The notes below the pieces were generated by a model. It saw only the letters and a program-made list of their open reading frames with translations. It was not told where the DNA came from and made no database searches. This document shows, in pieces, positions 1 to 62,595 of a stretch of 62,595 bases of DNA. Numbering within the stretch: position 1 is the first letter of the stretch; each line of letters opens with the position of its first letter. The stretch is from Candidatus Goldiibacteriota bacterium HGW-Goldbacteria-1 (GTDB lineage Bacteria > Oederibacteriota > PGYV01): contig PGYV01000002.1 of assembly GCA_002839855.1 (NCBI GenBank), forward strand, positions 1 through 62,595, given 5' to 3'. Position numbers and translations under genes: made by a program.

Positions 1-290
1 GTGACAGGTAGCAAGTGACAGGTAGCAAGTGACAGGTAGCAAGTGACAGGTAGCAAGTGACAGGTAACAAGTGACAGGTGACAGGTAGCAAGTGACAGGT
101 AACAAGTGACAGGTGACAGGTGACAGGTAGCAAGTGACAGGTGACAGGTAGCAAGTGACAGGTGACAGGTAGCAAGTGACAGGTGACAGGTGACAGGTGA
201 GTTGTAAGCTGTAAGCTGTAACTTGTAACTTGTAACTTGTCAGCTGTAACTTGTCAGCTGTAACTTGTCAGCTGTAACTTCTCAGCTTCT
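1..290. repeat. Heptamer array A1 (family A), split forward / reverse-complement
   Basis: This tandem array of degenerate 7-bp units (GTGACAG, GTAGCAA, GTAACAA) begins at or before the window edge. Near position 201 it switches to the complementary sense (GTAACTT, GTCAGCT) and runs in that sense to about 289. The transcript could therefore fold into a long imperfect hairpin. It ends about 15 bp before the tyrS ribosome binding site and accounts for the whole gene-free stretch at the start of the window. It has no spacers and is not CRISPR-like. Related arrays lie at 3414-3727 and 47195-47486. Confidence 0.9.
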
Positions 291-295
291 ATAAT
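265..295 (+). promoter_or_regulatory. Possible sigma-70 promoter for tyrS at the array edge
   Basis: TTGTCA at 265-270, supplied by an array unit, lies 19 bp before TATAAT at 290-295. The -10 box is perfect, but the spacer is long and the -35 box recurs in every copy of the unit, so this may be chance. Confidence 0.3.
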
Positions 296-317
296 AATAC
301 AATTCAGGAGGATAAAA

Positions 318-1559
318 GTGAAAAGTGCGGAAGAACAGCTTAAGATAATAAAGCGCGGTATAGTTGATATCGTGACAGAAGAGGACCTTTTAAAGAAACT
401 GCAGAAATCCGTTAAGACAGGCAAACCGTTAAATATTAAATATGGAATTGACCCCACGGCTACCGATATTCACGTTGGCCATACTGTGGGCTTAAATAAA
501 TTAAGGCAGTTTCAGGATTTGGGTCACACAGCCATTCTTATTATCGGCGATTACACGGCAATGATTGGCGACCCTTCCGGCAGAATGGCGGAACGGCCGC
601 AGCTTGACCGTGAGACTATTATGAAAAATGTGGCCACATATAAGGAACAGGCGTTTAGGATTCTTGATAAAGATAAAGTGAAAGTTGTTTTTAACGGCGA
701 CTGGTTCGGTAAAATGAATTTTATGGATGTCATAACAATGGTGTCCAAGTTTACCGTTGCCCAGATGATGGAACACGACTATTTTGACAAGCGGTTTAAA
801 GAAGGCGTGCCGCTTTCCATACACGAACTTTTTTACCCTATAATGCAGGGGTATGATTCCGTAATGGTGGAAGCGGATATAGAACTTGGCGGAACAGACC
901 AGCGCTTTAACGTAATTGCCGGCAGATACCTTCAGAAAGAAAGCGGCAAAGAGCCGCAGGTAGGGCTGTTTAACCCCATACTTCTTGGCCTTGACGGAAA
1001 GAATAAAATGAGTAAGTCGCTGGGAAACTATATAGGTTTAAATTTTACCCCCGAAGACATGTTCGGCAAGGTGATGTCAATTCCGGACAGTTTAATAATT
1101 CAGTATTTTGAACTGCTGACGGATGAATCATTTGAAATTATTGAAGCGATGAAAGAAGCAATGGCAAAAGGCGAAAATCCGAGAGATTTTAAGGTTAAAC
1201 TTGGCGAAGCAATTGTAAGAAAGTATCACAATGAAGAGGCGGCAGCCAAAGCAAGGCTTGCTTTTGACAGCATGTTCAGCAAAAAAGAGATTCCGTATGA
1301 AGATAATGTAATGGATTGGAATGATGTTTTTGAAAATGAAGCGGAAGTTTCCTGCGTGACGTTCATGAAAAAAACAGCAAAGAAATTACTGTCAATTGAA
1401 CTGTCAGGGGCGGACGCCAAAGGGATGCTGCCCGGGCTGTTAATTGATGAAAAAAAATATGACAAACCCATGATATTAAAAAGTGATTTCACCGCAAAGC
1501 AGCTTAAATTCAAGTTCGGCAAAGCAAAACCGGTTTACGGTGTCATTTATATTAAATAA
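318..1559 (+). CDS. tyrS: Tyrosyl-tRNA synthetase
   Basis: This cytoplasmic class I aminoacyl-tRNA synthetase charges tRNA-Tyr with tyrosine using ATP. The 413-residue protein has the ATP-binding signature HVGH at 52-55 (the HIGH motif in its HVGH form) and KMSKS at 230-234, both typical of TyrS. The tyrosine-pocket region GGTDQRFN is intact, and the C-terminal 65 residues (ending near KFGKAKPVYGVIYIK) fit the S4-like RNA-binding domain. Length is normal for the family. The start is a GTG, chosen because AGGAGG (306-311) sits 6 bp upstream and no ATG is available. The Nudix gene follows after 12 bp, so the two are probably co-transcribed. Confidence 0.97.
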   Translation: MKSAEEQLKIIKRGIVDIVTEEDLLKKLQKSVKTGKPLNIKYGIDPTATDIHVGHTVGLNKLRQFQDLGHTAILIIGDYTAMIGDPSGRMAERPQLDRETIMKNVATYKEQAFRILDKDKVKVVFNGDWFGKMNFMDVITMVSKFTVAQMMEHDYFDKRFKEGVPLSIHELFYPIMQGYDSVMVEADIELGGTDQRFNVIAGRYLQKESGKEPQVGLFNPILLGLDGKNKMSKSLGNYIGLNFTPEDMFGKVMSIPDSLIIQYFELLTDESFEIIEAMKEAMAKGENPRDFKVKLGEAIVRKYHNEEAAAKARLAFDSMFSKKEIPYEDNVMDWNDVFENEAEVSCVTFMKKTAKKLLSIELSGADAKGMLPGLLIDEKKYDKPMILKSDFTAKQLKFKFGKAKPVYGVIYIK

Positions 1560-1571
1560 CCGGAGCTGTAA

Positions 1572-2072
1572 ATGAGAAAAAAATTAAAATACTGCCCGTA
1601 TTGTTCCGCAAGGTTTGAAGATAAAAAAGAACACGGGTTTAAACGGCATTACTGCCCAAAGTGCGGCGATTTTTTTTATGATAATCCGCTTGTTGGCACC
1701 GCGGTCGTTGTAGTACAGGGCGGTCAATTATTGCTTGTTAAAAGAAATATTCATCCCGGCCGCGGAATGTGGGCGCTTCCGGGCGGTTTCGCGGAACAGG
1801 GCGAAACCGTGCAGGCAGCCGCAAAAAGGGAGCTGTTTGAAGAAACGGGTTTAAAAGCAAAAAAAGCTGAAATAGTAAGCGTGCTGACAGAAAACTCTTT
1901 TATGTACGGAACTGTAATAGTACCTGTCATAAAAGTTGAAGGTTATACCGGAAAATTAAAACCCGGCAAAGACGAACTTGAAGCAAAGTTTTTTAACATC
2001 AATAAACTGCCTCTTCTGGCATTTACCAGTCACAGGAAGGCGGTTAAAAAGATTAGAAGGTCGGAAGGTTAG
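1572..2072 (+). CDS. Nudix hydrolase with N-terminal zinc ribbon
   Basis: A 166-residue Nudix hydrolase of the zinc-ribbon subgroup, which includes NudC/NADH-pyrophosphatase-like and ADP-ribose pyrophosphatase-like enzymes. The zinc ribbon is C8-x2-C11 and C28-x2-C31. The Nudix box runs from G72 to L94 (GX5EX7RELFEETGL) with all catalytic glutamates present. Members hydrolyse nucleoside diphosphates linked to another moiety; the exact substrate cannot be read from sequence. The last codons (RRSEG) and the stop lie inside repeat C (2054-2135), so the extreme C-terminus is repeat-derived. The gene sits between tyrS and an EndoQ-type nuclease. Confidence 0.9.
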   Translation: MRKKLKYCPYCSARFEDKKEHGFKRHYCPKCGDFFYDNPLVGTAVVVVQGGQLLLVKRNIHPGRGMWALPGGFAEQGETVQAAAKRELFEETGLKAKKAEIVSVLTENSFMYGTVIVPVIKVEGYTGKLKPGKDELEAKFFNINKLPLLAFTSHRKAVKKIRRSEG

Positions 2073-2135
2073 AGGGTTGGAAGGTCAGAAGGTTTAACCG
2101 ACCATCTGACCTTCTGATCTTCTGACCATCGGTTT
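2054..2135. repeat. Short-unit array C with hairpin, terminator-like
   Basis: Units related to AGAAGGTC run forward from about 2054 to 2093, covering the Nudix stop codon, then appear as reverse complement (GACCTTCT) from about 2098. A clear stem pairs 2083-2093 (GGTCAGAAGGT) with 2101-2111 (ACCATCTGACC) with one mismatch and a 7-nt loop. A T-run follows at 2133-2137. The architecture matches array families A and D, with unrelated unit sequence. It could end or attenuate transcription between the Nudix gene and the EndoQ gene. Confidence 0.8.
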
Positions 2136-2158
2136 TTAATAATTTATGAGGTGTTTCT

Positions 2159-3415
2159 TTGCGAATAATAGCGGATTTTCATGTTCACTCTAAATATTCC
2201 CGCGCTACAAGCGCGTCCATGAACCCGGTGGAAATATGCGGGTGGGCGGATAAAAAAGGCATTTCTGTTATAGGTACCGGTGATTTTCAGCATCCGGCTT
2301 ATCTTGGTGAGCTAAAAAACAAGCTTGAAGAAGCTGAACCGGGTTTGTACAAAGTTAAAAAAAGCAAATTCAAGTCAAGAATGGTGCTTTCAACAGAGAT
2401 ATCCCACATTTATAAGCAGGGTGATAAAGTCCGCAAGGTGCACATGCTTGTGATAATGCCGGATATGTTATCTGCCGAGAAGTTTTCTAAAAAGCTTGCC
2501 ACTCTTGGCAATACCGGGTCAGACGGCAGGCCCATACTTGGGTTTCCCGCAAAAGACCTTGTAAAGCTTACCCTTGATATCGCGCCTGACGCCATGGTTA
2601 TACCGGCGCATGTATGGACGCCGTGGTTCTCTGTTTTTGGCAGCAAGTCCGGCTTTGACAGTATAGAAGAGTGTTTTGAAGATCAGGCAAAACACATACA
2701 CGCCATAGAAACCGGGCTGTCATCAGATGCTGCCATGAACCACAGAATATCCGCGCTTGATAATATCACGCTTATATCCAATTCAGACGCGCATTCGCCC
2801 CGCAAGATAGGCAGGGAAGCAAATGTTTTTGAATGCAGCCTTGAATATAAAACCATTAAAAATGCCATATATAAGAAAGACAAAAAGAAATTCCTTTATA
2901 CAATAGAGTTTTTCCCGGAAGAGGGAAAATACCATAACGACGGACACCGGCTGTGCGGTATAAATTACCACCCCAAAGAGTCAATAAAAAACAAAAACAT
3001 ATGCCCTGTATGTAATAAAACGCTGGTTCTTGGCGTGCTGCACCGTGTGGAAGAACTTGCGGACAGGCCGTGGGATTATATATCAAAAGACGCCATACCG
3101 CAGAAGCATGTAATACCGCTGGAAGAGATAATTGCGGATGTAAAGGAAGTATCCCCGTCAAGCAAGAAGGTTCAGGAAGCATATGAAAAGATGCTTGTAA
3201 AAGGCGGCACCGAATTTGAAATACTTCTGGACAGGACGCCGGAACAGTTAATAAATATCTGCGATGAAAAAACCGCGGAAGCAATAATGCTTGTAAGACA
3301 GGAAAAAGTAAATCTGGTTCCGGGTTTTGACGGGGAATTCGGTAAAATATCAATATTCAAAAGACCGGACACCGCAAATACGAAAAAGAAAAAACCGCAG
3401 TTGGATCTTTTTTAA
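2159..3415 (+). CDS. EndoQ-type PHP-domain endonuclease
   Basis: A 418-residue protein of the endonuclease Q family (TIGR00375-type, PHP domain), which nicks DNA 5' of deaminated bases (uracil, hypoxanthine, xanthine) and abasic sites. Visible PHP metal motifs are D6-F-H8-V-H10, GTGDFQHP, the histidine in PAHVWTPW and NSDAH near the domain end. A Cys cluster follows (LCGINYHP then CPVC), matching the family's zinc site, then a C-terminal helix-hairpin-like segment. The start is TTG, with GAGGTG at 2148-2153 as ribosome binding site. EndoQ is best known from archaea and a minority of bacteria. Its stop codon abuts array A2. Confidence 0.88.
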   Translation: MRIIADFHVHSKYSRATSASMNPVEICGWADKKGISVIGTGDFQHPAYLGELKNKLEEAEPGLYKVKKSKFKSRMVLSTEISHIYKQGDKVRKVHMLVIMPDMLSAEKFSKKLATLGNTGSDGRPILGFPAKDLVKLTLDIAPDAMVIPAHVWTPWFSVFGSKSGFDSIEECFEDQAKHIHAIETGLSSDAAMNHRISALDNITLISNSDAHSPRKIGREANVFECSLEYKTIKNAIYKKDKKKFLYTIEFFPEEGKYHNDGHRLCGINYHPKESIKNKNICPVCNKTLVLGVLHRVEELADRPWDYISKDAIPQKHVIPLEEIIADVKEVSPSSKKVQEAYEKMLVKGGTEFEILLDRTPEQLINICDEKTAEAIMLVRQEKVNLVPGFDGEFGKISIFKRPDTANTKKKKPQLDLF

Positions 3416-3727
3416 GTAACAAGTTTCAAGTTACAGCTTACAGGTGACAAGTAACAGGTGACAAGTAACAAGTAACAAGTAACAAGTGACAGGTGACAGG
3501 TGACAGGTGACAGGTGACAGGTGACAAGTAACAGGTGACAGGTGACAGGTGACAAGTAACAGGTGACAGGTGACAAGTAACAGGTGACAGGTGACAGGTG
3601 ACAACTTGTCAGCTGAAACTTGTAACCTGAAACTTGTAACCTGAAACGTGTAACCTGTAACCTGTAACCTGTAACTTGTAACCTGTAACCTGTAACCTGT
3701 AACCTGTAACCTGTAACCTGTAACCTG
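3414..3727. repeat. Heptamer array A2 (family A), split forward / reverse-complement
   Basis: The array starts inside the EndoQ stop codon (TTAAGTAACAAG). Units AGGTGAC / AAGTAAC run to about 3603, then the complementary units GTAACCT / GAAACTT run to 3727. It fills nearly the whole 330-bp gap and ends 8 bp before the ribosome binding site of the next gene. An 11-bp box ACTCGTGGAGG (3728-3738) follows directly and recurs after array A3. Confidence 0.93.
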
Positions 3728-3745
3728 ACTCGTGGAGGAGCTATT

Positions 3746-4792
3746 ATGAAACGTAATGTGCGCGGGATTTTAATGCTTATGGCGGTTATTTTTACAGGAT
3801 ACAACCTTATCCTGAATGTATATATTAAGGACGCGCTTAAGGTAATTGACAGGTCTTCGGGATATGCTTTCTGCGTAAGTGTCATACCTGACAGAATAAC
3901 GTTTTTTGACGTGAAAATAAGAGATAACGCAAGGATAAAAAGGCTTACCCTGGATGTGCGTGTCCGTAACATCATAAAGAAGGACATTTTTAAGGCGCTG
4001 GACGGGGCGATATTAAACGGCCTTACGGTAATATATTCGGCTGATGATGTCTATGAAAAAGAAAAGGCAAAAACGGCTCCGTTTATAATGCCTTATTTTA
4101 ATTACCTTTCAGTTAAGAACTCCGAAATTGTTTATCTGGATACGGCCTCTTTTACGGAAGTGAAGGTTTCCGGTATTTCGGGCAAAAGCAGGTTTATAAA
4201 CACCGGAGCACAAAGCGGGCAGAAACTTATTTTTCAGGGTAACGGCAATTTTCAGGGGGATACATCGCAGAAAATAAATATAAGGTTTGATTTCTTTCCT
4301 AATTACCGCAACAGGCTTTCGGTATCTGTATTTGGAAAGGGGATAAGCGCGGAAGAACTGGCGCCGCTGTTTGCCCGCAGCAATGCGGTTATTCAAGGCG
4401 GTAAAATAGATTTTATTGTGCAGTTTAAGAATGAACTGCGGCAGGTGAGTTTTAATAACATCATGCGTTTTAAAAATGTTAAAATAAAAGAGAAAACAGA
4501 CCTTGATATTAAATCGCTGTTTGGTGTCTCTTATTCGCAGATGACGGATTTTTTAAAGGACGCCAGCGGGGTGTTTGACGTTAATTTCACTTTTAACACG
4601 CCGGAAGCACAACCGGATGAGTTTTTTAAAATTTATAAGTCAAAGTTTGCCGAAGCGCTTGCCGGCAGGGTGGCGATAGGAATTGCGATAGCGCCCATAC
4701 GGCAGATACACGGGCTTATCTGGGCTATAACAGGAATTGGATCTGACAAAGCGGATAAGGACGTAATTGGAATATATCCGGAAATCAGATAA
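3746..4792 (+). CDS. AsmA/DUF748-like membrane-anchored envelope protein
   Basis: A 348-residue protein with one N-terminal hydrophobic segment (about residues 7-26), then a beta-rich region resembling AsmA/DUF748-type proteins. It ends in an amphipathic segment rich in I/A/G. AsmA-like proteins span the periplasm and are linked to lipid transport and outer-membrane homeostasis. Assignment here rests on overall pattern only: short N-terminal anchor, ITFFDVKI-like strands and a late GVFDVNFTF strand. GGAGGAG at 3734-3740 supports the ATG. It is the first gene after array A2 and lies 23 bp before the LOG gene. Confidence 0.5.
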   Translation: MKRNVRGILMLMAVIFTGYNLILNVYIKDALKVIDRSSGYAFCVSVIPDRITFFDVKIRDNARIKRLTLDVRVRNIIKKDIFKALDGAILNGLTVIYSADDVYEKEKAKTAPFIMPYFNYLSVKNSEIVYLDTASFTEVKVSGISGKSRFINTGAQSGQKLIFQGNGNFQGDTSQKINIRFDFFPNYRNRLSVSVFGKGISAEELAPLFARSNAVIQGGKIDFIVQFKNELRQVSFNNIMRFKNVKIKEKTDLDIKSLFGVSYSQMTDFLKDASGVFDVNFTFNTPEAQPDEFFKIYKSKFAEALAGRVAIGIAIAPIRQIHGLIWAITGIGSDKADKDVIGIYPEIR

Positions 4793-4815
4793 AAAATATT
4801 TTAAGGAGAGATTAA

Positions 4816-5469
4816 ATGAGCACAAGAGAGCGTTATGTACTTGAAGATATAGCCGACGACAGCTGGAGAATGTTCCGTATAATTTCAGAATTTGTGGACG
4901 GGTTTGAAGACCTGGGAGATATTACAAAAGGCGTGACAATCTTTGGTTCTGCAAGGGAAGCGGCGGGAAGCAAGTATTATGAAGCGGCCAGAAAGACTGC
5001 AAACATCCTTGCGAAAAAAAATTATACCGTAATTACAGGCGGCGGCGGCGGAATCATGGAAGCAGCAAACCGGGGAGCTTTTGACGCCGGCAAAAGAAGC
5101 GTAGGGCTGAATATAGAGCTTCCTTTTGAACAGAAGCCGAACAAATACGCGCAGACCCAGGTTGGGTTTCGGTACTTTTTTGCCCGAAAAGTTATGTTTC
5201 TGAAATATGCAACAGGGTTTGTGGTATTCCCGGGGGGGTTCGGCACGCTGGATGAACTTTTTGAAGCTGTCACGCTTATTCAGACGCATAAAGTTAAACC
5301 GTTTCCCGTGGCGCTTTACGGCAGAAAATACTGGAGCGGGCTTATAGACTGGCTGAAAGATTCGCTTATGGAACACGGCGCCATATCGCCGGGAGATATG
5401 AACCTTTTTAAAGTGGTGGACACGCCTGAAGACGCGGTAAAACACATAACCCGGAAACTGGAAAAATGA
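4816..5469 (+). CDS. LOG-family Rossmann protein (TIGR00730-like)
   Basis: A 217-residue protein of the LOG / 'lysine decarboxylase-like' family. The diagnostic motifs are GGGGGIMEAAN near residue 75 and PGGFGTLDELFE near 138, with the RK of FFARKVMF between them. Characterised members are cytokinin-riboside 5'-monophosphate phosphoribohydrolases or nucleotide 5'-monophosphate nucleosidases. In bacteria the role is often purine-nucleotide salvage, and true lysine decarboxylase activity is not expected. AAGGAG precedes the ATG. The stop overlaps the next start by 4 bp (ATGA), so it is translationally coupled to the HAD gene. Confidence 0.9.
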   Translation: MSTRERYVLEDIADDSWRMFRIISEFVDGFEDLGDITKGVTIFGSAREAAGSKYYEAARKTANILAKKNYTVITGGGGGIMEAANRGAFDAGKRSVGLNIELPFEQKPNKYAQTQVGFRYFFARKVMFLKYATGFVVFPGGFGTLDELFEAVTLIQTHKVKPFPVALYGRKYWSGLIDWLKDSLMEHGAISPGDMNLFKVVDTPEDAVKHITRKLEK

Positions 5470-6185
5470 AAGTAAAAGCGGTTTTTTTTGACGCGGGAGA
5501 GACGCTTATACACAGAAATCCCTCCCTGGCGACTATTACCCACAGGTATCTTTTAAAAGCCGGAAAAAAAGTAAACCGCGCTAAGCTTAATGCCGTGCTT
5601 TTACAGTCCGCTCACGATATGAAAGAGATAGTTCAAAAGGCGGAATTAAATGACACCGAAAAATGGCACGTTTATATGGACTCTGTCCTGAAAAAACTTG
5701 GGATAAAAGATAATAATTTAAAAAATGAAGTAATAGCAAGGCTTAAACGCGGTACAAGTTTCAGGGTGTATGATGAAGTTTGGGGAGTAATAAAAGGGTT
5801 AAAAAAAGCGGGAATAAAGGCGGGCATAATTTCAAACGCCCCGCGTGATTTAAAAAAAGTTTTTGACCGGCTGGGGCTTACAAAGCAGTTTGACTGGATA
5901 GTGGTGTCAGAAGATGCCGGTGTTGAAAAACCCGATAAAAAAATATATGAACTTGCCTTAAAAAAATGCGGTTTTGACAGAGAAAATGTGATATATATAG
6001 GCGATAATTATCTGGCGGATATTATGGGCTCTGTTGCCGCGGGTATAAAGCCTGTATGGCTGCTGCGTGAAACCAAGGACGCGCAGTTTACTTTTAAGGC
6101 AGGAAAAGCACCTGATGGAGTAGCGGTTATAAAGTCGCTGCGCGAAATTCCCAATGTCATCAGGCAATATGGAGGGTTAAAGTGA
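5466..6185 (+). CDS. HAD-superfamily hydrolase, HDHD3/HAD-IA-like
   Basis: A 239-residue cytoplasmic HAD phosphatase. Motif I is FFDAGETL, with nucleophile D9 and glycine at +2 where most HAD phosphatases have Asp. This DxG form is known in the HDHD3-like branch. Motif II is the Ser in ISNAP, motif III the Lys in VEKPDKK, and motif IV is GDNYLADIMG. A helical cap lies between motifs I and II. Substrate unknown. It overlaps the LOG gene by 4 bp upstream and the next glycosyltransferase by 4 bp, so the three form a tight operon. Confidence 0.88.
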   Translation: MKVKAVFFDAGETLIHRNPSLATITHRYLLKAGKKVNRAKLNAVLLQSAHDMKEIVQKAELNDTEKWHVYMDSVLKKLGIKDNNLKNEVIARLKRGTSFRVYDEVWGVIKGLKKAGIKAGIISNAPRDLKKVFDRLGLTKQFDWIVVSEDAGVEKPDKKIYELALKKCGFDRENVIYIGDNYLADIMGSVAAGIKPVWLLRETKDAQFTFKAGKAPDGVAVIKSLREIPNVIRQYGGLK

Positions 6186-7120
6186 TAACGGCGGTTGTGG
6201 CGGTACGTTCGCTGGAAGAGGAAGAAAAAGTAATTACTAATTTACAAGCGTACCCTTTTGAAGAGATAATCCTTGCGCAGGGACAGAATCCGTCGCTTCA
6301 GAGAAACATGGCGGTTAAAGAGGCGCAGGGGGATATAATATATTTTTTTGATGACGATTCTGTGTTACAGCCGGGCGGTGTTGAATCTGTCCTGGAAGCC
6401 TTTCAAAGCGATGCTTCTGCCGCTGTATGCGGGGGGCCCGCGCTGACACCGGATACTGACAGCAGGATTCAAAAATCATTCGGCGCCGTATTATCAAGTT
6501 CCTGGGCTTCCGCTAAAAGCAGCGCAAGGTATAAAAAAGCGGGTAATAAAAGATATACAGGCGAGCATGAAATGATTCTTTGCAACATGGCGGTCAAGAA
6601 AGATGTTTTTAATAATATGAACGGCTTCAGGGAAGACCTGTATCCCAATGAAGAAAATGAATTCCTGACGCGTGTAAGTTCTTCCGGGGCAAAGATAGTA
6701 TATGAACCCAAAGCCGCGGTGCAGCGCAGCGCAAGGCATGACTATACGGCGTTTGTAAAGCAGTGTTTTAATTACGGAAGGGGCAGGGGCGAGCAGGCCG
6801 TTATCTCTTTTGATAACTCCGCGATGATGAACTTTGTCCCGGCTTTATTTGTGCTGTATCTGCTTTTTGCGGCGGTTACCGGCGGCGGTATTTTTATATC
6901 CATTCCATTCTTTGTATATCTGGCGCTTACATTAGCTTTCTCCTATGAAGCCGCTGTACAGCTAAATGACATTCCGTTTATACCTTTTATATTTTTATGT
7001 TTTTTCACACTGCATCTGTGTTATGGCGCGGGGACTATATTCGGGCTTGCAAGGGCTATAACAGGCAATAAGCCGGAGATAGTCAGTGAAGTAAAACTTA
7101 AAACAATAAGGAAAGCGTAA
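6182..7120 (+). CDS. Family 2 glycosyltransferase with C-terminal membrane segments
   Basis: A 312-residue inverting GT2-type enzyme. The GT-A fold shows SLQRNMAVKEAQGD and the acidic metal site FFDDDS (D57-D59). A later NEENEFLTRV element fits the acceptor-side acid motif (ED-like) and is followed by R/H-rich residues. Three hydrophobic stretches between about 215 and 295 indicate a membrane-bound C-terminus. The start is GTG overlapping the HAD stop (GTGA). Donor and acceptor cannot be predicted. The GT4 gene follows with no gap. Confidence 0.85.
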   Translation: MITAVVAVRSLEEEEKVITNLQAYPFEEIILAQGQNPSLQRNMAVKEAQGDIIYFFDDDSVLQPGGVESVLEAFQSDASAAVCGGPALTPDTDSRIQKSFGAVLSSSWASAKSSARYKKAGNKRYTGEHEMILCNMAVKKDVFNNMNGFREDLYPNEENEFLTRVSSSGAKIVYEPKAAVQRSARHDYTAFVKQCFNYGRGRGEQAVISFDNSAMMNFVPALFVLYLLFAAVTGGGIFISIPFFVYLALTLAFSYEAAVQLNDIPFIPFIFLCFFTLHLCYGAGTIFGLARAITGNKPEIVSEVKLKTIRKA

Positions 7121-8194
7121 TTGAAGGTTCTTGTCTTATCCTCTCAGGCGTCAAACACGGGTTCCACGTTAAGGGCTTTTTACATCTATAAATACCTTAA
7201 AAAACACGCTGACGCGGATTACATTGCGCCCCCGTTCAAAAGTATGCCCTTTATGCTGGATTTTCTTTTCACCCTTTTTTATTATTTCTTTATGACGCTT
7301 AACAGAAAATATAACGCGGTAATAATAGTCAAACCATATCCCAATACTGTCCTGCCGGCGCTTATTTTAAAGGCAGGCGGCGCAAAGCTTATAATAGATA
7401 TAGATGACATGGATTACGGCTACCGCGGCGGATTTTTATCGGGGTTAATAAAAAATATTCAGCATGTATTAACTGAAAAAGCGGATTATCTGACCAGCCA
7501 TAACGAAACGCTTATCAAGCTTATTGAAAAAGAGCACCCGCGGTTTAAAGGAAATGTGTACATGCTTAAACAGTGTGTGGATTTATCTTTGTATAAAAAA
7601 ACTTCTGCTGCGGCAGTGCTTTCGCGCAGAATAAAAAGTGTTTATAACGGCAAAAAAATTCTGTTTTACACGGCGCACCTTAATATTGCATCTTATCTTG
7701 ATGATATTTTTGATGCTGTAAAGGGTTTAAAAGAAGATTTTGTATTGATAGTCGGCGGCGGCGGGCCTATGCTTAATTACTATAAAAAGAGAGCGGCAAA
7801 AATGGGGTTATCCGATAAAGTGGTTTTTACCGGGCAGCTGACCCAGCAGGAAATTGTACCGTATATAATGGCAGCTGATTTGTGCCTGGTGTACTATAAA
7901 AATGAACCGGTAAACCTGCACAGGGCATCCATGAAATTAAGGGAATACCTTGCGCTTGGTGCGGAAGTGGCGGCTAACAGCGTGGGCGAGATTAAAGATT
8001 TTAAGGGGTATGTGCATTTAAGCGGGGTTTCGGCGAAGGCATATTCGCAGATGATTTCCAAATGTCTGAAAAAAATGAATAAACTTGGGGCCGGGGGCAA
8101 AACTTATATATATGGATATTACGACTGGAACAAAGGTATAAAGGGATTTGTGCTAAAACTAAAAGAAATAATAGGTGTTAAATTTAAAGCTTAA
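7121..8194 (+). CDS. Family 4-like glycosyltransferase
   Basis: A 357-residue GT-B fold glycosyltransferase. The N-terminal domain contains a hydrophobic patch around residues 45-65 (membrane association likely). The C-terminal donor domain has FVLIVGGGGPML, then VVFTGQLTQQEIVPYIMAADLCLVYY and a nucleotide-binding region around KLREYLALGAEV. The usual E-x7-E is only partly recognisable, so the exact family is uncertain. The start is TTG immediately after the previous stop, implying coupling with the GT2 gene. It is the last gene of the 3746-8194 run; a hairpin follows. Confidence 0.8.
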   Translation: MKVLVLSSQASNTGSTLRAFYIYKYLKKHADADYIAPPFKSMPFMLDFLFTLFYYFFMTLNRKYNAVIIVKPYPNTVLPALILKAGGAKLIIDIDDMDYGYRGGFLSGLIKNIQHVLTEKADYLTSHNETLIKLIEKEHPRFKGNVYMLKQCVDLSLYKKTSAAAVLSRRIKSVYNGKKILFYTAHLNIASYLDDIFDAVKGLKEDFVLIVGGGGPMLNYYKKRAAKMGLSDKVVFTGQLTQQEIVPYIMAADLCLVYYKNEPVNLHRASMKLREYLALGAEVAANSVGEIKDFKGYVHLSGVSAKAYSQMISKCLKKMNKLGAGGKTYIYGYYDWNKGIKGFVLKLKEIIGVKFKA

Positions 8195-8195
8195 T

Positions 8196-8220
8196 TCAGC
8201 ATTTCATATATAAATGCTGA
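8196..8220 (+). terminator. Hairpin after the GT4 gene, possible terminator
   Basis: TCAGCATTT (8196-8204) pairs perfectly with AAATGCTGA (8212-8220) across a 7-nt loop, immediately after the GT4 stop. The downstream sequence is AT-rich but has no clean T-run, so the call is tentative. Confidence 0.45.
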
Positions 8221-8255
8221 TATAAATTCTTATGTTTTTAAAACTGCAAAAATAC

Positions 8256-8284
8256 TTGACATAAATTATTGAAGGGTATATAAA
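8256..8284 (+). promoter_or_regulatory. Strong sigma-70-type promoter for the 8318 cargo operon
   Basis: TTGACA (8256-8261), a 17-bp spacer, then TATAAA (8279-8284), in an AT-rich gap between a hairpin and the next gene. The spacing is ideal. Similar near-consensus promoters are at 44218, 49518 and 61689. Confidence 0.8.
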
Positions 8285-8317
8285 TATAGTGTAAATATAA
8301 ATTTAGCGGGAGGGCGT

Positions 8318-10870
8318 ATGAAAAAAAATCTTTTGTTTTTTATAATGTTATTATCACTTTGTCATTCTGTGTTTGCATGGAATTATGTGACCGGATCAGG
8401 TTATGAATTCAATGCTGTTGATTATATGGGCAAAAACACTTCATCTGCATATACTTTTTATGCCGCAGGATGGGGCAACGAATATGGGGTGTGGAGAATA
8501 GAAAAACTTGGTGCGCAAACATCAATGGTAAAAGTATATAATCTGAGGGATTTTCTGGATTTTAAAATCGATCCGGCAAATCCAACCATAGCGCTTGCGG
8601 GTAACTGGAACGGGCAGCTTTATAAATTTGAAAATTTTGCGGCAGTGCCTACAGTGACGGCAGTAAAAGCTTTTGGAGCGCCGGTTTATAATATTATTTT
8701 TGACCCGCGGGCTAATGGTAAAGTCTTAATCGCGGCGATTAACGGGACATACAGGTCAGTTGATTATGGCGCAACGTGGTCATTGGTTGACGCTTCAAGC
8801 CCGTACAGGACAGAAGCGGTTGTAGAGATAGAACAAAGCCCGTGGAATGAAGACGAGTATTTTATTGCCGCTATAAGGCAGGAAGAGGCTGACGTTACAA
8901 GCGGGCTTTATGTTTATAATTTTGTCCAGGATACACTTGTTCAACTTGGGCTGGTAGGTGATGATACTGTAGATTTAGCGTGTGATTATGACAGCAATAC
9001 CACGCTTGTATATGTCCTTACCCGTCAGGGCAAAGTGTTTGTTTATGACGGCGCTTCTTTTGTTCAAAAAACAACGGTTCCGGGAACAACAGGGTTAAGA
9101 AAAATTGACATAGTAAATGCTCCATGCCTGTCTAAAATGCTTTATGTTTGCGGCGATACAGCGGCAACAAAAGTTTACCGCAGTTCGGACTTGGGCAATA
9201 CCTGGCAGCAGTATTCCACAGGGCTCCCGGGAGGCGTAAATAAACTTGTTTTCTCTGATGATTTTTCAATCGCGATGTCAGCGGGTAATTATAGCGGAAC
9301 CGGTGTATATATTGATGAAACGTGTCAGAGCTTTTATACAGCAACAAGTACTTTTACGCCAACCGCCACAGCAACGAAAACTGACACACCCACCGCCACA
9401 AAAACCAGCACCCCTATTATGACGCAGCAGCCTTATTCCTGTTCAACCTGGCAGCCATATATGCAGGCAGGGGTGGCGATAAATGCGGCTGCATATCTTG
9501 GTGAAAATAACGGAAAAAGTGTCATATATACATCAAGCTGGGGAAGCGATTATGGTGTTTACAGGATTGAATATGATAACAGTTCAAAGGTTATGACAAA
9601 AGTCTATGATTTAAGGGATTTTACTGATTTTGTGTCCAAGCCCGGTGATAATAACGTAATGTTTGCGGGTAATTGGAATGGAAAAATTTACAGGTTTGAA
9701 AATGTAATGTCAGTGCCTACTGTGACGGTATTAAAGCAGTTTACAAGCGGATATATTATTGTTTCTCTTGAAACTGACAGGGAAGGCAGCGGGAAAATGA
9801 TTTCTGCAAATTATACCGGTATTTACAGAAGTCCGGATTATGGAATTAATTGGGAGCTGGTAGATTCAGGAAATTCATTAAATCTGGAATCCTGCTGGCA
9901 GGTTAAGCAGAGCCCATGGAATTCCGATGTTTATTATATTGTGGCCACGAAATTTGATTCATCTGACCCTAAAGGCGGTATTTATAGATATACATGGAGC
10001 ACAGATACACTTGAACTTTTAGGGCTGGAATCCGAGGATACTTCCGAAATTGCTTTTGACAGGCTTTCCACGGCGGAAAAAATTTATGTTGCCTGCAGAG
10101 ACGGAAAGTTTTATGAATACAGCAGCGGGTTATTTACCAGAAAGACTAATACTCAGGCGGCAGGCGTAAGCGGAAGAAACGGCATATCAACGGTACTTTG
10201 TTCCGGAAGCCAGTTGATATATGAATGGAGCCCTGCCGGGCTGGTTCATATCAGCACGGATTCCGGTTCATCCTGGGTTGCGGCAAATTCAGGGCTTACA
10301 AATGGTGTTATAAAAATGCATTTTAATGAAGCAAGGAATATTGCAATGGCTATGCAGGCATCATCTCAGGGTGGTGTTTATATAAACGGTATATGCTGCA
10401 TTCCTGAAGTAACTGTTACAAATACTCCTACGGCGACCAATACTGTTACGCGCACGTACACTCCTGTATTAAATGCCACATTTACTCCCACGTACACTTC
10501 TACTGTAATCCATACCGCGACCATAGCGCCTGAATTTACCGCTACGCAGACGCCTTATGATCCGGTGCCAAGGCCTACTGTGGAAGAAGGCGACAGCGTC
10601 CCTTGCCCTAATGTGGGTAAGGACAGCGTAAAAATTGTATTTAATGTAAACAAGAAAGCGCAGTGCAGGGTATACATTTACGATTTCTCCGGAAAATTGG
10701 TTGATGATTATGATATAACCGTGGGAGACACCCCCAACGAAAAACTGTATCAGCTTAAGATTGATACCAGCAAATACGTATCCGGAGTCTATTATTATGT
10801 TATTCAGGGAAAGGATATGGAAGGTAATAAAATTGATTTTAAATCAAAGAAGTTTATGATTAAAAAATGA
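8318..10870 (+). CDS. Secreted two-propeller protein with Asp-box repeats and C-terminal sorting-like domain
   Basis: This 850-residue protein has a signal peptide cleaved near SVFA-WNY. Two homologous ~320-residue halves (about 21-340 and 373-700) follow. Both contain a GNWNGxxYxFEN segment and sialidase/BNR Asp boxes (SVDYGATW, SSDLGNTW, SPDYGINW, STDSGSSW), so each is probably a beta-propeller. Thr/Pro-rich linkers lie at about 343-368 and 700-748. The last ~75 residues (IYDFSGKLV, SGVYYYVI, final KKFMIKK) resemble type A C-terminal sorting domains of T9SS cargo. No catalytic role is evident; surface binding or structural display is likely. The stop overlaps the PorV-like gene by 4 bp. Confidence 0.75.
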   Translation: MKKNLLFFIMLLSLCHSVFAWNYVTGSGYEFNAVDYMGKNTSSAYTFYAAGWGNEYGVWRIEKLGAQTSMVKVYNLRDFLDFKIDPANPTIALAGNWNGQLYKFENFAAVPTVTAVKAFGAPVYNIIFDPRANGKVLIAAINGTYRSVDYGATWSLVDASSPYRTEAVVEIEQSPWNEDEYFIAAIRQEEADVTSGLYVYNFVQDTLVQLGLVGDDTVDLACDYDSNTTLVYVLTRQGKVFVYDGASFVQKTTVPGTTGLRKIDIVNAPCLSKMLYVCGDTAATKVYRSSDLGNTWQQYSTGLPGGVNKLVFSDDFSIAMSAGNYSGTGVYIDETCQSFYTATSTFTPTATATKTDTPTATKTSTPIMTQQPYSCSTWQPYMQAGVAINAAAYLGENNGKSVIYTSSWGSDYGVYRIEYDNSSKVMTKVYDLRDFTDFVSKPGDNNVMFAGNWNGKIYRFENVMSVPTVTVLKQFTSGYIIVSLETDREGSGKMISANYTGIYRSPDYGINWELVDSGNSLNLESCWQVKQSPWNSDVYYIVATKFDSSDPKGGIYRYTWSTDTLELLGLESEDTSEIAFDRLSTAEKIYVACRDGKFYEYSSGLFTRKTNTQAAGVSGRNGISTVLCSGSQLIYEWSPAGLVHISTDSGSSWVAANSGLTNGVIKMHFNEARNIAMAMQASSQGGVYINGICCIPEVTVTNTPTATNTVTRTYTPVLNATFTPTYTSTVIHTATIAPEFTATQTPYDPVPRPTVEEGDSVPCPNVGKDSVKIVFNVNKKAQCRVYIYDFSGKLVDDYDITVGDTPNEKLYQLKIDTSKYVSGVYYYVIQGKDMEGNKIDFKSKKFMIKK

Positions 10871-11805
10871 AAGAACTAATATTAGCTGTATATTTATCTG
10901 TCATTCCGGTTATGGTTCTTGCCGACAGCACCGGTTCATTGTTCAGTGAACTTGACATAGGAAAAGGGGCAAGGGCTTCTGCAATGGGAATGGCCAACAC
11001 ATCTATTTCGGATGACAGTTCCGGCATTTACTGGAATCCCGCAGGGCTGGGAAGAATAAGTGAAAACCAGATAAGTTTTTCCTACAATAAATGGTTTCTT
11101 GATTCGTCAGTAAAAACCGCTGAAACCGCCTTAAAACTGGGATCCGGCAGCCTTGGGCTGGGTTTTGTTCATGTTGATATGGGCGAATTTGATTACATTG
11201 ACCCCGACGGTTTTCTTACAGGTCAGACCATAAGGCCTTATACAATAGCATTTTCAGCGGGATATGCCAATCAGACCCTTGCTTATTATGATGATTACAA
11301 CGTAAGCATTGCCACTTTTAAATTGTTTACCGGTTTGTCTTTTAAGTTTATCAGTAATAATGACGGTTATGAAAACAGCACCGCGCTTGTTGCGGATGCC
11401 GGAGCTATATTTGTATTTACCGGAATTGCGGACGCGGGGATAGCTGTTAAAAATTTAAAAATTGCCACGAATCAGGATGTTACGCCTTCATTAAACCTGG
11501 GAATTTCAAGAATGCTGTTTAATGACAGCCTGAACAAGGTAAAAGCTGCTGTTGATCTGCACGCCTGGCTGGATGGCAGGCAGGAAATATGCGGCGGGGC
11601 GGAATACTCCATTTCAGATTACATCTTTCTGCGCGCAGGCTATGTGTTTGTGCCGGGTTATATGTCTTCAGAAGGCACAATAAGCGGCCTTAACGGCGGG
11701 CTGGGCGTAAGGATGGAAAGTTTCAGGTTTGATTATGCGTTTACCACGCACGGCGGCCTTGGCGCCAATCATTCGGTGACAGTAATTTTTTATCCCGGGT
11801 TTTAA
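10867..11805 (+). CDS. PorV/PorQ-like outer-membrane beta-barrel protein
   Basis: A 312-residue protein with a signal peptide (cleavage near VLA-DST). It then has the PorV/PorQ (UPF0164-type) signature: LDIGKGARASAMGMANTS and SSGIYWNPAGLG. The rest is alternating beta-strand, ending in an aromatic-rich strand (SVTVIFYPGF) as outer-membrane barrels do. In Bacteroidetes PorV shuttles T9SS cargo, but homologues occur widely in FCB-related phyla lacking proven T9SS. Overlap with the preceding cargo gene (ATGA) suggests a dedicated pair. A similar pair recurs at 44282-47192. Confidence 0.85.
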   Translation: MKELILAVYLSVIPVMVLADSTGSLFSELDIGKGARASAMGMANTSISDDSSGIYWNPAGLGRISENQISFSYNKWFLDSSVKTAETALKLGSGSLGLGFVHVDMGEFDYIDPDGFLTGQTIRPYTIAFSAGYANQTLAYYDDYNVSIATFKLFTGLSFKFISNNDGYENSTALVADAGAIFVFTGIADAGIAVKNLKIATNQDVTPSLNLGISRMLFNDSLNKVKAAVDLHAWLDGRQEICGGAEYSISDYIFLRAGYVFVPGYMSSEGTISGLNGGLGVRMESFRFDYAFTTHGGLGANHSVTVIFYPGF

Positions 11806-11903
11806 CACTTTTTATTCAAAGTGATTCCTTTGCCGCTGTTTTTCTGCTATAATAAAACTTATATTCAACGGGATAGTTATTATTTTTAGCAGCGGGGGTT
11901 ATT

Positions 11904-12899
11904 TTGCTTCACGAAGCAAGGTATTACCAGAAAGTACCGGTATTAAAGACAAGGTGCGTGCTTTGCCCGCACAGATGCCTTATTTCCAAGGGAAAGACGG
12001 GTATCTGCGGGGTAAGGTCAAACATAGACGGGGTGCTGTACTCCAAAATATACGGGGAAGTTACATCTTATTCGGACGATCCTATAGAGAAAAAACCGCT
12101 TTATCATTTTATGCCGGGCAAAAATATATTTTCCATTGGCTCGTGGGGGTGTAATTTTAAATGCACCTTCTGTCAGAACTGGTCAATTTCGCAGCGCATG
12201 GATGTGGACACAGAGCACTTTGAAAAAGAAGACATTGTCAACATCGCGGTCAGCCATAATTCTTCAGGCATAGCGTATACTTATAACGAACCTTCCATAT
12301 GGTATGAATTTGTGTATGACACTGCCGTTCATGCCCGGGAAAAAGGGTTAAGGAATGTACTTGTAACAAACGGATTTATCAGTGAAGAGCCGCTTAAAGA
12401 GCTGCTTCCCCATATTGATGCGATGAATATAGACCTAAAAGCCGGGTCAGAGATGTTTTACAGGGAAGTCTGCAACGGGCAGATAGAACCTGTAATGAGA
12501 ACAATAAAAATGGCATATGAAGCCGGTGTGCATGTTGAACTTACCACGCTTGTTATTCCCGCGTTAAATGACAGGGATGATATTGACCAGATTGTGGAAT
12601 GGGTAGAGTCTATATCGCCGGAAATTCCGATTCATTTTTCGCGCTATTATCCGCAGTATAAAATGGACATAGACCCAACATCAATAGAATCGCTTCAGGA
12701 AGTCTATCAAAGGGCAAAACAGAAATTAAAACATGTTTATATCGGCAATGTCCCAAAAGACGCGGGCGGCTGCGACACGTTCTGCGCCAACTGCGGCGAG
12801 AAACTTATTGAACGTGATTTGTATGAAGTAAAAGTATTAAAACTGACACCGGAAGGCAATTGCGGAAAATGCGGAACGAAGCTTAAGGGCGTGTTTTAA
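11904..12899 (+). CDS. amrS: AmmeMemoRadiSam-system radical SAM enzyme
   Basis: A 331-residue radical SAM protein of the AmrS family. It opens with a Cys-rich segment (RCVLCPHRCLISKGKTGICGVR), then the [4Fe-4S]/SAM motif CNFKCTFCQNW near residue 84. The C-terminus adds two CxxC pairs (FCANCGEKL, NCGKCG). The partner proteins AmmeMemo (Memo-like and AMMECR1-like) are not in this window, so the system's substrate remains unknown. The start is TTG 11904, behind a G-rich stretch at 11891-11898. A TATAAT at 11848-11853 lies upstream with no good -35 box. The stop codon lies inside the first TTTTAA of repeat array B1. Confidence 0.92.
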   Translation: MLHEARYYQKVPVLKTRCVLCPHRCLISKGKTGICGVRSNIDGVLYSKIYGEVTSYSDDPIEKKPLYHFMPGKNIFSIGSWGCNFKCTFCQNWSISQRMDVDTEHFEKEDIVNIAVSHNSSGIAYTYNEPSIWYEFVYDTAVHAREKGLRNVLVTNGFISEEPLKELLPHIDAMNIDLKAGSEMFYREVCNGQIEPVMRTIKMAYEAGVHVELTTLVIPALNDRDDIDQIVEWVESISPEIPIHFSRYYPQYKMDIDPTSIESLQEVYQRAKQKLKHVYIGNVPKDAGGCDTFCANCGEKLIERDLYEVKVLKLTPEGNCGKCGTKLKGVF

Positions 12900-13090
12900 G
12901 GCGCAGCTGGGCGGCTGGGCAGCTAAGCGGCTGGGCAACCTTTTAAAGACGCGGCTGGGCGGCTGGGCAGCTAAGCGGCTGGGCAACCTTTTTAAGGCGC
13001 AGCTGGGCAGCTGGGCAGCTAAGCGGCTGGGCAACCTTTTAAAACCGCAGCTGGGCGGCTGGGCGGCTAAGCGGCTGGGCAACCTTTTAA
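12893..13090. repeat. Octamer array B1 (family B), 48-bp higher-order units
   Basis: Four copies of a 48-bp unit are visible. The anchor AAGCGGCTGGGCAACC occurs at 12925, 12973, 13021 and 13069, an exact 48-bp period. Each unit is six octamers (GCAGCTGG, GCGGCTGG, GCAGCTAA, GCGGCTGG, then GCAACCTT and TTAAAGAC-like). The array starts within the amrS stop codon and fills most of the gap to the four-helix-bundle gene. Related arrays are at 14115-14289, 16743-16780 and 53333-53375. Confidence 0.93.
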
Positions 13091-13126
13091 AATGGACAAA
13101 TCAGTATTAAAAACATAGGGGGGGAA

Positions 13127-13471
13127 ATGAGTACTTATAGGGATTTAACCATATGGCGTGATAGTGTTGCGCTTATTAAGAATGTTTATGCAATTGCAGA
13201 AAATTTTCCTAAATCAGAAGAATTCAATTTAAAACAACAGCTTAAACGTGCTGTTGTCTCTGTCTCGTTGAATATTGCAGAAGGTAAAAGCAGAAAAACA
13301 GGCAAAGATTTTGCTAATTTTCTGTCAATGGCAAACGCTTCTTTGTCAGAAGTTGAAGCTGTTCTTATTATAAGCGGGGAATTAGGTTATATTAAGTTTG
13401 ATGGTAAACTTCCGGATGATATAGCGATTCTTGGCAGAAAAATAGACTCGTTAAGAAATAAAATTAAGTAG
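13127..13471 (+). CDS. Four-helix bundle protein (S23/TIGR02436 family)
   Basis: A 114-residue, all-alpha protein of the four-helix-bundle family, first named from 23S rRNA intervening sequences and related to the Avd accessory protein of diversity-generating retroelements. Typical landmarks are YRDLTIWRDS at the N-terminus, FNLKQQLKRAVVSVSLNIAEGKSR, and FLSMANASLSEVEAVL. Length is normal. The molecular role is unknown; homologues form pentamers and bind nucleic acid. No rRNA or reverse transcriptase is nearby. It is flanked by arrays B1 and B2 in opposite orientation. GGGGGGAAATG gives the start. Confidence 0.9.
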   Translation: MSTYRDLTIWRDSVALIKNVYAIAENFPKSEEFNLKQQLKRAVVSVSLNIAEGKSRKTGKDFANFLSMANASLSEVEAVLIISGELGYIKFDGKLPDDIAILGRKIDSLRNKIK

Positions 13472-13489
13472 TCTTTTCTGTTCCGGGGG

Positions 13490-14071
13490 CTAAATTCTGT
13501 CCCATAACTTAAGCGTGGTAATCAGCTTTTCTATCGGAAGCCCCACAATGTTATAGTAGCTGCCCGTTGTTTTTCTAACAAAAGGGTCGGAGTTTTCCTG
13601 TATGGCGTACGCCCCTGCCTTATCCAGCACGTGGTTTTCATCTATGTATTTCTTAACCGCGGCCGGGCTCATCTTTTTAAAATAAATCCGTGACTCATCG
13701 TAAGTTACAATAGATTTGCCTGTCTGCGCGTCAATTAAAGCGATTGATGTAATAACAGAATGGGTATTTGAACTGAGTTTTGACAGTATACTGATTGCAT
13801 CTTTTTTATTCTTTGGCTTGCCCAGAATCTCGCCTTTAAGCACTACAATTGTATCAGAACCAAGTATAATTCCTTTTTTAACTTTAGGCAGAACAGATTT
13901 TGCCTTTTCATAAGCTATAATATTGGCAATTTCATAAGGGTTATTTGTTTTTAAAGACTTTTTTACGGCTTCTTCATCTGAATCCGGCGCAATAACCTTA
14001 AACTTAATTCCAAATTGTTTTAAAATATCTTTACGCCTTGGGGATGTTGAAGCAAGAATTAAAGTCTGCAT
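13490..14071 (-). CDS. maf: Maf-family nucleotide pyrophosphatase
   Basis: A 193-residue Maf protein, a house-cleaning nucleoside triphosphate pyrophosphatase acting on dTTP/UTP or modified pyrimidines. The N-terminus ILASTSPRRKDILKQFG carries the SxRR phosphate-binding motif. GSDTIVV supplies the catalytic Asp, followed by the conserved KDAISILSKLSSNTHSVIT helix and the GAYAIQENSDPFV / GSYYNIVGLPIEKL C-terminus. Length is standard. It is convergent with the four-helix-bundle gene (18-bp gap) and follows the SurA-like gene on the same strand, separated by array B2. Confidence 0.95.
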   Translation of the reverse strand: MQTLILASTSPRRKDILKQFGIKFKVIAPDSDEEAVKKSLKTNNPYEIANIIAYEKAKSVLPKVKKGIILGSDTIVVLKGEILGKPKNKKDAISILSKLSSNTHSVITSIALIDAQTGKSIVTYDESRIYFKKMSPAAVKKYIDENHVLDKAGAYAIQENSDPFVRKTTGSYYNIVGLPIEKLITTLKLWDRI

Positions 14072-14114
14072 TATGACTCCTGATGATTTATCGCCAAACC
14101 GCGTTCTTAAAGTG

Positions 14115-14289
14115 TTGTCCGGCTGCGGTTTTAGGGTTGCCCAGCTGCCCAGCTGCCCAGCCGCCCAGCTGCTCAGCTGCTCAGCTGCTCAGCTGCTTAG
14201 CTGCCTAGCTGCCTAGCCGCCCAGCCTCCCAGCTGCGTTTTTTAAAGTTTGCCCAGCCGCCCAGCTGCCTAGCTGCTCAGCTGCGGTCC
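14115..14289. repeat. Octamer array B2 (family B), opposite orientation
   Basis: On the + strand this reads CCCAGCTG / CTCAGCTG / CCTAGCCG. It is the family B unit on the minus strand. It begins directly at the stop codon of the minus-strand SurA-like gene (stop 14290-14292) and runs towards maf. In that direction its first bases (CTTTAAGGACCGCAGC) match the stop-codon edge of B1, so unit orientation follows the upstream gene. The part nearest maf (14115-14135) is degenerate. Confidence 0.9.
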
Positions 14290-15765
14290 TTAAAGATTTC
14301 CCTCGAAGTACTTCACCTTCGCTTCCGTTTTTAACGCTTCAACTGTGTCTTTGTATAATTGTTCAAACTTAATTTCTTTATATTTTGTATCAAGTTCGTT
14401 ATACTCTTTCCTGAATTTTGTTTCGTCAAGCGCGGACTGTTTTTCCGATACCAGTTTAATTACATAATATGCGGCCTCGCCGGTAATCATGCCGGACGTA
14501 TCGCCGACTGTCATGTTAAGCGCTTCGTCTTTAAAACTTTCGGTGTCAATGCCGGAAAGTTTGCTGTCTTTGTTAAAGCCGGATGCCTGTTTTATTACCG
14601 CGCTGTTTTTTGCTGCCGCTGTCTTAAAATCAGCGCCTGTTTTTATATCCAAAAGGAAACTGCTGCAGTGTGCCTGTGCGGCTTTCATGCCTTCCTGTTT
14701 TTCAAGTTCTGCTTTAATTTTATTACGTTCTTTATCAAATGTGGGTTCGTATCCGGTTTCTCTGCCTGTTACCTTTATTATATGGTAGCCAAACTGTGAT
14801 TTTACAACACCGCTTATTTCGCCTGTTTTTAAAGCAAAAGCGGCTTTTTCAAATTCCGCCACCATCTGGCCGCGTTCAAAATATCCCAGGTCGCCGCCTT
14901 TTGCGCCGGAACCGGGGTCCTGTGAATACTGTTTTGCAAGGTCAGAAAAAGAAGCGCCGCCGCGGGCTTTTACAACAAGTTCATCCGCAAGCTTTTTTGC
15001 GGCTTCATCGGTGCGCCCGGTAGGGGAAGTGGGGGAAGAATCCGCCATTATAAGTATGTGTGATGCTTTCACGCGCTCGGGTTTCGCGTAATTCTTTTTG
15101 TTAACGGCATAATAGTCCTTCATTTTTTCTTCTGTTATGGCCAGCTCTTTAAGGTAGTTTTTATACCCAAAGTAAGCATAGTCCGCGGTTAATGTCCTGT
15201 TTCTTTTTGCGGCATACATTCTAAGTTCGTCATCTGTGGCTTTAACATCCATCCACATAAGGTTGCGAAGTTTCTGCATTATAATCTGTTTGCGCTGGCT
15301 TTCTTCAAAATCCTGAATGCTTATGCGCTGGCTTGTAAGTATCTGATAATAGCGGTTTCTGTCAAAGCGCCCGTCCTGGCCGGCAAAAGCGCGTATCTGC
15401 ATGATAGATTCGCCCACTTCCGCATCGCTTGCCATAATGCGCATTTTCTTTGCGTAATTAAGCAGGACCTTGCTTTCTATAAGCTGTTCCAGCAGTTCTT
15501 TCTTCATGGTTTTTTCTTCGGCTTCAGAAACCGTGCGCCCGCTTGCGTATATTTCATCCCTTTTATTGGACCACGCCTGTGACAGTTCCGTATAGGTGAC
15601 AGGCTGCTTTCCTATAAGAGCCAGCACATCCGGATTGCCGTTGCCGCTGTCAAAAGACGACTTTGCCCCCCAGACCGCGAAAATAGCGATCATAAAGGAG
15701 ATAATGATGGCAGGCACCACCCAGACTAAAATGGCCTTTGCCTTGTAACGTAATGTATTCATCAT
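14290..15765 (-). CDS. SurA/PpiD-like membrane-anchored peptidyl-prolyl isomerase
   Basis: A 491-residue periplasmic foldase. One N-terminal transmembrane helix (about residues 12-32, ILVWVVPAIIISF) anchors it as in PpiD. A SurA_N-type helical chaperone domain follows (about 40-210). A parvulin/PpiC rotamase domain lies at about 232-345, with KASHILI, FSDLAKQYSQDPGSGAKGGDLGYFERG and FGYHIIKV. The C-terminal ~140 residues look like a second, degenerate parvulin-type region. Likely role: folding of outer-membrane or secreted proteins, such as the PorV-like barrels in this window. The minus-strand ribosome binding site GAGGTGG precedes two ATG codons; the first is used here. Confidence 0.88.
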   Translation of the reverse strand: MMNTLRYKAKAILVWVVPAIIISFMIAIFAVWGAKSSFDSGNGNPDVLALIGKQPVTYTELSQAWSNKRDEIYASGRTVSEAEEKTMKKELLEQLIESKVLLNYAKKMRIMASDAEVGESIMQIRAFAGQDGRFDRNRYYQILTSQRISIQDFEESQRKQIIMQKLRNLMWMDVKATDDELRMYAAKRNRTLTADYAYFGYKNYLKELAITEEKMKDYYAVNKKNYAKPERVKASHILIMADSSPTSPTGRTDEAAKKLADELVVKARGGASFSDLAKQYSQDPGSGAKGGDLGYFERGQMVAEFEKAAFALKTGEISGVVKSQFGYHIIKVTGRETGYEPTFDKERNKIKAELEKQEGMKAAQAHCSSFLLDIKTGADFKTAAAKNSAVIKQASGFNKDSKLSGIDTESFKDEALNMTVGDTSGMITGEAAYYVIKLVSEKQSALDETKFRKEYNELDTKYKEIKFEQLYKDTVEALKTEAKVKYFEGNL

Positions 15766-15808
15766 GATATATCCACCTCGTAAAATGTTTTTTGGAAATA
15801 TGCGATAT

Positions 15809-15837
15809 ATTATATAGAAAACAGGAAAATATGCAAA
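15809..15837 (-). promoter_or_regulatory. Possible promoter for the SurA-like gene
   Basis: On the minus strand TTTGCA (15837-15832), a 17-bp spacer, then TATAAT (15814-15809), about 45 bp before the SurA-like start. The -10 box is perfect and the -35 box matches 4 of 6. Confidence 0.5.
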
Positions 15838-15889
15838 TTAAAAATTTCAGGGCATGCCTGTTTAGTGCCGGGGGATAGGGTTTTTATGA

Positions 15890-15918
15890 TTGTTTAGTTT
15901 GTAATTTTCGTTTATAAT
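15890..15918 (+). promoter_or_regulatory. Possible promoter for the CDP-sugar operon
   Basis: TTGTTT (15890-15895), a 17-bp spacer, then TATAAT (15913-15918), about 45 bp before rfbF. The -10 box is perfect, the -35 weaker. It lies in the divergent gap between the SurA-like gene and rfbF. Confidence 0.5.
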
Positions 15919-15964
15919 ATTAAAAAAATATGCATTTTTAAAAGGAAAATCGGAGGGATTAATA

Positions 15965-16804
15965 ATGAAAGTAGTTATTCTTGCGGGCGGGTATGGAACC
16001 AGGATTAGCGAAGAAAGCCATTTAAAACCCAAACCAATGGTGGAAATAGGCGACAGGCCCATGCTTTGGCATATTATGAAACATTACTCTCACTATGGTT
16101 TCAATGAATTTATCATCTGCTGCGGATATAAGGGTTATATGATAAAAGAGTATTTTGCGAATTATTACCTTCACCGCTCGGATATTACTTTTGATTTCTC
16201 CGAAAACAATAAAATGATTGTGCACAGCAATGTGGCGGAGCCGTGGAAAGTGACGCTTGTTGATACGGGTAAGGACACAATGACAGGCGGCAGGATAAAG
16301 CGTATAGAAAAATACACTGGGGATGAACCGTTTCTGCTTACATATGGCGACGGGGTAAGCGATGTAAACTTAAATTCGCTGGTAAAACACCATAAAAAAT
16401 ATAAAAAAAGCATAACAATAACCGCCGTAAGGCCCACCGGCAGGTTTGGGACAGTGGAAATATCCAAAAATAAAACTGTAAAAGGTTTCCATGAGAAGAA
16501 CAAGATAGATGAAGGGTGGATAAACGGCGGATTTATGGTTGTGGAACCGGCAGTATTTAAGATGATAAAAAATGACAGTACTGTTTTTGAAAAAGACATA
16601 CTTGAAAAGCTTTCGGTAAAAGGCGGCCTTTCGGCTTTTGAACACAGCGGTTTCTGGCAGTGTATGGATAATGTAAGGGATAAAAAGCTTCTTGATGAAA
16701 TGTATAATTCGGGGAAAGCCCCGTGGATGGTGTGGGATGACAGCAGCTGGGCAGCTGGGCGGCTGGGCAGCTCGGCTGGAATAAAGCCAAGGCGGAAAAA
16801 ATAA
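15965..16804 (+). CDS. rfbF: Glucose-1-phosphate cytidylyltransferase
   Basis: Makes CDP-glucose from CTP and glucose 1-phosphate, the first step of CDP-deoxysugar synthesis. The N-terminal nucleotidyltransferase signature LAGGYGTRISEESHLKPKPM is complete. The family motifs MLWHIMKHYSHYGFNEFIICCGYKGYMIKEYF and GEPFLLTYGDGVSDVN-like (here DEPFLLTYGDGVSDVN) are present. Known enzymes are about 257 residues and end shortly after GKAPWxxW. This one is 279: after GKAPWMVW it continues for about 22 residues encoded by repeat B3, giving a WAAGRLGSS tail. GGAGGG precedes the ATG. rfbG follows after 3 bp. Confidence 0.95.
   Translation: MKVVILAGGYGTRISEESHLKPKPMVEIGDRPMLWHIMKHYSHYGFNEFIICCGYKGYMIKEYFANYYLHRSDITFDFSENNKMIVHSNVAEPWKVTLVDTGKDTMTGGRIKRIEKYTGDEPFLLTYGDGVSDVNLNSLVKHHKKYKKSITITAVRPTGRFGTVEISKNKTVKGFHEKNKIDEGWINGGFMVVEPAVFKMIKNDSTVFEKDILEKLSVKGGLSAFEHSGFWQCMDNVRDKKLLDEMYNSGKAPWMVWDDSSWAAGRLGSSAGIKPRRKK
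16743..16780. repeat. Family B repeat inside the rfbF coding region (B3)
   Basis: About 38 bp of family B units (GCAGCTGG GCAGCTGG GCGGCTGG GCAGCTCGG) lie inside the 3' end of rfbF and are translated in frame as SSWAAGRLGSSAG. Orientation relative to rfbF is the same as B1 and B4 relative to their upstream genes. Confidence 0.88.
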
Positions 16805-16807
16805 GGT

Positions 16808-17860
16808 ATGTTAAAATTTTATGAAAATAGAAAAGTTTTAATTACCGGCTGTACCGGTTTTAAAGGGACGTGGTTGTCGCGGATTCTAATCAATACGGGA
16901 GCCGTGGTTACAGGATATGCTCTGGAACCGCCCACAGAACCCAGTCTTTTTAAATTGATAAAACTTAATAAACAAATGAAATCAATAACCGGGGATATAC
17001 GTGATATTGAAAAACTTTCAAAAACTATAATAAAAGAAAAACCGGAGATTGTTATCCATATGGCGGCACAGCCGCTTGTACGGGAATCCTATAAAGACCC
17101 TGTAACAACTTATGAAACCAACGTGATGGGCACGGTTAATATCCTGGAAGCGTGCAGAAAAGCGCCTTCTGTAAGGTCGATAGTTAATGTTACCACGGAT
17201 AAAGTGTACGAGAATAAGGAATGGGACAGGGGATATAATGAAGACGACGTTTTAAACGGGCATGACCCGTATTCCAATTCAAAATCGTGTTCAGAACTTG
17301 TTACAAGCAGCTACAAAAAGGCGTTTTATAACGAAATAGATAATCCGGCGCTTTCTTCCGCGCGTTCCGGAAATGTAATAGGCGGAGGGGATTTTTCGCA
17401 GGACAGGCTTATTCCGGATTGTTTTAGGGGTGCAAAAGCGGGCCAAAACGCGGTAATACGCAATCCGCAGTCCACAAGGCCTTACCAGCATGTGCTTGAC
17501 TGCCTGTCGGGTTATCTTTTGCTTGCCGAAAAACAGTATAATAAAAAATTATGCGGAAGTTATAATTTTGGACCTGCAGAAGGCGACTTTGTAAATAATG
17601 AAGAACTGGTAAAAATGTTCTGTGACGCGTGGGGTAATAATTTAAAGTATGAAAACAGGCCTGATAACGGCCCGCATGAAGCGCACTTTTTAAAGCTTGA
17701 TATAACAAAAGCAAAACAGGAATTAGGGTGGAAACCAAAGTTAAATGTGAAAACTGCTGTTGAAATGACCGCGCAGTGGTATAAGGCGTATTTGAATAAA
17801 GAAGATGTTGTTAAAATTATGGATCAGCAGATAAAGGATTATTTTGAAATAGCGGATTAA
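16808..17860 (+). CDS. rfbG: CDP-glucose 4,6-dehydratase
   Basis: A 350-residue NAD-dependent short-chain dehydrogenase/reductase that converts CDP-glucose to CDP-4-keto-6-deoxyglucose. NAD-binding TGCTGFKGTW lies near residue 14. The catalytic region has NVTTDKVYENKEW (Thr/Asp) and YSNSKSCSEL (Tyr-x3-Lys). The family marker VRESYKDPVTTYETNVMGT is present. Length matches characterised RfbG/DdhB. It starts 3 bp after rfbF with a weak ribosome binding site (ATAAGG), consistent with coupled translation. Its stop codon (ATTAAGCTATAGG) lies inside the first unit of array D. Confidence 0.95.
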   Translation: MLKFYENRKVLITGCTGFKGTWLSRILINTGAVVTGYALEPPTEPSLFKLIKLNKQMKSITGDIRDIEKLSKTIIKEKPEIVIHMAAQPLVRESYKDPVTTYETNVMGTVNILEACRKAPSVRSIVNVTTDKVYENKEWDRGYNEDDVLNGHDPYSNSKSCSELVTSSYKKAFYNEIDNPALSSARSGNVIGGGDFSQDRLIPDCFRGAKAGQNAVIRNPQSTRPYQHVLDCLSGYLLLAEKQYNKKLCGSYNFGPAEGDFVNNEELVKMFCDAWGNNLKYENRPDNGPHEAHFLKLDITKAKQELGWKPKLNVKTAVEMTAQWYKAYLNKEDVVKIMDQQIKDYFEIAD

Positions 17861-18078
17861 GCTATAGGCAATTAAGCAGAAGCGGAAGATTAAAACATAG
17901 CGATTTAAGCTATAGGCAATTAAGCAAAAGCGAGAAAAATAACGTATTAAGCTATAAGCAATTAAACATAAGCGAAAGATTTAAGATAGGTTTCGCTATA
18001 GCTTAAATGCTTAAACTGCTAAAGTGCTATGTTTAACGGTTTCGCTATAGCTTAAATGCTTAAACCGCTAAGGTGCTA
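17857..18078. repeat. AT-rich split array D between rfbG and rfbH
   Basis: Three direct units beginning TTAAGCTATAGGCAATTAAG (about 17857, 17906 and 17955) are followed by two units in opposite sense beginning GGTTTCGCTATAGCTTAAAT (about 17992 and 18040). TTAAGCTATA in the first half is complementary to TATAGCTTAA in the second, so the RNA can fold back on itself. The array fills the gap from the rfbG stop to about 20 bp before the rfbH start. Same architecture as families A and C, different sequence. Confidence 0.87.
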
Positions 18079-18101
18079 TTATTATATGATTGGAGTTGTT
18101 T

Positions 18102-19442
18102 ATGTCTAAAAACACAGAAAAACAGGGCCGCGCGCGGATACTTAAACAGGTTGAAGGTTACTATAAATCCTTTCATGTAAAGAAACCTTTTATTGAAGGG
18201 GAACGCATTCCTTATGCGTCGCGCGTTTATAATGAAAAAGAGATGACCAATCTTGTGGACTCATCGTTGGAATTCTGGCTTACCGCAGGCAGATATACCG
18301 CGCAGTTTGAAAAACAGTTTGCCGCGTTTCTGGGTATTAAGTACAGTCTTCTTGTAAACTCCGGCTCTTCGGCGAACCTTCTGGCGTTTATGGCGCTTAC
18401 ATCGCCGTTGTTAAAAGACAGGGCCATAAAAAGGGGCGATGAGATTATAACAGTTGCGGCGGGTTTTCCCACAACTGTCGCGCCTATAATTCAATATGGA
18501 GCTGTTCCTGTTTTTGTCGATGTTACTATTCCGCAGTATAATATAGACGTTAAGATGTTAAAAAACGCATTAACTAAAAAGACAAAAGCGGTTATGGCCG
18601 CGCATACCCTGGGCAACCCGTTTGACTTAAAAGCTGTCAAGAAATTCTGCAGGGACAATAACCTGTGGCTTATAGAAGATAACTGCGATTCACTGGGCTC
18701 CAAATATACAATAGACAGCAAAGAAAAATATACCGGAACAATAGGCGATATCGGCACATCAAGTTTCTACCCGCCGCACCATATGACAATGGGTGAAGGC
18801 GGCGCGGTTTATACGGATAATCCGCTGTTAAAAAAAATAGCCGCGTCAATGCGCGACTGGGGCCGCGACTGCGTATGCGCGTCCGGCCAGGACAACCTGT
18901 GCGGGCACCGTTTTGATAAACAGTTTGGTCAATTACCCAAAGGGTATGACCACAAGTATGTTTATTCACATTTTGGTTATAACCTGAAAGCCACGGATAT
19001 GCAGGCGGCAATAGGGTGCGCCCAGCTTGAAAAAATGCCCGATTTTATTAAAAAACGCGCGCATAACTGGGAATATTTAAGAAAAAATCTGGAATGCCTG
19101 AATGATATGCTGATTCTTCCGGAACCTGCAATAAATTCCAAACCTTCATGGTTTGGTTTTTTAATTACAATAAAAGAAAACGCGGGTATAAGCAGGGATG
19201 CAATTGTGCGCCATCTTGAATTTAAAAAGATTCAGACAAGGATGCTTTTCGCGGGAAATTTAATAAAGCACCCGTGTTTTGATGAAATGCGTAAGGCGAA
19301 AAAAGGGTACAAAACGGCGGGCAGGCTTGAAAACACGGACAGGATAATGAATGACACATTCTGGATAGGCGTATATCCCGGAATGACGGATAAAATGCTT
19401 AATGTGATGATAAAAGAACTTAAAACCGCGTGCGGAAAATGA
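18102..19442 (+). CDS. rfbH: CDP-4-keto-6-deoxyglucose 3-dehydrase (E1, RfbH type)
   Basis: A PMP-dependent [2Fe-2S] dehydrase that removes the C3 hydroxyl of CDP-4-keto-6-deoxyglucose. The fold is that of DegT/DnrJ aminotransferases, but the usual PLP lysine is replaced by His in YPPHHMTMGEGG (H226-H227), diagnostic of RfbH/ColD-type dehydrases. The Cys cluster RDCVCASGQDNLCGH fits the iron-sulfur site. An in-frame TTG at 18090 would add four residues, but ATG 18102 has TGGAG at 18091-18095 and is preferred (446 residues). The flavin/ferredoxin reductase partner E3 (RfbI/AscD) is absent from this window. The stop overlaps GtrA by 4 bp. Confidence 0.95.
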   Translation: MSKNTEKQGRARILKQVEGYYKSFHVKKPFIEGERIPYASRVYNEKEMTNLVDSSLEFWLTAGRYTAQFEKQFAAFLGIKYSLLVNSGSSANLLAFMALTSPLLKDRAIKRGDEIITVAAGFPTTVAPIIQYGAVPVFVDVTIPQYNIDVKMLKNALTKKTKAVMAAHTLGNPFDLKAVKKFCRDNNLWLIEDNCDSLGSKYTIDSKEKYTGTIGDIGTSSFYPPHHMTMGEGGAVYTDNPLLKKIAASMRDWGRDCVCASGQDNLCGHRFDKQFGQLPKGYDHKYVYSHFGYNLKATDMQAAIGCAQLEKMPDFIKKRAHNWEYLRKNLECLNDMLILPEPAINSKPSWFGFLITIKENAGISRDAIVRHLEFKKIQTRMLFAGNLIKHPCFDEMRKAKKGYKTAGRLENTDRIMNDTFWIGVYPGMTDKMLNVMIKELKTACGK

Positions 19443-19861
19443 AACAGTTCTGTGATAAAATATTTTCAGACAGGAAAATAAGGTTTTTGTTTGTGGGAGT
19501 TTTAAATACAATTTTTGGATATCTTGTGTATGCATTATTTATTCATCTGGGCATGCATTATCTGCTGGCGCAGTTTTTTGGAAGCATACTGGCAATAGCG
19601 CACAGTTACCTGTGGAACAAATATTTTACATTTAAAAGCCCGGACAAATCATGGGCTGAAGTAATGCGGTTTATCTTTGTGTATGCTGTCAGCTATGTTT
19701 TGAATATGGCATTGCTTTACGTCATGATAGATATTTACGGAATCAGCGCGTATATAGCGGGCGCAATAGGGATTTTTATAACAACATTAATAAGCTATTT
19801 TGGCCATAAAAAAATAAGTTTCAGGAGAGTTGTGACTGATGGCAGAAAAAGCGAAATATAG
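19439..19861 (+). CDS. GtrA-family membrane protein
   Basis: About 140 residues with four hydrophobic segments, typical of GtrA: KIRFLFVGVLNTIFGYLVY, YLLAQFFGSILAIAHSYLWNKYFTF, FIFVYAVSYVLNMALLY and AGAIGIFITTLISYFGHKKISF. GtrA proteins are proposed flippases for polyprenyl-phosphate-linked sugars, acting with a GtrB glycosyltransferase and a GT-C enzyme. Those partners are plausibly the GT2 at 25412 and the GT-C proteins downstream. ATG 19439 overlaps the rfbH stop as ATGA; an in-frame GTG at 19430 is less likely. The 3' end overlaps the TPP-enzyme start by 23 bp. Confidence 0.9.
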   Translation: MKQFCDKIFSDRKIRFLFVGVLNTIFGYLVYALFIHLGMHYLLAQFFGSILAIAHSYLWNKYFTFKSPDKSWAEVMRFIFVYAVSYVLNMALLYVMIDIYGISAYIAGAIGIFITTLISYFGHKKISFRRVVTDGRKSEI

Positions 19862-21653
19862 GGTTTCTGATTTTATTGTAGAAACACTTTATAGTAAAGG
19901 GATTTCGGATGTGTTTCTGTTATCCGGTGGGGGCGTCATGCACTTGATAGACGCTGTAGGCAGGTCAGAAAAGGTTAATTTTATTGCAAACTTACATGAA
20001 CAAGCATGCGGTTATGCAGCCGAAGGTTATGCAAGGATAAGAAATAATCTTGCGGCATGTATTGTTACAACCGGTCCGGGCGGGACAAATGCTCTTACCC
20101 CTTTAATCAATTGTTGGCTTGATTCTGTTCCGGTGGTTTTCATATCGGGTCAGGTTAAACTTGAAAATACAATATATAAAAATCCGGGTTTGCGCCAATT
20201 TGGGGATCAGGAAATTAATATTGTTGATATGGCAAAACCTGTAAGCAAATATGCGGTTATGATAACAGAAATTTCAAAGGTAAAATATGAACTGCAGAAA
20301 GCTATTTATTTCGCCAGGGAAGGCCGTCCGGGGCCGGTATGGATAGATGTGCCGCTTGATATACAGGCAGCTGAATATAATCCGGATTTATATGAATCCT
20401 TTGTACCTCCGCAGTCTGTGAAAAAAGGGGACTTGAAAATAGTTGTAGGGAAGGTTATTGAAAAAATAGCTGCTTCAAAAAGGCCGCTTATTATCGCAGG
20501 GCAGGGAATAAGACTTGCCGGGGCAATAGCAGAATTTGAAAAACTTAATAAAATACTAAATATTCCTGTTGTCACATCCATACTGGGAAAAGATATTTTG
20601 CCTTACGAAGACGAATTATGCACGGGTTTACCGGGGATAGCAGGACAGCGTGGTGCTAATTTTGCGTGCGCAAACTGCGATGTTATTTTGTCGATAGGTT
20701 CAAGGCTTATGCTGCGTCAGATTGGTTTTAATTATAATTTGTTTGCGCGTAATGCGTACAAGATTGTAGTTGATATAGACGGTAATGAGGCTAAGAAAAC
20801 TTCTGTGGCGGCTGATATGCCGCTTGAATATGATGCCGGTGATTTTATTAAAGAAATGCTGAAGCAGATTGAAGAAAAGAAAGGATTAAATAATGATATT
20901 TCTGACTGGCGTGGTAAGTGTTCTTCGTGGCACATCGAATATAATGTAGTTGAAAAAGAATTCCGCGAGCAGAAAAAATTCATAAATTCACACTTTTTTG
21001 CTGAAAAATTCTCGCAAATGTCGCAGGAAGACGATGTTGTTGTTACTTCAAACGGAACTGCCTATATTGCCGCGCTTCAGGGATACAGGGTTAAAAAGGG
21101 ACAAAGGCTTATATACAATAAAGCTTCAGCTCCAATGGGATTCGGATTGCCGGCGGCGATAGGTGCCTGTGTGGCTAACGGGAAAAAAACTGTGTATTGT
21201 TTTGAAAATGACGGTTCTCTTCAGATGAACATTCAGGAGCTTCAGACGATTAAACACTATGAATTACCCGTGAAAATGGTTGTTTTCAACAATGACGGGT
21301 ATCTTTCAATTAAACTTACACAAAAAACTTTCTTCCCGGATAACTATACAGCGTGCGACCCATCGTGTGGAGTAACGGCTCCTGATTTGAAGAAGATATG
21401 CCGCGCTTATGAATTGCCATATTTGCGGTTAGAGAATAGAAAAGATATGGATAAAATTATAAAGAAATTCATGAAGTATAAAGGACAGGTTATTCTTGAG
21501 GTTATTATGGATCCATGGCAGGAATTTCTTCCGAAAGTGACATCTGTCATGCGTGCAGACGGAACAATGCTTTCCAAACCTTTAGAAGATATGTATCCCT
21601 TTCTTGACAGGGAAGAATTCAAACGAAATATGATAGTTGATATTATAGAATAA
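19839..21653 (+). CDS. TPP-dependent enzyme, acetolactate-synthase / YerE-like
   Basis: A 604-residue thiamine-diphosphate enzyme with the three domains of acetolactate synthase. The catalytic Glu is in NLHEQACGYAAEGYAR (E54), TGPGGTNALTPL follows, and the TPP/Mg motif is ENDGSLQMNIQ...NND near 460-490. Housekeeping acetolactate synthase is unlikely, because the gene sits between gtrA and other sugar genes and no small subunit is present. The known precedent is YerE, which transfers a two-carbon acetyl unit from pyruvate to C4 of a CDP-4-keto-dideoxyhexose in yersiniose synthesis. That fits with rfbFGH upstream. AGGAGA precedes the ATG. Exact substrate is inference. Confidence 0.85.
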   Translation: MAEKAKYRVSDFIVETLYSKGISDVFLLSGGGVMHLIDAVGRSEKVNFIANLHEQACGYAAEGYARIRNNLAACIVTTGPGGTNALTPLINCWLDSVPVVFISGQVKLENTIYKNPGLRQFGDQEINIVDMAKPVSKYAVMITEISKVKYELQKAIYFAREGRPGPVWIDVPLDIQAAEYNPDLYESFVPPQSVKKGDLKIVVGKVIEKIAASKRPLIIAGQGIRLAGAIAEFEKLNKILNIPVVTSILGKDILPYEDELCTGLPGIAGQRGANFACANCDVILSIGSRLMLRQIGFNYNLFARNAYKIVVDIDGNEAKKTSVAADMPLEYDAGDFIKEMLKQIEEKKGLNNDISDWRGKCSSWHIEYNVVEKEFREQKKFINSHFFAEKFSQMSQEDDVVVTSNGTAYIAALQGYRVKKGQRLIYNKASAPMGFGLPAAIGACVANGKKTVYCFENDGSLQMNIQELQTIKHYELPVKMVVFNNDGYLSIKLTQKTFFPDNYTACDPSCGVTAPDLKKICRAYELPYLRLENRKDMDKIIKKFMKYKGQVILEVIMDPWQEFLPKVTSVMRADGTMLSKPLEDMYPFLDREEFKRNMIVDIIE

Positions 21654-21667
21654 AAGGAGGCTTGAAA

Positions 21668-22480
21668 ATGCTGCACAGTGAAAAGCTAATGTTTGAAACG
21701 TTGAAAAAGTTAAGAGATGAATTTGGAGTGGAAGCAATTAAAGCGGAGTTTGAAGCTGAAGGTTCAAGAACGGATGAACTTGTTAAACTTAATGAAATTG
21801 TATTCAGGGCTAATCTGGATATGTTTATCAAGATTGGCGGCTGCGAAGCTGTAAGGGATATTGACCAGTGCATGCTTTTGGGTGCAAAAGGAATAATGGC
21901 GCCTATGATAGAGACTCCTTTTGCCATGTCAAAGTTTAAAGCTGCTGCATGCAAAGTTTATACTGCAGAAGAAAGGAAAGATATTGAATTTATAATAAAT
22001 GCAGAGACAAAAACAATGCATCAGAATATAAATGAGATATATGATGAAGGAAAAGGTTTTATTAATACTGTTGTAATCGGCAGGGTTGACCTTTCCGGTT
22101 CTATGGGAATACCAAGAGACCAAATAAACAATGATGAGATGTTTAAAGCTACCAAAGATATACTTGAAGTCTCCCGCAAGTACGGTTTTATTTGCGCGGT
22201 CGGTGGCGATATATCAAATATAGAAGCAGTTCCTTTTATACTGAAACTTGAAGACTATATAGAAAGGATAGAAACCAGGAAGGTGATATTTAATCTCAAG
22301 AATGTAAAAAACAAGTTAAAGGAAGCAGTTCTTACTGCAATACAATTTGAATACTATTATCTAAAAAATAAAGAATCATTTTATGAACGAATGGCCAGAG
22401 AAGACAAGGATAGAATACAAAAATTTGAAAAAAGACTGGCTATTGCAAAAACAGAATGCGAAGGGCTAAAAGATGTTTGA
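21668..22480 (+). CDS. HpcH/HpaI-like aldolase / citrate-lyase-family protein
   Basis: A 270-residue TIM-barrel protein of the aldolase/citrate-lyase superfamily. The metal-binding Glu lies in GIMAPMIETPFAMSKFKAA and the Asp in VIGRVDLSGSMGIP; KIGGCEAVRDI precedes them. Family members make or cleave carbon-carbon bonds next to pyruvate or acyl-CoA. With a pyruvate-using TPP enzyme directly upstream, a role in building or cleaving a sugar side chain is possible but unproven. The start is ATG 21668 because AAGGAGG (21654-21660) is 7 bp upstream; an in-frame TTG at 21662 is too close. It overlaps the HAD-IIA gene by 8 bp. Confidence 0.8.
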   Translation: MLHSEKLMFETLKKLRDEFGVEAIKAEFEAEGSRTDELVKLNEIVFRANLDMFIKIGGCEAVRDIDQCMLLGAKGIMAPMIETPFAMSKFKAAACKVYTAEERKDIEFIINAETKTMHQNINEIYDEGKGFINTVVIGRVDLSGSMGIPRDQINNDEMFKATKDILEVSRKYGFICAVGGDISNIEAVPFILKLEDYIERIETRKVIFNLKNVKNKLKEAVLTAIQFEYYYLKNKESFYERMAREDKDRIQKFEKRLAIAKTECEGLKDV

Positions 22481-23234
22481 AAATATTAAGGCAGTTGCAT
22501 TTGATTTGGATGGGACAATATACGTAGGTGACAGCCTTGTTCCGGGAGCATCGGAATTGACGGGTTATTTGAAAAACAAAGGTATTGATGTTTTTTATTT
22601 TACAAATAATTCTACAAAGACAAGAAATCAGATATTTGAAAAGTTACAGAAACTTGGTTTGTCCGTTGAAATCAACGTAGTTTATAGTTCAGCTTACGCG
22701 GCAGGGTTATACCTTAAAGAAAAAGGGTACAGTGCTGTATACTGCTGTGGTTCAAAAGGCCTGCGTAATGAAATAGAAGCTAATGGTACGGAATGTGTAA
22801 ACGACGGTTCTAAAAAAATTCAAGCTGTGGTTGTGGGCCTTGATAACACGTTTGATTATCAAAAAATGACAAATGGTTTGAATTTATTAAGAGGTGATGA
22901 TTGCAAATTTATCGTTTGCAATAAAGACAGGACATACCCGGTTGAGGGTGGCGTTTTAATGCCGGGATGCGGTCCGATAGTTGCCGCATTGGAAAACGCT
23001 TCAGGCAGAACCCCGGATGTAATTATAGGCAAACCGGAAACTTATATGCTTGAACTTCTTTGCCGGGACTGGAAAATGGAACCCAAACAGGTGCTTGTTG
23101 TAGGCGATACATATGACAGTGATATAGCGATGGCAAAAAAAGCCGGCGCAGAAGCAGTTTTTATAACTGGGAATGATGGAAGGGATGATGTAATAAGCAT
23201 AACCTCAATATCTGGTTTAAAAGCAATTATATAA
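22473..23234 (+). CDS. HAD-IIA (NagD-like) phosphatase
   Basis: A 253-residue HAD phosphatase of subclass IIA. Motif I is AFDLDGTIYVGD (D10, D12), motif II FTNNSTKT, motif III the Lys in IIGKPE, and motif IV VVGDTYDSDIAMAKKAG. The C2-type cap between motifs II and III is complete. NagD-like enzymes act on small sugar phosphates, pyridoxal phosphate or glycerol phosphate. Overlap with the aldolase gene (8 bp) suggests the aldolase product or substrate is a phosphate ester. Substrate unknown. Confidence 0.9.
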   Translation: MFENIKAVAFDLDGTIYVGDSLVPGASELTGYLKNKGIDVFYFTNNSTKTRNQIFEKLQKLGLSVEINVVYSSAYAAGLYLKEKGYSAVYCCGSKGLRNEIEANGTECVNDGSKKIQAVVVGLDNTFDYQKMTNGLNLLRGDDCKFIVCNKDRTYPVEGGVLMPGCGPIVAALENASGRTPDVIIGKPETYMLELLCRDWKMEPKQVLVVGDTYDSDIAMAKKAGAEAVFITGNDGRDDVISITSISGLKAII

Positions 23235-23245
23235 GAAATTTTAAA

Positions 23246-23277
23246 TTAACAGGACGAGTATACTTTATATTAAAGTA
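23246..23277 (+). promoter_or_regulatory. Weak promoter-like / palindromic site before the methyltransferase gene
   Basis: TTAACA (23246-23251), a 16-bp spacer, then TATTAA (23268-23273), overlapping a perfect 7-bp palindrome TACTTTA-TAT-TAAAGTA (23261-23277). It lies in the 75-bp gap that breaks the otherwise overlapping sugar genes. It could be a promoter with an operator, or just AT-rich spacer. Confidence 0.3.
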
Positions 23278-23309
23278 AAAATAATAATGGAAACGTTAGG
23301 AGAGAAAGA

Positions 23310-24473
23310 ATGAAAAAGCATCTTTTACGTTCGTGTCCGGTATGCAATAACATAAATGAGGGTGAAGTTTTGCATACGCAATCTTTTACATTCCCACAGG
23401 GACATATTTTATCTGAAGTAAAAGAATACGATATTGTATCCTGTATGGAATGCGGTTTTGTTTTTGCAGATACTGGAGCACCGCAGGAATTGTATGATAA
23501 GTATTACGCTGAAATGTCTAAATACGAAATGAATTATAGTAATGTTGAATTAGACAGGTTTATGTCTACGGCTAAGTTAATAAAGTCATTAATTCAAGAT
23601 GATAAAATTAAAGTAATTGATGTGGGGGCCGGCAATGGAGGGTTGCTAATGGCGTTAAAAAGTCTGGGGAATACAAATCTGAATGCGTTGGATCCTTCTG
23701 AAAAATGTATTAATATTATAAAGAAAAATGGCATGAATGGTTTTTTAGGCACAATATTTAAGCATGAAATCAAAGAAAAATACGATTTAATTATTCTAAG
23801 TCATGTTTTGGAACACATAAAAGATGTTAATGATGCGATAGATAAATTATCATTATTACTCAATGATGATGGGATGCTGTATATAGAAACTCCTGATGCT
23901 GCCTCGTATTATAATAATTATTTTGTTCCTTATCATTATTTTGATATGGAACATATTAATCACTTTGAAGAAACATCACTGATAAACCTTGGCTTTAATA
24001 AAGGATTTGGTGTGATAAGTCTTGGAAAAAAGTTAATCGAACTAAGTGTTCAGGTAAAATATCCCGCGATCTATGTGTTGTATAAAAAAACAGGCATTAA
24101 TAGTACTTGGAATAATCATGCTAGAATTTGTGTAAATAAATACATAAAGTTGTCAGAAGAAGAAAAAAAAGTTTATGTTGTTATCGAGGAATTAATGAAA
24201 GAAAAAAAGAAAATCATAATCTGGGGAGCCGGCAGCTATACTATGAGGCTTTTAAAGAATAGTGCATTAGAAAATTGTAACATCATAGCGTATGTGGATA
24301 ATGATCCTAAAAAACAAGGATTGATAATGAATGGCAAACCTATCGTGTCGCCTGACGAAATCCGCCAGATGGATGAAGGGGCGATAATTGCAATATGTTC
24401 AGCTATTTATAAAGCTGAAATATCCGAAGAAATTAAAAATATGAAATTAAGCAATAAGACAGTGTTAATTTAG
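23310..24473 (+). CDS. SAM-dependent C-methyltransferase-like protein with zinc-binding domain
   Basis: A 387-residue protein in three parts. The N-terminal zinc-binding module has CPVCNN and CMECGFVFAD. The class I SAM-binding core has IDVGAGNGGLL, LDPSEK and DLIILSHVLEHIKD. The C-terminal Rossmann-like domain has IIWGAGSYTMRLLK...AYVDNDPKKQG. This order matches sugar C-methyltransferases of the TylC3/NovU type, though many homologues in O-antigen clusters are uncharacterised. The coding region is visibly more AT-rich than its neighbours and has its own gap upstream, suggesting separate acquisition. AGGAGAG precedes the ATG. Confidence 0.82.
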   Translation: MKKHLLRSCPVCNNINEGEVLHTQSFTFPQGHILSEVKEYDIVSCMECGFVFADTGAPQELYDKYYAEMSKYEMNYSNVELDRFMSTAKLIKSLIQDDKIKVIDVGAGNGGLLMALKSLGNTNLNALDPSEKCINIIKKNGMNGFLGTIFKHEIKEKYDLIILSHVLEHIKDVNDAIDKLSLLLNDDGMLYIETPDAASYYNNYFVPYHYFDMEHINHFEETSLINLGFNKGFGVISLGKKLIELSVQVKYPAIYVLYKKTGINSTWNNHARICVNKYIKLSEEEKKVYVVIEELMKEKKKIIIWGAGSYTMRLLKNSALENCNIIAYVDNDPKKQGLIMNGKPIVSPDEIRQMDEGAIIAICSAIYKAEISEEIKNMKLSNKTVLI

Positions 24474-24498
24474 CGCTTTTATAAAACGGAGCTTAAAT

Positions 24499-25410
24499 TT
24501 GAAAAGTGTAATTGTTACAGGTGCAACAGGCGCTATTGGTAATGCCCTCATTGAATTTCTAAAAAATGCGGGTATGGATATTAATGTTGTTGTCAGAAAA
24601 GGTTCGTCAAGAAACAGCGGCATACTTTCAGATAAAAACATAAAAGTGATTGAATGCGGGCTGGAAAATATAAAAACAATAAAAGATTCCGTTGGGAAAT
24701 GTGATGTTTTTTTTCATCTTGGATGGGCAGATACCGATAAAGAAGGGCGTAATTCTGCTGAAAAACAAAGAAAGAATATAGATTATACTCTTGCCGCGGT
24801 TGAGGCGGCATCATCAGTGGGATGCACTGTTTTTGTAGGCGCGGGCTCACAGGCAGAGTATGGAAGATACAACGTACCGATATGCGAAGATTTTGCACTT
24901 AAACCGGAAACTGAATATGGACGGGCAAAAGCCGAAGCATGCGTGAAAAGCAGGGAACTTTGCTTAAAAACCGGCATCAGGCATGTCTGGACAAGGATAT
25001 TCAGCGTTTATGGGCCGCATGACGCGGAAAGTACTCTGATTATGTACCTTATAAAGACGCTTTTAAAGGATGAAAAACCCGCGCTGTCTGCCTGCACGCA
25101 GACCTGGGATTATCTATATTCGGCAGACTGTGCCAGGGCGCTGTTTCTTCTTGCGGAAAAAGGTATTAATGGGGAAGTCTATAATATTGGTGGCGGCGAA
25201 TGCCGTAAATTGATAGAATATGTCAAAATATTAAGGGATGTTATAAATCCTAAAGCGCAGCTTGGGTTAGGCGAAGTTAAAACGCCGCCAGAGGGCTTAA
25301 TGAATTTATGTGCGGATATTTCAAAGTTGAAGCGTGATACGGGTTTTATGCCGCAATTAAATTTTGAAGATGGAATAAAAGAGACAATAAAATGGGTGAA
25401 GGGAGTATAA
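24499..25410 (+). CDS. NAD(P)-dependent sugar epimerase/dehydratase-family oxidoreductase
   Basis: A 303-residue extended short-chain dehydrogenase. The N-terminal dinucleotide motif is VTGATGAIGNALI. GAGSQAEYGRY and YGRAKAEACVKSRE supply the Ser/Tyr-x3-Lys triad. RIFSVYGPHD and VYNIGGGE are standard family elements. By position it is the candidate final C4 ketoreductase or epimerase of the CDP-sugar route, comparable to YerF/Tyv/Prt-like proteins; which one cannot be decided. The start is TTG with CGGAGC (24487-24492) as ribosome binding site. The GT2 gene starts 1 bp after its stop. Confidence 0.85.
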   Translation: MKSVIVTGATGAIGNALIEFLKNAGMDINVVVRKGSSRNSGILSDKNIKVIECGLENIKTIKDSVGKCDVFFHLGWADTDKEGRNSAEKQRKNIDYTLAAVEAASSVGCTVFVGAGSQAEYGRYNVPICEDFALKPETEYGRAKAEACVKSRELCLKTGIRHVWTRIFSVYGPHDAESTLIMYLIKTLLKDEKPALSACTQTWDYLYSADCARALFLLAEKGINGEVYNIGGGECRKLIEYVKILRDVINPKAQLGLGEVKTPPEGLMNLCADISKLKRDTGFMPQLNFEDGIKETIKWVKGV

Positions 25411-25411
25411 A

Positions 25412-26344
25412 GTGAAAAAAATAAGTGTAATGATACCTGCGTATAATGAACAGGATAATATTAAACCTTTATGTGAAGAAATAAAGAAAGTTTTTACGCA
25501 GAAAATGACAGGTTATGAATACAAAATTCTTATAATAGACAATTTTTCCGGCGATAATACAAAAAAAATTGTGGAAGATATATGTCAAACGGATAAAAAT
25601 ATTAAAGCGATTTTTAATGCCAAAAATTTCGGCGCTATACGTTCTTCTTATTATGGTTTATTGCAGGCCTCCGGTGATTGTGTTATATCCATGTGCGCGG
25701 ATTTTCAGGATCCGCCGGAAATGATAGAACAGTTTGTAAAGGAATGGGAAAAGGGCTATAAAATAGTAATTGGCATCAAAAGAAAAAGCAAAGAAAATCC
25801 TGTTATGTATATGTTCAGGACCGCTTATTATAAGTTAATACGTAAAATTGCCGATGTGGATCAGATAGAGCATTTTACCGGTTTTGGGCTTTATGATAAA
25901 GAATTCATTAAAGTCCTGCGTAAACTGGACGACCCTATGCCTTATTTAAGGGGAATTGTGGCGGAACTTGGATTTGAAAGAAAAGAAATTGAATACGAAC
26001 AGCAGAAAAGGCGTTTTGGAAAGACTAAAAACAATTTTTTTACATTATATGATATAGCAATGCTTGGAATCACTTCTTATTCAAAGGTTGTAATGCGCCT
26101 TGCCACGCTTGCCGGATTTGCAATTGCCGGGCTGTCTTTTTTGATAGCGCTGACATATCTTATTATGAAACTTGTATTCTGGGACAGGTTCCCAATGGGT
26201 ACCGCGCCTATAATAATATCCATATTTTTTCTTGGCTCTGTCCAGTTATTTTTTATCGGATTTTTAGGGGAATACATTTTAAATATAAATACCCGTGTCA
26301 TGAAACGCCCTCTTGTGGTGGAGGAAAAAAGAATTAATTTTTAA
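25412..26344 (+). CDS. GtrB/DPM1-like polyprenyl-phosphate glycosyltransferase
   Basis: A 310-residue GT2 enzyme. The opening VMIPAYNEQDNI, IIDNFSGDNTKKIVE, and ADFQDPPEMIEQFVKEWEKGYKIVIGIKRK (DxxQDPPE) are characteristic of GtrB/ArnC/DPM-type enzymes that put a sugar on polyprenyl phosphate. Two C-terminal transmembrane helices (about 228-255 and 265-290) match GtrB. Its expected flippase partner GtrA is encoded at 19439 and its expected users are the GT-C proteins just downstream. The start is GTG directly after the preceding stop. Confidence 0.9.
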   Translation: MKKISVMIPAYNEQDNIKPLCEEIKKVFTQKMTGYEYKILIIDNFSGDNTKKIVEDICQTDKNIKAIFNAKNFGAIRSSYYGLLQASGDCVISMCADFQDPPEMIEQFVKEWEKGYKIVIGIKRKSKENPVMYMFRTAYYKLIRKIADVDQIEHFTGFGLYDKEFIKVLRKLDDPMPYLRGIVAELGFERKEIEYEQQKRRFGKTKNNFFTLYDIAMLGITSYSKVVMRLATLAGFAIAGLSFLIALTYLIMKLVFWDRFPMGTAPIIISIFFLGSVQLFFIGFLGEYILNINTRVMKRPLVVEEKRINF

Positions 26345-26364
26345 AATAGATCAGGGGTGAAACG

Positions 26365-29300
26365 TTGTCAAAAAATAAAAAAGAAAAAAATAATTTTTCC
26401 GAAGAAAAGATAGTTTTTAAGAATGGCTCCGGCAGGAATTATTCTTTTCTTTTGCCAGGATTACTTAAAGGTATTCATATCCCGCAGGTCTTACCTGCTG
26501 ATATGTTAAAAGGTATTGGTATCTTGTTTTCGGTTTTTTTATTGATTGCCGCTATGTTTTCTTTTTCTAACAGATTATACAATTATGCTTTTTGGCTTTT
26601 TATTATTCCTGTTTTAATTCTACTTATCTTTTTTACACCGAAGAATCTCGCAAATGCGGATAAACAAGAAAAGCTGCTGAATTTCACCGTTACTGTCGGT
26701 TCCCGTCTTTTTCTGATACTTAAAATGGCAATAGCGCTTTGCTTAACCCTGTTAGGACAATATTTTTTATTTAAAGGCAATATTTCATTTTCTTTATTAT
26801 CCTATGCGGGGGCGCTTGTACAGTTGGGATTTATATTTGAAATTAGTAATTATAATAATGACAATGCGGTAGCTGAAAGGTTTTCTGAAACGAAACGGGA
26901 ATTTGCATATGGAATTAAAGAATACTTGCTTTGGGGTGGTGTACTTTTTTCGCTTTTAGGTTCACTTTTTTCAGCTATTTCAGATAATGCCGGTTTGACT
27001 TTGATTTATTTTATTCTGACTGTATTTTTTATGTCTTTTCTTTATGTTAAAAAAGATGATGTGAAAATACCCGTTTTGGGTGGAATTACAAAAGTTGATT
27101 GGTTAATAGCCGCCGTGCTATTCTTTTTGGCTTTAATATTAAGGTTATATAATATACTTGATGTTCCCCCGGGTTTCAGTAAGGATGAATTAAATGCATT
27201 TAGTCTTTTTGAGCAGGCGAAAAAAAATGTACCGTTACCTATGTACATAGAGTCATTAGGCGCTGCCACTTTAGGTGCGGTATTTATAGGAAAACTTGGA
27301 ACTTTGTTTGGTCTTGATATGTTTACCGTAAGATTTTTTCATGCTGCCGCAAGTTCTTTTAATGTAGTTTTTATATTTCTTCTTGGAAGAGAATTGTTTG
27401 GAAGGAGAACAGGGGTAATAGCCGGTTTGATTCTGGCATTAATTTCCCAGCATCTCATATTTAGCAGCAAATTAGAGTCAATGAATTTAACAATGCTTGC
27501 AGTAACAGTTTCTTTTTTCTTTTATTTCGCAGCTTTAAGAAATGCCAATAAATTTTTTATGGTGGTTTCCGGAATTTTCCTTGGATTTGGGATATATCTT
27601 TATACACCCGGAAGGGTAGCACCGGTCATTTTGGTTCTATATTGGATAATTCTGTTTATCTTAAATTTAAAAGTGAAAGGTAAAAAGGATTTTCTGATTT
27701 TTAGCGTGATAATGGTTTTCGCTGCTCTTATTGTTTTTGCGCCTATGCTGGATTATGTTATGAAAAATACAGGTACATACTTTAAACGTGCTTCCTCTTT
27801 TAATATTCTGCCTTTATTATTTTCAAAGGACATGGGAAGTGCGGTGGTTTTGTGGGTGCATCAGTTTGGTATTCTATTCAGGCTGTTTTTTTCTGAAGGC
27901 TGTGCTAATGGGGTGCATAATTTCCCGGGAAGGGCTGCGTTTGATTATCTGACAGGTTTCTTTTTTCTTGGCGGCTTGGGGTATATGATTTATTACTGGA
28001 AATCAAGAAATAATTTATTCGTCTTGTTATGGTTTACTGTCGGGATGGGGATAGCAATAATATCTTTTGGGGCGGATTTATATCCGGCAAGGATAATTCT
28101 TGCAATACCCGCGGTCGCTCTGATTGCCGCAGTGGGATTGGATAAACTTACTTCGGTTCTTCAGGGTATTAAAATTAAAAAGTATTCTGCCGCATTACCT
28201 GTGATAATAATATTGCTGGCATTTATTGCGGTGCTTAATATGAACAGGTTTTTTGTAATTTATCCGCAGGACGCTTCTGTAAGGTTCATGTACGGCGCCT
28301 CTGCAGTGGAAATAAGGAAACTGGCAGAGAAACATAAAAACAGCAATGTCTTCTGTTCGCGGTACTTTTATGATACAAACCGCATAGAGTCACAGCTGTC
28401 AATGCACCTTGATTACCTTAAAATGAAATATTCGTTTATTGATGTTTCGGATGCGGACCTTTCCGCATACTATAATGCCGAAGGTAAAGATGTACTTATA
28501 GTGACAGAAGGTGTGTACACTTTTTCAAGGGACTATTTTCTGCGCTATTATCCCAATGCTAAAGTGTATTACATTTATGATAATATAGATTATTTATTTT
28601 CCGGCATCCGCTTCTTGACTGATGCTTATGGGTGGAAAAATCCGGGGGTTGTTACATCATTTATTAAAGAAAGGTACTTTGTGAATAACGCTTTTGACCA
28701 CTCTGTCCCGCAGGTTAAGGCCGTAGTTGTTTATATTCCTAATTCTGATATTCTTGCGCTGCACGGGTTTAATGTTGATTTTAAAGGCAATAAAGGGGAA
28801 AAGATAAATAAAAAATTAAGCGCAAATATGCTTGCGCCTGAAGCGGCAATGACGTCAGCGGTTATTTCAACGCTTATTGAAATTCCGGATTACGCCAAAT
28901 ATGATTTTTATGTTGAAGGATGTAAGTCTTATACAGCCGTTATTGATGGAAAATCCGCTTCTTCCGCGGAAATGCTTTACAAAGGATTACATATTTTAAA
29001 ATTAGAGATATCAGGTATTCAAAATCTGGGTGCTGTAATTAAATGGAGAAAAAATGGTGTGCGGTGGGAAGAAATACCTGTCAAATACTTTATTGATTCA
29101 ACAAATATAAGCGGGCTTATGGCTTCGTATTACGCGGATAGCAGGAAGGTTTATCAGCAGCTTGAACCTTTGATGCAGTACAGCAACTATTTTTATTCTC
29201 CGCGCATGGGTGTTAATTTGGCAAAAGGGAACGCCGGGGTTGTTTATAAAGGGCGCTTACTTGTAACAAAACAGGATAAGTATTCTATTATTTTTGAGAA

Positions 29301-29517
29301 TACTTCCGGTGGTGATGTGTATGTTGATGGGGTGAAAATTTCCGGACTTGATAGAGACGGAAGAATAAAAACAAGTGAGGTTGTGCTGGACTACGGATGG
29401 CATGATATAGAAATTAAGACCTATATTGGTCATAGTAATTCGGTAAACCGTTTATTGTGGAAACGAAATGAAGAATCAGTTTATAGGCATGTGCTTTCAG
29501 GAAATCTAAAACCATAA
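26365..29517 (+). CDS. GT-C (GT39/ArnT-like) membrane glycosyltransferase with PA14-like C-terminus
   Basis: A 1050-residue polytopic membrane protein. Two clusters of hydrophobic helices (about 45-250 and 245-640) flank the external loop motif PPGFSKDELNAF (D274-E275), equivalent to the catalytic acid of GT39/GT83 enzymes using polyprenyl-phosphate sugars. A large extracytoplasmic C-terminus (about 640-1050) carries two beta modules. One contains MLYKGLHILKLEISG. The second, from about 914, is a recognisable PA14-like domain with GLMASYY, VYKGRLLV, DVYVDGVKI and GWHDIEIKTY. PA14 domains bind carbohydrate or act as ectodomain platforms. The start is TTG. First of five paralogues. Confidence 0.8.
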   Translation: MSKNKKEKNNFSEEKIVFKNGSGRNYSFLLPGLLKGIHIPQVLPADMLKGIGILFSVFLLIAAMFSFSNRLYNYAFWLFIIPVLILLIFFTPKNLANADKQEKLLNFTVTVGSRLFLILKMAIALCLTLLGQYFLFKGNISFSLLSYAGALVQLGFIFEISNYNNDNAVAERFSETKREFAYGIKEYLLWGGVLFSLLGSLFSAISDNAGLTLIYFILTVFFMSFLYVKKDDVKIPVLGGITKVDWLIAAVLFFLALILRLYNILDVPPGFSKDELNAFSLFEQAKKNVPLPMYIESLGAATLGAVFIGKLGTLFGLDMFTVRFFHAAASSFNVVFIFLLGRELFGRRTGVIAGLILALISQHLIFSSKLESMNLTMLAVTVSFFFYFAALRNANKFFMVVSGIFLGFGIYLYTPGRVAPVILVLYWIILFILNLKVKGKKDFLIFSVIMVFAALIVFAPMLDYVMKNTGTYFKRASSFNILPLLFSKDMGSAVVLWVHQFGILFRLFFSEGCANGVHNFPGRAAFDYLTGFFFLGGLGYMIYYWKSRNNLFVLLWFTVGMGIAIISFGADLYPARIILAIPAVALIAAVGLDKLTSVLQGIKIKKYSAALPVIIILLAFIAVLNMNRFFVIYPQDASVRFMYGASAVEIRKLAEKHKNSNVFCSRYFYDTNRIESQLSMHLDYLKMKYSFIDVSDADLSAYYNAEGKDVLIVTEGVYTFSRDYFLRYYPNAKVYYIYDNIDYLFSGIRFLTDAYGWKNPGVVTSFIKERYFVNNAFDHSVPQVKAVVVYIPNSDILALHGFNVDFKGNKGEKINKKLSANMLAPEAAMTSAVISTLIEIPDYAKYDFYVEGCKSYTAVIDGKSASSAEMLYKGLHILKLEISGIQNLGAVIKWRKNGVRWEEIPVKYFIDSTNISGLMASYYADSRKVYQQLEPLMQYSNYFYSPRMGVNLAKGNAGVVYKGRLLVTKQDKYSIIFENTSGGDVYVDGVKISGLDRDGRIKTSEVVLDYGWHDIEIKTYIGHSNSVNRLLWKRNEESVYRHVLSGNLKP

Positions 29518-29540
29518 GTAAGATATTAATGGAGGAATAA

Positions 29541-32216
29541 ATGAAAGATATATTAATTTGGGTAATAGCGGGCGTATTACTTGTACTTTCCCAGGCAATG
29601 ATATTAGCGGAAAAAATGCCTGTTGCTGTTTTACTGCTTTCATTGGATGTAATGATAGTGCTGTTTATGTTCCTAAAGTCAAACAGGGAAATAAGAGACA
29701 AATTTGATTTCAGAAGCATAGCGGCAATTATCTCTGTTTTGCTTGCAATAACTGCCACGATGCTGGTAAGGACAGCGTCTGTAATGTCATTATATGTTTA
29801 TATAGCGGCTGCTTTATTCCTGCTTTTTTCCAGGCCGGCGGGGCATAGAATTTTTGAAGAAGCGGAAATAAAGACAGAGCCTGCTAAAATGGAAAAATGG
29901 GAACCGGTATTTTTTATGGTTCTATTAACCCTTACGTTTTTAAGCCGTGTAATAGCGCTTGGCGATATTCCCGCGGGTGTTGAAGGCGGGGAAATAGTAT
30001 GGATGGGCGATGCCATGCGCCTTGCCAATGATAAGGCAAGGTATTTCTGGCACCTTGGTTCCGGCGCTGAATGGCCTTCAATGACAACTTATCAGAGTAT
30101 TATCTTTGGTAAGATATTTGGATGGAATCTTGGAAACCTTAGGCTTGAAGGGGCGTTCTGGGGAATAGCAATGGTAATTACTTTATATTTTCTTATAAGA
30201 AGGATGTTTTCGCCGTTAACTGCGGCATTTGCAGCGGTTATTTTTTCGTTCAGCGAAAGCCAGATAATGATATCAAGATATATTAATCCCATTCACATCA
30301 TGTACACATGTATTATAGTTGCCACATGGCTTTTTATTGAAGCGCTAAGAAATAAAAAATGGTATATGTTTGCACTTTCCGGCCTTTTTACCGGTTTATC
30401 CATACACGGATATCTGCCCGGAAGGATATTGCCTGCAATACTTGCGATGCTGTGTATTTATGTATGGCTCTTTGACAGAAAACACGGCCTTAAATTTAAA
30501 CATTTAATGATAATGTTTGCCGGTGTTCTTGTAAGCGCCGGGCCTATCGCGTTTTTTGCATGGAAAGAACCGGAACTTTATTGGGGATATCTGCGCAGTG
30601 TCAACCCTAACGCGCATACCGGAGCATCAGCTTATATTCAGACATTTTTTAACAATATAAAAGATTATGCCGGCGCTTTTCATATCAGGGGCGGCGCAAA
30701 TCCTTCGCTTGCTGTTGCGTGCAAACCTTTATTAGACCCCGTGGCACAGGTATTATTCCCGTTAGGTTTATTCCTCTCTGTTTTAATGATATTTAAACCG
30801 TATGGTATTTTCTTCGTTGTTTTTTTTATCTTTACGTTATTGCCTGCAATGCTTGGGCAGGGAAATTCAGGGCACCCCGCAATGACAAGAATCATGGGGG
30901 TATTTCCGGCTGTTTACCTGATGATAGCGTTCGCGTATGAAAGGCTTAAAAATGTTTTTGTAGTCCCTGGGAAAAAGTTTGTTTCAGCTGTATTTATAGC
31001 GGTATCTTTAATGGCCGCGGTTTTTGCGTCATATAACGGTTTTGCTGATTACTTTGAAATGCAGTCAAAAAGGGATTATAAAATAGGAACTGCTCATTCT
31101 GATTATATAGTGGGTAAAGAAGTGGATAAAACAAAAAATGCAAATGTGATTATATCAGCACATCTGCGTTACTGGGGATTTGTAAATTCAGACAGGGTTT
31201 TCAGAAGGGTGTTATGGCCGGATGAAATGCTTATTCTTGACCCTGACAGGGAAAACCTGCTTATAATTGACCCTATATATAAAGGAACATCAAAATTTTT
31301 CAGTGATAATTTCCCAAACGCCTCAATAAAGCAGCTTGATTTTAAACCCGATACTCCCGAATATGCCTGCGGCGGAACTTTGATATATGACATTCACGCG
31401 CCTGATACAAGCAATTTTACTGTAAGAATACCTGCGGAAGATGTTAAAAGGTTTCAGCAGTTTGTGGATTCGTCAACAGGAGAAAAAGTTGATGTTGCAT
31501 CAGAAGAATTTATTGCCAAATATGCAGGTAAAAGCGTGACCCTTTTGGGCGCTGTTATTATTACGGAACGCGAAAAAAATGCGGTTATTAAATCCGGAAA
31601 AAAAGGGTGGCAGGTTTCTTTGAGCAGCGCGGGTTTTAAGGAATCGGCAGAAATTCCTTACCCCGGGGTGCATTATTTTAAGATTAAAGGTAATGTGGAT
31701 AAAAGCATGAATCAGGATGAACTTGTAAGTGTTATGGCAGATGGGGTTATGGCAAGTAATAGAATTTTTGGTATTAAAGAAAAATATGGGCTTAGAATGG
31801 ACTTCTATAAGTCAGAAGATCCGGACAAGCTTGGCAGGCCGGTGTTTTCAAAAAATATTCTTCTTCCGGCTTATAGGGTATATGACGGTTACGCAGCCCC
31901 GATGGGGGTGCCGTTTTTTGTGGTGTATTCTGCATTTTTGAATGTACAGGATAAAGCAAGTATTTCAATTTCCACTCTGAAGCCGTCAGAATCAAAAATT
32001 ACCGTAAATGGAAGGGTAATTTACAGCAGCCTGAACTCTGCCGAAAAAATGGATAATATATTATCATTTAACAATAAAGACGGCATATATGGCTTTAAAT
32101 GTTATAACCTTGCAGCAGGCGGCCCTACCGGCAGGACGGCTATATTTATGAAAAAAGAATCCGGGAAATTAAATTTTGAATACATGAATTATGACCAATT
32201 TCTGATAAATAAATAA
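29541..32216 (+). CDS. GT-C membrane glycosyltransferase paralogue with divergent ectodomain
   Basis: An 891-residue paralogue of the 26365 protein. About a dozen hydrophobic segments occupy residues 1-510. The external loop reads DIPAGVEGGEIVWMG: the usual Asp-Glu pair becomes E148-G-G-E151, so catalysis may rely on a shifted acid or be lost. The C-terminal ~380 residues are extracytoplasmic and beta-rich, with GLRMDFYKS and YPGVHYFKIKG echoing the PA14-like modules of its neighbours, but the domain is less typical. GGAGG precedes the ATG. It sits in an unbroken co-directional series. Confidence 0.75.
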   Translation: MKDILIWVIAGVLLVLSQAMILAEKMPVAVLLLSLDVMIVLFMFLKSNREIRDKFDFRSIAAIISVLLAITATMLVRTASVMSLYVYIAAALFLLFSRPAGHRIFEEAEIKTEPAKMEKWEPVFFMVLLTLTFLSRVIALGDIPAGVEGGEIVWMGDAMRLANDKARYFWHLGSGAEWPSMTTYQSIIFGKIFGWNLGNLRLEGAFWGIAMVITLYFLIRRMFSPLTAAFAAVIFSFSESQIMISRYINPIHIMYTCIIVATWLFIEALRNKKWYMFALSGLFTGLSIHGYLPGRILPAILAMLCIYVWLFDRKHGLKFKHLMIMFAGVLVSAGPIAFFAWKEPELYWGYLRSVNPNAHTGASAYIQTFFNNIKDYAGAFHIRGGANPSLAVACKPLLDPVAQVLFPLGLFLSVLMIFKPYGIFFVVFFIFTLLPAMLGQGNSGHPAMTRIMGVFPAVYLMIAFAYERLKNVFVVPGKKFVSAVFIAVSLMAAVFASYNGFADYFEMQSKRDYKIGTAHSDYIVGKEVDKTKNANVIISAHLRYWGFVNSDRVFRRVLWPDEMLILDPDRENLLIIDPIYKGTSKFFSDNFPNASIKQLDFKPDTPEYACGGTLIYDIHAPDTSNFTVRIPAEDVKRFQQFVDSSTGEKVDVASEEFIAKYAGKSVTLLGAVIITEREKNAVIKSGKKGWQVSLSSAGFKESAEIPYPGVHYFKIKGNVDKSMNQDELVSVMADGVMASNRIFGIKEKYGLRMDFYKSEDPDKLGRPVFSKNILLPAYRVYDGYAAPMGVPFFVVYSAFLNVQDKASISISTLKPSESKITVNGRVIYSSLNSAEKMDNILSFNNKDGIYGFKCYNLAAGGPTGRTAIFMKKESGKLNFEYMNYDQFLINK

Positions 32217-32273
32217 AGGAATTGATTTTATGATAATATAATGCGGATTAAACAGATAATATGAGAGGTATTG

Positions 32274-35258
32274 ATGATGCGAAAAAGTAAGCTTGATATT
32301 AAAAGTGAAATGGCGGCAGAAAAAAGGCTATTACCAGTTGGAAAACCTATATTTAAATATGCAGGTAATCTGATAATTTCTTTAATTTTAGCAGCGGTAG
32401 CTTTGATTTCTGTAACTTCTTTTAAAACTTCAGCAGGTTCGGCGCTGATATTTTTCTTTGTTTCTGTATGCGCGTATCTTTTTATGGCGGGAATAAAGAC
32501 TGAAACGTCAGAATTTTATCAGCAGACAGATTTCATTATTGGTAATAAATTGATTTTCACGGGTAAAGTATTAATAATGATATTGCTTGCTTTGCTGGGT
32601 GTCTATTTTATACGTTTGGGGAAGACGGCAGAGGGAATAACTGCTATAACTTTTTCTGTTATTCAGGCGATGCTGTTGTTTAGAGTGAATGCGGTTAAAG
32701 CTGCCGGTGCAGGCGAATTGAATGAAGCGAATAAGGAAGGCGTAATTGTCAATATACTTAATCTACTCATAATTACTGTTTCTTTTTATCTTTCGCTAAG
32801 ATATTTTAATAAATACAATTATGCTTTGGCGTTTTTCTTTTTTGTGTTTGGTTCTTTTTATAGCGGTATAGTTTTGAATAACCGTTCTTTTGCAGGTATT
32901 AAGTGGAATGTACGTGTTGATTACCTGATACTCGCGGTTCTTGCGGTATTATCTTACCTTATAAGAAGTCACATGATTATGGATATTCCGCCCGGGGTAA
33001 GTTATGACGAATGGCTTGCGCGTCCTGTTGCAGAAACTATTCTTGCCGGGAAAAATGTTCCGTTATTTCTATCGGATATTCCGTATCTTGTAGGTACTAT
33101 GTATTATTTTTGGCTTGCTGTATGGGGTAAAATGACGGGCGGGCTTACCTTTGAAAATATGAGGATGTTTTCTGTTTTTGCGGGGACGCTTAACGTTGTA
33201 ATGATATATTTTCTTGTAAGGGAAATGTTTGGCAGAAGAACAGCGCTTGTTTCTGCTGTTGTGATGACGTTCTTTTATTATCATGTTATTTATAGCCGGT
33301 TGTCATGGCTGTGGGTGTTTGTCCCCCTTCTTGCAACTTTTTCTTTTTGGTTCTATTTTAAAGCAGAAAATACGGGTAAAATAGTATATTATGCCTTATC
33401 CGGTTTATTTGTTGGATTGGGGTTATACTTCTATAACGCTTCTAAAATGGTTCCTATTATTCTGGTTTTATATTGGCTGTATCTTTTACTTTTTAAAAGT
33501 TACAGAGAATGGCTTAAATTAAATATATGGTCTATGTTTATTCTTATTGCCGCTGCGTTGGCGGTCTTTGGCCCGATGATAGGGTATATAACCGAACATT
33601 CTTTTGAATATTTTATGCGGATAAAAGGCGAAGCGGCTGCCAAAACAGGGACAAATATCTTTTCTGTTCAGTTTCTGAAATTTCTGGCTGAAAATAGCGT
33701 GAATAATTTTCAGCTTTTTCTTACAAAGTCCGGTGTGGGCGGTTATTTTAACCTGCCGCTGGTTCCTTTACTTGACAGGATAAGCGCGTTTTTCTTTTTG
33801 GCAGGGATGGGAATATCATTATTTAACTTTAAAAAACGGCATTATGCGTTTCTTCTGATTCTTTTTATATGCTCTCTTGCGGCCGCAATATTTGCGGTAA
33901 GCCCCTGGGATCCAAACAGTCAAAGGGCTATTTTAAGTATTGTACCTCTTATAATTTTTATTTCTATTGGTGTGACAAAGTTATGGGAATTTGCTGTGAA
34001 TTTAAATAAACGTATAATGATAATTATTTTGCCTGTTATATTTGCGGTGTTTATTTCTTTTACGGCGTATACCTATTATGATATGTATTTTGTACAATAT
34101 CCGGCAAATGACAGCGTAAAGAGTGATTTTTTCAGTTACGCAGCCAAAACGGTAAGATATGCCGACAGGATGAATGACAAAGGCAATAAAGTTTTTGTGT
34201 CGCATTTTTTTACTCTGCAGACATGTTTTTCAACAAAAAAAGAGATATTTTACATAGATCCCGGAATTCCTGAATACGACAAACTTTTCAACATAAAGAA
34301 AAATTCTGTAATAATAATGGAAAGTTTATATGATAAGCAGGCAGGTTATTACGCCGGTTTATTTGATAATACGCGTGTTATAAGAGATTATGAATTGTAT
34401 TCCCGGAATGCAGGCAGAAATAGCGATATATTTGGCCCGCGGCTTTATCACACAGGAATCGAAATTCCGGCCGATTCTATGAATACTACCTATGGCCTTA
34501 GCGCGAAGTATGATACTAATGGTGAACAATACAGAATAAAGTTATCAAATACCGCAATTCCATTAGTTCCCGAAGCAAAAAGTATAGAAATAAATGGATT
34601 AATATATGCGCCTCAGTATGGCCTATATGAATTCAAAATGAATAACAGTAATAATTATACTCTTATTATTGATAATCAGCTTGTACGCGGGAAGTTAAAT
34701 TTGTATAAGGGACTGCACAGTATAAAACTTCGGATTTCTGATCCGGGAAGCATGCAGGAACTTATGTGGAAAAACCCGCAGTCTTCGGACTACAGTATAA
34801 TTTCGCAGGAATATTTATTGAACAAAACAATAATTAATGGCTTGTTAGCGGAATATACAACTGTTGGGCCGGAAACTTATACGCAACTTGAAATATCACC
34901 AACGCATAGATACTATTTTTATAGCCCAAGAATTCCATTAAATTCAAAACGGATGGGGTATGACGTAAAATGGACAGGGTATTTTAATGCTGAAAAAAAC
35001 GGTAAATATAGTTTTAAGCTTGATTCCACAAAAGATTCATCTGTATATATTGATGGTGTAAAAATGTATTCGCAGATAGGTTCTGCAAAATATGAAAAGT
35101 CATCTGTTTTAAGCAAAGGCTGGCATAAAATAGAGATTAAGTATAATTTTGACTGTAATTCAATTGTTTATGGAAGGGAATCAGTATTAAGATTATTATA
35201 TCTATCTGATGCAAATGAATATGCGGTTGTTCCGTATAATTTGTTAAAACCATACTAA
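32274..35258 (+). CDS. GT-C (GT39/ArnT-like) membrane glycosyltransferase with PA14-like C-terminus
   Basis: A 994-residue paralogue. Hydrophobic helices fill residues 30-600; the external loop PPGVSYDEWLARP holds D245-E246. The ectodomain has LNLYKGLHSIKLRIS (first beta module), then a PA14-like domain from about 854 with GLLAEY, YFYSPRIP, VKWTGYFNAEKNGKYSFKL, SVYIDGVKM and GWHKIEIKYN. This is the clearest PA14 match of the set. GAGAGGT (32263-32269) precedes two tandem ATGs (32274, 32277); either could be used, and an in-frame TTG at 32271 is too close. Confidence 0.82.
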   Translation: MMRKSKLDIKSEMAAEKRLLPVGKPIFKYAGNLIISLILAAVALISVTSFKTSAGSALIFFFVSVCAYLFMAGIKTETSEFYQQTDFIIGNKLIFTGKVLIMILLALLGVYFIRLGKTAEGITAITFSVIQAMLLFRVNAVKAAGAGELNEANKEGVIVNILNLLIITVSFYLSLRYFNKYNYALAFFFFVFGSFYSGIVLNNRSFAGIKWNVRVDYLILAVLAVLSYLIRSHMIMDIPPGVSYDEWLARPVAETILAGKNVPLFLSDIPYLVGTMYYFWLAVWGKMTGGLTFENMRMFSVFAGTLNVVMIYFLVREMFGRRTALVSAVVMTFFYYHVIYSRLSWLWVFVPLLATFSFWFYFKAENTGKIVYYALSGLFVGLGLYFYNASKMVPIILVLYWLYLLLFKSYREWLKLNIWSMFILIAAALAVFGPMIGYITEHSFEYFMRIKGEAAAKTGTNIFSVQFLKFLAENSVNNFQLFLTKSGVGGYFNLPLVPLLDRISAFFFLAGMGISLFNFKKRHYAFLLILFICSLAAAIFAVSPWDPNSQRAILSIVPLIIFISIGVTKLWEFAVNLNKRIMIIILPVIFAVFISFTAYTYYDMYFVQYPANDSVKSDFFSYAAKTVRYADRMNDKGNKVFVSHFFTLQTCFSTKKEIFYIDPGIPEYDKLFNIKKNSVIIMESLYDKQAGYYAGLFDNTRVIRDYELYSRNAGRNSDIFGPRLYHTGIEIPADSMNTTYGLSAKYDTNGEQYRIKLSNTAIPLVPEAKSIEINGLIYAPQYGLYEFKMNNSNNYTLIIDNQLVRGKLNLYKGLHSIKLRISDPGSMQELMWKNPQSSDYSIISQEYLLNKTIINGLLAEYTTVGPETYTQLEISPTHRYYFYSPRIPLNSKRMGYDVKWTGYFNAEKNGKYSFKLDSTKDSSVYIDGVKMYSQIGSAKYEKSSVLSKGWHKIEIKYNFDCNSIVYGRESVLRLLYLSDANEYAVVPYNLLKPY

Positions 35259-35275
35259 GTAAGGGGTTGTGAATC

Positions 35276-35959
35276 GTGACAAAATGCCTTGTACTGCTTA
35301 CATGGAACGAAATTGAAGCTGTAAAAGCTCTGTATGATAAAATACCTAAAAATTATGATGAAGTATTTGTAATTGACCCCGGCTCTAAAGACGGCACACT
35401 TGAGTTTTTTAAAGAAAAAGGAATGCCCGTGCATATTCAGGAAAAAAAGGGCAGGGGTGTTGCTTTTATGATGGCGGCCAATATAAGCAAATCTGATCTT
35501 ATATTATTTTATAGCCCCGATGGCAACGAAGACTATAATGATATAGATAAAGTTTTTGCCCTTCTGGAACAGGGTTCGGATATAGCTATAGCGTCGCGGT
35601 TTGCAAAGGGTTCAAGAAACGAAGAAGACGGGCAGTTGTTTCCGTTGCGTAAATGGGCTAATCAGGTATTTACATGGATGGTAAATGTGTCCTTTAACAG
35701 GTCGGGTTATTATGTGACAGACACAATAAACGGATTCAGGGGTTTTAAAAGGCAGGTGCTGCTGGATTTGGGCTTAACTGCAGAGGGTTTTGCAATAGAG
35801 TTTCAAAGCTCCATAAAGGCATTTAAAAAAGGCCTTACCATAAAAGAAATACCAACTGCCGAAGGCGACAGGATAGGCGGCGAAAGCAAGGCCAAATCTA
35901 TCCCCACGGGAATTAAATTTGTAAAGTTGTACATTCAGGAATTATTCAGTAAAAAATAA
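35276..35959 (+). CDS. DPM-like family 2 glycosyltransferase (soluble)
   Basis: A 227-residue GT2 protein: CLVLLTWNEIEAVKALYDKIP, VFVIDPGSKDGTLEFF, GRGVAFMMAANISKSDLILFYSPDGNED and a TINGFRGFKRQVLLDLGL acceptor-side segment. It resembles dolichol-phosphate-mannose-synthase-type catalytic domains but has no transmembrane helix. The usual D-x-D metal site is SPDGNED. It may load a second sugar onto polyprenyl phosphate for the flanking GT-C proteins. The start is GTG. The methyltransferase gene follows after about 20 bp. Confidence 0.83.
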   Translation: MTKCLVLLTWNEIEAVKALYDKIPKNYDEVFVIDPGSKDGTLEFFKEKGMPVHIQEKKGRGVAFMMAANISKSDLILFYSPDGNEDYNDIDKVFALLEQGSDIAIASRFAKGSRNEEDGQLFPLRKWANQVFTWMVNVSFNRSGYYVTDTINGFRGFKRQVLLDLGLTAEGFAIEFQSSIKAFKKGLTIKEIPTAEGDRIGGESKAKSIPTGIKFVKLYIQELFSKK

Positions 35960-35978
35960 AAATAAAAGGCGGTTGAAT

Positions 35979-36638
35979 TTGAGCCAGAAAATTATAGAAC
36001 AAAGATATGGGGATTGGATTCCGGGCGATTTAGAGCGTGTTAAGGCAATTGTAAAAATGACAGAACCGGGCGGAAAAATTCTGGACATTGGCTGTGGGAC
36101 GGGTTTTATAGGGGAACAGCTGATAAAAAAAGGTTGTAAAGTATATGGTGTTGATTATTCTTTAGAAGCGGTAAAAAAGGCAAAACAAAAAGGTATTATA
36201 GCTGTTGCAGGTGATATAACAAAAAAAGCCGTTTTCCAGGGGATTAAATTTGATGGGATAATACTTGGCGAGATTATAGAACATATAATAGATACGGATG
36301 CTTTTCTTCAGGATTTAAAGAAAAAACTTAAAAGCGGCGGATATGTAATTATTACAACGCCAAACCTTGCCACTTTGGGCAGGCGCCTGCTTCTTCTTTT
36401 TGGTAAAAATCCGCATATTGAATATTATTACAGGGCAGATTCAGCAGGCCACGTTAAATACTTTGTCCGTGACACGCTTTTTGACCTGTTGAAATACAAT
36501 GGTTTTAAAATAGAAAAATTTACGTCAGATATTGTGAATTTTAACGGCAGCGGGTCGGTTAAGTCATCAGTTCTTGCCGGGCTGTGGCCGGGCATAGGCA
36601 GGACTCTAATAGTTAAAGCTGTAAAGAATGCAGTTTAA
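35979..36638 (+). CDS. Class I SAM-dependent methyltransferase
   Basis: About 219 residues with the SAM-binding motif ILDIGCGTGFIGEQL, the acidic VYGVDYS strand and DGIILGEIIEHI, then a FVRDTLFDLLKYNGF C-terminal segment. This pattern is common to UbiG/Methyltransf_11 proteins found in polysaccharide clusters; an O-methyltransferase role on sugar or lipid carrier is plausible but unproven. The start is TTG 35979, because AGGCGG ends at 35972, 6 bp upstream; an in-frame TTG at 35973 directly abuts that site. Confidence 0.85.
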   Translation: MSQKIIEQRYGDWIPGDLERVKAIVKMTEPGGKILDIGCGTGFIGEQLIKKGCKVYGVDYSLEAVKKAKQKGIIAVAGDITKKAVFQGIKFDGIILGEIIEHIIDTDAFLQDLKKKLKSGGYVIITTPNLATLGRRLLLLFGKNPHIEYYYRADSAGHVKYFVRDTLFDLLKYNGFKIEKFTSDIVNFNGSGSVKSSVLAGLWPGIGRTLIVKAVKNAV

Positions 36639-36670
36639 GTTATAAAAAGACGGAAAATGGCGGGGGCTAA

Positions 36671-39595
36671 ATGAAAAAGTTCTTTGAAGGGTTTGAATTA
36701 AGCGGCGGCTGGCAGGCACGCGCAATATTCGCGCTTGCCGGATTTGTGATGCTTGCTATTGCATATCTGAATTTTACCGGGTTTAAAGGGTTATTTGTAC
36801 CGGTAATGATATTCTTGGGGCTTGTTTGTGTATTTGTATATTTTTTTCTTTACGCTAAAAATGAAGTGATAAATAGTTATATATATGAATTTAAACCGCA
36901 GCCTATATGGCGAGGCGTATTAAAGGTATTAAACGCATTTGCGCTTGCGGCTGCAGGGTTATATCTTGATATAAAAAAAGTTCCTCTTATTCCTTATATG
37001 CTTTTTTTCTTTTCTCTGCTTCAGGTTATGCTTGCGGCAAGAATGAAAGGAATGAGAATTATAACGTATTTTTCTGAGTTATTACCAATGAAAGATGATA
37101 AATATCTTATAAAAAAAATGGTGTTGAATTTTGTTCTTGCTGTTGTTGTCCTTATATTTTTATCAAAGGGAATGTTATTTTTTTCTTTTGTAACTCTTTT
37201 TGTTATGGCTGTAATTACAGGGGATTTTTTTAACAACCGTGAATTTGCGGGGCAGGACAGAGATAAAACTTTGGATTATATTCTTTTGGGAATTATATTA
37301 CTTGCTGCGTTATTTTTCAGGTTTTACCGCCTTGACCAGGTTCCCCCCGGTTTTACATACGACGTCAGAAGGGCTTATGATATCCTGCTTTCAATGAAAA
37401 GGGGAGAGCATTTTGGCGTCTTTCTTCCGCAGGGTGATATTAATGCGGCGTCTATGACAGTTTACCTGTTATATTATTATTTGAATGTATTTGGTTTTGA
37501 TATCTTTAACATTAGGGTTCTAAGTGTCATTTCATCAATGGCGGCCATACCGTTCTTTTATCTGCTTATAAAAGAGATATATAACCGTAAAACTGCTGTA
37601 TTTGCGGTTTTGTTTTATTCGCTGATGTTTAATTGCATCCTTTTTTCAAGGCTTGATAACTTATTATATTTCCCTGTGCTTATACTTGCCGCAGGCCTTT
37701 ATTTTCTGCTTGCCGGGATAAAAAGGGGAAATATATTTTTTTTAGTACTTGCAGGCGTAATGGCGGGCTTAAACATGTACACATATCATTCCGGCAAAAT
37801 GCAAATAATAATATTATTTATTGGCTTTTTTATTTACGGTGTTGATTTTAAACGAATAAAAGATTCCTGGAAAAATACTGCCAATCTGTTTGTTATATGT
37901 TTTGCCGCTCTTGTTGTTTTCCTTCCGCTGCTGTACTTTATTGTGACGCAGTACGGTACTTTTATGGCAAGTGCAAATAACTTTATGCCGAAAGTTGACA
38001 CGGGTATTTTTAAATACTTCTTTGGAAACATTACGGATATATTATTTGCCTTAACCGTAAAAGGGTCAAATTACGGATATCTAAACCTGCCTTTCAGGCC
38101 TGTTTTTACAGGAATTCAGCAGTTTTTATTTGTTCTTGGAAGTGCTTACCTTTTATTTGGGATGAAAAAGAAAGAAAATATGCTTCTTATTATATGGATG
38201 TTTGCAGCTGTATTACCGGAGATATTTTTTACGCACCATGCAAATCCTTATTACTTTAGAATGATACTGGCGTTCCCGGTGTTTGCTGTTATTGCTGCCC
38301 TGGGATGTAATGTAATTTATAGGTATGCATCTGTAATCTGGCAGGGTAAACAGAAAATAATTTATATCTTAATATTTTTTGTCGTATTTGTTTCTTCTGT
38401 CGGATCATCCTACATTGATTACTTTATTAAATATCCAAAACACTCAAAAGTAATGGATCAGTTTGACTATGTGGCAAGTGAAATAGAGAAGATTGTAATG
38501 GAAAACAAAGGCAATATAGTCTACTATTCGGGATATATTCAGAATATAAGGTCTTTGTTTTGTGTTTACTGTGGCGACATGGGTCATATTATAAAAAAAG
38601 ACGTTTCCTCTTTAACAATCTCGGACTTTTATACGGAAGATGATAAAGATGTTGTTATTATTGCGGAAAATATTTATGCTTACTACTTTGATTACCTTAA
38701 AGAATACTTTCCGGATATCGTTATTAATAAAGTTGAAAATAAGGAAGGTTTGGAGCTATGGGTCGATCCCATGAGGCCTGAATTTAAATACATTGTTGTT
38801 AAAATACCTAATGAGGACATAAAAAAACTTTACGGATTAAAGGCGGAATTTTATACTGAAGGCAGATTAATTACAGAAAAAATTGTGCATGGGTCATTTT
38901 TATTACCTGAAAAGGCTGACAGGGTTGTTATAAAAGGGCTGTTGGATATGCCTGATTATGACCGTCTAAAACTTTCTTTTAATCGCGGAGTCAGTGCGAT
39001 TATCAGAATAGACAATGCACCCTATGATGGCAGGAAAATTTACAAAGGGCTTCATTATTTCACGGCGGAAATAAATACCGGTAATTTAGGTGCCGTTGAT
39101 ATGTCTTGGGAAATTAAAGGTAATAAAACTGTTGTTTCTGTTAAAAACCTTATAAACACGGAGAAAATCTTTGGCATTCAGGCTTCTTATACGTTTAATT
39201 TTCTTGATAAGAAATTTGTAGAGTTGGAACCTATAGTGGAAAACAGGTATCTTGAGTACATGCCAAAATTTGAAACCGGAGGGGACAGTTATTTTAATGT
39301 CAGGTGGGACGGATACTTTTATGCCGCTGTGGAAGGGTTGTATACTTTCGGGATTAAAACGCCTGCCAATTACTGTAACTCTATTTCTGTCAATGAGCAT
39401 GAAATATATGCATACAGCGGGGAGAAAGAACAGACAGCTGTGTACCTTAAAAAAGGGTGGCACAAACTGAATATAATATCTTATTCGCAGGTGATAGCTT
39501 TCATGAATATGGTTTACAGGCTTCAGGTAAAGGGGCCGGAAGATAAGGCGGAGAGGACAGTCTATTATAATGAGCTCTCTCCGTTTTATCATTGA
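36671..39595 (+). CDS. GT-C membrane glycosyltransferase paralogue with PA14-like C-terminus
   Basis: A 974-residue paralogue. Hydrophobic helices span 15-590. The external loop is VPPGFTYDVRRAY, keeping the Asp (D231) but with Val where the Glu normally follows. The ectodomain contains KIYKGLHYFTAEI and a PA14-like module from about 833, with GIQASYTF, VRWDGYFYAAVEGLYTFGI and GWHKLNIISYS; the 'VDGxKI' sugar-site element is replaced by ISVNEHEIY. The start is ATG after GGCGGGGGC. It is the fourth member of the GT-C series, separated from the third by a GT2 and a methyltransferase. Confidence 0.78.
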   Translation: MKKFFEGFELSGGWQARAIFALAGFVMLAIAYLNFTGFKGLFVPVMIFLGLVCVFVYFFLYAKNEVINSYIYEFKPQPIWRGVLKVLNAFALAAAGLYLDIKKVPLIPYMLFFFSLLQVMLAARMKGMRIITYFSELLPMKDDKYLIKKMVLNFVLAVVVLIFLSKGMLFFSFVTLFVMAVITGDFFNNREFAGQDRDKTLDYILLGIILLAALFFRFYRLDQVPPGFTYDVRRAYDILLSMKRGEHFGVFLPQGDINAASMTVYLLYYYLNVFGFDIFNIRVLSVISSMAAIPFFYLLIKEIYNRKTAVFAVLFYSLMFNCILFSRLDNLLYFPVLILAAGLYFLLAGIKRGNIFFLVLAGVMAGLNMYTYHSGKMQIIILFIGFFIYGVDFKRIKDSWKNTANLFVICFAALVVFLPLLYFIVTQYGTFMASANNFMPKVDTGIFKYFFGNITDILFALTVKGSNYGYLNLPFRPVFTGIQQFLFVLGSAYLLFGMKKKENMLLIIWMFAAVLPEIFFTHHANPYYFRMILAFPVFAVIAALGCNVIYRYASVIWQGKQKIIYILIFFVVFVSSVGSSYIDYFIKYPKHSKVMDQFDYVASEIEKIVMENKGNIVYYSGYIQNIRSLFCVYCGDMGHIIKKDVSSLTISDFYTEDDKDVVIIAENIYAYYFDYLKEYFPDIVINKVENKEGLELWVDPMRPEFKYIVVKIPNEDIKKLYGLKAEFYTEGRLITEKIVHGSFLLPEKADRVVIKGLLDMPDYDRLKLSFNRGVSAIIRIDNAPYDGRKIYKGLHYFTAEINTGNLGAVDMSWEIKGNKTVVSVKNLINTEKIFGIQASYTFNFLDKKFVELEPIVENRYLEYMPKFETGGDSYFNVRWDGYFYAAVEGLYTFGIKTPANYCNSISVNEHEIYAYSGEKEQTAVYLKKGWHKLNIISYSQVIAFMNMVYRLQVKGPEDKAERTVYYNELSPFYH

Positions 39596-39674
39596 TTATT
39601 AAGTGTAATTCTGATATTTTATATCAATTGGCGGTTTGAACAAAAAAACAATAAAGATAAAATAAGGAGGATTT

Positions 39675-40658
39675 ATGGCTAAAAAGAAGACAGGGGTAAA
39701 GGCAAAAGCAAAAAAAAGTTTAAAGACAGCGGCTGTTCAGCCGGCTGCGGCGCCGCAGGTTGCGCCCAAAACCGCGCCAAAGAAGAATCTGGTAATAATA
39801 ATTGCCGCTGCAGTTATTCTGTTTCTGGCGGTAGAAATGACTTTTGTCGTTAAAAAACAGGCACAGTCAAACAAAAAACCGGTTCTTGTCACCACGTGGG
39901 ATGTTAAATATGGCGGGCAGATAGGCATGCCTGTTTCCGGCAAAAGCCTCTTTGTAATTGATAACAATTTCAACCAGATAAAAAGATACGGAAAAATGGA
40001 CGGCAAGGTAATTGAAGTGCTTCAGTTTGAAGTGTCGCCTGAATGGGCTGCCGAAGATTCCAAAGGTAATGTGTATGTAACGTTAAAAGGCGACCCTGTG
40101 GTATATCTTATGAAAAAAGGCAAACCTGTAGAGTTTATAAAAGAAGGGTTTAATGATCCTACTAATATTGTAATTGATAATCAGGATAACATTTATATCA
40201 GTGATGGTGGCGCAGGAAAGATATATAAATATGACATTGTCGGAACTAAGCTTATGGAATTTGGCGGCCGTGGAACAGGCAAGGGGCAGTTTATAAGGCT
40301 TGGTAAAGTATCTGTTGACAGCAAAGGCAATGTTTATGCCATAGCTATGGCCAACCCTATAATGGTAAAAGTTTTTTCACCGGAAGGAAAATTTGTAAAG
40401 GAATGGAAACTGCCTTTGACAGCGCTTACCGGGCTGGAATCACTTGCTATAACTGATGATGGTAATGTTTATATTAATGATATGCGCGAAGCTGCCATTA
40501 AGGTATTCACTAATAACGGAAAACCGCTTGGTAAGTTTGTAAATGACGCGGGAATGACATATAAAATAGGTGTTCCGGGTTCGTTTTCCGGCGGGCAGGA
40601 TAATTATCTGTATGTGGGCAGCTTTAACGTGGCTGTTTTTGAACCCATACTTTATTAA
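39675..40658 (+). CDS. Membrane-anchored NHL-repeat-like beta-propeller
   Basis: A 327-residue protein with a Lys/Ala/Pro-rich cytoplasmic tail (1-37), one transmembrane helix (about 38-58), then an extracytoplasmic domain with five or six NHL-type blades (GNVYVTLKGD, DNIYISDGGAGKIYKYD, GNVYAIAMANPIMVKVFSPEGKFV, GNVYINDMREAAIKVF). NHL propellers bind proteins, RNA or ligands; those next to GT-C genes are uncharacterised. AAGGAGG precedes the ATG. Placement between two GT-C genes suggests it belongs to the same envelope complex. Confidence 0.82.
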   Translation: MAKKKTGVKAKAKKSLKTAAVQPAAAPQVAPKTAPKKNLVIIIAAAVILFLAVEMTFVVKKQAQSNKKPVLVTTWDVKYGGQIGMPVSGKSLFVIDNNFNQIKRYGKMDGKVIEVLQFEVSPEWAAEDSKGNVYVTLKGDPVVYLMKKGKPVEFIKEGFNDPTNIVIDNQDNIYISDGGAGKIYKYDIVGTKLMEFGGRGTGKGQFIRLGKVSVDSKGNVYAIAMANPIMVKVFSPEGKFVKEWKLPLTALTGLESLAITDDGNVYINDMREAAIKVFTNNGKPLGKFVNDAGMTYKIGVPGSFSGGQDNYLYVGSFNVAVFEPILY

Positions 40659-40687
40659 TACTAAAAAAAATATCAGGGAGAAATTGC

Positions 40688-43600
40688 GTGTCTAAGAAAG
40701 CCGAAATGTACTTATTTATAGTAATAGCCGCGGTTCTGTTTGCTGTGGGACAGGTAATGTTTATAGTTAATTCGGCTTTTGTTACGGGCGGGATATTTAT
40801 GGGCCTTGCTATTCTTGTCGCGATACTCTATTTTTCCGGAGTGTATGAAAAATTAAAAGTATCTTCTGTAGGTTTGTTTGTTAAACTGCGTGAAAGCATA
40901 AAACAGCAGCAGTTAAATCCCGGTGTTTTACCGCGTGATAATGCTGTGAAGAAAAGTTCTGTAAATATTACCCCGCAGAAGAAAGAGATTATTGCTAAGG
41001 CGGGGAATCCTGTTCCAAAGGATAATCAGCAGAAACAGGTTTTTAAAATAGCTTTTTCCAGAAACTGGCTGCTGGCCGCTGCGGGATTGTGTTTTGCGGG
41101 GGCTCAGGTTTTTCTTATGATGCAGAAGTATGTTCCCGCTGCCGCGCTTCTTGGGGCAGCCCTTGTTATATTATTATATTTTGTAATAAATAAAAACAGT
41201 GTGATAGGGCTTGATCTTGAATTTGAGAATACAACAAAAATACTGTTTGCCCTGTCAGGGTTTATTCTGCTTGTTGCCGGCTGGGTATTGCTTATAAACA
41301 GGGGCAATATGATTCAGAACATCGGCGTTGGCGTCACTACGGTCGGCATATTCCTTTTGTTCTGGGGGCTGCCTGAAAACAAAATGGCGTATGAAGACAG
41401 GGAAGGCGGGCAGGAAATTCTTTTTACCGGCAACAGGTTTCTTGACAATATCTGGGTAAAACTGGCGCTGCTTGGAATAATGGTTCTGGCGCTTATTGTG
41501 GGAAACAAAATTGCTTTTCATACATCGCTTGGCCTTTATTCAATGGTCTTTTACGCAGCTGCTATAGCTTCTTTCTTTTTTGCGATGCCTTTAATACCGT
41601 ATAAAGAAGTAATAAATGACAATAAGTTTATGAATTACCTTAAAGTTGTTGCTGTAATTGCGGCAGTATTTTTAGCTTACCTGGGGCAAAAACAATTTCT
41701 TGCGGAAAAAGTAAACGACGCTGTTATTTATTATATTATTGCTGCCGCTGTTTTAATAACATTTTTTCCGGTATCACTTAAAACAGGCGATAAACAGCCT
41801 TTTTCACTGAAAACGGAATATATTTTTGTTATTGGCGTTACATTGCTTGCGTTGTTTTTAAGGGTTTATGAACTTGATAAAAGGCCGTTTGGGCTGGAAA
41901 ATGATGAATCCGGCGGCATGATATCTGTGGTGAAAAATTTCTGGGTGGGTCAGCACCCTATATACGCGTACATCTGGGAATTATGTTATAACGTTTTTGG
42001 GCTTACCAGAGTGGGGTTAAGGATGTATGGCGTTCTGCTTGGTACATTATCAATACCTATAATGTATTTTGCGGTAAGAAGTATATTTAATGTTAGGACC
42101 GCGATGTTTGCCTCGGTTTTGTTCGCGTTTCTGCGCTGGAATCTGCATTATGGCAGGTCCGGCCACGGGACTGTGATGGCAATAGTGGCAATTACTCTTG
42201 CTGTTTTCTTTATATTTAAAGCGATTCAGAAAAGGGATAAATTTACTTATTTTATGGCGGGGGCAATGAGCGGCCTTTGCTGGTATGGTATCTTAACAGG
42301 GTGGTTTGTTGTACTTGCGCCTTTGTTATATTTTGTCTTTGAAAGTTTCAGCAAAAAGAATTATTTTAAAAGGAATATGGTGGGCCTGCTTGTTTTTATG
42401 CTTGGTTTCTGGCTGTTTGCATCACAGCACATAAAAAACTATTTTATTTCCACCAACACTTATTTCAGCCGTATAAGCGAAGTTTCCGTATTCAGCCAGG
42501 ACCCCAATGCGCCGGTTAAAAATCCCGCTATCGGTATTATTGAAAATACCCAGCGTGTGCTTTTAATGTTTAACCACCACGGCGACAGCAGGCAGCGTAA
42601 CAGCGGCGGAAATCCTTATGAACCCGCAGTGGATTTTGTAACGGCAATGCTTTTTGGGCTGGGTTTCTTTTATTGTATTTATTACAGTAAATTTAACGCT
42701 TTCTTTATACTGGTCATGCTGTTTTTCTCGCAGGCGGCAGGGTCTATCTTTGCCATAGAAGCCCCCAGCGCAATGAGGGCGGTAGGGACAATGATACCTA
42801 TGATATTTTTTGCGTCTGTTGTGTTTGATAAAGTGTGGTACGCTTTTTCAAATGTATTCAAAGGAAAATTCAGGGACGTAATAGTATTTCCGCTTCTGCT
42901 TGCGTGCTTTCTTGTACCTATTATAATTGCCAACTATAATCAGTATTTTAAACGCTGGGTGGGCGGTATGGACGAACTTTCAACCGCAACCGGCACCTAT
43001 GCGCAGAAGCTTGGAAAAGATTACAGGGTTTTTCTATACACAGGCCTTTATTATCCGGGGCACCCGCCGTTCAGGATTCAAAGATGGGATTACAAAGTGG
43101 ATGCTTCTATAGAACCTGCTGACAATGATTCTGTCCTTGCCAAGGTTGACAGCGAAAATTACGCGATATTTTTTCATTACGATGTATGGCAGACCGAAGA
43201 TATCTGGAAACAGATGTACCCGAATGCCGCTTTTGACACTTTCAGCCACCCCGGTTTTGGAAAGATGTTTGATGTATTAATGATACAGAATGCTGATATC
43301 GCGGCAATGCGCGGCCTTAGCGGCCGGGTGGCAGGTAATAGTGTTAATAACGCGCTGCCTGTTTTCAACGCTGAAGATAACGGCAAAGTTCCATATAACA
43401 TAACGCTTGAAGGTAAGGTGCTTATACCTTATTATGCAGACTGTTATTTTGGCAATACAGGAACGGCAAAAGTGTCTTATACCATTGACGGAATATCGGT
43501 TAATGACAGTAATCAGAAAATAAGGCTTGCGAAAGGTTTTCACAATATCAGAATAACCGGTTCAAGAAAGTCTGTAAGTGACACGTTATACCCTGTAATG

Positions 43601-44107
43601 TCGCTTTTTAGGGTAGTTGGAAATTCAAGGGGCGGCAGGGAAATATATACGCTGAATGAAAGGTACCTTTACTCTATAAAGGATAACGGATTAAGAGCTG
43701 TTTTTTACGCCGGCGAAAAGTGGGAAGGCGCTGTAAATAATGAAGTTATTACGCCTGCGGCGCTTTTTGCCAGGGCTAATGACGCTGTAAAATTAAGCGG
43801 GTATTTAAATGTGCCGGACGGGGCTGAATATAAATTTATCCCTTCAAATAATGGTTTTCTGGCAATAGTGGTAGATGGCAGGCAGTATTGGGACAATATG
43901 GCGGGTAGTATAATAAAAGAAGCCATTTATAAACCCGGGATGAAAAAAGTATCAACGTTCAGGCTTGAAAGCGGAAAGCACAAAATAGAGGTTTATACGC
44001 TTGGTGCGTCATTCTTATCTCTGCGGTTGTCAGTCAATGGCGGGGAAGAACGCGGTTTTAATTTTGGTGAACTTGAACCGGACTATTCAAGGATTAGCTA
44101 TAATTAA
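40688..44107 (+). CDS. Largest GT-C membrane glycosyltransferase, PA14-like C-terminus
   Basis: An 1139-residue paralogue and the longest of the five. Extra N-terminal helices (about 1-350) precede the GT-C core, whose external loop is RPFGLENDESGGM (D406-E407). The catalytic core resembles GT39/ArnT most strongly (WNLHYGRSGHG, WYGILTGWFV). The ectodomain has two beta modules. The last, from about 1000, is PA14-like: GLRAVFYAG, KLSGYLNVPDGAEYKFI, AIVVDGRQYWD and GKHKIEVYTLG. The start is GTG with CAGGGAG upstream. A GTAG hairpin follows the stop. Confidence 0.82.
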   Translation: MSKKAEMYLFIVIAAVLFAVGQVMFIVNSAFVTGGIFMGLAILVAILYFSGVYEKLKVSSVGLFVKLRESIKQQQLNPGVLPRDNAVKKSSVNITPQKKEIIAKAGNPVPKDNQQKQVFKIAFSRNWLLAAAGLCFAGAQVFLMMQKYVPAAALLGAALVILLYFVINKNSVIGLDLEFENTTKILFALSGFILLVAGWVLLINRGNMIQNIGVGVTTVGIFLLFWGLPENKMAYEDREGGQEILFTGNRFLDNIWVKLALLGIMVLALIVGNKIAFHTSLGLYSMVFYAAAIASFFFAMPLIPYKEVINDNKFMNYLKVVAVIAAVFLAYLGQKQFLAEKVNDAVIYYIIAAAVLITFFPVSLKTGDKQPFSLKTEYIFVIGVTLLALFLRVYELDKRPFGLENDESGGMISVVKNFWVGQHPIYAYIWELCYNVFGLTRVGLRMYGVLLGTLSIPIMYFAVRSIFNVRTAMFASVLFAFLRWNLHYGRSGHGTVMAIVAITLAVFFIFKAIQKRDKFTYFMAGAMSGLCWYGILTGWFVVLAPLLYFVFESFSKKNYFKRNMVGLLVFMLGFWLFASQHIKNYFISTNTYFSRISEVSVFSQDPNAPVKNPAIGIIENTQRVLLMFNHHGDSRQRNSGGNPYEPAVDFVTAMLFGLGFFYCIYYSKFNAFFILVMLFFSQAAGSIFAIEAPSAMRAVGTMIPMIFFASVVFDKVWYAFSNVFKGKFRDVIVFPLLLACFLVPIIIANYNQYFKRWVGGMDELSTATGTYAQKLGKDYRVFLYTGLYYPGHPPFRIQRWDYKVDASIEPADNDSVLAKVDSENYAIFFHYDVWQTEDIWKQMYPNAAFDTFSHPGFGKMFDVLMIQNADIAAMRGLSGRVAGNSVNNALPVFNAEDNGKVPYNITLEGKVLIPYYADCYFGNTGTAKVSYTIDGISVNDSNQKIRLAKGFHNIRITGSRKSVSDTLYPVMSLFRVVGNSRGGREIYTLNERYLYSIKDNGLRAVFYAGEKWEGAVNNEVITPAALFARANDAVKLSGYLNVPDGAEYKFIPSNNGFLAIVVDGRQYWDNMAGSIIKEAIYKPGMKKVSTFRLESGKHKIEVYTLGASFLSLRLSVNGGEERGFNFGELEPDYSRISYN

Positions 44108-44122
44108 TAAGTATTTGTTTGC

Positions 44123-44150
44123 GTAGGGATAGCGCTCCTGCGCTGTCCGC
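44123..44150 (+). repeat. GTAG-led hairpin (REP-like), copy 1
   Basis: GTAG at 44123-44126 is followed by a 9-bp stem GGATAGCGC / GCGCTGTCC (one G-T pair) with loop TCCT. It is near-identical to the copy at 57807. It lies just after the last GT-C gene and could also act as a terminator, although no T-run follows. Confidence 0.75.
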
Positions 44151-44217
44151 GGTTTTAGGCTTGCGTAGTTGCAGTAAGTTTTTTGATTTTAGATATAAAT
44201 TTGTATGTTTTAGTTTC

Positions 44218-44247
44218 TTGACACAAGACTGCGTTCCGATATATAAT
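44218..44247 (+). promoter_or_regulatory. Strong sigma-70-type promoter for the second cargo operon
   Basis: TTGACA (44218-44223), an 18-bp spacer, then TATAAT (44242-44247), about 35 bp before the next ATG. Both boxes are perfect consensus. Confidence 0.82.
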
Positions 44248-44281
44248 AAATTATACAATAATAATAAAGGAGCGGCATAAT

Positions 44282-45841
44282 ATGGGAAAAAAATCATTGT
44301 ACGTTCTGTCAATTATCGCGATAATCTTTTTAGTTTTTTTCGTTGATTTTAAAAGCAAAAATTTAGGTGTTAATTTTGTAGATGCATATACTGCGGGATT
44401 TGCTGACTACGGCCCCGGTCTTGTTAATGGATTTGAAGGCGGCTCTATAGCTGGTAATCCACCTTATCCACCGTTTGGACCAAGAAATGATATCATTGAA
44501 TGGAAAGGAACAGCTCCCGTAGGTGTTCCAACTCCTGTGTATTTTCTAATAAGCGGGACTTATCCCGGAGATGGTGGATTTCCTGATTGCGCTCCCGGTG
44601 TTGGGATAATGCGAATAGAATGGAAGGGGAATAGTACGGGAAGCAGGCAGTATATTGAGCTTCCTGCAGAAAAATTTGAAAATGTAGGGTGCACAAGCCC
44701 TGTTTACCAGACCTACGAGGCAAAAGACTGGTCCTGTTATGATTACGTTGATTTAATGTTTTATTTAAACGGCCTTCCAAACGGTGGTATTGGAACGGAA
44801 GGTGCTTTTCAGACAGTGTCTTTATTTGACGGGCAAATAACAGTAACATCAAACGCAGTATCAACTCCGGTCAAACATCCAACTATAGATGGTGTTATTG
44901 TCGAACACATATCCGTTTCATTAAAATATCTGGCAAATCATTACGATGTTTCCGCAGGAAGGTATTTTGATATTTCTAATATTAGAAGTTATTCGATAAA
45001 TGCACCTATTGCGGATTATTCCATTATGGACTCTGAATCCATAGTGATGTATTATGATAATGTTTCGCTAAGTGCAAAAGATATCACTAACCCGCCTCCT
45101 GTCACAACGGGTATTAGTACAACGAACCTGCCGGGTTCTATTGGTGTTAACCTTTCATGGACTATTTCGCCTGCGGGCGTGGGAAAAAGCCCCGTATCCG
45201 CGTATCACATTTACAGGGCAACAGCTGCTGCCGGCCCGTATATATCAGCCGGATATCAGTCAGCCACAACTAACGCTTATGTGGACACGTCTGTTCCTTA
45301 TGGTAATGCCACGTTCTGTTATAAAATTCTTACATGCGATAACGGTCCTGTGTTAAATCCTGCTGATGAAAAATATAATACAATAAATGCAACATATAAT
45401 GAAGCTTTGCTGACGGACGCAAATTCTCAGTGTATTTTTGTTCCTGAATTCCCGACACCGACAGCCACTCGAACACCTATGGTTTCACCGACAGTTACAC
45501 CCACGTTTGACCCCAATATGACTCCAACGGCTGTGGTTGGGGAGGATATTAAAGAAGCGCACGTTTATCCCAATCCTTTCAACCCCAACGCAGGAACAGG
45601 TAAATTTAAAGTTGATAACGTTCCTGTTGATACCAAAATACAGATTTTTTCCATGGATGGCTCGCTTGTAATGGAGGGTGTTACTTCAGGGACAGCCGGG
45701 TTTACATGGGACGGAAGAAATAAAAACGGTACATTAGTTGTATCAGGGCTTTATTACCTTGTGCTAAAAGATAAAAAAGGCAAGACAGACGTAAAGCGCA
45801 TAATTGTATGTTATAAATGCGACCCGATAGATAATGAATAA
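44282..45841 (+). CDS. Secreted protein with FN3-like domain and FlgD-like C-terminal sorting domain
   Basis: A 519-residue exported protein. The N-terminal hydrophobic segment (about 5-22) may be a signal peptide or anchor. The first ~260 residues are Gly/Pro/aromatic-rich and unassigned. A fibronectin type III-like domain (about 268-360; WTISPAGVGKSPVSAYHIYRA) follows, then a Thr/Pro linker (TPTATRTP...TPTFDPNMTP). The C-terminal FlgD-Ig/T9SS-type domain is HVYPNPFNPNAGTG...IFSMDGSLV...WDGRNKNG...VSGLYYLVLKDKKG. It is cargo of the same general design as the 8318 protein. The PorV-like gene follows after 19 bp, again as a pair. Confidence 0.78.
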   Translation: MGKKSLYVLSIIAIIFLVFFVDFKSKNLGVNFVDAYTAGFADYGPGLVNGFEGGSIAGNPPYPPFGPRNDIIEWKGTAPVGVPTPVYFLISGTYPGDGGFPDCAPGVGIMRIEWKGNSTGSRQYIELPAEKFENVGCTSPVYQTYEAKDWSCYDYVDLMFYLNGLPNGGIGTEGAFQTVSLFDGQITVTSNAVSTPVKHPTIDGVIVEHISVSLKYLANHYDVSAGRYFDISNIRSYSINAPIADYSIMDSESIVMYYDNVSLSAKDITNPPPVTTGISTTNLPGSIGVNLSWTISPAGVGKSPVSAYHIYRATAAAGPYISAGYQSATTNAYVDTSVPYGNATFCYKILTCDNGPVLNPADEKYNTINATYNEALLTDANSQCIFVPEFPTPTATRTPMVSPTVTPTFDPNMTPTAVVGEDIKEAHVYPNPFNPNAGTGKFKVDNVPVDTKIQIFSMDGSLVMEGVTSGTAGFTWDGRNKNGTLVVSGLYYLVLKDKKGKTDVKRIIVCYKCDPIDNE

Positions 45842-45860
45842 AATGAGCGGGGAGACTACT

Positions 45861-47192
45861 ATGAAAAAACTGACAATACTTGCGGTTGCATTATTAGTTT
45901 CGGCATCTGTTTACGCGGCGGAATACGGCGGCGTTACAGCTTCGCCATATTTAAATCTTGGTGTGGGCGCGCGCGCCTGCGGTATGGGTGAGGCCTATAC
46001 CTCTGTTGTCGCGGACGTGGATGCCGTGTTCTGGAACCCCGGCGCGCTTGTAAAAGTGGAAGACCCGCAGTTTTCATTTATGCACAATCAGGCATTCGGC
46101 GGAACCGCGTATGAATACCTTGGTGTGGGTTTTCCGGCAGAACAGCTGGGCTTAGATATCTGGGGTTCTATAGGTATTATGGCTCTGCTTGTAAGGGTTG
46201 AAGATATAGATCAGACAAAAGAAACGCTTACCGGCACTTATGATGAAGCGTTTGCGGAAAAAGGCCGTACATACGGCGCCGGCGGCACGGTAATCGGCGT
46301 TGCTTACAGCTGGCAGGCCGCAAAGATGTTTTCGCCCGGCATAACTTTAAAACTTATTAATCAGAAAATAGCCCTTGAAGAAGGGTGGATACCGGCAATT
46401 GATATTGGTATTATTGCAAATACAAATTTTCCGGGATTTGACGTGGGCCTTGTATTCCAGAATATCTCTTTTATGCAGATGAATCAGGTTGATGGCGCGC
46501 CTGACGCGCCATTGCCTTTAAACTTAAAATTCGGTGTCAGCCAGAAACTTAACAGGCTTTTTTCCGCTGAAAATGACCCCAAAGATTTTATAACCGTTGC
46601 GGTTGACGGCATTCTTCCGATATCGCCGGCAAATATGCCTTTCAGGCTTCACTTTGGCGTGGAATACGGCGGCGACCTTGACCACCACATATTAAAAGGC
46701 AGGCTTGGCTACCGCTTAAACGGGCAGGATTTAATTTCCGACCTTGGAGCGCTTGCGGGTTTAACAGCGGGTTTTGGTTACAGCAGAAACTTTGACGGTG
46801 TTGACCTGGCGCTTGATTACGCTTTTGTGCCTTACGGCGAACTTGGTATGTCAAACAGGATAGGCATGACAATAAAGATAGGGCAGCCCACACCAACGCC
46901 CACGCCGGTTGCCGTAAAACCGCCAAAAGTGGTTAAACTTACCGCGCAGTCAAAAAAGATAACAGTAACATGGAGCACTGAATCACTTAAAGATATTAAA
47001 GGTTACAACGTTTATATGAGCTACAAGCCGGGCGGAAAATATTACAAACTTACCAAAGAAGCAATACAGAAATATTATATGGTGGTAGGCCCGTTAAAGA
47101 GCGGCCTAAGATGTTACTTTATAGTAAGGGCTGTAGGTAAAGACGGAAAAGAGAGCGTTAATTCAAAGGAAATATCAGCAGTCCCAAGATAA
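45861..47192 (+). CDS. PorV/PorQ-like outer-membrane barrel with C-terminal FN3 extension
   Basis: 443 residues from ATG 45861. This start is chosen because GGGGAG (45849-45854) lies 6 bp upstream and it begins a clean signal peptide (KKLTILAVALLVSASVYA-AEY); an in-frame ATG at 45834 inside the upstream gene would disrupt it. The barrel has NLGVGARACGMGEAYTSVV and AVFWNPGALVKV, as in PorV/PorQ proteins. Unusually, after the barrel a TPTPTP linker leads to an FN3-like domain (about 355-443; ITVTWSTESLKDIKGYNVYMS), so the barrel carries its own extra module. The stop is followed immediately by array A3. Confidence 0.85.
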   Translation: MKKLTILAVALLVSASVYAAEYGGVTASPYLNLGVGARACGMGEAYTSVVADVDAVFWNPGALVKVEDPQFSFMHNQAFGGTAYEYLGVGFPAEQLGLDIWGSIGIMALLVRVEDIDQTKETLTGTYDEAFAEKGRTYGAGGTVIGVAYSWQAAKMFSPGITLKLINQKIALEEGWIPAIDIGIIANTNFPGFDVGLVFQNISFMQMNQVDGAPDAPLPLNLKFGVSQKLNRLFSAENDPKDFITVAVDGILPISPANMPFRLHFGVEYGGDLDHHILKGRLGYRLNGQDLISDLGALAGLTAGFGYSRNFDGVDLALDYAFVPYGELGMSNRIGMTIKIGQPTPTPTPVAVKPPKVVKLTAQSKKITVTWSTESLKDIKGYNVYMSYKPGGKYYKLTKEAIQKYYMVVGPLKSGLRCYFIVRAVGKDGKESVNSKEISAVPR

Positions 47193-47194
47193 TG

Positions 47195-47486
47195 CAGGTA
47201 ACAGGTAGCAGGTAACAGGTAACAGGTAACAGGTAACAGGTAACAGGTAGCAGGTAGCAGGTAACAAGTAACAGGTAACAAGTAACAGGTAACAGGTAAC
47301 AGGTAACAGGTAACAGGTAACAGGTAACAGGTAGCAGGTAACAGGTAACAGGTAGCAGGTAACAGGTAACAGGTAACAGGTAACAGGTAACAGGTAACAG
47401 GTAACAAGTAACAGGTAACAGGTAACAGGTAACAGGTAACAGGTAAGTTCTAACTTGTAAGCTGTAACTTGTAACTTGTTAGTTAG
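47195..47486. repeat. Heptamer array A3 (family A)
   Basis: Mainly GGTAACA / GGTAGCA / AGTAACA units run from just after the PorV-like stop to about 47446, then a short reverse-sense tail (GTAACTT, GTAAGCT) runs to about 47486. It ends immediately before the 11-bp box ACTCGTGGAGG (47490-47500) also found after array A2. It fills the 316-bp gap. Confidence 0.94.
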
Positions 47487-47508
47487 AATACTCGTGGAGG
47501 TAGAAATT

Positions 47509-47973
47509 ATGGCTTTATCATTAAAAACAGAAAAAGAAGCAAGGGAATATTTTGAACGTGCGCTTCATACCTGCCAGCCCGGCGAAATAATACTTTACCA
47601 TAATCAAAGACGGACTGTTCATTCTGTCCTTAAAGACGCGGCAGAAAAAAATAACCATAAATTTATTGATAAGGATATTTCTGCAATTGACGACAGCGAT
47701 CTTGGCGGCGTAAAAATAGAAAATAAGGTTCCTGTCTGGCTTAAGGAAGTTTTTGACAACTGTGATAAATGCAAATTTTTAATCTATCTGCGTGAATTTC
47801 ATATGGCTACGGATAAGGTTAAAACAGAAGTGTTAAACCTTATGGCAAAAAGGGAATTTGAAGGTATTAAACTTCCCGAGAGTACTATAATTGTGCTTGG
47901 AGTCCTTGATGTGGACGATATCGTTGACCCGATATCCAGCACACACACGGTAAGGTTTTACAGGGAAGTTTAG
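47509..47973 (+). CDS. MoxR-like AAA+ fragment lacking the Walker A motif
   Basis: 154 residues from ATG 47509 (GGAGG at 47496-47500; upstream in-frame codons run into array A3). No family name is certain. The central part DLGGVKIENKVPVWLKEVFDN...KFLIYLREFHMATDKVKTEVLNLMAKREFEGIKLPESTIIVLGVLD parallels the Walker B-to-sensor 1 region of MoxR-type AAA+ ATPases (typically xLFLDExNRA...L..R...xxLPxxxxIVAxGN). The acidic DE pair is replaced by LREF, and no GxxxxGK[ST] precedes it, so it cannot bind ATP in the usual way. It may be a regulatory pseudo-ATPase subunit, or a decayed gene. Function unknown. Confidence 0.55.
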   Translation: MALSLKTEKEAREYFERALHTCQPGEIILYHNQRRTVHSVLKDAAEKNNHKFIDKDISAIDDSDLGGVKIENKVPVWLKEVFDNCDKCKFLIYLREFHMATDKVKTEVLNLMAKREFEGIKLPESTIIVLGVLDVDDIVDPISSTHTVRFYREV

Positions 47974-48020
47974 TTTTAGATGTTTTGATGCTTAGAAGAT
48001 TAGAGGCTTGGTTTTATAAT

Positions 48021-48052
48021 GTAGAGACGCAACATGTTGCGTCTCTTTTTTT
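48021..48052 (+). terminator. Perfect palindrome with T-run; GTAG-led hairpin
   Basis: AGAGACGCAACA (48023-48034) is followed directly by its exact reverse complement (48035-48046) and then T residues to 48052, an ideal intrinsic terminator for the + strand gene ending at 47973. It also begins with GTAG (48021-48024), like the other REP-like hairpins here. Confidence 0.85.
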
Positions 48053-48081
48053 ATTTTTATGTATTGTATTTATGTGATTTG

Positions 48082-48107
48082 GTAGACGCGGGTCTTTAGC
48101 CCGCGGG
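48082..48107 (+). repeat. GTAG-led hairpin (REP-like), TTTA-type loop
   Basis: GTAG (48082-48085), then CGCGGG (48087-48092) paired with CCCGCG (48100-48105) around a TCTTTAG loop. It lies in the convergent gap between the MoxR-like gene and the minus-strand GT4 gene. Confidence 0.65.
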
Positions 48108-48130
48108 TTTTGGTATTTGATTTTGATCCG

Positions 48131-48155
48131 GTAGCCGCGTCCCTTTAGGGCGCGT
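48131..48155 (+). repeat. GTAG-led hairpin (REP-like), TTTA loop
   Basis: GTAG (48131-48134), then a stem CGCG-T-CCC / GGG-CGCG (48136-48143 with 48148-48154, one bulged T) closed by loop TTTA. It belongs to the same type as the copy at 53381. Confidence 0.65.
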
Positions 48156-48191
48156 TGTTTGGAACTGCTCTTTGGGATAAGGCGCAATAGA

Positions 48192-49364
48192 TTACTTAGC
48201 GGACAGCATCTTCTTAATAATCAAAAACTCGTGCTGTGCGATATCGGACCAGTAAAACTGCGAAATGAATTTGGTGTTGGTTTTCAGTGTGCGTCCGGAT
48301 TCGAATGTTTTTAACAATTCTTCCGCGTACACGTCGTGGTTAAAGCAGGGGATTTTGGTTATCTGGTTTTTAAACACTTTAAAAGCCGGAAGGTCATACA
48401 CCACAGGCATGCATCCGTGCTGCAGCGCTTCCAGTATGGAAATTCCCCAGCCTTCCTCGCGCGAGGGAAGGAAAAATACCGCGGCTTTTGCAAGCAGGGC
48501 ATTTAACTTTTTAGCGTCAACATAACCCGCAATTGTGACAACGCCTGCCAGCCCGTTTTTTTCAATAGAATCTTTAAGAAAAGCCATATCCCTGTCAGAA
48601 CCACGTCCAATAACGGTAAGTTTAAGTTTTGGATTTTTTTGCGACACTTTTTTCCAGACAGGGACTATATCATATAATCCTTTAGACGGCCTTAATCCGC
48701 CTAAAAAAACCGCCATTGATTTATCTTTTTTTATTTTAATAGTTGAAATTTTATTTATTCCGTTTTTTACCCTGTGAATCTGACCTTTATATCCGTATTT
48801 TAAAAGTGTTTTGGCTATCTGCTCTCCGGCATCTGTATCAAGTACAAATACACAATCCGCGCGTTTTGCAATCATCTTAAAACTGTGAAGCTGAAGAAGA
48901 TATAACACCGCGTTCACCGGGAAAAAACCCGCCCTTTTGAAAGGGGAGTCATATTTGTGATGCAGCATGCAGAACCATTTTGATGCAGGATTACGAAATT
49001 TGTACTTGTAGGCGGGATATATGTCGCTGTAGCAGTCGGAACTTGTATATAGGGCATCATATTTTTCAGTTTCAAGTTTTTTATCAGCGTCAAACGCGGA
49101 AATAAAATAACCCATAAGGCGCTGAAAGCCGAAGGACTCCCGGATGCCCATAAATCTGTTCTTTGCTGTTATGATATCCTGAAAATATCCGCTCATTCTA
49201 TATGCGGCTGCCGCGTTAACGCCGCCTAAGGTTGTAAGAAAATCGGGTGTTATTTTTCCAAAAAGGTGTTTAACAATATTAAAAAGCCGCACTTCGCCGC
49301 CGCTAATAACGGGGCTGTCGCCATATCCTGTGGCGATAAACAGAATTTTAACCTGTTTTTTCAA
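48192..49364 (-). CDS. Family 4 glycosyltransferase
   Basis: A 390-residue retaining GT-B glycosyltransferase. The N-terminal acceptor domain contains GGEVRLFNIVKHL. The donor domain shows MAVFLGGLRPSKGLYDIVP, LTVIGRGSDRDMAFL, VTIAGYVDAKKLNALLAKAAVFFLPSREEGWGISILEALQHGCMPVVY. This includes the E-x7-E nucleotide-sugar motif (EEGWGISILE) complete. No membrane helix is evident. The start is TTG on the minus strand; no convincing ribosome binding site is visible. It is the only minus-strand gene between 15965 and the window end, so it may be a separate insertion in the locus. Confidence 0.88.
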   Translation of the reverse strand: MKKQVKILFIATGYGDSPVISGGEVRLFNIVKHLFGKITPDFLTTLGGVNAAAAYRMSGYFQDIITAKNRFMGIRESFGFQRLMGYFISAFDADKKLETEKYDALYTSSDCYSDIYPAYKYKFRNPASKWFCMLHHKYDSPFKRAGFFPVNAVLYLLQLHSFKMIAKRADCVFVLDTDAGEQIAKTLLKYGYKGQIHRVKNGINKISTIKIKKDKSMAVFLGGLRPSKGLYDIVPVWKKVSQKNPKLKLTVIGRGSDRDMAFLKDSIEKNGLAGVVTIAGYVDAKKLNALLAKAAVFFLPSREEGWGISILEALQHGCMPVVYDLPAFKVFKNQITKIPCFNHDVYAEELLKTFESGRTLKTNTKFISQFYWSDIAQHEFLIIKKMLSAK

Positions 49365-49517
49365 AGGTTGTAATCCGCATGTATGCTATAAAACGTTGTT
49401 TCAAACATCCCGAAAAGCCCCTTTAATATTGTGACGTAACGGCTAAGACAGTTAAATTTACTATAAACAGCCGTATTTATCAATATAATTGTATCTAAAC
49501 GCACCAAGTATTCTTTA

Positions 49518-49546
49518 TTGACAATTGTAATAGGCAGTTATATAAT
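49518..49546 (+). promoter_or_regulatory. Consensus sigma-70 promoter for hom
   Basis: TTGACA (49518-49523), a 17-bp spacer, then TATAAT (49541-49546): perfect boxes and spacing. The gap 49365-49666 (302 bp) holds this promoter and a structured leader; I see no other element in it. Confidence 0.88.
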
Positions 49547-49596
49547 CAAATAACTTATTTTAACTATTAAAAAAAGTATATTTTAAAGGCGAAAAA

Positions 49597-49631
49597 CGGA
49601 ATTATGCGTTTTTATAAACGTTATAATTCTG
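49597..49631 (+). promoter_or_regulatory. Hairpin in the hom leader
   Basis: CGGAATTAT (49597-49605) can pair with ATAATTCTG (49623-49631), with one G-T pair, enclosing an inner CGTTT-TTAT-AAACG hairpin (49607-49620). It lies between the promoter and the ribosome binding site. It may be a leader structure or attenuator-like element, but no specific regulator is recognised. Confidence 0.3.
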
Positions 49632-49666
49632 TGTTTTACGCGTTTATATTTACAGGAGAGGTTCAC

Positions 49667-50965
49667 ATGGCAAAAGACACGGTTAAAGCCGGGCTTATTG
49701 GTTTTGGTACCATTGGCACCGGGGTTGTGAAATTGTTTAAGAATTCAGCAGAGCTTATTAACACGAAATCAGGTATTAAAGTTGAACTTGTTAAGGTATG
49801 CGACCTTGACATAAAGCGCGACAGGGGCGTTAAACTTGCTCCCGGAATGCTTACCACAAACGTAAATGACATAATAGAAAACCCCGAAATTGACATTGTG
49901 ATAGAACTTATGGGCGGATATAAACCGGCGCTTGATTTTGTAACCCGCGCGTTAAAAAACGGCAAGCGCGTTGTAACCGCTAATAAAGCTTTAATCTCCA
50001 AATACTGGGAAGAAATAAGCGCGGCTTCCAAAGAAGGCGACGCTGAAATTATGGCTGAAGCATCGGTAGGCGGCGGCATTCCCATACTGCGCGGCCTTGA
50101 TAAAGGCCTTGCGGCAAATAAAATTGAAAAAATAATGGCTATCTTAAACGGCACCTGCAACTATATCCTTACCAAGATGACAGTTGATAAAATGTCATTT
50201 GACGCGGCGTTAAAAGAAGCGCAGCAGAAAGGGTTTGCGGAAGCTGACCCCACCCTTGATATTGAAGGGTTTGATACCATGCACAAGATTACAGTTCTTT
50301 CCAGGATGAGTTTTGGAAAAGGCATAAAACATGAAGACATTCACGTTGAAGGTATTAAAGGCATAGATTACACCGACATCAAATACGGCCAGGAAATGGG
50401 CTATGTGATGAAGCTTCTTGCCATCGCGCAGCGCTGTAAAGAAGGTATTAACGTGCGCGTGCATCCGGTGTTTGTGCCGCAGATGAACCTTTTGGCTTCG
50501 GTTAATTACGAATACAACGCCATCTTTGTCCGCGGCGACGCGGTAGGCGACACTTTATTTTACGGCAAGGGCGCGGGCGAACTGCCCACCGCATCCGCGG
50601 TATTGTCAGACGTTATTTATATCGCAAGGAATATGGCGTCAGGCGCAAAGCATGTAAGATACGCTTCAAAAGCAAAAACTGAAAAAATAAAAGTTCTGCC
50701 CATAGGCGAAACCGTTAACAGATATTACATAAGATTTAATGTTGTGGACAAAGCCGGAGTAATGGGCGAAATCACAGGCGTTCTTGGAAAACATAACATA
50801 AGCATTGCTTCCGTAATTCAGAAAGAACAGAACCAGCACTCTAAAGTGCCTGTGGTGTTTATGACTTACGCGGCAAAAGAAGCGGATGTAATTAAGGCAT
50901 TAAAAGCAATTGATAAACTTGCGATAGTAAAAGAAAAGACTGTAATGTACAGAGTTATAGAGTAA
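49667..50965 (+). CDS. hom: Homoserine dehydrogenase
   Basis: 432 residues. Reduces aspartate semialdehyde to homoserine, a branch point for threonine and methionine. The NAD(P) motif GFGTIGTG lies at 12-19. The catalytic region KALISKYW, MAILNGTCNYILTKM and the substrate-binding FAEADPTLDIEGFDTMHKITVLS are complete. A C-terminal ACT domain (about 350-425, RFNVVDKAGVMGEITGVLGKHNISI) implies threonine feedback. ATG 49667 has AGGAGAGG at 49654-49661. An in-frame ATG at 49604 lies in the leader hairpin and has no ribosome binding site. Confidence 0.97.
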   Translation: MAKDTVKAGLIGFGTIGTGVVKLFKNSAELINTKSGIKVELVKVCDLDIKRDRGVKLAPGMLTTNVNDIIENPEIDIVIELMGGYKPALDFVTRALKNGKRVVTANKALISKYWEEISAASKEGDAEIMAEASVGGGIPILRGLDKGLAANKIEKIMAILNGTCNYILTKMTVDKMSFDAALKEAQQKGFAEADPTLDIEGFDTMHKITVLSRMSFGKGIKHEDIHVEGIKGIDYTDIKYGQEMGYVMKLLAIAQRCKEGINVRVHPVFVPQMNLLASVNYEYNAIFVRGDAVGDTLFYGKGAGELPTASAVLSDVIYIARNMASGAKHVRYASKAKTEKIKVLPIGETVNRYYIRFNVVDKAGVMGEITGVLGKHNISIASVIQKEQNQHSKVPVVFMTYAAKEADVIKALKAIDKLAIVKEKTVMYRVIE

Positions 50966-51000
50966 TAAAAAAACACTGCGAAAATGGAGAGCTGAATAAA

Positions 51001-52062
51001 ATGGAGCGCTACACGGGACTTATCAATAAATACGGAAAATATCTGCCGGTTTCAAGGAAGACACCGGTTATCACATTAAACGAAGGCAACACGCCGCTTA
51101 TACGCTTTTACAGGCTTGAAAAAATGATTGGCGAAAATATAGAATTATACGGCAAATACGAAGGCTTAAACCCCACCGGTTCTTTTAAAGACCGCGGTAT
51201 GACAATGGCCATTTCCAAAGCTGTTGAAAAAGGGGCGCGCGCCACTATCTGCGCGTCCACGGGCAACACTTCGGCTTCAGCCGCGGCTTATTCAACGCGC
51301 GCGGGCATTACAAGTTATGTTGTAATTCCAAACGGATACATCGCGCTGGGCAAACTTTCACAGGCGCTTATACATGGCGCAAAAGTTATTGCCGTTGAAG
51401 GCAATTTTGATGACGCGCTTAGGATTGTCTGCGAAGTCTGCGAAGAGCTTCCGATAGAACTTGTAAATTCGCTTAACCCTTTCAGGATACAGGGGCAGAA
51501 GACGGCCGCGTTTGAAGTTGTGGATTTTCTTGGCGACGCGCCGGATTACCACTGCATACCTGTGGGCAACGCGGGAAACATAACCGCTTACTGGATGGGT
51601 TACAAAGAGTATAAAGCCGATAAAAAATCAAAAAAGCTGCCGCAGATGTGGGGCTTTCAGGCGGCGGGTTCCGCGCCTATTGTACTTGGAAAACCGGTGG
51701 AAAAACCGGACACTATTGCAACCGCAATAAGAATAGGAAATCCCGCAAGCTGGAAACAGGCGCTTGCGGCGCGCGACGAGTCGGGCGGAATGATAGACAT
51801 GGTAACCGATGCCGAAATAATAAACGCGTATAAACTGCTTGCACAGAAAGAAGGCGTGTTTGTGGAACCGGCATCCGCGGCGTCTTTTGCGGGGTTGTTA
51901 AAATTTGGAAAGAAAAACCTTCCTAAAAAGAAAAAATTAAAAATAGTCTGCACGCTTACGGGCAACGGAATCAAAGACCCGGACTGCGCCATTAAAAATG
52001 TGGAATTCAAACCGATAGTTGTAAAAGCGGAATTAAAGCAGATAATGAAGATAATAAAATAA
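51001..52062 (+). CDS. thrC: Threonine synthase
   Basis: A 353-residue PLP enzyme that converts O-phosphohomoserine to threonine. The PLP lysine is K63 in NPTGSFKDRG. ASTGNTSASAAAYSTRAG and the phosphate-binding GNAGNI are conserved, and the C-terminus ends with CTLTGNGIKDPD. The length and sequence are those of the short, plant/Bacillus-like class. It lies directly downstream of hom. The phosphohomoserine it needs must come from a kinase; no GHMP-type thrB is present here (see 53497). Confidence 0.97.
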   Translation: MERYTGLINKYGKYLPVSRKTPVITLNEGNTPLIRFYRLEKMIGENIELYGKYEGLNPTGSFKDRGMTMAISKAVEKGARATICASTGNTSASAAAYSTRAGITSYVVIPNGYIALGKLSQALIHGAKVIAVEGNFDDALRIVCEVCEELPIELVNSLNPFRIQGQKTAAFEVVDFLGDAPDYHCIPVGNAGNITAYWMGYKEYKADKKSKKLPQMWGFQAAGSAPIVLGKPVEKPDTIATAIRIGNPASWKQALAARDESGGMIDMVTDAEIINAYKLLAQKEGVFVEPASAASFAGLLKFGKKNLPKKKKLKIVCTLTGNGIKDPDCAIKNVEFKPIVVKAELKQIMKIIK

Positions 52063-52089
52063 GAAATACTGCACACTTATAGGAGGATT

Positions 52090-53331
52090 ATGATGAAAAA
52101 AGTATTGTTTATCGCGGGGATTATATTAACCTTTTGTGTTTCTGTTTTTGCGGCGCAGGCACCGGAGGGCGGCGGAACAGAAGCCGCAGGCGGAAAAAGC
52201 CCGCAGCTTCAGGGCGGCGAAAAAAAATCAGCCGCGGCGTTTAAGGCTTACAACGCCGGATATACAAAGTACCTTGCGCATAACTATAAGGACGCGCTTA
52301 AGGATTTTAAAAAGGCGATTAAGCTAAAACCGGAATACGCCAAATCCTATAATTTTGCCGGGCTTGCTTACGCGGCAATGAAGCAGAATAATCACGCTAT
52401 TCACATGTATAAAAGGGCAATTAAAGCGGATGAAGATTATTCCGAAGCTTATCACAACATGGGTATCGCGTTTGAAATAAAAAAAGACAGGGCTGCTGCT
52501 GAAAGTTTTTACCGCAAAGCAATAGAACTTGATAATGACAATCACATTTTTGTAAGGGCTTCCTTGAACCTTGCGGAAATGCTTCGCGAAGATAAAAAGT
52601 TCGATGAAGCGCTGCAGTTATTAAGAAAGGCCATGATTTACGAGCCGAACTTTGCGGAACTGCATAACGCCACGGGCCTTATTTATCTTGACAGCCGCGA
52701 TGTAGTTGAAGACGATGAAGCTTACAACTATGCGGTTAAATTTTTTAAAAAAGCGCTTGAATTTGACCAGCATTACGTGGAAGCCGCCACCAACCTTGGC
52801 GTTGCATATCTTAGAAAGGGAATGCTTGATAAAGCCCTGAACCAGTTTGAAGCGGCGATAAAAATAAATAAGAATTTCGCCGGAGCCCATTACAATTACG
52901 CGGGCGCCCTTGTTATAAAAGGTTATTACAAAAAAGCAATCGCGCATTTTAAGAGGGCTGTTGAATTAAAACCGGATTTTTATGAAGCTTACTACGGCAT
53001 GGGCAAGGCTCAGGAAAAAATCAACCTGTTTAAGGAAGCTGAAGATTCTTACAAGAAAGCCATTGCGATAAATAAGGAATACGAACCGGCGGTTCAGGCA
53101 AAGGCCGACGTCAGGGAGATAAGAAAAAGTTTCATAAGCCATATAGAGTTTAAGAAAAAGGCTGTTGAAGGCGAAGAGGGCGAAGAAGAAGAGGAAGAAA
53201 CAACTGAAGGTGAAGAAGATGAAGAAGGCGAAACAGTAAAGAAAAAAGCTGTTGAAGAAGAAGACGTGGAAGATTTAAGGCTTGAAGAGGAAAAAGTAAA
53301 ATCAGAAGAAGATGAGGAAGAGGAAGAGTAA
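52090..53331 (+). CDS. Exported TPR protein with strongly acidic tail
   Basis: About 413 residues. A signal peptide (VLFIAGIILTFCVSVFA) is followed by a Gly/Lys-rich spacer. Some eight tetratricopeptide repeats follow from about 50 to 340, with typical YNFAGLAYAAMKQNNHAIHMYKRAIK and AATNLGVAYLRKGMLDKALNQFEAAIK segments. The last ~55 residues are almost entirely Glu/Asp with a few Lys. TPR arrays bind proteins and the tail is probably disordered. AGGAGGA (52081-52087) precedes tandem ATGs (52090, 52093); the second is better spaced. Its place inside the threonine cluster is unexplained. The stop is followed by repeat B4. Confidence 0.85.
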   Translation: MMKKVLFIAGIILTFCVSVFAAQAPEGGGTEAAGGKSPQLQGGEKKSAAAFKAYNAGYTKYLAHNYKDALKDFKKAIKLKPEYAKSYNFAGLAYAAMKQNNHAIHMYKRAIKADEDYSEAYHNMGIAFEIKKDRAAAESFYRKAIELDNDNHIFVRASLNLAEMLREDKKFDEALQLLRKAMIYEPNFAELHNATGLIYLDSRDVVEDDEAYNYAVKFFKKALEFDQHYVEAATNLGVAYLRKGMLDKALNQFEAAIKINKNFAGAHYNYAGALVIKGYYKKAIAHFKRAVELKPDFYEAYYGMGKAQEKINLFKEAEDSYKKAIAINKEYEPAVQAKADVREIRKSFISHIEFKKKAVEGEEGEEEEEETTEGEEDEEGETVKKKAVEEEDVEDLRLEEEKVKSEEDEEEEE

Positions 53332-53332
53332 G

Positions 53333-53375
53333 GCGGCAGCTAGGCAGCTAGGCAGCTAGGCAGCTAGGCAGCTCG
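53333..53375. repeat. Octamer array B4 (family B)
   Basis: Five GGCAGCTA units run directly from the TPR-gene stop codon, on the same strand as that gene, ending in GCAGCTCGG. The sequence is the AGCTAG variant of family B. A GTAG hairpin follows within 10 bp. Confidence 0.88.
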
Positions 53376-53380
53376 GTTTG

Positions 53381-53403
53381 GTAGGCGCACCCTTTAGGGT
53401 GCG
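53381..53403 (+). repeat. GTAG-led hairpin (REP-like), TTTA loop
   Basis: GTAG (53381-53384), then CGCACCC (53386-53392) paired with GGGTGCG (53397-53403) around loop TTTA. It is a clean 7-bp stem of the same type as 48131. Confidence 0.75.
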
Positions 53404-53496
53404 GCAGTTGAAGTTTATTTAAGGTTTTATTTATGGGATATTGGTTAATAGTTTATGGGATAATTTTTGATTCTCTACTAAATGGATGGTAAATAT

Positions 53497-54690
53497 ATGA
53501 AATATATAATTCTCCTTGCCGACGGAATGGCAGACAGGCCGGTTAAGGAACTTAACGGCAAGACCCCGCTTGAAGCTGCTTTTAAACCCAGTATGGATTC
53601 CGTTTTCAGGCGGTCAAAATGCGGTATGGTAAAAACACTGGTGGATGGTTATCCGCTGGGTTCTGATATTGGAAATATGTCTGTTCTTGGAAATAATCCC
53701 GTTTTGCATTATACGGGGCGCGCCCCTATGGAAGCTTCAAGCATGGGCCTTAATCTTGAACCCGACGATGTGGCTTTCAGGTGCAACCTGGTAAGCGTAG
53801 ATAACGGCTTAATGAAAGATTATTCTTCCGGGCATATCACCACCGCGGAAGCCGATGAACTTATTAAATCCGTTGAAGCGCAGCTTGGCGGCGGCGCTTT
53901 TAAATTTTATACCGGAAAAAGTTACAGGCACATAATGGTGACAAAAGGCGGCGAAGATATTATTGGTGTTCCGCCGCATGATATAACCGGTAAAAAGATA
54001 AACGATAACATGCCAAAGGGGTCATTGGCAAAAGAACTTATTTCCCTGATGGAACGTTCCCGTGAAATACTAAAAAATCATCCCGTAAACGCCGCAAGGC
54101 GTGCCGCGGGAAAAAACACAGCTGATATGATATGGCTGTGGGGGCAGGGCAGGCGTATGGAAATTCCGGGGCTTAAGGAAAAATACGGAATTTCAGGCGC
54201 GGTAATTTCGGCTGTGGACCTTGTAAACGGCATCGGCATGGCAATGGGGCTTAAAGTAATAAACGTGCCCGGCGTTACAGGCTTTATAGACACAAATTTC
54301 AAAGGCAAAGCGCAGTACGCGCTTATGGCGCTTAAAGAATGTGATTTTGTTTATGTGCACGTGGAAGCAACCGATGAGATGGGCCATATTGGCGATTATA
54401 AAGGCAAAGTGCTTGCGATAGAAAAGTTTGATTCTGAAGTGGTAAAGACGGTTATGGACGGCATAAATGAAATCGGGGACTGCAGGCTTATGATAACGTC
54501 GGACCACGCAACCCCCATTTCGGAACGCACACATACGGCAGAAGCGGTTCCGTTTGTAATTTATGACACAAGAAACGATTTTAATAATACGGTGCCGGCA
54601 TATTCCGAAAAGCAGATAAATGAAAAAAGCGGATGCCATTATGAAAAGGCGTGGGAACTGTTTGAAGATTTTATAAAGGAAAAAATATAA
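53497..54690 (+). CDS. ApgM-like phosphoglycerate mutase / candidate homoserine kinase
   Basis: 397 residues from ATG 53497 (the family begins MKYIxLxxDGMAD; an in-frame ATG at 53482 adds five residues). An alkaline-phosphatase-superfamily protein of the cofactor-independent, archaeal-type phosphoglycerate mutase group. Metal and nucleophile motifs are ADGMADRP, SDIGNMSVLGNNP, HVEATDEMGHIGD and TSDHATPISERTHT. One subgroup (TIGR02535-type) is proposed to be an alternative homoserine kinase, because it clusters with threonine genes where thrB is missing. Here it lies between hom-thrC and lysC, so the kinase role is the better guess. Its biochemistry cannot be settled from sequence. Confidence 0.85.
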   Translation: MKYIILLADGMADRPVKELNGKTPLEAAFKPSMDSVFRRSKCGMVKTLVDGYPLGSDIGNMSVLGNNPVLHYTGRAPMEASSMGLNLEPDDVAFRCNLVSVDNGLMKDYSSGHITTAEADELIKSVEAQLGGGAFKFYTGKSYRHIMVTKGGEDIIGVPPHDITGKKINDNMPKGSLAKELISLMERSREILKNHPVNAARRAAGKNTADMIWLWGQGRRMEIPGLKEKYGISGAVISAVDLVNGIGMAMGLKVINVPGVTGFIDTNFKGKAQYALMALKECDFVYVHVEATDEMGHIGDYKGKVLAIEKFDSEVVKTVMDGINEIGDCRLMITSDHATPISERTHTAEAVPFVIYDTRNDFNNTVPAYSEKQINEKSGCHYEKAWELFEDFIKEKI

Positions 54691-54720
54691 GGTTTTATAT
54701 TTAATATACAGGAGGAGCAT

Positions 54721-55956
54721 ATGCCTTTAGTGGTTCAGAAATACGGCGGCGCATCGCTTGCCACGCCGGAAAAAATGCTTCACGTTGCCGACAGGATTAT
54801 AAAAATGAAAAAAAAGGGCAACGACATGGTTGTTGTGGTTTCGGCCCCCGGCGACACAACAGATGACCTTGTGACGTTCGCGGAAAAATTATCAGACAAT
54901 CCGCCGGAACGCGAAATGGATATGCTTTTATCCACGGGCGAACAGCAGTCAATTGCTTTAATGAGTATGGCGCTTAATCATAAAGGGTGCCCCGCGATTT
55001 CTTTTACAGGACAGCAGGTGGGAATAATAACTGACAGGTCTCACACACAGGCAAGGATTAAAGCGATTGAGGGTATTAATAAAATAAAGAAAGCTTTAAA
55101 AGAAGGCAAAGTTGTGGTTGTGGCGGGTTTTCAGGGAATTACAGAAGAAGAAAATATCACCACTCTTGGCCGCGGCGGATCGGACTTAACTGCTGTAGCT
55201 TTGGCGCACGCTTTAAAGGCGGACGTGGCGGAATTTTTAAAGGACGTACCCGGAGTTTTAACCACAAATCCGGCAGTATGCCCGGATGCTTCTAAAATAG
55301 ATTTTCTTTCATACGATGAGATGCTTGAACTTGCAAGCAGCGGCGCCCAGGTGCTTTATAACCGCTCCGTTGAATTTGCAAAGAATTACAACGTGGTGCT
55401 TCATGTAAGGGGGACATTCACCGAAACAAACGGGACAATAATTAAAAAGGAGGAATCCAAAATGGAAAAAATAGTTGTAAGCGGAATAACATACAGCAAG
55501 AATGAAGCAAAGGTGACTTTAAAGGGTGTTCCTGACAGGCCGGGTGTGGCGTCAAAGATATTTTCAACGCTTGCGGATGCTGGCGTAAATGTTGATATTA
55601 TAATTCAGAACGTAAGTGATAAAGGGACAACCGACGTTTCTTTTACCACAATACGCAAAGACATCAAAAAAACAATAAAAGTTGTGGAAGGTATTGTCAA
55701 AAAAACCAACGCGGCCGGATATTCAGTTGATGAAAAAGTGGGCAAGGTTTCCGCGGTGGGCGTGGGAATGAGGACACATACCGGAATTGCCTCCAAGATG
55801 TTCGGCGCGCTTGCTGACGCCAAAGTGAACATAAACATGATTTCCACTTCGGAAATAAAGATATCCTGTGTTGTGGCTGAAGAAGATACGGAAAAAGCGG
55901 TAAAGGCGCTTCACGCTGCTTTTGGCCTTGGCAAAAAAAGCGGGTCAAAAAAATAA
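54721..55956 (+). CDS. lysC: Aspartate kinase, with internal start for a beta subunit
   Basis: A 411-residue aspartokinase that phosphorylates aspartate, the first step to lysine, threonine and methionine. Kinase motifs are VQKYGGASLATP, LLSTGEQQSIAL, GRGGSDLTAVALA and the KDVPGVLTTNP loop (about 1-245). Two ACT domains follow (from about 265 and 345; VSAVGVGMRTHTGIASKMF), giving feedback control. A strong ribosome binding site AAGGAGG (55447-55453) precedes an in-frame ATG at 55462, so a separate regulatory beta subunit is probably made (listed below). AGGAGG before 54721 supports the main start. Confidence 0.96.
   Translation: MPLVVQKYGGASLATPEKMLHVADRIIKMKKKGNDMVVVVSAPGDTTDDLVTFAEKLSDNPPEREMDMLLSTGEQQSIALMSMALNHKGCPAISFTGQQVGIITDRSHTQARIKAIEGINKIKKALKEGKVVVVAGFQGITEEENITTLGRGGSDLTAVALAHALKADVAEFLKDVPGVLTTNPAVCPDASKIDFLSYDEMLELASSGAQVLYNRSVEFAKNYNVVLHVRGTFTETNGTIIKKEESKMEKIVVSGITYSKNEAKVTLKGVPDRPGVASKIFSTLADAGVNVDIIIQNVSDKGTTDVSFTTIRKDIKKTIKVVEGIVKKTNAAGYSVDEKVGKVSAVGVGMRTHTGIASKMFGALADAKVNINMISTSEIKISCVVAEEDTEKAVKALHAAFGLGKKSGSKK
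55462..55956 (+). CDS. Aspartokinase beta subunit from in-frame internal start
   Basis: ATG 55462 is in frame with lysC (codon 248) and lies 8 bp after AAGGAGG, inside the coding sequence. The 164-residue product would hold only the two ACT domains. Bacillus subtilis aspartokinase II and Corynebacterium glutamicum LysC make alpha2beta2 enzymes in this way. The sequence shows the site clearly; use in this organism is inferred. Confidence 0.7.
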   Translation: MEKIVVSGITYSKNEAKVTLKGVPDRPGVASKIFSTLADAGVNVDIIIQNVSDKGTTDVSFTTIRKDIKKTIKVVEGIVKKTNAAGYSVDEKVGKVSAVGVGMRTHTGIASKMFGALADAKVNINMISTSEIKISCVVAEEDTEKAVKALHAAFGLGKKSGSKK

Positions 55957-55966
55957 GGGGTGTATT

Positions 55967-56146
55967 ATGGAAGATAATATAAAGCAGGAAGTTCCGGCGC
56001 CTGCAGAGCCAAAACAGGCGCCTGTAGAACCGAAAAAAGAGAAAAAAGAAGCTGAATTTTCTGTAGCCTGGCACTTAAAAGTGCTTGCGGTAATATATGT
56101 CCTGCTGGCAGTTTTTTACATTATTTTAAAAATTGTACTGAAATAA
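55967..56146 (+). CDS. Small single-pass membrane protein
   Basis: A 59-residue protein: a Pro/Glu/Lys-rich soluble N-terminus (about 1-30) and one C-terminal transmembrane helix (VLAVIYVLLAVFYIILKIVLK), so the topology is tail-anchored-like. ATG 55967 with AAGGGG (55955-55960) fits better than starts upstream inside lysC. It sits 10 bp after lysC and 70 bp before cimA. No family recognised; a possible membrane partner of a neighbouring enzyme is speculation. Confidence 0.7.
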   Translation: MEDNIKQEVPAPAEPKQAPVEPKKEKKEAEFSVAWHLKVLAVIYVLLAVFYIILKIVLK

Positions 56147-56216
56147 CGGTATTTACTGACCGCAGTACACCGGACATAAAACTGATTTTACATTTAAATT
56201 TTTTCAGGAGAATACA

Positions 56217-57785
56217 ATGGCGGCAAAAAAGATATCTGTTTATGATACAACTTTAAGGGACGGGTCTCAGAGCGCAAGGATAAACTATTCGCTTGAGGAC
56301 AAGCTGACCATTGCAAAAAAACTTGATGAACTTGGCGTGGATTATATAGAAGGCGGCTGGCCCATGAAGGGCGTAAATAACAAGGATTTTGAGTTTTTCA
56401 AGAAGGCAAAAAAGCTTGAATTAAAGCACGCTAAACTTACGGCTTTTGGATCCACAAGGCGCGCTAAAAATAAAGTTCAGGATGATGCCACGTTAAATTC
56501 GCTTCTTGAAGCCGGCACAAAGGTAATAACTATTTTTGGAAAAACATGGTCGCTTCATGCGGAAAAAATACTTGGAATATCGCTTGAAGAAAACCTTAAA
56601 GTCATCTATGAATCCGTGGCGTACCTTAAGGAAAAAAAGAAAGAAGTTATATTTGACGCGGAACACTTTTTTGACGGGTATAAGGACAACCCGGAATACG
56701 CGATTAAATGCCTTTTAGCCGCGCAGAACGCGGGGGCAGACTGCCTGTGCCTGTGTGAAACTAACGGCGGAGCCCTGCCGCACGAAATAGAATTAATAAC
56801 AAAGGCGGTTGTTGATTCAGTAAAAATAAAAGTGGGCATTCACACGCATAATGACTGCGAACTTGCTGCGGCAAATTCCATAATGGCGGTAAAAAGCGGC
56901 GCGGTGCAGGTGCAGGGGACAATGAACGGATTTGGGGAAAGGGCGGGCAACGCCAACCTTATGTCCATAATCCCCATTCTGTCGCTTAAAATGGGATATG
57001 AAACAATTCCCGCCAGAAACTTAAAAAAACTTACGGAGACTTCTCACTTTCTTTTTGAAGTGGCAAATATTCCGCCGGATGACAGGCAGCCTTTTACAGG
57101 CAAGAACGCTTTTGCGCATAAAGCCGGCGTTCACGCGAACGCGGTTTTAAAAGAGGCAAGCGCGTATGAACACATGAATCCGGAACTTGTGGGAAACACA
57201 AGGCAGATACTGATATCGGACCAGGCAGGCGCAAGCTCGCTTATGTTTAAAGCAAAACAGTGGGGTATTGACCTTCCTAAAGATGACCCGCGTACAAAAG
57301 ACTTTATTGTTCAGATAAAAAAGATGGAAGAAGAAGGGTATGAATTCAAGGATGCGGACGCGTCGCTTGAAATGTTTTTAAAGAAGAGTATGTTAAAGCA
57401 TCATAAATTCTTTGAACTTGAAGGGCTTAAAGTGATAGTTGAAGATAAAAGCGGGGTAATGGTATCCGAAGCGACGGTAAAGTTAAAGGTTAAAGGCCAG
57501 ATTGAACACACGGTTGCGGACGCGATAGGCCCGGTGGGCGCGCTTGACAGCGCCTTGCGGAAAGCGCTTATAAAGTTTTACCCTAAGATAAAAGACATGC
57601 ACCTTGTGGATTTTAAGGTAAGGGTGCTTGAAGGGTCCGCGGGTACAAGCGCAAAGGTGCGCGTTTTAATTGAAAGTTCCGACAAAAACGATGTCTGGAC
57701 AACGGTAGGCGTATCGGAAAATATAATAGAAGCAAGCTGGCTTGCGCTTGTGGATTCCGTGGAATATAAGCTGTTAAAAAAATAA
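56217..57785 (+). CDS. cimA: (R)-citramalate synthase
   Basis: A 522-residue enzyme condensing pyruvate with acetyl-CoA to citramalate, the threonine-independent entry to isoleucine. The N-terminal HMGL-like TIM barrel shows VYDTTLRDGSQSARINYSLEDKL, YIEGGWP (the citramalate-type sequence), and the metal-binding HTHNDCELAAANS. FAHKAGVHANAV marks the junction to the C-terminal LeuA-type regulatory domain (about 390-522). Close relatives are the TIGR00977 group rather than LeuA. CAGGAG precedes the ATG. A GTAG hairpin follows the stop. Confidence 0.95.
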   Translation: MAAKKISVYDTTLRDGSQSARINYSLEDKLTIAKKLDELGVDYIEGGWPMKGVNNKDFEFFKKAKKLELKHAKLTAFGSTRRAKNKVQDDATLNSLLEAGTKVITIFGKTWSLHAEKILGISLEENLKVIYESVAYLKEKKKEVIFDAEHFFDGYKDNPEYAIKCLLAAQNAGADCLCLCETNGGALPHEIELITKAVVDSVKIKVGIHTHNDCELAAANSIMAVKSGAVQVQGTMNGFGERAGNANLMSIIPILSLKMGYETIPARNLKKLTETSHFLFEVANIPPDDRQPFTGKNAFAHKAGVHANAVLKEASAYEHMNPELVGNTRQILISDQAGASSLMFKAKQWGIDLPKDDPRTKDFIVQIKKMEEEGYEFKDADASLEMFLKKSMLKHHKFFELEGLKVIVEDKSGVMVSEATVKLKVKGQIEHTVADAIGPVGALDSALRKALIKFYPKIKDMHLVDFKVRVLEGSAGTSAKVRVLIESSDKNDVWTTVGVSENIIEASWLALVDSVEYKLLKK

Positions 57786-57806
57786 TAAGTTTTCGTATTT
57801 GAATTT

Positions 57807-57834
57807 GTAGGGATAGCGCTCCCGCGCTGTCCGG
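57807..57834 (+). repeat. GTAG-led hairpin (REP-like), copy 2
   Basis: GTAG (57807-57810), then GGATAGCGC (57811-57819) paired with GCGCTGTCC (57824-57832) around loop TCCC. It differs from the 44123 copy by one base in the loop. Confidence 0.78.
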
Positions 57835-57918
57835 CTCTTCTGTTTTAATGTTTTGTACCTGTAATTGCCCGGTTGTATGAGTTTTTTTTCATCATATTTT
57901 TGATAACAGGAGTTTAAA

Positions 57919-59040
57919 ATGAAGTCAGAAGTTTACTTTACGCCGTTTGGAGCGGAACATTTCAATGACAGTATTCTGTCGCGCCTTGAAAAGATGTTTG
58001 ACCGGTCAGGGGCGGGCAGTATTATAAAGGAAGGCGATTTGGTTGCCGTGAAAGCACACTTTGGTGAACACGGGAATGTGTCGTTTGTTTCACCTGTTTA
58101 TTACAGGGCAATTGTTGACAGAATAAAGATGTGCGGCGGAAATCCTTTTATAACCGACAGCAATACCTTATATGTGGGGGAAAGAAATAATGCGGTAAAG
58201 CATCATAATATTGCCGCTAAGCACGGCTTTACCATAGAGACAGCAGGCGCCCCTGTAATAATTGCAGACGGCCTTATGGGGACGGATTTTGTGAATGTGG
58301 AAATTAACGGGAAACATATTAAGAACGCAAAAATAGCTTCAGCTATTTACTGGGCGCCAAAGATGGTTGTGGTATCGCACTGCAAAGGGCACATGATGAC
58401 CGGTTTTGGCGGGACGTTAAAAAACCTTGGAATGGGCGGTGCGTGCAGGGCCGGGAAACAGGAGCAGCATTCCGGACAGGTGCCAAAATTTTTAAGTGAT
58501 AAATGCACAGGCTGCGCTGAATGTGTGGAGTGGTGTAATTTTAACGCGATTGAAATAAACGGCGATAAGGCGGTTAATATTCCGGATAAATGTTCGGGCT
58601 GCGGCGAATGTATTGCGGCCTGCAGGTTTGATGCCATTGAAAGCAACTGGGATGTGGATGTAAGCGTAATGCAGGAAAAAATGGCTGAATACGCGGCAGC
58701 CGCGGTTAAAAATAAAAAGAAAGCGGTTTTTTATTTTAACTTTGTAATCAATGTTACTCCCGAATGCGACTGCGCTCCTTCAAGCGATAAATACCTTGTA
58801 CCTGATATAGGTATACTTGGTTCGTTTGACCCCGTTGCCCTTGACGCGGCGTCTGCGGACCTTATCAACAAGGCGTCTGTCATTATGTCAAACGTGTCAG
58901 GTAAAGACGGATATGATATGAAACACGCGGAAAATGACAAGTTTCGGATGGTGCATCCCAGGATGGACTGGCAGGCGCAGTTAAAGCATGCCGAAGAACT
59001 TGGAATGGGAACAAGGCAATACGAACTGATAGAACTATAA
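57919..59040 (+). CDS. DUF362-domain protein with two 4Fe-4S clusters
   Basis: A 373-residue protein. The DUF362 domain comes first (VKAHFGEHGNVSFVSPVYYRAIVDRIKMCGGNPFITDSNTLY, then CKGHMMTGFGGTLKNLGMGGA). A bacterial ferredoxin insert at about 196-236 holds CTGCAECVEWC and CSGCGECIAAC, each with a fourth Cys supporting two [4Fe-4S] clusters. DUF362 ferredoxins are common in anaerobes; their redox partners are largely unknown. CAGGAG precedes the ATG. It fits an anaerobic lifestyle for the host. Confidence 0.88.
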   Translation: MKSEVYFTPFGAEHFNDSILSRLEKMFDRSGAGSIIKEGDLVAVKAHFGEHGNVSFVSPVYYRAIVDRIKMCGGNPFITDSNTLYVGERNNAVKHHNIAAKHGFTIETAGAPVIIADGLMGTDFVNVEINGKHIKNAKIASAIYWAPKMVVVSHCKGHMMTGFGGTLKNLGMGGACRAGKQEQHSGQVPKFLSDKCTGCAECVEWCNFNAIEINGDKAVNIPDKCSGCGECIAACRFDAIESNWDVDVSVMQEKMAEYAAAAVKNKKKAVFYFNFVINVTPECDCAPSSDKYLVPDIGILGSFDPVALDAASADLINKASVIMSNVSGKDGYDMKHAENDKFRMVHPRMDWQAQLKHAEELGMGTRQYELIEL

Positions 59041-59056
59041 AAGATACGGAGCGCAT

Positions 59057-59851
59057 ATGAACAATAAAGGAATCGGCGTATTTGATTCAGGGCTTGGCGG
59101 GCTTACAGTGGTTAAAGAACTTATGAAAACCATGCCGGATGAAAAAATAATTTACCTTGGGGATACAGCAAGGACGCCTTACGGGACAAAAACAAAAGAG
59201 ACCATAATCCGTTTCTCTGTTGAAAATACCGGATTTCTGCTTAAAAAAAACGTAAAGATAGTGGTGGTGGCGTGTAACACCGTTTCCGCGCTTGCTTTAA
59301 ATGAGATTAAACAGAAGTTTGGCGTTAATATAATCGGCGTAATTGACGCGGGCGCCAGGGCTGCGGTAGCGGCCACTGAAAATAAAAGGATAGGCGTTAT
59401 TGGAACCAAAGCCACAATAGGAAGCGGAATCTATGAAAAAACAATAAGAAAGTATAATCCGGACATAAAAGTGTTTTCAAATCCCGCGCCTTTACTGGTT
59501 CCGCTTGTGGAAGAGGGCTGGATTGACAGAAAAGAAACAGAGGATATCTTAAAGCATTACCTGCTTCCATTTAAAGGCAAAAGAATAGACACGCTGGTGC
59601 TTGGCTGCACTCACTATCCGCTGTTAAAACCGCTTATTAAAAAGATTCTGCCGGGCATAAGCGTTATAGATTCCGCGAAAGAAACTGCGGCAGTGGTATC
59701 CAACCTTATAATAATGAAAAACCAGTTGTCAAAAAAAGGCAATTCAAAAAGCTCCGCTTTTTATGTAACTGATACTCCGGTTACATTTAACAGGGTGGGG
59801 AAGATGTTTTTAAAGAGCAAAATGATAAAGGCAAAAAAGATAAGCCTTTAG
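59057..59851 (+). CDS. murI: Glutamate racemase
   Basis: A 264-residue enzyme supplying D-glutamate for peptidoglycan. Motifs are VFDSGLGGLTV (D10, S11), LGDTARTPYGTK, the first catalytic Cys C73 in VACNTVSA and the second C184 in LGCTHYPLL. Length and both catalytic cysteines are standard. The start is ATG after CGGAGC. It is the first of four housekeeping genes in close order (murI, queD, rph, rdgB). Confidence 0.96.
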   Translation: MNNKGIGVFDSGLGGLTVVKELMKTMPDEKIIYLGDTARTPYGTKTKETIIRFSVENTGFLLKKNVKIVVVACNTVSALALNEIKQKFGVNIIGVIDAGARAAVAATENKRIGVIGTKATIGSGIYEKTIRKYNPDIKVFSNPAPLLVPLVEEGWIDRKETEDILKHYLLPFKGKRIDTLVLGCTHYPLLKPLIKKILPGISVIDSAKETAAVVSNLIIMKNQLSKKGNSKSSAFYVTDTPVTFNRVGKMFLKSKMIKAKKISL

Positions 59852-59885
59852 GTATCTGTATTAAAAAAAACAGCAGAGGTTTCAA

Positions 59886-60251
59886 ATGTACGAACTTATG
59901 GTAAAAGATACTTTTGCGTCAGCGCACAATTTAAGGGATTATAAAGGCAAATGCGAGCACCTGCACGGCCATAATTACGCGGTGGAAGCGTATTTTAAAA
60001 GTGAGGCACTGGAAAAAAACGGCCTTGCCGTGGATTTTAATATCTTAAAAGCGGCCCTTAAGAAAGTCACTGAATATCTTGACCATAAGTATTTAAATGA
60101 CGATGTGCCTTTTTTTAAGGTCAACAACACTTCCGCGGAAAACATAGCAAGGTTTATTTATGAAGAACTTGAAAAAGAGGTAAAAGAAGCACAGGTCTGT
60201 AAGGTAAGCGTTTACGAATCGGAAAAGGCAATGGTCTCATATACCAAATAA
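59886..60251 (+). CDS. queD: 6-carboxytetrahydropterin synthase (QueD/PTPS family)
   Basis: A 121-residue zinc enzyme that makes 6-carboxy-5,6,7,8-tetrahydropterin on the queuosine/7-deazaguanine pathway. The zinc ligands are H14 (ASAHNL) and H27/H29 in CEHLHGHNY, with C23 as catalytic Cys. LDHKYLND and the VYESEKA glutamate complete the site. Length is normal. No other queuosine genes are in the window, so a tetrahydropterin role cannot be fully excluded. Confidence 0.93.
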
Positions 60252-60267
60252 AAAAGCGGGTGGTTTT

Positions 60268-60981
60268 ATGCGAGGCAACAGGGACAAAAATCAGATGAGG
60301 GAAGTTAAGATTACCCGCAATTTCATGAAATACGCGGAAGGCTCTGTGCTTGTGGAATTCGGCGATACAAAAGTTATATGCACGGCCACGGTTCAAAATG
60401 ACGTGCCGCCATTTTTAAAAGGCAAGGGAACAGGCTGGGTGACTGCGGAATATTCAATGCTGCCGCGTTCCACCAATACAAGAAATCAAAGGGATTCGGC
60501 CAAAGGCAAACCCAACGGCAGGGCGCAGGAAATACAAAGGCTTATAGGCAGGTCGCTTCGCGCGGTTATTGATTTTAAGAAACTTGGCGAGCGCACAATA
60601 ATAATAGACGCGGATGTAATGCAGGCGGACGGCGGCACAAGGACAGCCGCCATTACCGGCGCGTATGTGGCGCTGTATGACGCGGCAGAAAAACTTATGA
60701 AAAGCGGGGAAACAGAGTCTTCGGCGGTAAACGAAATAATAGCCGCGGTCTCTGTGGGCATGAAAAACGGGGAAGTGCTGCTTGACCTTGATTATAAGGA
60801 AGATTCCAGCGCGGATGTGGATATGAATATAGTAATGACGGGGTCCGGTAAATTTATAGAGCTTCAGTCCACGGCGGAAAGAAAACCTTTCACAACGGAA
60901 GAATTAAACGCCATGATAGCTTCCGGTAAAAAGGGAATTGAAGAACTGTTTAAAATACAGAAAAAAGCGCTGGGGATTTAA
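60268..60981 (+). CDS. rph: Ribonuclease PH
   Basis: A 237-residue phosphorolytic 3'-5' exoribonuclease that trims tRNA 3' ends. Family landmarks are [78 protein letters not shown] and [20 protein letters not shown]. The N-terminal segment [10 protein letters not shown] varies from the usual RxDGRxxDQLR. Followed 3 bp later by rdgB, a widespread rph-rdgB pairing. Confidence 0.96.
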
Positions 60982-60984
60982 TAA

Positions 60985-61584
60985 ATGACCGAAATAATCC
61001 TTGCTTCCAATAATAAGAATAAGGCGCTTGAAATAGCGCATATTTTTAAAGGCAATAAGGTAAAGGTTCTAACCCTTGATGAAATAGGATTTAAAGGCGA
61101 TATCAAAGAAACCGGCGAAACCCTTGCACAAAACGCGGCAATTAAGGCGCGTGCGGTAAGAAAAATGTCAAAAGGCAGGATTATTATCGCGGATGATTCA
61201 GGGCTTGAAGTGGAATATCTGGCAAAGGCGCCCGGTGTTTATTCAGCCAGGTTTGCAGGCCCGGGCTGCACGTATAATGATAATAATCTTAAACTGTTAA
61301 AACTTATGAACGGCGTAAAAAAGGCGCAAAGAAAGGCATCTTTCAGGACAGTCATTTGTATTGTTTTCCCGGATGGCAGGGAAGCTTTTGCCGAAGGCAG
61401 GGTGAACGGGTATATAAGTGAAACTTTGACAGGTAAACAGGGTTTTGGTTATGACCCTGTGTTTTTTTATGTACCGACAAAGAGGACGTTTGCCGAAATG
61501 ACGTTTTCGCAGAAGAACAAGGTCTCTCACAGAAGAAAAGCTGCGGCAAAAGCGTGGGAGATTATAAAGAAAGAGTTAAAGTAA
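60985..61584 (+). CDS. rdgB: XTP/dITP diphosphatase (RdgB/HAM1)
   Basis: A 199-residue house-cleaning enzyme that removes non-canonical purine triphosphates (dITP, XTP). LASNNKNKALEI, ADDSGLEVEYL, APGVYSARFAG and GFGYDPVFF are all present. Length is standard. It is last in the murI-queD-rph-rdgB run, with a terminator-like hairpin after it. Together with the Nudix, Maf and EndoQ genes it gives the window four nucleotide- or DNA-sanitation genes. Confidence 0.96.
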   Translation: MTEIILASNNKNKALEIAHIFKGNKVKVLTLDEIGFKGDIKETGETLAQNAAIKARAVRKMSKGRIIIADDSGLEVEYLAKAPGVYSARFAGPGCTYNDNNLKLLKLMNGVKKAQRKASFRTVICIVFPDGREAFAEGRVNGYISETLTGKQGFGYDPVFFYVPTKRTFAEMTFSQKNKVSHRRKAAAKAWEIIKKELK

Positions 61585-61629
61585 AAAACTATTTAACTTT
61601 TTTAACCTGTAAAAACGCTATATTTTTAA

Positions 61630-61670
61630 AGGGTTTTAAAGGTGTGTATCTGGCTTTGAAACCCTATTTT
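61630..61670 (+). terminator. Intrinsic terminator-like hairpin after rdgB
   Basis: AGGGTTTTAAAG (61630-61641) pairs with CTTTGAAACCCT (61654-61665) through 12 bp with one G-T pair and a 12-nt loop, then ATTTTAATT. The T-run is short. Confidence 0.6.
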
Positions 61671-61688
61671 AATTAACAAAAATTTTTA

Positions 61689-61717
61689 TTGACAATAAAA
61701 TGTAAATAATATAATAT
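61689..61717 (+). promoter_or_regulatory. Promoter for the Met-rich secreted protein
   Basis: TTGACA (61689-61694) is followed by TATAAT at 61710-61715 (15-bp spacer) overlapping TAATAT at 61712-61717 (17-bp spacer), about 45 bp before the next ATG. Confidence 0.7.
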
Positions 61718-61758
61718 GGCTTTACTCACTTAAAATAAAGTATAGTTTCGGAGGATAC

Positions 61759-62595
61759 ATGAAAAGATTATCTGCTGCGGCGTTTGCATGCGTTTTCCTG
61801 TTTATATTTAATATAACCATTTTTGCATCTCAGGAAGTCCTATCTTCAAAAACTAATAAGACAGATTTTAAGGCTACCGCCAAAATTATAGGCGTTGCTG
61901 ATGCCAATAAACAGTATTCATATGTGGATATGGGCAAAGCCCAGGGCGTTAAAGTTGGGGATAAGTTTTATGTGGAAGGCAAGTATGGTAAGGTTCAGGT
62001 AGAAGTTGTTCAGTCATTTGACAGAATGTCTGCCGTTAAAGTCGTTGACAGTTACCTTCTTGGCGAAGGTCAGGAAGGCCAGATAATACCGCAAAGCAGA
62101 TATGCAAAAGCTGAAATTAAACAGTATCGTGTTAAACCTTATACTGTTGTTAAAAAGAAACCTGTTACTAAAAAGAAAGTTGCAAAGAAAAAGGCAACAC
62201 CTAAGAAAGCAGCTGTTGTTGCAGAGCCGGCAATTGAAGCGCCTTTAGCACCGGAACCGGGCGCGGAATTCCCGGGAATGGATTCAATGGCAGAACCGGG
62301 TATAGAAGCAGAGCCGGGTATGGATATGATGGAAGAGCCGGGCATGGACATGATGGCAGAACCGGGTATGGATGCAGAACCGGGCATGGACATGATGGAA
62401 GAGCCGGGCATGGACATGATGGCAGAGCCGGGATTAGAAGGAATGCCCGGGGATGATCTTGGGATGGATTCGGAAATGGGTCTTGAAGATGAAAGCGTAG
62501 GATTACCGGGCGAAGAAATGCCCGCTGATGATATGGGAATGGACGATATGGGCATGGGCGATGACATGGGAATGCCCGCTGATGATATGGGAATG
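61759..62595 (+). CDS. Secreted protein with FlgT-C-like domain and Met/Glu/Pro-Gly repeats (3' end missing)
   Basis: The reading frame is open for 279 codons and runs off the window. ATG 61759 follows CGGAGGA (61749-61755). A signal peptide (about 1-25, cleavage near TIFA-SQE) is followed by a small beta domain (about 38-110; YSYVDMGKAQGVKVGDKFYVEG) that looks like the FlgT C-terminal fold. A Lys/Pro/Thr-rich stretch follows (VVKKKPVTKKKVAKKKATPKK-like). The remainder is low-complexity repeat with units like AEPGMDMMEEPGMDMM and later DDMGMDDMGMGDD. The tail is very rich in Met, Asp, Glu and Gly. Function unknown; metal binding or a surface tail are possible. Confidence 0.75.
   Translation, partial: MKRLSAAAFACVFLFIFNITIFASQEVLSSKTNKTDFKATAKIIGVADANKQYSYVDMGKAQGVKVGDKFYVEGKYGKVQVEVVQSFDRMSAVKVVDSYLLGEGQEGQIIPQSRYAKAEIKQYRVKPYTVVKKKPVTKKKVAKKKATPKKAAVVAEPAIEAPLAPEPGAEFPGMDSMAEPGIEAEPGMDMMEEPGMDMMAEPGMDAEPGMDMMEEPGMDMMAEPGLEGMPGDDLGMDSEMGLEDESVGLPGEEMPADDMGMDDMGMGDDMGMPADDMGM

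Follow-up and report, generated by a model that had tools for sequence, protein, structure and literature searches.

The genome of Candidatus Goldiibacteriota bacterium HGW-Goldbacteria-1 (hereafter G000; 2,862,642 bp in 18 contigs) carries fast-evolving intergenic tandem arrays of 7- and 8-bp units that are anchored at the stop codons of genes, have a set polarity and are predicted to pair with themselves; they are nearly restricted to one genus, within which they are gained and lost and their unit families are replaced. The preferred reading, to which we assign a probability of about one in two, is that these arrays are the two arms of a fold-back located just after stop codons, that is, a 3'-end stem-loop grown by slippage. 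The G-rich sense units that run from the stop codon and the antisense units that come next would form the arms; these would grow and shrink by replication slippage, and their pairing, in DNA during replication and/or at the mRNA 3' end, would keep sense and antisense units together, with the RNA fold-back serving as a 3'-end structure. In kind, the arrays match repeats already known elsewhere, namely the heptamer arrays found between genes in Xanthomonas and Nostoc and the STRRs of cyanobacteria.

Arrays in the window and across the genome

The window, a stretch of 62,595 bp at the start of contig C2 (G000:C2:1-62595), contains five arrays that the first-pass annotation had delineated and described as running in one sense and then in the complementary sense; both the locations and this arrangement were confirmed, with A1 at 1-287, A2 at 3416-3727, A3 at 47195-47479, C at about 2050-2132 and D at 17847-18079. 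Three of the five consist of heptamers. A1 (about 1..290, + strand), truncated by the contig start, comprises sense and then antisense heptamers and precedes the tyrosyl-tRNA synthetase gene. A2 starts right after the stop codon at 3413-3415 with a sense half of CARG-T(G/A)A heptamers (3416..3603, +), followed by an antisense half of CTGTAAC heptamers (3604..3727, -) that ends 18 bp short of the ATG at 3746. A3 (about 47195..47486, +) has the short reverse half originally ascribed to it, with 36 sense words and an antisense end of 3 words. The units of the different arrays had been taken to be unrelated, which is incorrect: A1-A3 represent one heptamer family, CARG-TNA (CAGGTGA, CAAGTAA, CAGGTTA and other variants in which CARG is followed by TNA), and the genome's octamers, too, fall into related families. 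A search of the window against Rfam gave no match.

Array C (about 2050..2138, +) is built of octamer AGAAGGTC arms, sense and then antisense, followed by TTTTT, and overlaps the 3' coding end and the stop codon of a NUDIX gene (1572-2072). The NUDIX protein ends in ...HRKAVKKIRRSEG in G000 and in ...HRKAVRKLKKDRGTDAQRDRGTEG and ...HRKAVRELIKGRGTDAQRDRRTEG in two congeners; the protein tail is encoded by array C, which extends into the gene, and changes with it. At A2, the end of the upstream protein is kept across congeners and the array begins after it. That protein (gene 2159-3415) has relatives in several candidate phyla and no Pfam match, and ends in QLDLF, which we take to resemble a sliding-clamp-binding motif. 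Array D (17847..18079, +) is AT-rich and degenerate, with higher-order units of about 48 bp in sense and then antisense orientation, and overlaps the coding end of an epimerase gene.

Three additional arrays of the window, made of GCAGCTGG or GGCAGCTA octamers, are mostly single-sense. The first, of GCAGCTGG/GCGGCTAA octamers (12900..13091, +), consists of four 48-bp blocks in a single sense immediately after a stop codon; the second, of GCAGCTGG octamers (14138..14284, -), is separated by 5 bp from the stop codon that ends gene 14290-15765, also on the - strand; the third, (GGCAGCTA)n (53335..53373, +), follows a stop codon and is itself followed by a REP-like palindrome, and its place is taken in the congeners by another octamer family. 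Directly downstream of the array of 48-bp blocks is a gene for a 23S rRNA intervening-sequence protein (13127-13471; PF05635, weakly bAvd-like).

The phenomenon is real and extends past the window. A period detector, combined with a home-made gene-calling script, was run over 862,595 bp (30% of the genome); the intergenic arrays that it picked up comprised 34 with period 8, 21 with period 7, one with period 6 and none with period 9; C and D fall below the detector threshold and are absent from these counts. Nearly all period-7/8 arrays (55/57) are intergenic, with two in coding sequence, and against the 55 real arrays, ten shuffles of the intergenic sequence yielded 0, 0, 0, 0, 0, 0, 1, 1, 0 and 0. 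The enrichment is confined to periods 7 and 8. Repeats of another kind, runs of 12-bp coding repeats of the ACACAGACNGTA type, occur within one very long gene (G000:C3:66051-71283). That the arrays might be assembly artefacts, a concern raised at the outset, is unlikely because orthologous arrays are present in three separate assemblies; arrays also lie inside long contigs. Contigs do break at arrays (A1 and several contigs of G001).

Order, position and predicted pairing of the arms

The order of the two senses is nearly invariant. Counted in sense (S) and antisense (A) words, the 11 heptamer gaps read S25A16, S36A3, S9A37, S15A1, S13A1, S9, S6A4, S22A8S1, S30A28, S6A7 and S33A13; ten of them carry both senses, all sense-first, one with a trailing sense word and two with a single antisense word that could be there by chance. 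Among the octamer gaps with both senses, 16/17 begin with sense words, as defined by the arrays' own G skew, and this includes gaps between divergent genes. Heptamer blocks in five stretches of the congeners G001 and G002 read S2A10, S31A1, S16, S2A12 and, as the exception, S1A1S1A14. The shared plan and the non-random sense that had been proposed from the window alone are thus borne out (10/10 heptamer and 16/17 octamer two-sense gaps).

The anchoring at stop codons holds generally as well. In 23/33 gaps that have a facing stop codon an array begins within 10 bp of it, compared with 6.6 expected and a maximum of 14 in 10,000 random placements; counted per array, the numbers are 24/52, 4.8 expected and a maximum of 13 in 20,000 placements, after four arrays had been dropped from this test, three because their gaps hold Ns and one for its place at the window edge. 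At 21 of the 25 stop-adjacent array ends, the G-rich strand reads away from the stop. A placement that is random relative to genes and sense, which had been named as the pattern that would count against a shared plan, was tested for and not found. The further claim that arrays stop within about 25 bp of the next start is correct within the window and fails as a general rule, with only 5/48 array/start pairs within 30 bp. Arrays occupy 8/21 convergent, 25/249 codirectional and 5/35 divergent gaps of at least 60 bp, so that convergent gaps are enriched (8/21 vs 30/284 for all others, P = 0.0017), and 5/38 array-bearing gaps lie between divergent genes, away from any nearby gene 3' end, which counts against the 3'-end reading.

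At 6/11 heptamer gaps, CAG(G/C)T directly follows the stop codon of the gene, so the stop codon itself is in the register of the array. As a general seed of arrays, "stop codon plus CAG(G/C)T" was rejected: it occurs at 10/722 genes, with about 1.4 expected, and most of these ten appear to be the array gaps. The register could, in principle, reflect a translational signal, in which the heptamers would either place stops in all frames behind the gene or serve as a regulator's binding site close to the next start, a function of the sort suggested for the TAACTGA repeats. The middle triplets of 188 sense-half heptamers (TTA 75, TAA 62, TGA 40, TAG 7, other 4) seem to fit such a role, as does the juxtaposition of stop codon and CAG(G/C)T; however, the commonest triplet, TTA, is no stop on the sense strand, the low numbers of TGG and TTG are about those expected from base frequencies (a hand estimate), the octamers lack the stop-triplet feature, few arrays come close to a start, and doubled TAACTGA is absent from the sample. 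This explanation is accordingly highly improbable. The idea that heptamers specially favor internal stop codons was likewise discarded, the triplet counts giving no clear excess over base frequencies by the same hand estimate.

The fold-back postulated in the first-pass annotation is supported by structure prediction. The predicted fold of the whole A2 gap has an energy of -150.6 kcal/mol (0/100 shuffles as good, z = -11.2), and that of C an energy of -47.5 kcal/mol (0/200 shuffles as good, z = -7.1). In the whole-gap comparison, from which gaps over 450 bp were left out, the mean z was -4.0 in 8/11 heptamer gaps and -1.5 in 22/27 octamer gaps, against -1.4 in 30 control gaps. Since the octamer gaps do no better than controls against shuffles, the antisense part was re-inverted in silico instead: this weakens the predicted fold in 7/8 heptamer and 10/15 octamer gaps (the test was limited to gaps of up to 600 bp that have at least two antisense words), with the heptamer gap C2:65270 being an exception that folds better un-flipped. 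Furthermore, in 17 octamer gaps the arms of the same gap match each other better than they match the arms of other gaps (0.52 vs 0.38, P = 0.0023), in part because both arms belong to one unit family.

In most heptamer arrays the unit variants differ between the two halves; the second half therefore did not arise by recent copying of the first, and a simple one-step inverted duplication was rejected. Hairpin-primed copying, suggested earlier as the way in which such arrays could arise, is a possible origin, but the difference between the halves speaks against a recent event.

Some of the octamer elements look like long intrinsic terminators, with octamer arms followed by a T-run, namely C and the elements at C3:39504, C3:134197 and C4:44805. 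The bases that follow the last antisense octamer arm are T-rich (0.44 vs 0.32, P = 0.0005, n = 19 gaps), and a stable hairpin with a T-run directly after it is found in C and several octamer gaps; A2 and A3 were checked for a T-run or terminator-like site and have none. Judging by these features, some octamer elements plausibly serve as terminators, C and the three elements named above being the candidates. The heptamer arrays A1-A3 might at most protect the 3' end or slow the polymerase, and may be tolerated passengers. The roles of 3' mRNA stabiliser, transcription barrier and operon insulator put forward in the first-pass annotation are candidate functions. At the A2 locus, the gap of about 11 bp in G002 makes the flanking genes look cotranscribed there, so that a strong terminator would be costly. 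The possibility that arrays replace ordinary terminators was rejected because terminator-like sites are not depleted in array gaps: they are present in 9/23 codirectional array gaps vs 74/219 other codirectional gaps and in 4/8 convergent array gaps vs 5/12 others, compared with 8/80 for shuffled sequence.

Distribution and turnover among congeners

The arrays are nearly restricted to one genus. The heptamer pattern occurs in 5/45 genomes of the phylum, that is, in three congeners and in two others with one and three stray hits, and the octamer pattern occurs in 3/45; the octamer of the GGATGCAC type is found in 3/12 queried genomes of the order. In sampled stretches of relatives, period-7/8 intergenic arrays number four in 240 kb of G002 and one, weak and AT-rich, in 80 kb of G007, whereas a stretch of 80 kb from G028 contains none; because short-read contigs often end in arrays, the counts for relatives are lower bounds.

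Within the genus, turnover is conspicuous. The protein encoded upstream of A2 (2159-3412) has an 83%-identical relative in the metagenome-assembled contig JAKQNO010000039.1 (G002) and a closer one in G001 (92%). A comparison of close genomes for length change, which had been recommended, shows A2 at 330 bp in G000, at 142 bp in G001, where the sense half is almost lost, and reduced in G002 to about 11 bp with no array. The gap orthologous to that of A3 holds, in G002, an ordinary terminator-like hairpin with a T-run. Altogether 98 orthologous gap comparisons were made, and the 88 at gaps that lack an array in G000 keep their length (median 33.5 vs 32). For array gaps, the tally covers ten comparisons at nine gaps plus C and A2 against G002, with the outcomes classified by reading: the unit family is replaced at three (C2:53332, C4:318152 and C), and kept at five, and at three the relative has no array. 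Both arms have changed at C4:318152 (own-arm scores of 36 and 26 vs cross scores of 11 and 8); the evidence that they did so at C is weaker (16 and 17 vs 8 and 14). These comparisons indicate that the arrays are young, with fast gain, loss and change of unit words across three related genomes.

Rapid turnover and the near confinement to one genus also fit the main rival reading, in which the arrays are neutral passengers, produced by slippage that favors units of about 7-8 bp and persisting only where no coding sequence or ribosome-binding site is broken; in a compact genome, the base pairs after a stop codon are such a tolerated place. That the authors of the Xanthomonas study could assign no role (PMC4692102), and the polymerase-footprint idea for 7-bp units cited in PMC4679880 and PMC4692102, agree with it. 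However, random placement in the same gaps gives 6.6 and not 23 stop-anchored gaps out of 33, and the sense-first order with one flip and the best match between arms of the same gap are left unexplained, so we consider passengers a possible but less probable account than the slippage-grown stem-loop.

A more far-reaching possibility, which we regard as rather unlikely, is that the two arms are rewritten in concert by some process tied to gene ends, for example by hairpin-templated copying in replication, so that a whole unit family is replaced jointly in the sense and the antisense arm of a gap. If so, the 3' ends of genes in this genus would be continually re-templated by a few 7-/8-mer families, and that process would also have given rise, with a different result, to the repeats of Xanthomonas and Nostoc.

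The genus offers a natural experiment: at orthologous gaps an array is present, shortened, unit-swapped or missing, one genome combines two unit lengths, and polarity relative to the stop codon is strict. This makes testable whether arm pairing is under selection or is a mutational product, and whether these structures end or protect transcripts.

Comparison with known repeats and mobile elements

The view that no known repeat class combines these features had to be abandoned, given the Xanthomonas and Nostoc heptamers (Rehm et al., 2015; PMC4692102) and the cyanobacterial STRRs. According to Rehm et al., arrays of the heptamers GGGAATC and GGGGA(C/T)T occur on the coding strand where they overlap the stop codon or come within 50 bp of it, and on the other strand within 50 bp upstream of starts; they are few between divergent genes, in Xanthomonas they form convergent inverted pairs (70 cases in Xcc and 75 in Xac), and the G-rich arrays tended to coincide with transcript starts or ends, with no role assigned (PMC4692102). 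As in that account, the arrays described here are genome-wide, short-unit and intergenic, place a G-rich coding strand at the stop, frequently form convergent inverted pairs and vary strongly in length among relatives. Unlike the repeats in that account, octamers here outnumber heptamers, the arrays are longer, unit families are replaced between congeners, and REP-like palindromes occur in the loop. Doubled GGGAATC, GGGGATT and GGGGACT are absent from the 862,595 bp surveyed; the heptamers of G000 hold at most GG (some octamers hold GGG), and because these heptamers have no G-tract core, quadruplexes are not the common feature.

The cyanobacterial STRRs are intergenic hairpin-forming heptamers proposed to act in transcript stability, translation coupling or termination (PMC2670836), and A1-A3 resemble them as intergenic tandem heptamers able to form a predicted hairpin. 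An intergenic 20-mer of Nostoc PCC 7120, ttgtcagttgtcagttgtca (csR1.1; PMC2408588), occurs exactly, ten overlapping times, at G000:C2:147044-147126, within an array (G000:C2:147023-147218) whose antisense half is (TTGTCAG)n. The octamers and the consistent single, stop-anchored flip set the G000 arrays apart from STRRs as the consulted sections of PMC2670836 and PMC2408588 describe them. A Trichormus plasmid (250 kb) holds six period-7/8 intergenic arrays, two of them within 10 bp of the facing stop (0.16 expected).

The TAACTGA direct repeats, reported in Beggiatoaceae, cyanobacteria and Bacteroidetes, lie in Maribeggiatoa mostly just upstream of starts and are almost never inverted (MacGregor, 2015; PMC4679880). 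They share with the present arrays, on the same account, the intergenic location, related letters (CAACTGA and CAAGTGA here), steps of 7 nt and absence from close relatives with the same gene order; tandem TAACTGA itself was not found in the 862,595-bp sample. CRISPR arrays differ in that the present units, of 7-8 bp, are contiguous and lack spacers. Intrinsic terminators share the hairpin shortly after the stop codon, and C ends in TTTTT; unlike terminators, A2 and A3 lack a U-tract, the arms are tandem arrays, and the total length reaches several hundred bp. In the literature searched, with subscription journals mostly outside it, no description of stop-anchored octamer pairs or of concerted unit replacement was found. 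Compared with the known heptamer arrays, the sequences suggest the same plan, to which octamers, longer arrays, visible unit replacement and units that do not form quadruplexes are added here.

Like REPs and REPINs with their RAYTs, the arrays are intergenic inverted pairs of fixed polarity, and REP-like motifs share gaps with them; unlike these elements, they have neither a fixed palindromic core nor a GTAG-type tetranucleotide. Conceivably, the arrays are mobile miniature elements, the sense-antisense pair moving as a hairpin, in the manner of REPINs and their Y1 (RAYT) transposase, and landing beside stop codons. The same unit families turn up in many gaps of a single genome, D-like copies are present at many places in G001 and G002, and orthologous sites are found both filled and nearly empty. 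The REP-like palindromes in array gaps moreover show the same order as the arrays (GTAGNCGC motifs in the G000 genome: 12 SA, 0 AS, 1 ASA), each of the three genomes has two Y1 genes, and in G001 and G002 REP-like motifs flank a small Y1 transposase gene on both sides. Against this, the arrays share no fixed ends, length or core, and arm length and unit sequence differ gap by gap, which makes mobility of this kind improbable. Transposition by the Y1 enzymes themselves was rejected, as 0/6 Y1 loci hold an array.

The Y1 loci display some features of their own. At L156 and L157 (G001:C106 and G002:C128), the motifs on both sides of the small Y1 gene are of the GTAGNCGC type. The two Y1 hits in G000 are open frames of about 330 aa that lack GTAGNCGC flanks. 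At L155 (G000:C15), a Y1 transposase gene of about 330 codons is bordered by an inverted repeat that includes CCTTGACTCATGACAT.

Follow-up and report, generated by a model that had tools for sequence, protein, structure and literature searches.

A block of five genes in a genome of Candidatus Goldiibacteriota (Goldbacteria) encodes large proteins (P1-P5) that are, by family match, GT-C-type enzymes and that all end in two tandem PA14-type modules, of divergent form in P2 and P5. They lie in the window, the whole stretch of 62,595 nucleotides analysed here, within a run of 20 genes (15965-47192) that are mostly less than 80 bases apart; two gaps are wider, at 229 and 174 bases (Table 1). We favour, with moderate confidence, the reading that this run forms an accessory locus for building a surface glycan on the outer side of the cytoplasmic membrane with a Gtr-like logic, the acceptor being docked by the PA14 pairs. 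The enzymes point to a widespread extracytoplasmic glycosyltransferase family in an uncultured phylum, unstudied as far as we searched, that recurs with an NHL propeller as partner and with an export pair of T9SS cargo and PorV.

Table 1. Features of the gene run, numbered from the first letter of the window.
Feature	Position	Strand	Evidence
RfbF, glucose-1-phosphate cytidylyltransferase	15965..16804	+	TIGR02623 403.6 bits (cut-off 300)
RfbG, CDP-glucose 4,6-dehydratase	16808..17860	+	TIGR02622 461 bits (cut-off 278)
RfbH, CDP-3,6-dideoxy-4-keto-hexose intermediate formation	18090..19442	+	NF011936 723 bits (cut-off 423)
GtrA-type small membrane protein, candidate flippase	19430..19861	+	PF04138 93.5 bits
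Sugar-tailoring genes	19839..25410	+	family matches
TPP enzyme	starts 19839	+	
HpcH/HpaI aldolase-like	starts 21662	+	
HAD phosphatase	starts 22473	+	
C-methyltransferase-like	starts 23310	+	
NDP-sugar epimerase	starts 24499	+	
GT2a, GtrB/ArnC/PgfS-like polyprenyl-phosphate-sugar synthase	25412..26344	+	PF00535, two C-terminal TM helices
P1, 1050 aa: N-terminal TM region, GT-C core, tandem PA14 modules	26365..29517	+	PMT_2 4e-9
P1 tandem PA14 modules	about 28708-29514	+	
P2, 891 aa, divergent GT-C	29541..32216	+	PMT_2 1.4e-10
P2 divergent PA14-type modules	31419-31781 and 31782-32213	+	hhalign to P3 modules 96.0%, 97.7%
P3, 995 aa, GT-C with tandem PA14	32271..35258	+	PMT_2 1.2e-11; PF07691 1.7e-12, two stretches
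P3 TM region	32271-32900	+	
P3 GT-C core	about 32901-34130	+	
P3 alpha/beta domain	about 34131-34442	+	
P3 PA14 module 1	34443-34829	+	
P3 PA14 module 2	34830-35255	+	
GT2b, AglJ/dolichyl-phosphate-hexose-synthase-like GT2, without TM helices	35276..35959	+	TIGR04182 98 bits (below cut-off 325)
SAM methyltransferase	35973..36638	+	PF13489, synteny
P4, 974 aa, GT-C with tandem PA14	36671..39595	+	PMT_2 5.4e-12
P4 tandem PA14 modules	about 38768-39592	+	
NHL-type beta-propeller, membrane-anchored	39675..40658	+	NHL 21.0 (cut-off 20), one N-terminal TM
P5, 1139 aa, core GT-C	40688..44107	+	PMT_2 4e-11
P5 divergent tandem PA14 modules	43283-43681 and 43682-44104	+	hhalign to P3 modules 98.3% each
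Predicted secreted protein with T9SS type A sorting domain	44282..45841	+	TIGR04183 32.4 bits (cut-off 23)
PorV/PorQ-family outer-membrane protein	45834..47192	+	NF033709 102 bits (cut-off 90)

GT-C cores and tandem PA14 ectodomains

The genes of P1-P5 are long open frames on the same strand with short intervening gaps, and the five large polytopic proteins described by the sequence-only reading were all recovered, each with 13-19 hydrophobic peaks and with extra helices preceding the start of the GT-C region. The start given there for P3 (32274) is an ATG, for which a TTG at 32271 is the alternative, while that given for GtrA (19439) has to be moved to 19430. PMT_2 (PF13231) lies above its Pfam cut-off in all five proteins (E 4e-9 to 5e-12). 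The match to the GT-C membrane fold comes from the whole-protein model of P3 alone, for which Foldseek ranked AglB, STT3, ArnT, AftD, AftA, Pmt4 and ALG9 after PA14 pairs; together, these results agree with the GT-C identity already proposed. Identity as oligosaccharyltransferases was rejected, as the WWDxG motif of STT3, AglB and PglB is absent from all five proteins; the archaeal STT3 model scores 25.5 bits against P1 (cut-off 450).

The first-loop motifs KDE, EGGE, YDE, YDV and NDE are present as first written, and the suggestion that the loop acids have diverged between copies applies mainly to P2. The first-loop Asp is nearly invariant among about 50 aligned GT-C cores and is present in P1, P3, P4 and P5, P4 and its orthologue having DV rather than DE. 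P2 has a Gly at this column and a Glu one position on; its relatives in G007 and G037, two other genomes of the set, show His and Glu there, with an acid at the next position. Since the Asp is kept elsewhere, P2 is the only clear candidate for lost or changed activity, and this diverged copy may lack activity or rely on a different acid.

The Pfam PA14 family (PF07691) passes its cut-off over two stretches of P3 and scores below it in P1 and P4; the Pfam search found no PA14 in P2 and P5. The family matches eight of the ten members of a C-terminal alignment. The C-termini were cut into two modules, and the P3-, P5- and P2-type family alignments were compared by hhalign. The first modules gave 98.3% (P3-P5), 96.0% (P3-P2) and 85.7% (P5-P2) among themselves and the second modules 98.3%, 97.7% and 94.6%, respectively; the two modules of P3 gave 98.9% with each other, and an alpha/beta domain from these proteins, unrelated to the modules and used as negative control, gave 0.1-0.2%. 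In P2 and P5 the assignment is by this profile-profile comparison, the model of the P5 C terminus being of low confidence (pLDDT 40). A late PA14-like module, previously read in at least four of the proteins, thus extends to all five. The additional beta module with YKGLH, read in three of them, is real, but it is itself the first PA14-type module rather than an extra type, and it has counterparts in P2 (YPGVH) and P5 (AKGFH).

A profile of ten C-termini matched the tandem PA14 pair of RsgI3 with an E value of 1.7e-27, followed by anthrax protective antigen and Vip proteins. The AlphaFold2 model of P3, built from 10 sequences, has a mean pLDDT of 72 (mostly 80-90 over residues 730-995) and shows two beta sandwiches, for which the first Foldseek matches were the PA14 pairs 6qe7 and 6qdi (E 1e-13). 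Profile searches and model thus bear out the PA14-like, tandem-sandwich C-termini first proposed from the letters.

Predicted donor sugar and proposed lipid-linked route

RfbF, RfbG and RfbH all pass their equivalog cut-offs, and these enzymes lead to CDP-3,6-dideoxyhexoses. Their genes are followed by those for a TPP enzyme, an aldolase-like protein, a C-methyltransferase-like protein and an epimerase; TPP enzymes of the kind encoded at 19839 can add a two-carbon branch. The upstream genes therefore predict a sugar derived from a CDP-3,6-dideoxyhexose, probably branched. GtrA has a single copy in the genome, amid these sugar genes. GT2a scores 177 bits with PgfS and 121 bits with ArnC, both below cut-off, and has two C-terminal TM peaks; a GtrA and a GtrB-like GT2 close to the GT-C genes are present, as had been pointed out.

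Orthologues of GT2a, 66-72% identical, occur in G009, G004 and G007. In G009 and G004 (two genomes, one other genus) the GT2a orthologue stands between CDP-sugar genes and a P1 orthologue of 32-35% identity, and in G007 it precedes a P1-like gene. This synteny makes P1 the best candidate user of the CDP-derived sugar. GT2b orthologues (68-71%) lie next to GT-C genes with tandem PA14 or to the NHL gene; in G009 and G004 the SAM methyltransferase orthologue (61-67%) neighbours that of P5.

In the favoured reading, RfbFGH and the tailoring enzymes would make the CDP-linked, probably branched sugar. We infer that GT2a moves it to undecaprenyl phosphate, that GT2b makes a second lipid-linked sugar and that GtrA, or another flippase, turns the lipid-linked donors to the periplasmic side. 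P1, P3, P4 and P5 would then each add single sugars to an acceptor bound by the PA14 pair of the enzyme, and the NHL propeller would be the partner of P5.

Ancestry, composition and recurrent neighbours

In a tree of the GT-C cores each of the five proteins groups with orthologues from other families before it groups with any of the other four, and we take the five to be old, separate paralogues. Recent amplification to five copies is rejected by this tree. P4 has an orthologue of 37% identity in G009, beside rfbF. The block looks mosaic in composition. P1, P3 and P4 have a GC content of 0.35-0.36, and the upstream sugar genes are also low; elsewhere in the genome, 3-kb windows (n=116) average 0.418 (s.d. 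0.017) and none is as low as P1, P3 or P4. P5, the NHL gene and the T9SS pair are near-genomic (0.41-0.44). This contrast, with the recurrence of P5, the NHL gene and the T9SS pair, suggests that the locus has a native core and that its low-GC cassette was acquired. A viral origin was rejected, with no match in viral contigs.

A search of 13 genomes gave P5 orthologues (33-48% identity) in eight members of the order besides this one; in one of the eight the gene is fragmented. Within the order, every one of the seven testable genomes has the NHL gene next to P5, as do several genomes from outside it. The pair at 44282 and 45834, whose cargo (TIGR04183) and PorV-family (NF033709) matches are both above cut-off, accompanies P5 in its own genome and in G004, G007, G008, G009 and G010; the PorV-family orthologues in the latter five are 60-66% identical and adjoin the cargo gene. 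The grouping of P5 with NHL, cargo and PorV extends to further families. For the SprA/Sov translocon, the genome has a single 2101-aa frame in which four segments match SprA, the best at 95 bits (below the cut-off of 200).

PA14 occurs in 36 of 45 genomes of the phylum. All six PA14 matches in the genome of the window are within GT-C proteins; across the loci examined in the phylum, PA14 is often, though not always, fused to a GT-C core. PA14 modules are absent from the Chloroflexota GT-C relatives retrieved. The contig scan used a five-row alignment, a 14-row alignment being too diverse. L073-L076 are contigs of G006, G008, G004 and G009 and were counted once. In the same-genus genomes G001 and G002 the contigs end at the block border, and no absence of the block is claimed for them.

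Proposed acceptor docking and relation to known systems

We infer, by analogy with the carbohydrate-binding modules of EmbC and of GT136 enzymes, that the PA14 pairs dock the acceptor, most likely the growing surface glycan, with surface proteins as the alternative. The mycobacterial arabinosyltransferases EmbC and AftD are GT-C enzymes with C-terminal carbohydrate-binding modules (PMC3044687). As in P1-P5, beta-rich extracytoplasmic binding modules follow their polytopic GT-C core, and AftD and AftA are among the fold matches of P3; they differ in sequence relation, donor, cell envelope and in the PA14 pair found here. The GT136 system of Citrobacter youngae joins a lipid-linked sugar synthase, a flippase and a GT-C whose C-terminal module binds the acceptor O antigen (PMC11127046). 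The present locus resembles it in having a synthase, a flippase candidate and GT-C proteins with a C-terminal module, for which acceptor binding is proposed by analogy. Whereas that system has a PRPP-derived donor, a MATE flippase, one GT-C and an Ig-like CBM, this one has CDP-sugar genes, GtrA, five GT-C proteins and PA14 pairs.

A tentative alternative is that the PA14 modules are structural or bind protein, serving in oligomer formation or propeller docking rather than in glycan binding. PA14 lectins bind Ca2+, and thereby sugar, through two consecutive Asp residues (DcisD; PMC8092209). This Asp-Asp motif is absent from all ten modules of P1-P5, and a pattern search found it in none of 124 GT-C-fused modules (overlapping loci may count more than once) and in three of 12 modules of other ORFs. 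A calcium-lectin mode was rejected on these grounds, and the absence speaks for a structural role, as do the strong divergence of the modules in P2 and P5 and the restriction of NHL neighbours to GT-C proteins with tandem PA14 (15 of 39 contexts, against none of 16 with single or no PA14; these are related contexts, not an independent-sample statistic). The same role would suit a single 1497-aa frame in G037 that joins an NHL-like region, GT-C and PA14, with NHL and PMT_2 scores just under their cut-offs. Yet the closest solved relative by both sequence profile and fold, the RsgI3 pair (PDB 6qe7), is reported to bind pectin (PMC4711584), and acceptor-binding modules after a GT-C core have been shown in EmbC and a GT136 enzyme. 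RsgI3 is a biomass sensor (anti-sigma factor) rather than an enzyme, and its first module keeps the Asp-Asp that the GT-C modules do not have. Its second module is without the pair in our alignment, which makes binding modes other than the calcium mode possible. The earlier idea that the enzymes hold their own acceptor stays plausible by the precedents of EmbC, GT136 and B4GALNT3, but not as calcium-lectin glycan binding. As the PA14 pairs can be expressed alone, the ligand of such GT-C enzymes is testable without the organism.

Rather unlikely, in our judgement, is the reading that the GT-C enzymes glycosylate exported proteins, such as the adjoining T9SS cargo, with the PA14 pair and the NHL propeller recognising protein acceptors. 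The co-location of P5 orthologues with the cargo/PorV pair in its own genome, G004 and G007-G010 would fit, but may merely mark a common surface locus. The family closest to GT2a is PgfS, part of a set for protein glycosylation in streptococci, and oligosaccharyltransferases top the GT-C fold matches of the P3 model; against this, WWDxG is missing from P1-P5, and PMT_2 cannot separate protein from glycan acceptors. More speculative still, and unlikely, is a Goldbacteria machine in which the NHL propeller and paired-PA14 GT-C build a glycan by which proteins secreted through the type IX system are modified or anchored, P5, NHL, cargo and PorV forming a conserved core and the other GT-C proteins exchangeable, glycan-changing cassettes.

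A classical Gtr-type system, in which GtrA, GtrB and GT-C decorate O-antigen with more GT-C effectors than usual, is improbable: although GtrA, a GtrB-like GT2 with two C-terminal TM helices and GT-C proteins are all present, as in Salmonella and Shigella GtrABC, P1-P5 have no Gtr effector family match in Pfam or NCBIfam and are far larger than Gtr effectors, there are several per locus with other neighbours, GT-C sets have different partners in other genomes, and P5 recurs with NHL, T9SS cargo and PorV-family genes and not with gtrA. The enlarged Gtr system originally proposed is thus not upheld.

We found no literature on tandem-PA14 GT-C enzymes or Goldbacteria glycosyltransferases, in a search outside which most subscription journals lay, and none on surface glycans of the phylum. 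The pairing of GT-C with tandem PA14, its phylum-wide spread and the link to protein export look largely undescribed; GT-C enzymes with acceptor-binding modules, PA14 in a glycosyltransferase and an annotated PMT_2/PA14 fusion are already known. The last is an appendix table entry for Chloroflexi bacterium 44-23 (PMC8756737), compared by annotation alone, which has both domain families in one protein and gives no number of PA14 modules. The glycosyltransferase B4GALNT3 needs its PA14 domain for activity (PMC11254600), but this enzyme of the mammalian Golgi has only one transmembrane anchor and is not a GT-C.

A candidate type IX secretion system

Searching the window's own genome returned 27 matches to the PorV-family protein encoded at 45834. 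Together, the T9SS sorting domain, the PorV-family proteins and an SprA-like frame of 2101 aa (four SprA segments, the best at 95 bits against a cut-off of 200) hint that the window's phylum has a type IX secretion system of divergent form.

GT-C fusions and arrays in other genomes

One genome (G037) holds both a single frame combining NHL-like, GT-C and PA14 parts, its NHL and PMT_2 scores just under the cut-offs, and a protein joining PMT_2 to DUF2298. The five-GT-C array of G018, in which every enzyme carries tandem PA14 modules, falls outside the window's order, and four of its five GT-C proteins form a clade of their own.

Intervening-sequence-type gene and intergenic repeats

Among relatives, a gene for a 23S rRNA intervening-sequence-type protein turns up repeatedly, either close to or within the genes for the CDP-sugar or close to the T9SS pair. 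One of these records, L076 (DYJU01000019.1), is labelled Candidatus Methylomirabilis yet has the same length as G009:C8, from a genome assigned to the window's order, and is probably a misnamed MAG.

Repeat arrays lie between genes of the window, one type built of 7-base repeats (GTGACAG/CAGGTAA, then CTGTAAC/TAACTTC-type units) and a second of GCAGCTGG-type repeats of 8 to 48 bases.

Locations of the features discussed (L, loci from relatives)
Feature	Length	Location
T9SS-related genes		window 44282-47192; G000:C2:109955-113302
NHL-like/GT-C/PA14 single frame	1497 aa	L096:5949-10439
PMT_2 + DUF2298 protein	1489 aa	L101:13874-18340
Five-GT-C array		G018:C89 (L085:1078-18979)
23S rRNA intervening-sequence-type protein gene		window 13127-13471; L076:16581-16979; L109:3301-3663
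Intergenic repeat arrays		window 1-287, 3440-3727, 47195-47475; also 12894-13091, 14138-14236, 53335-53373
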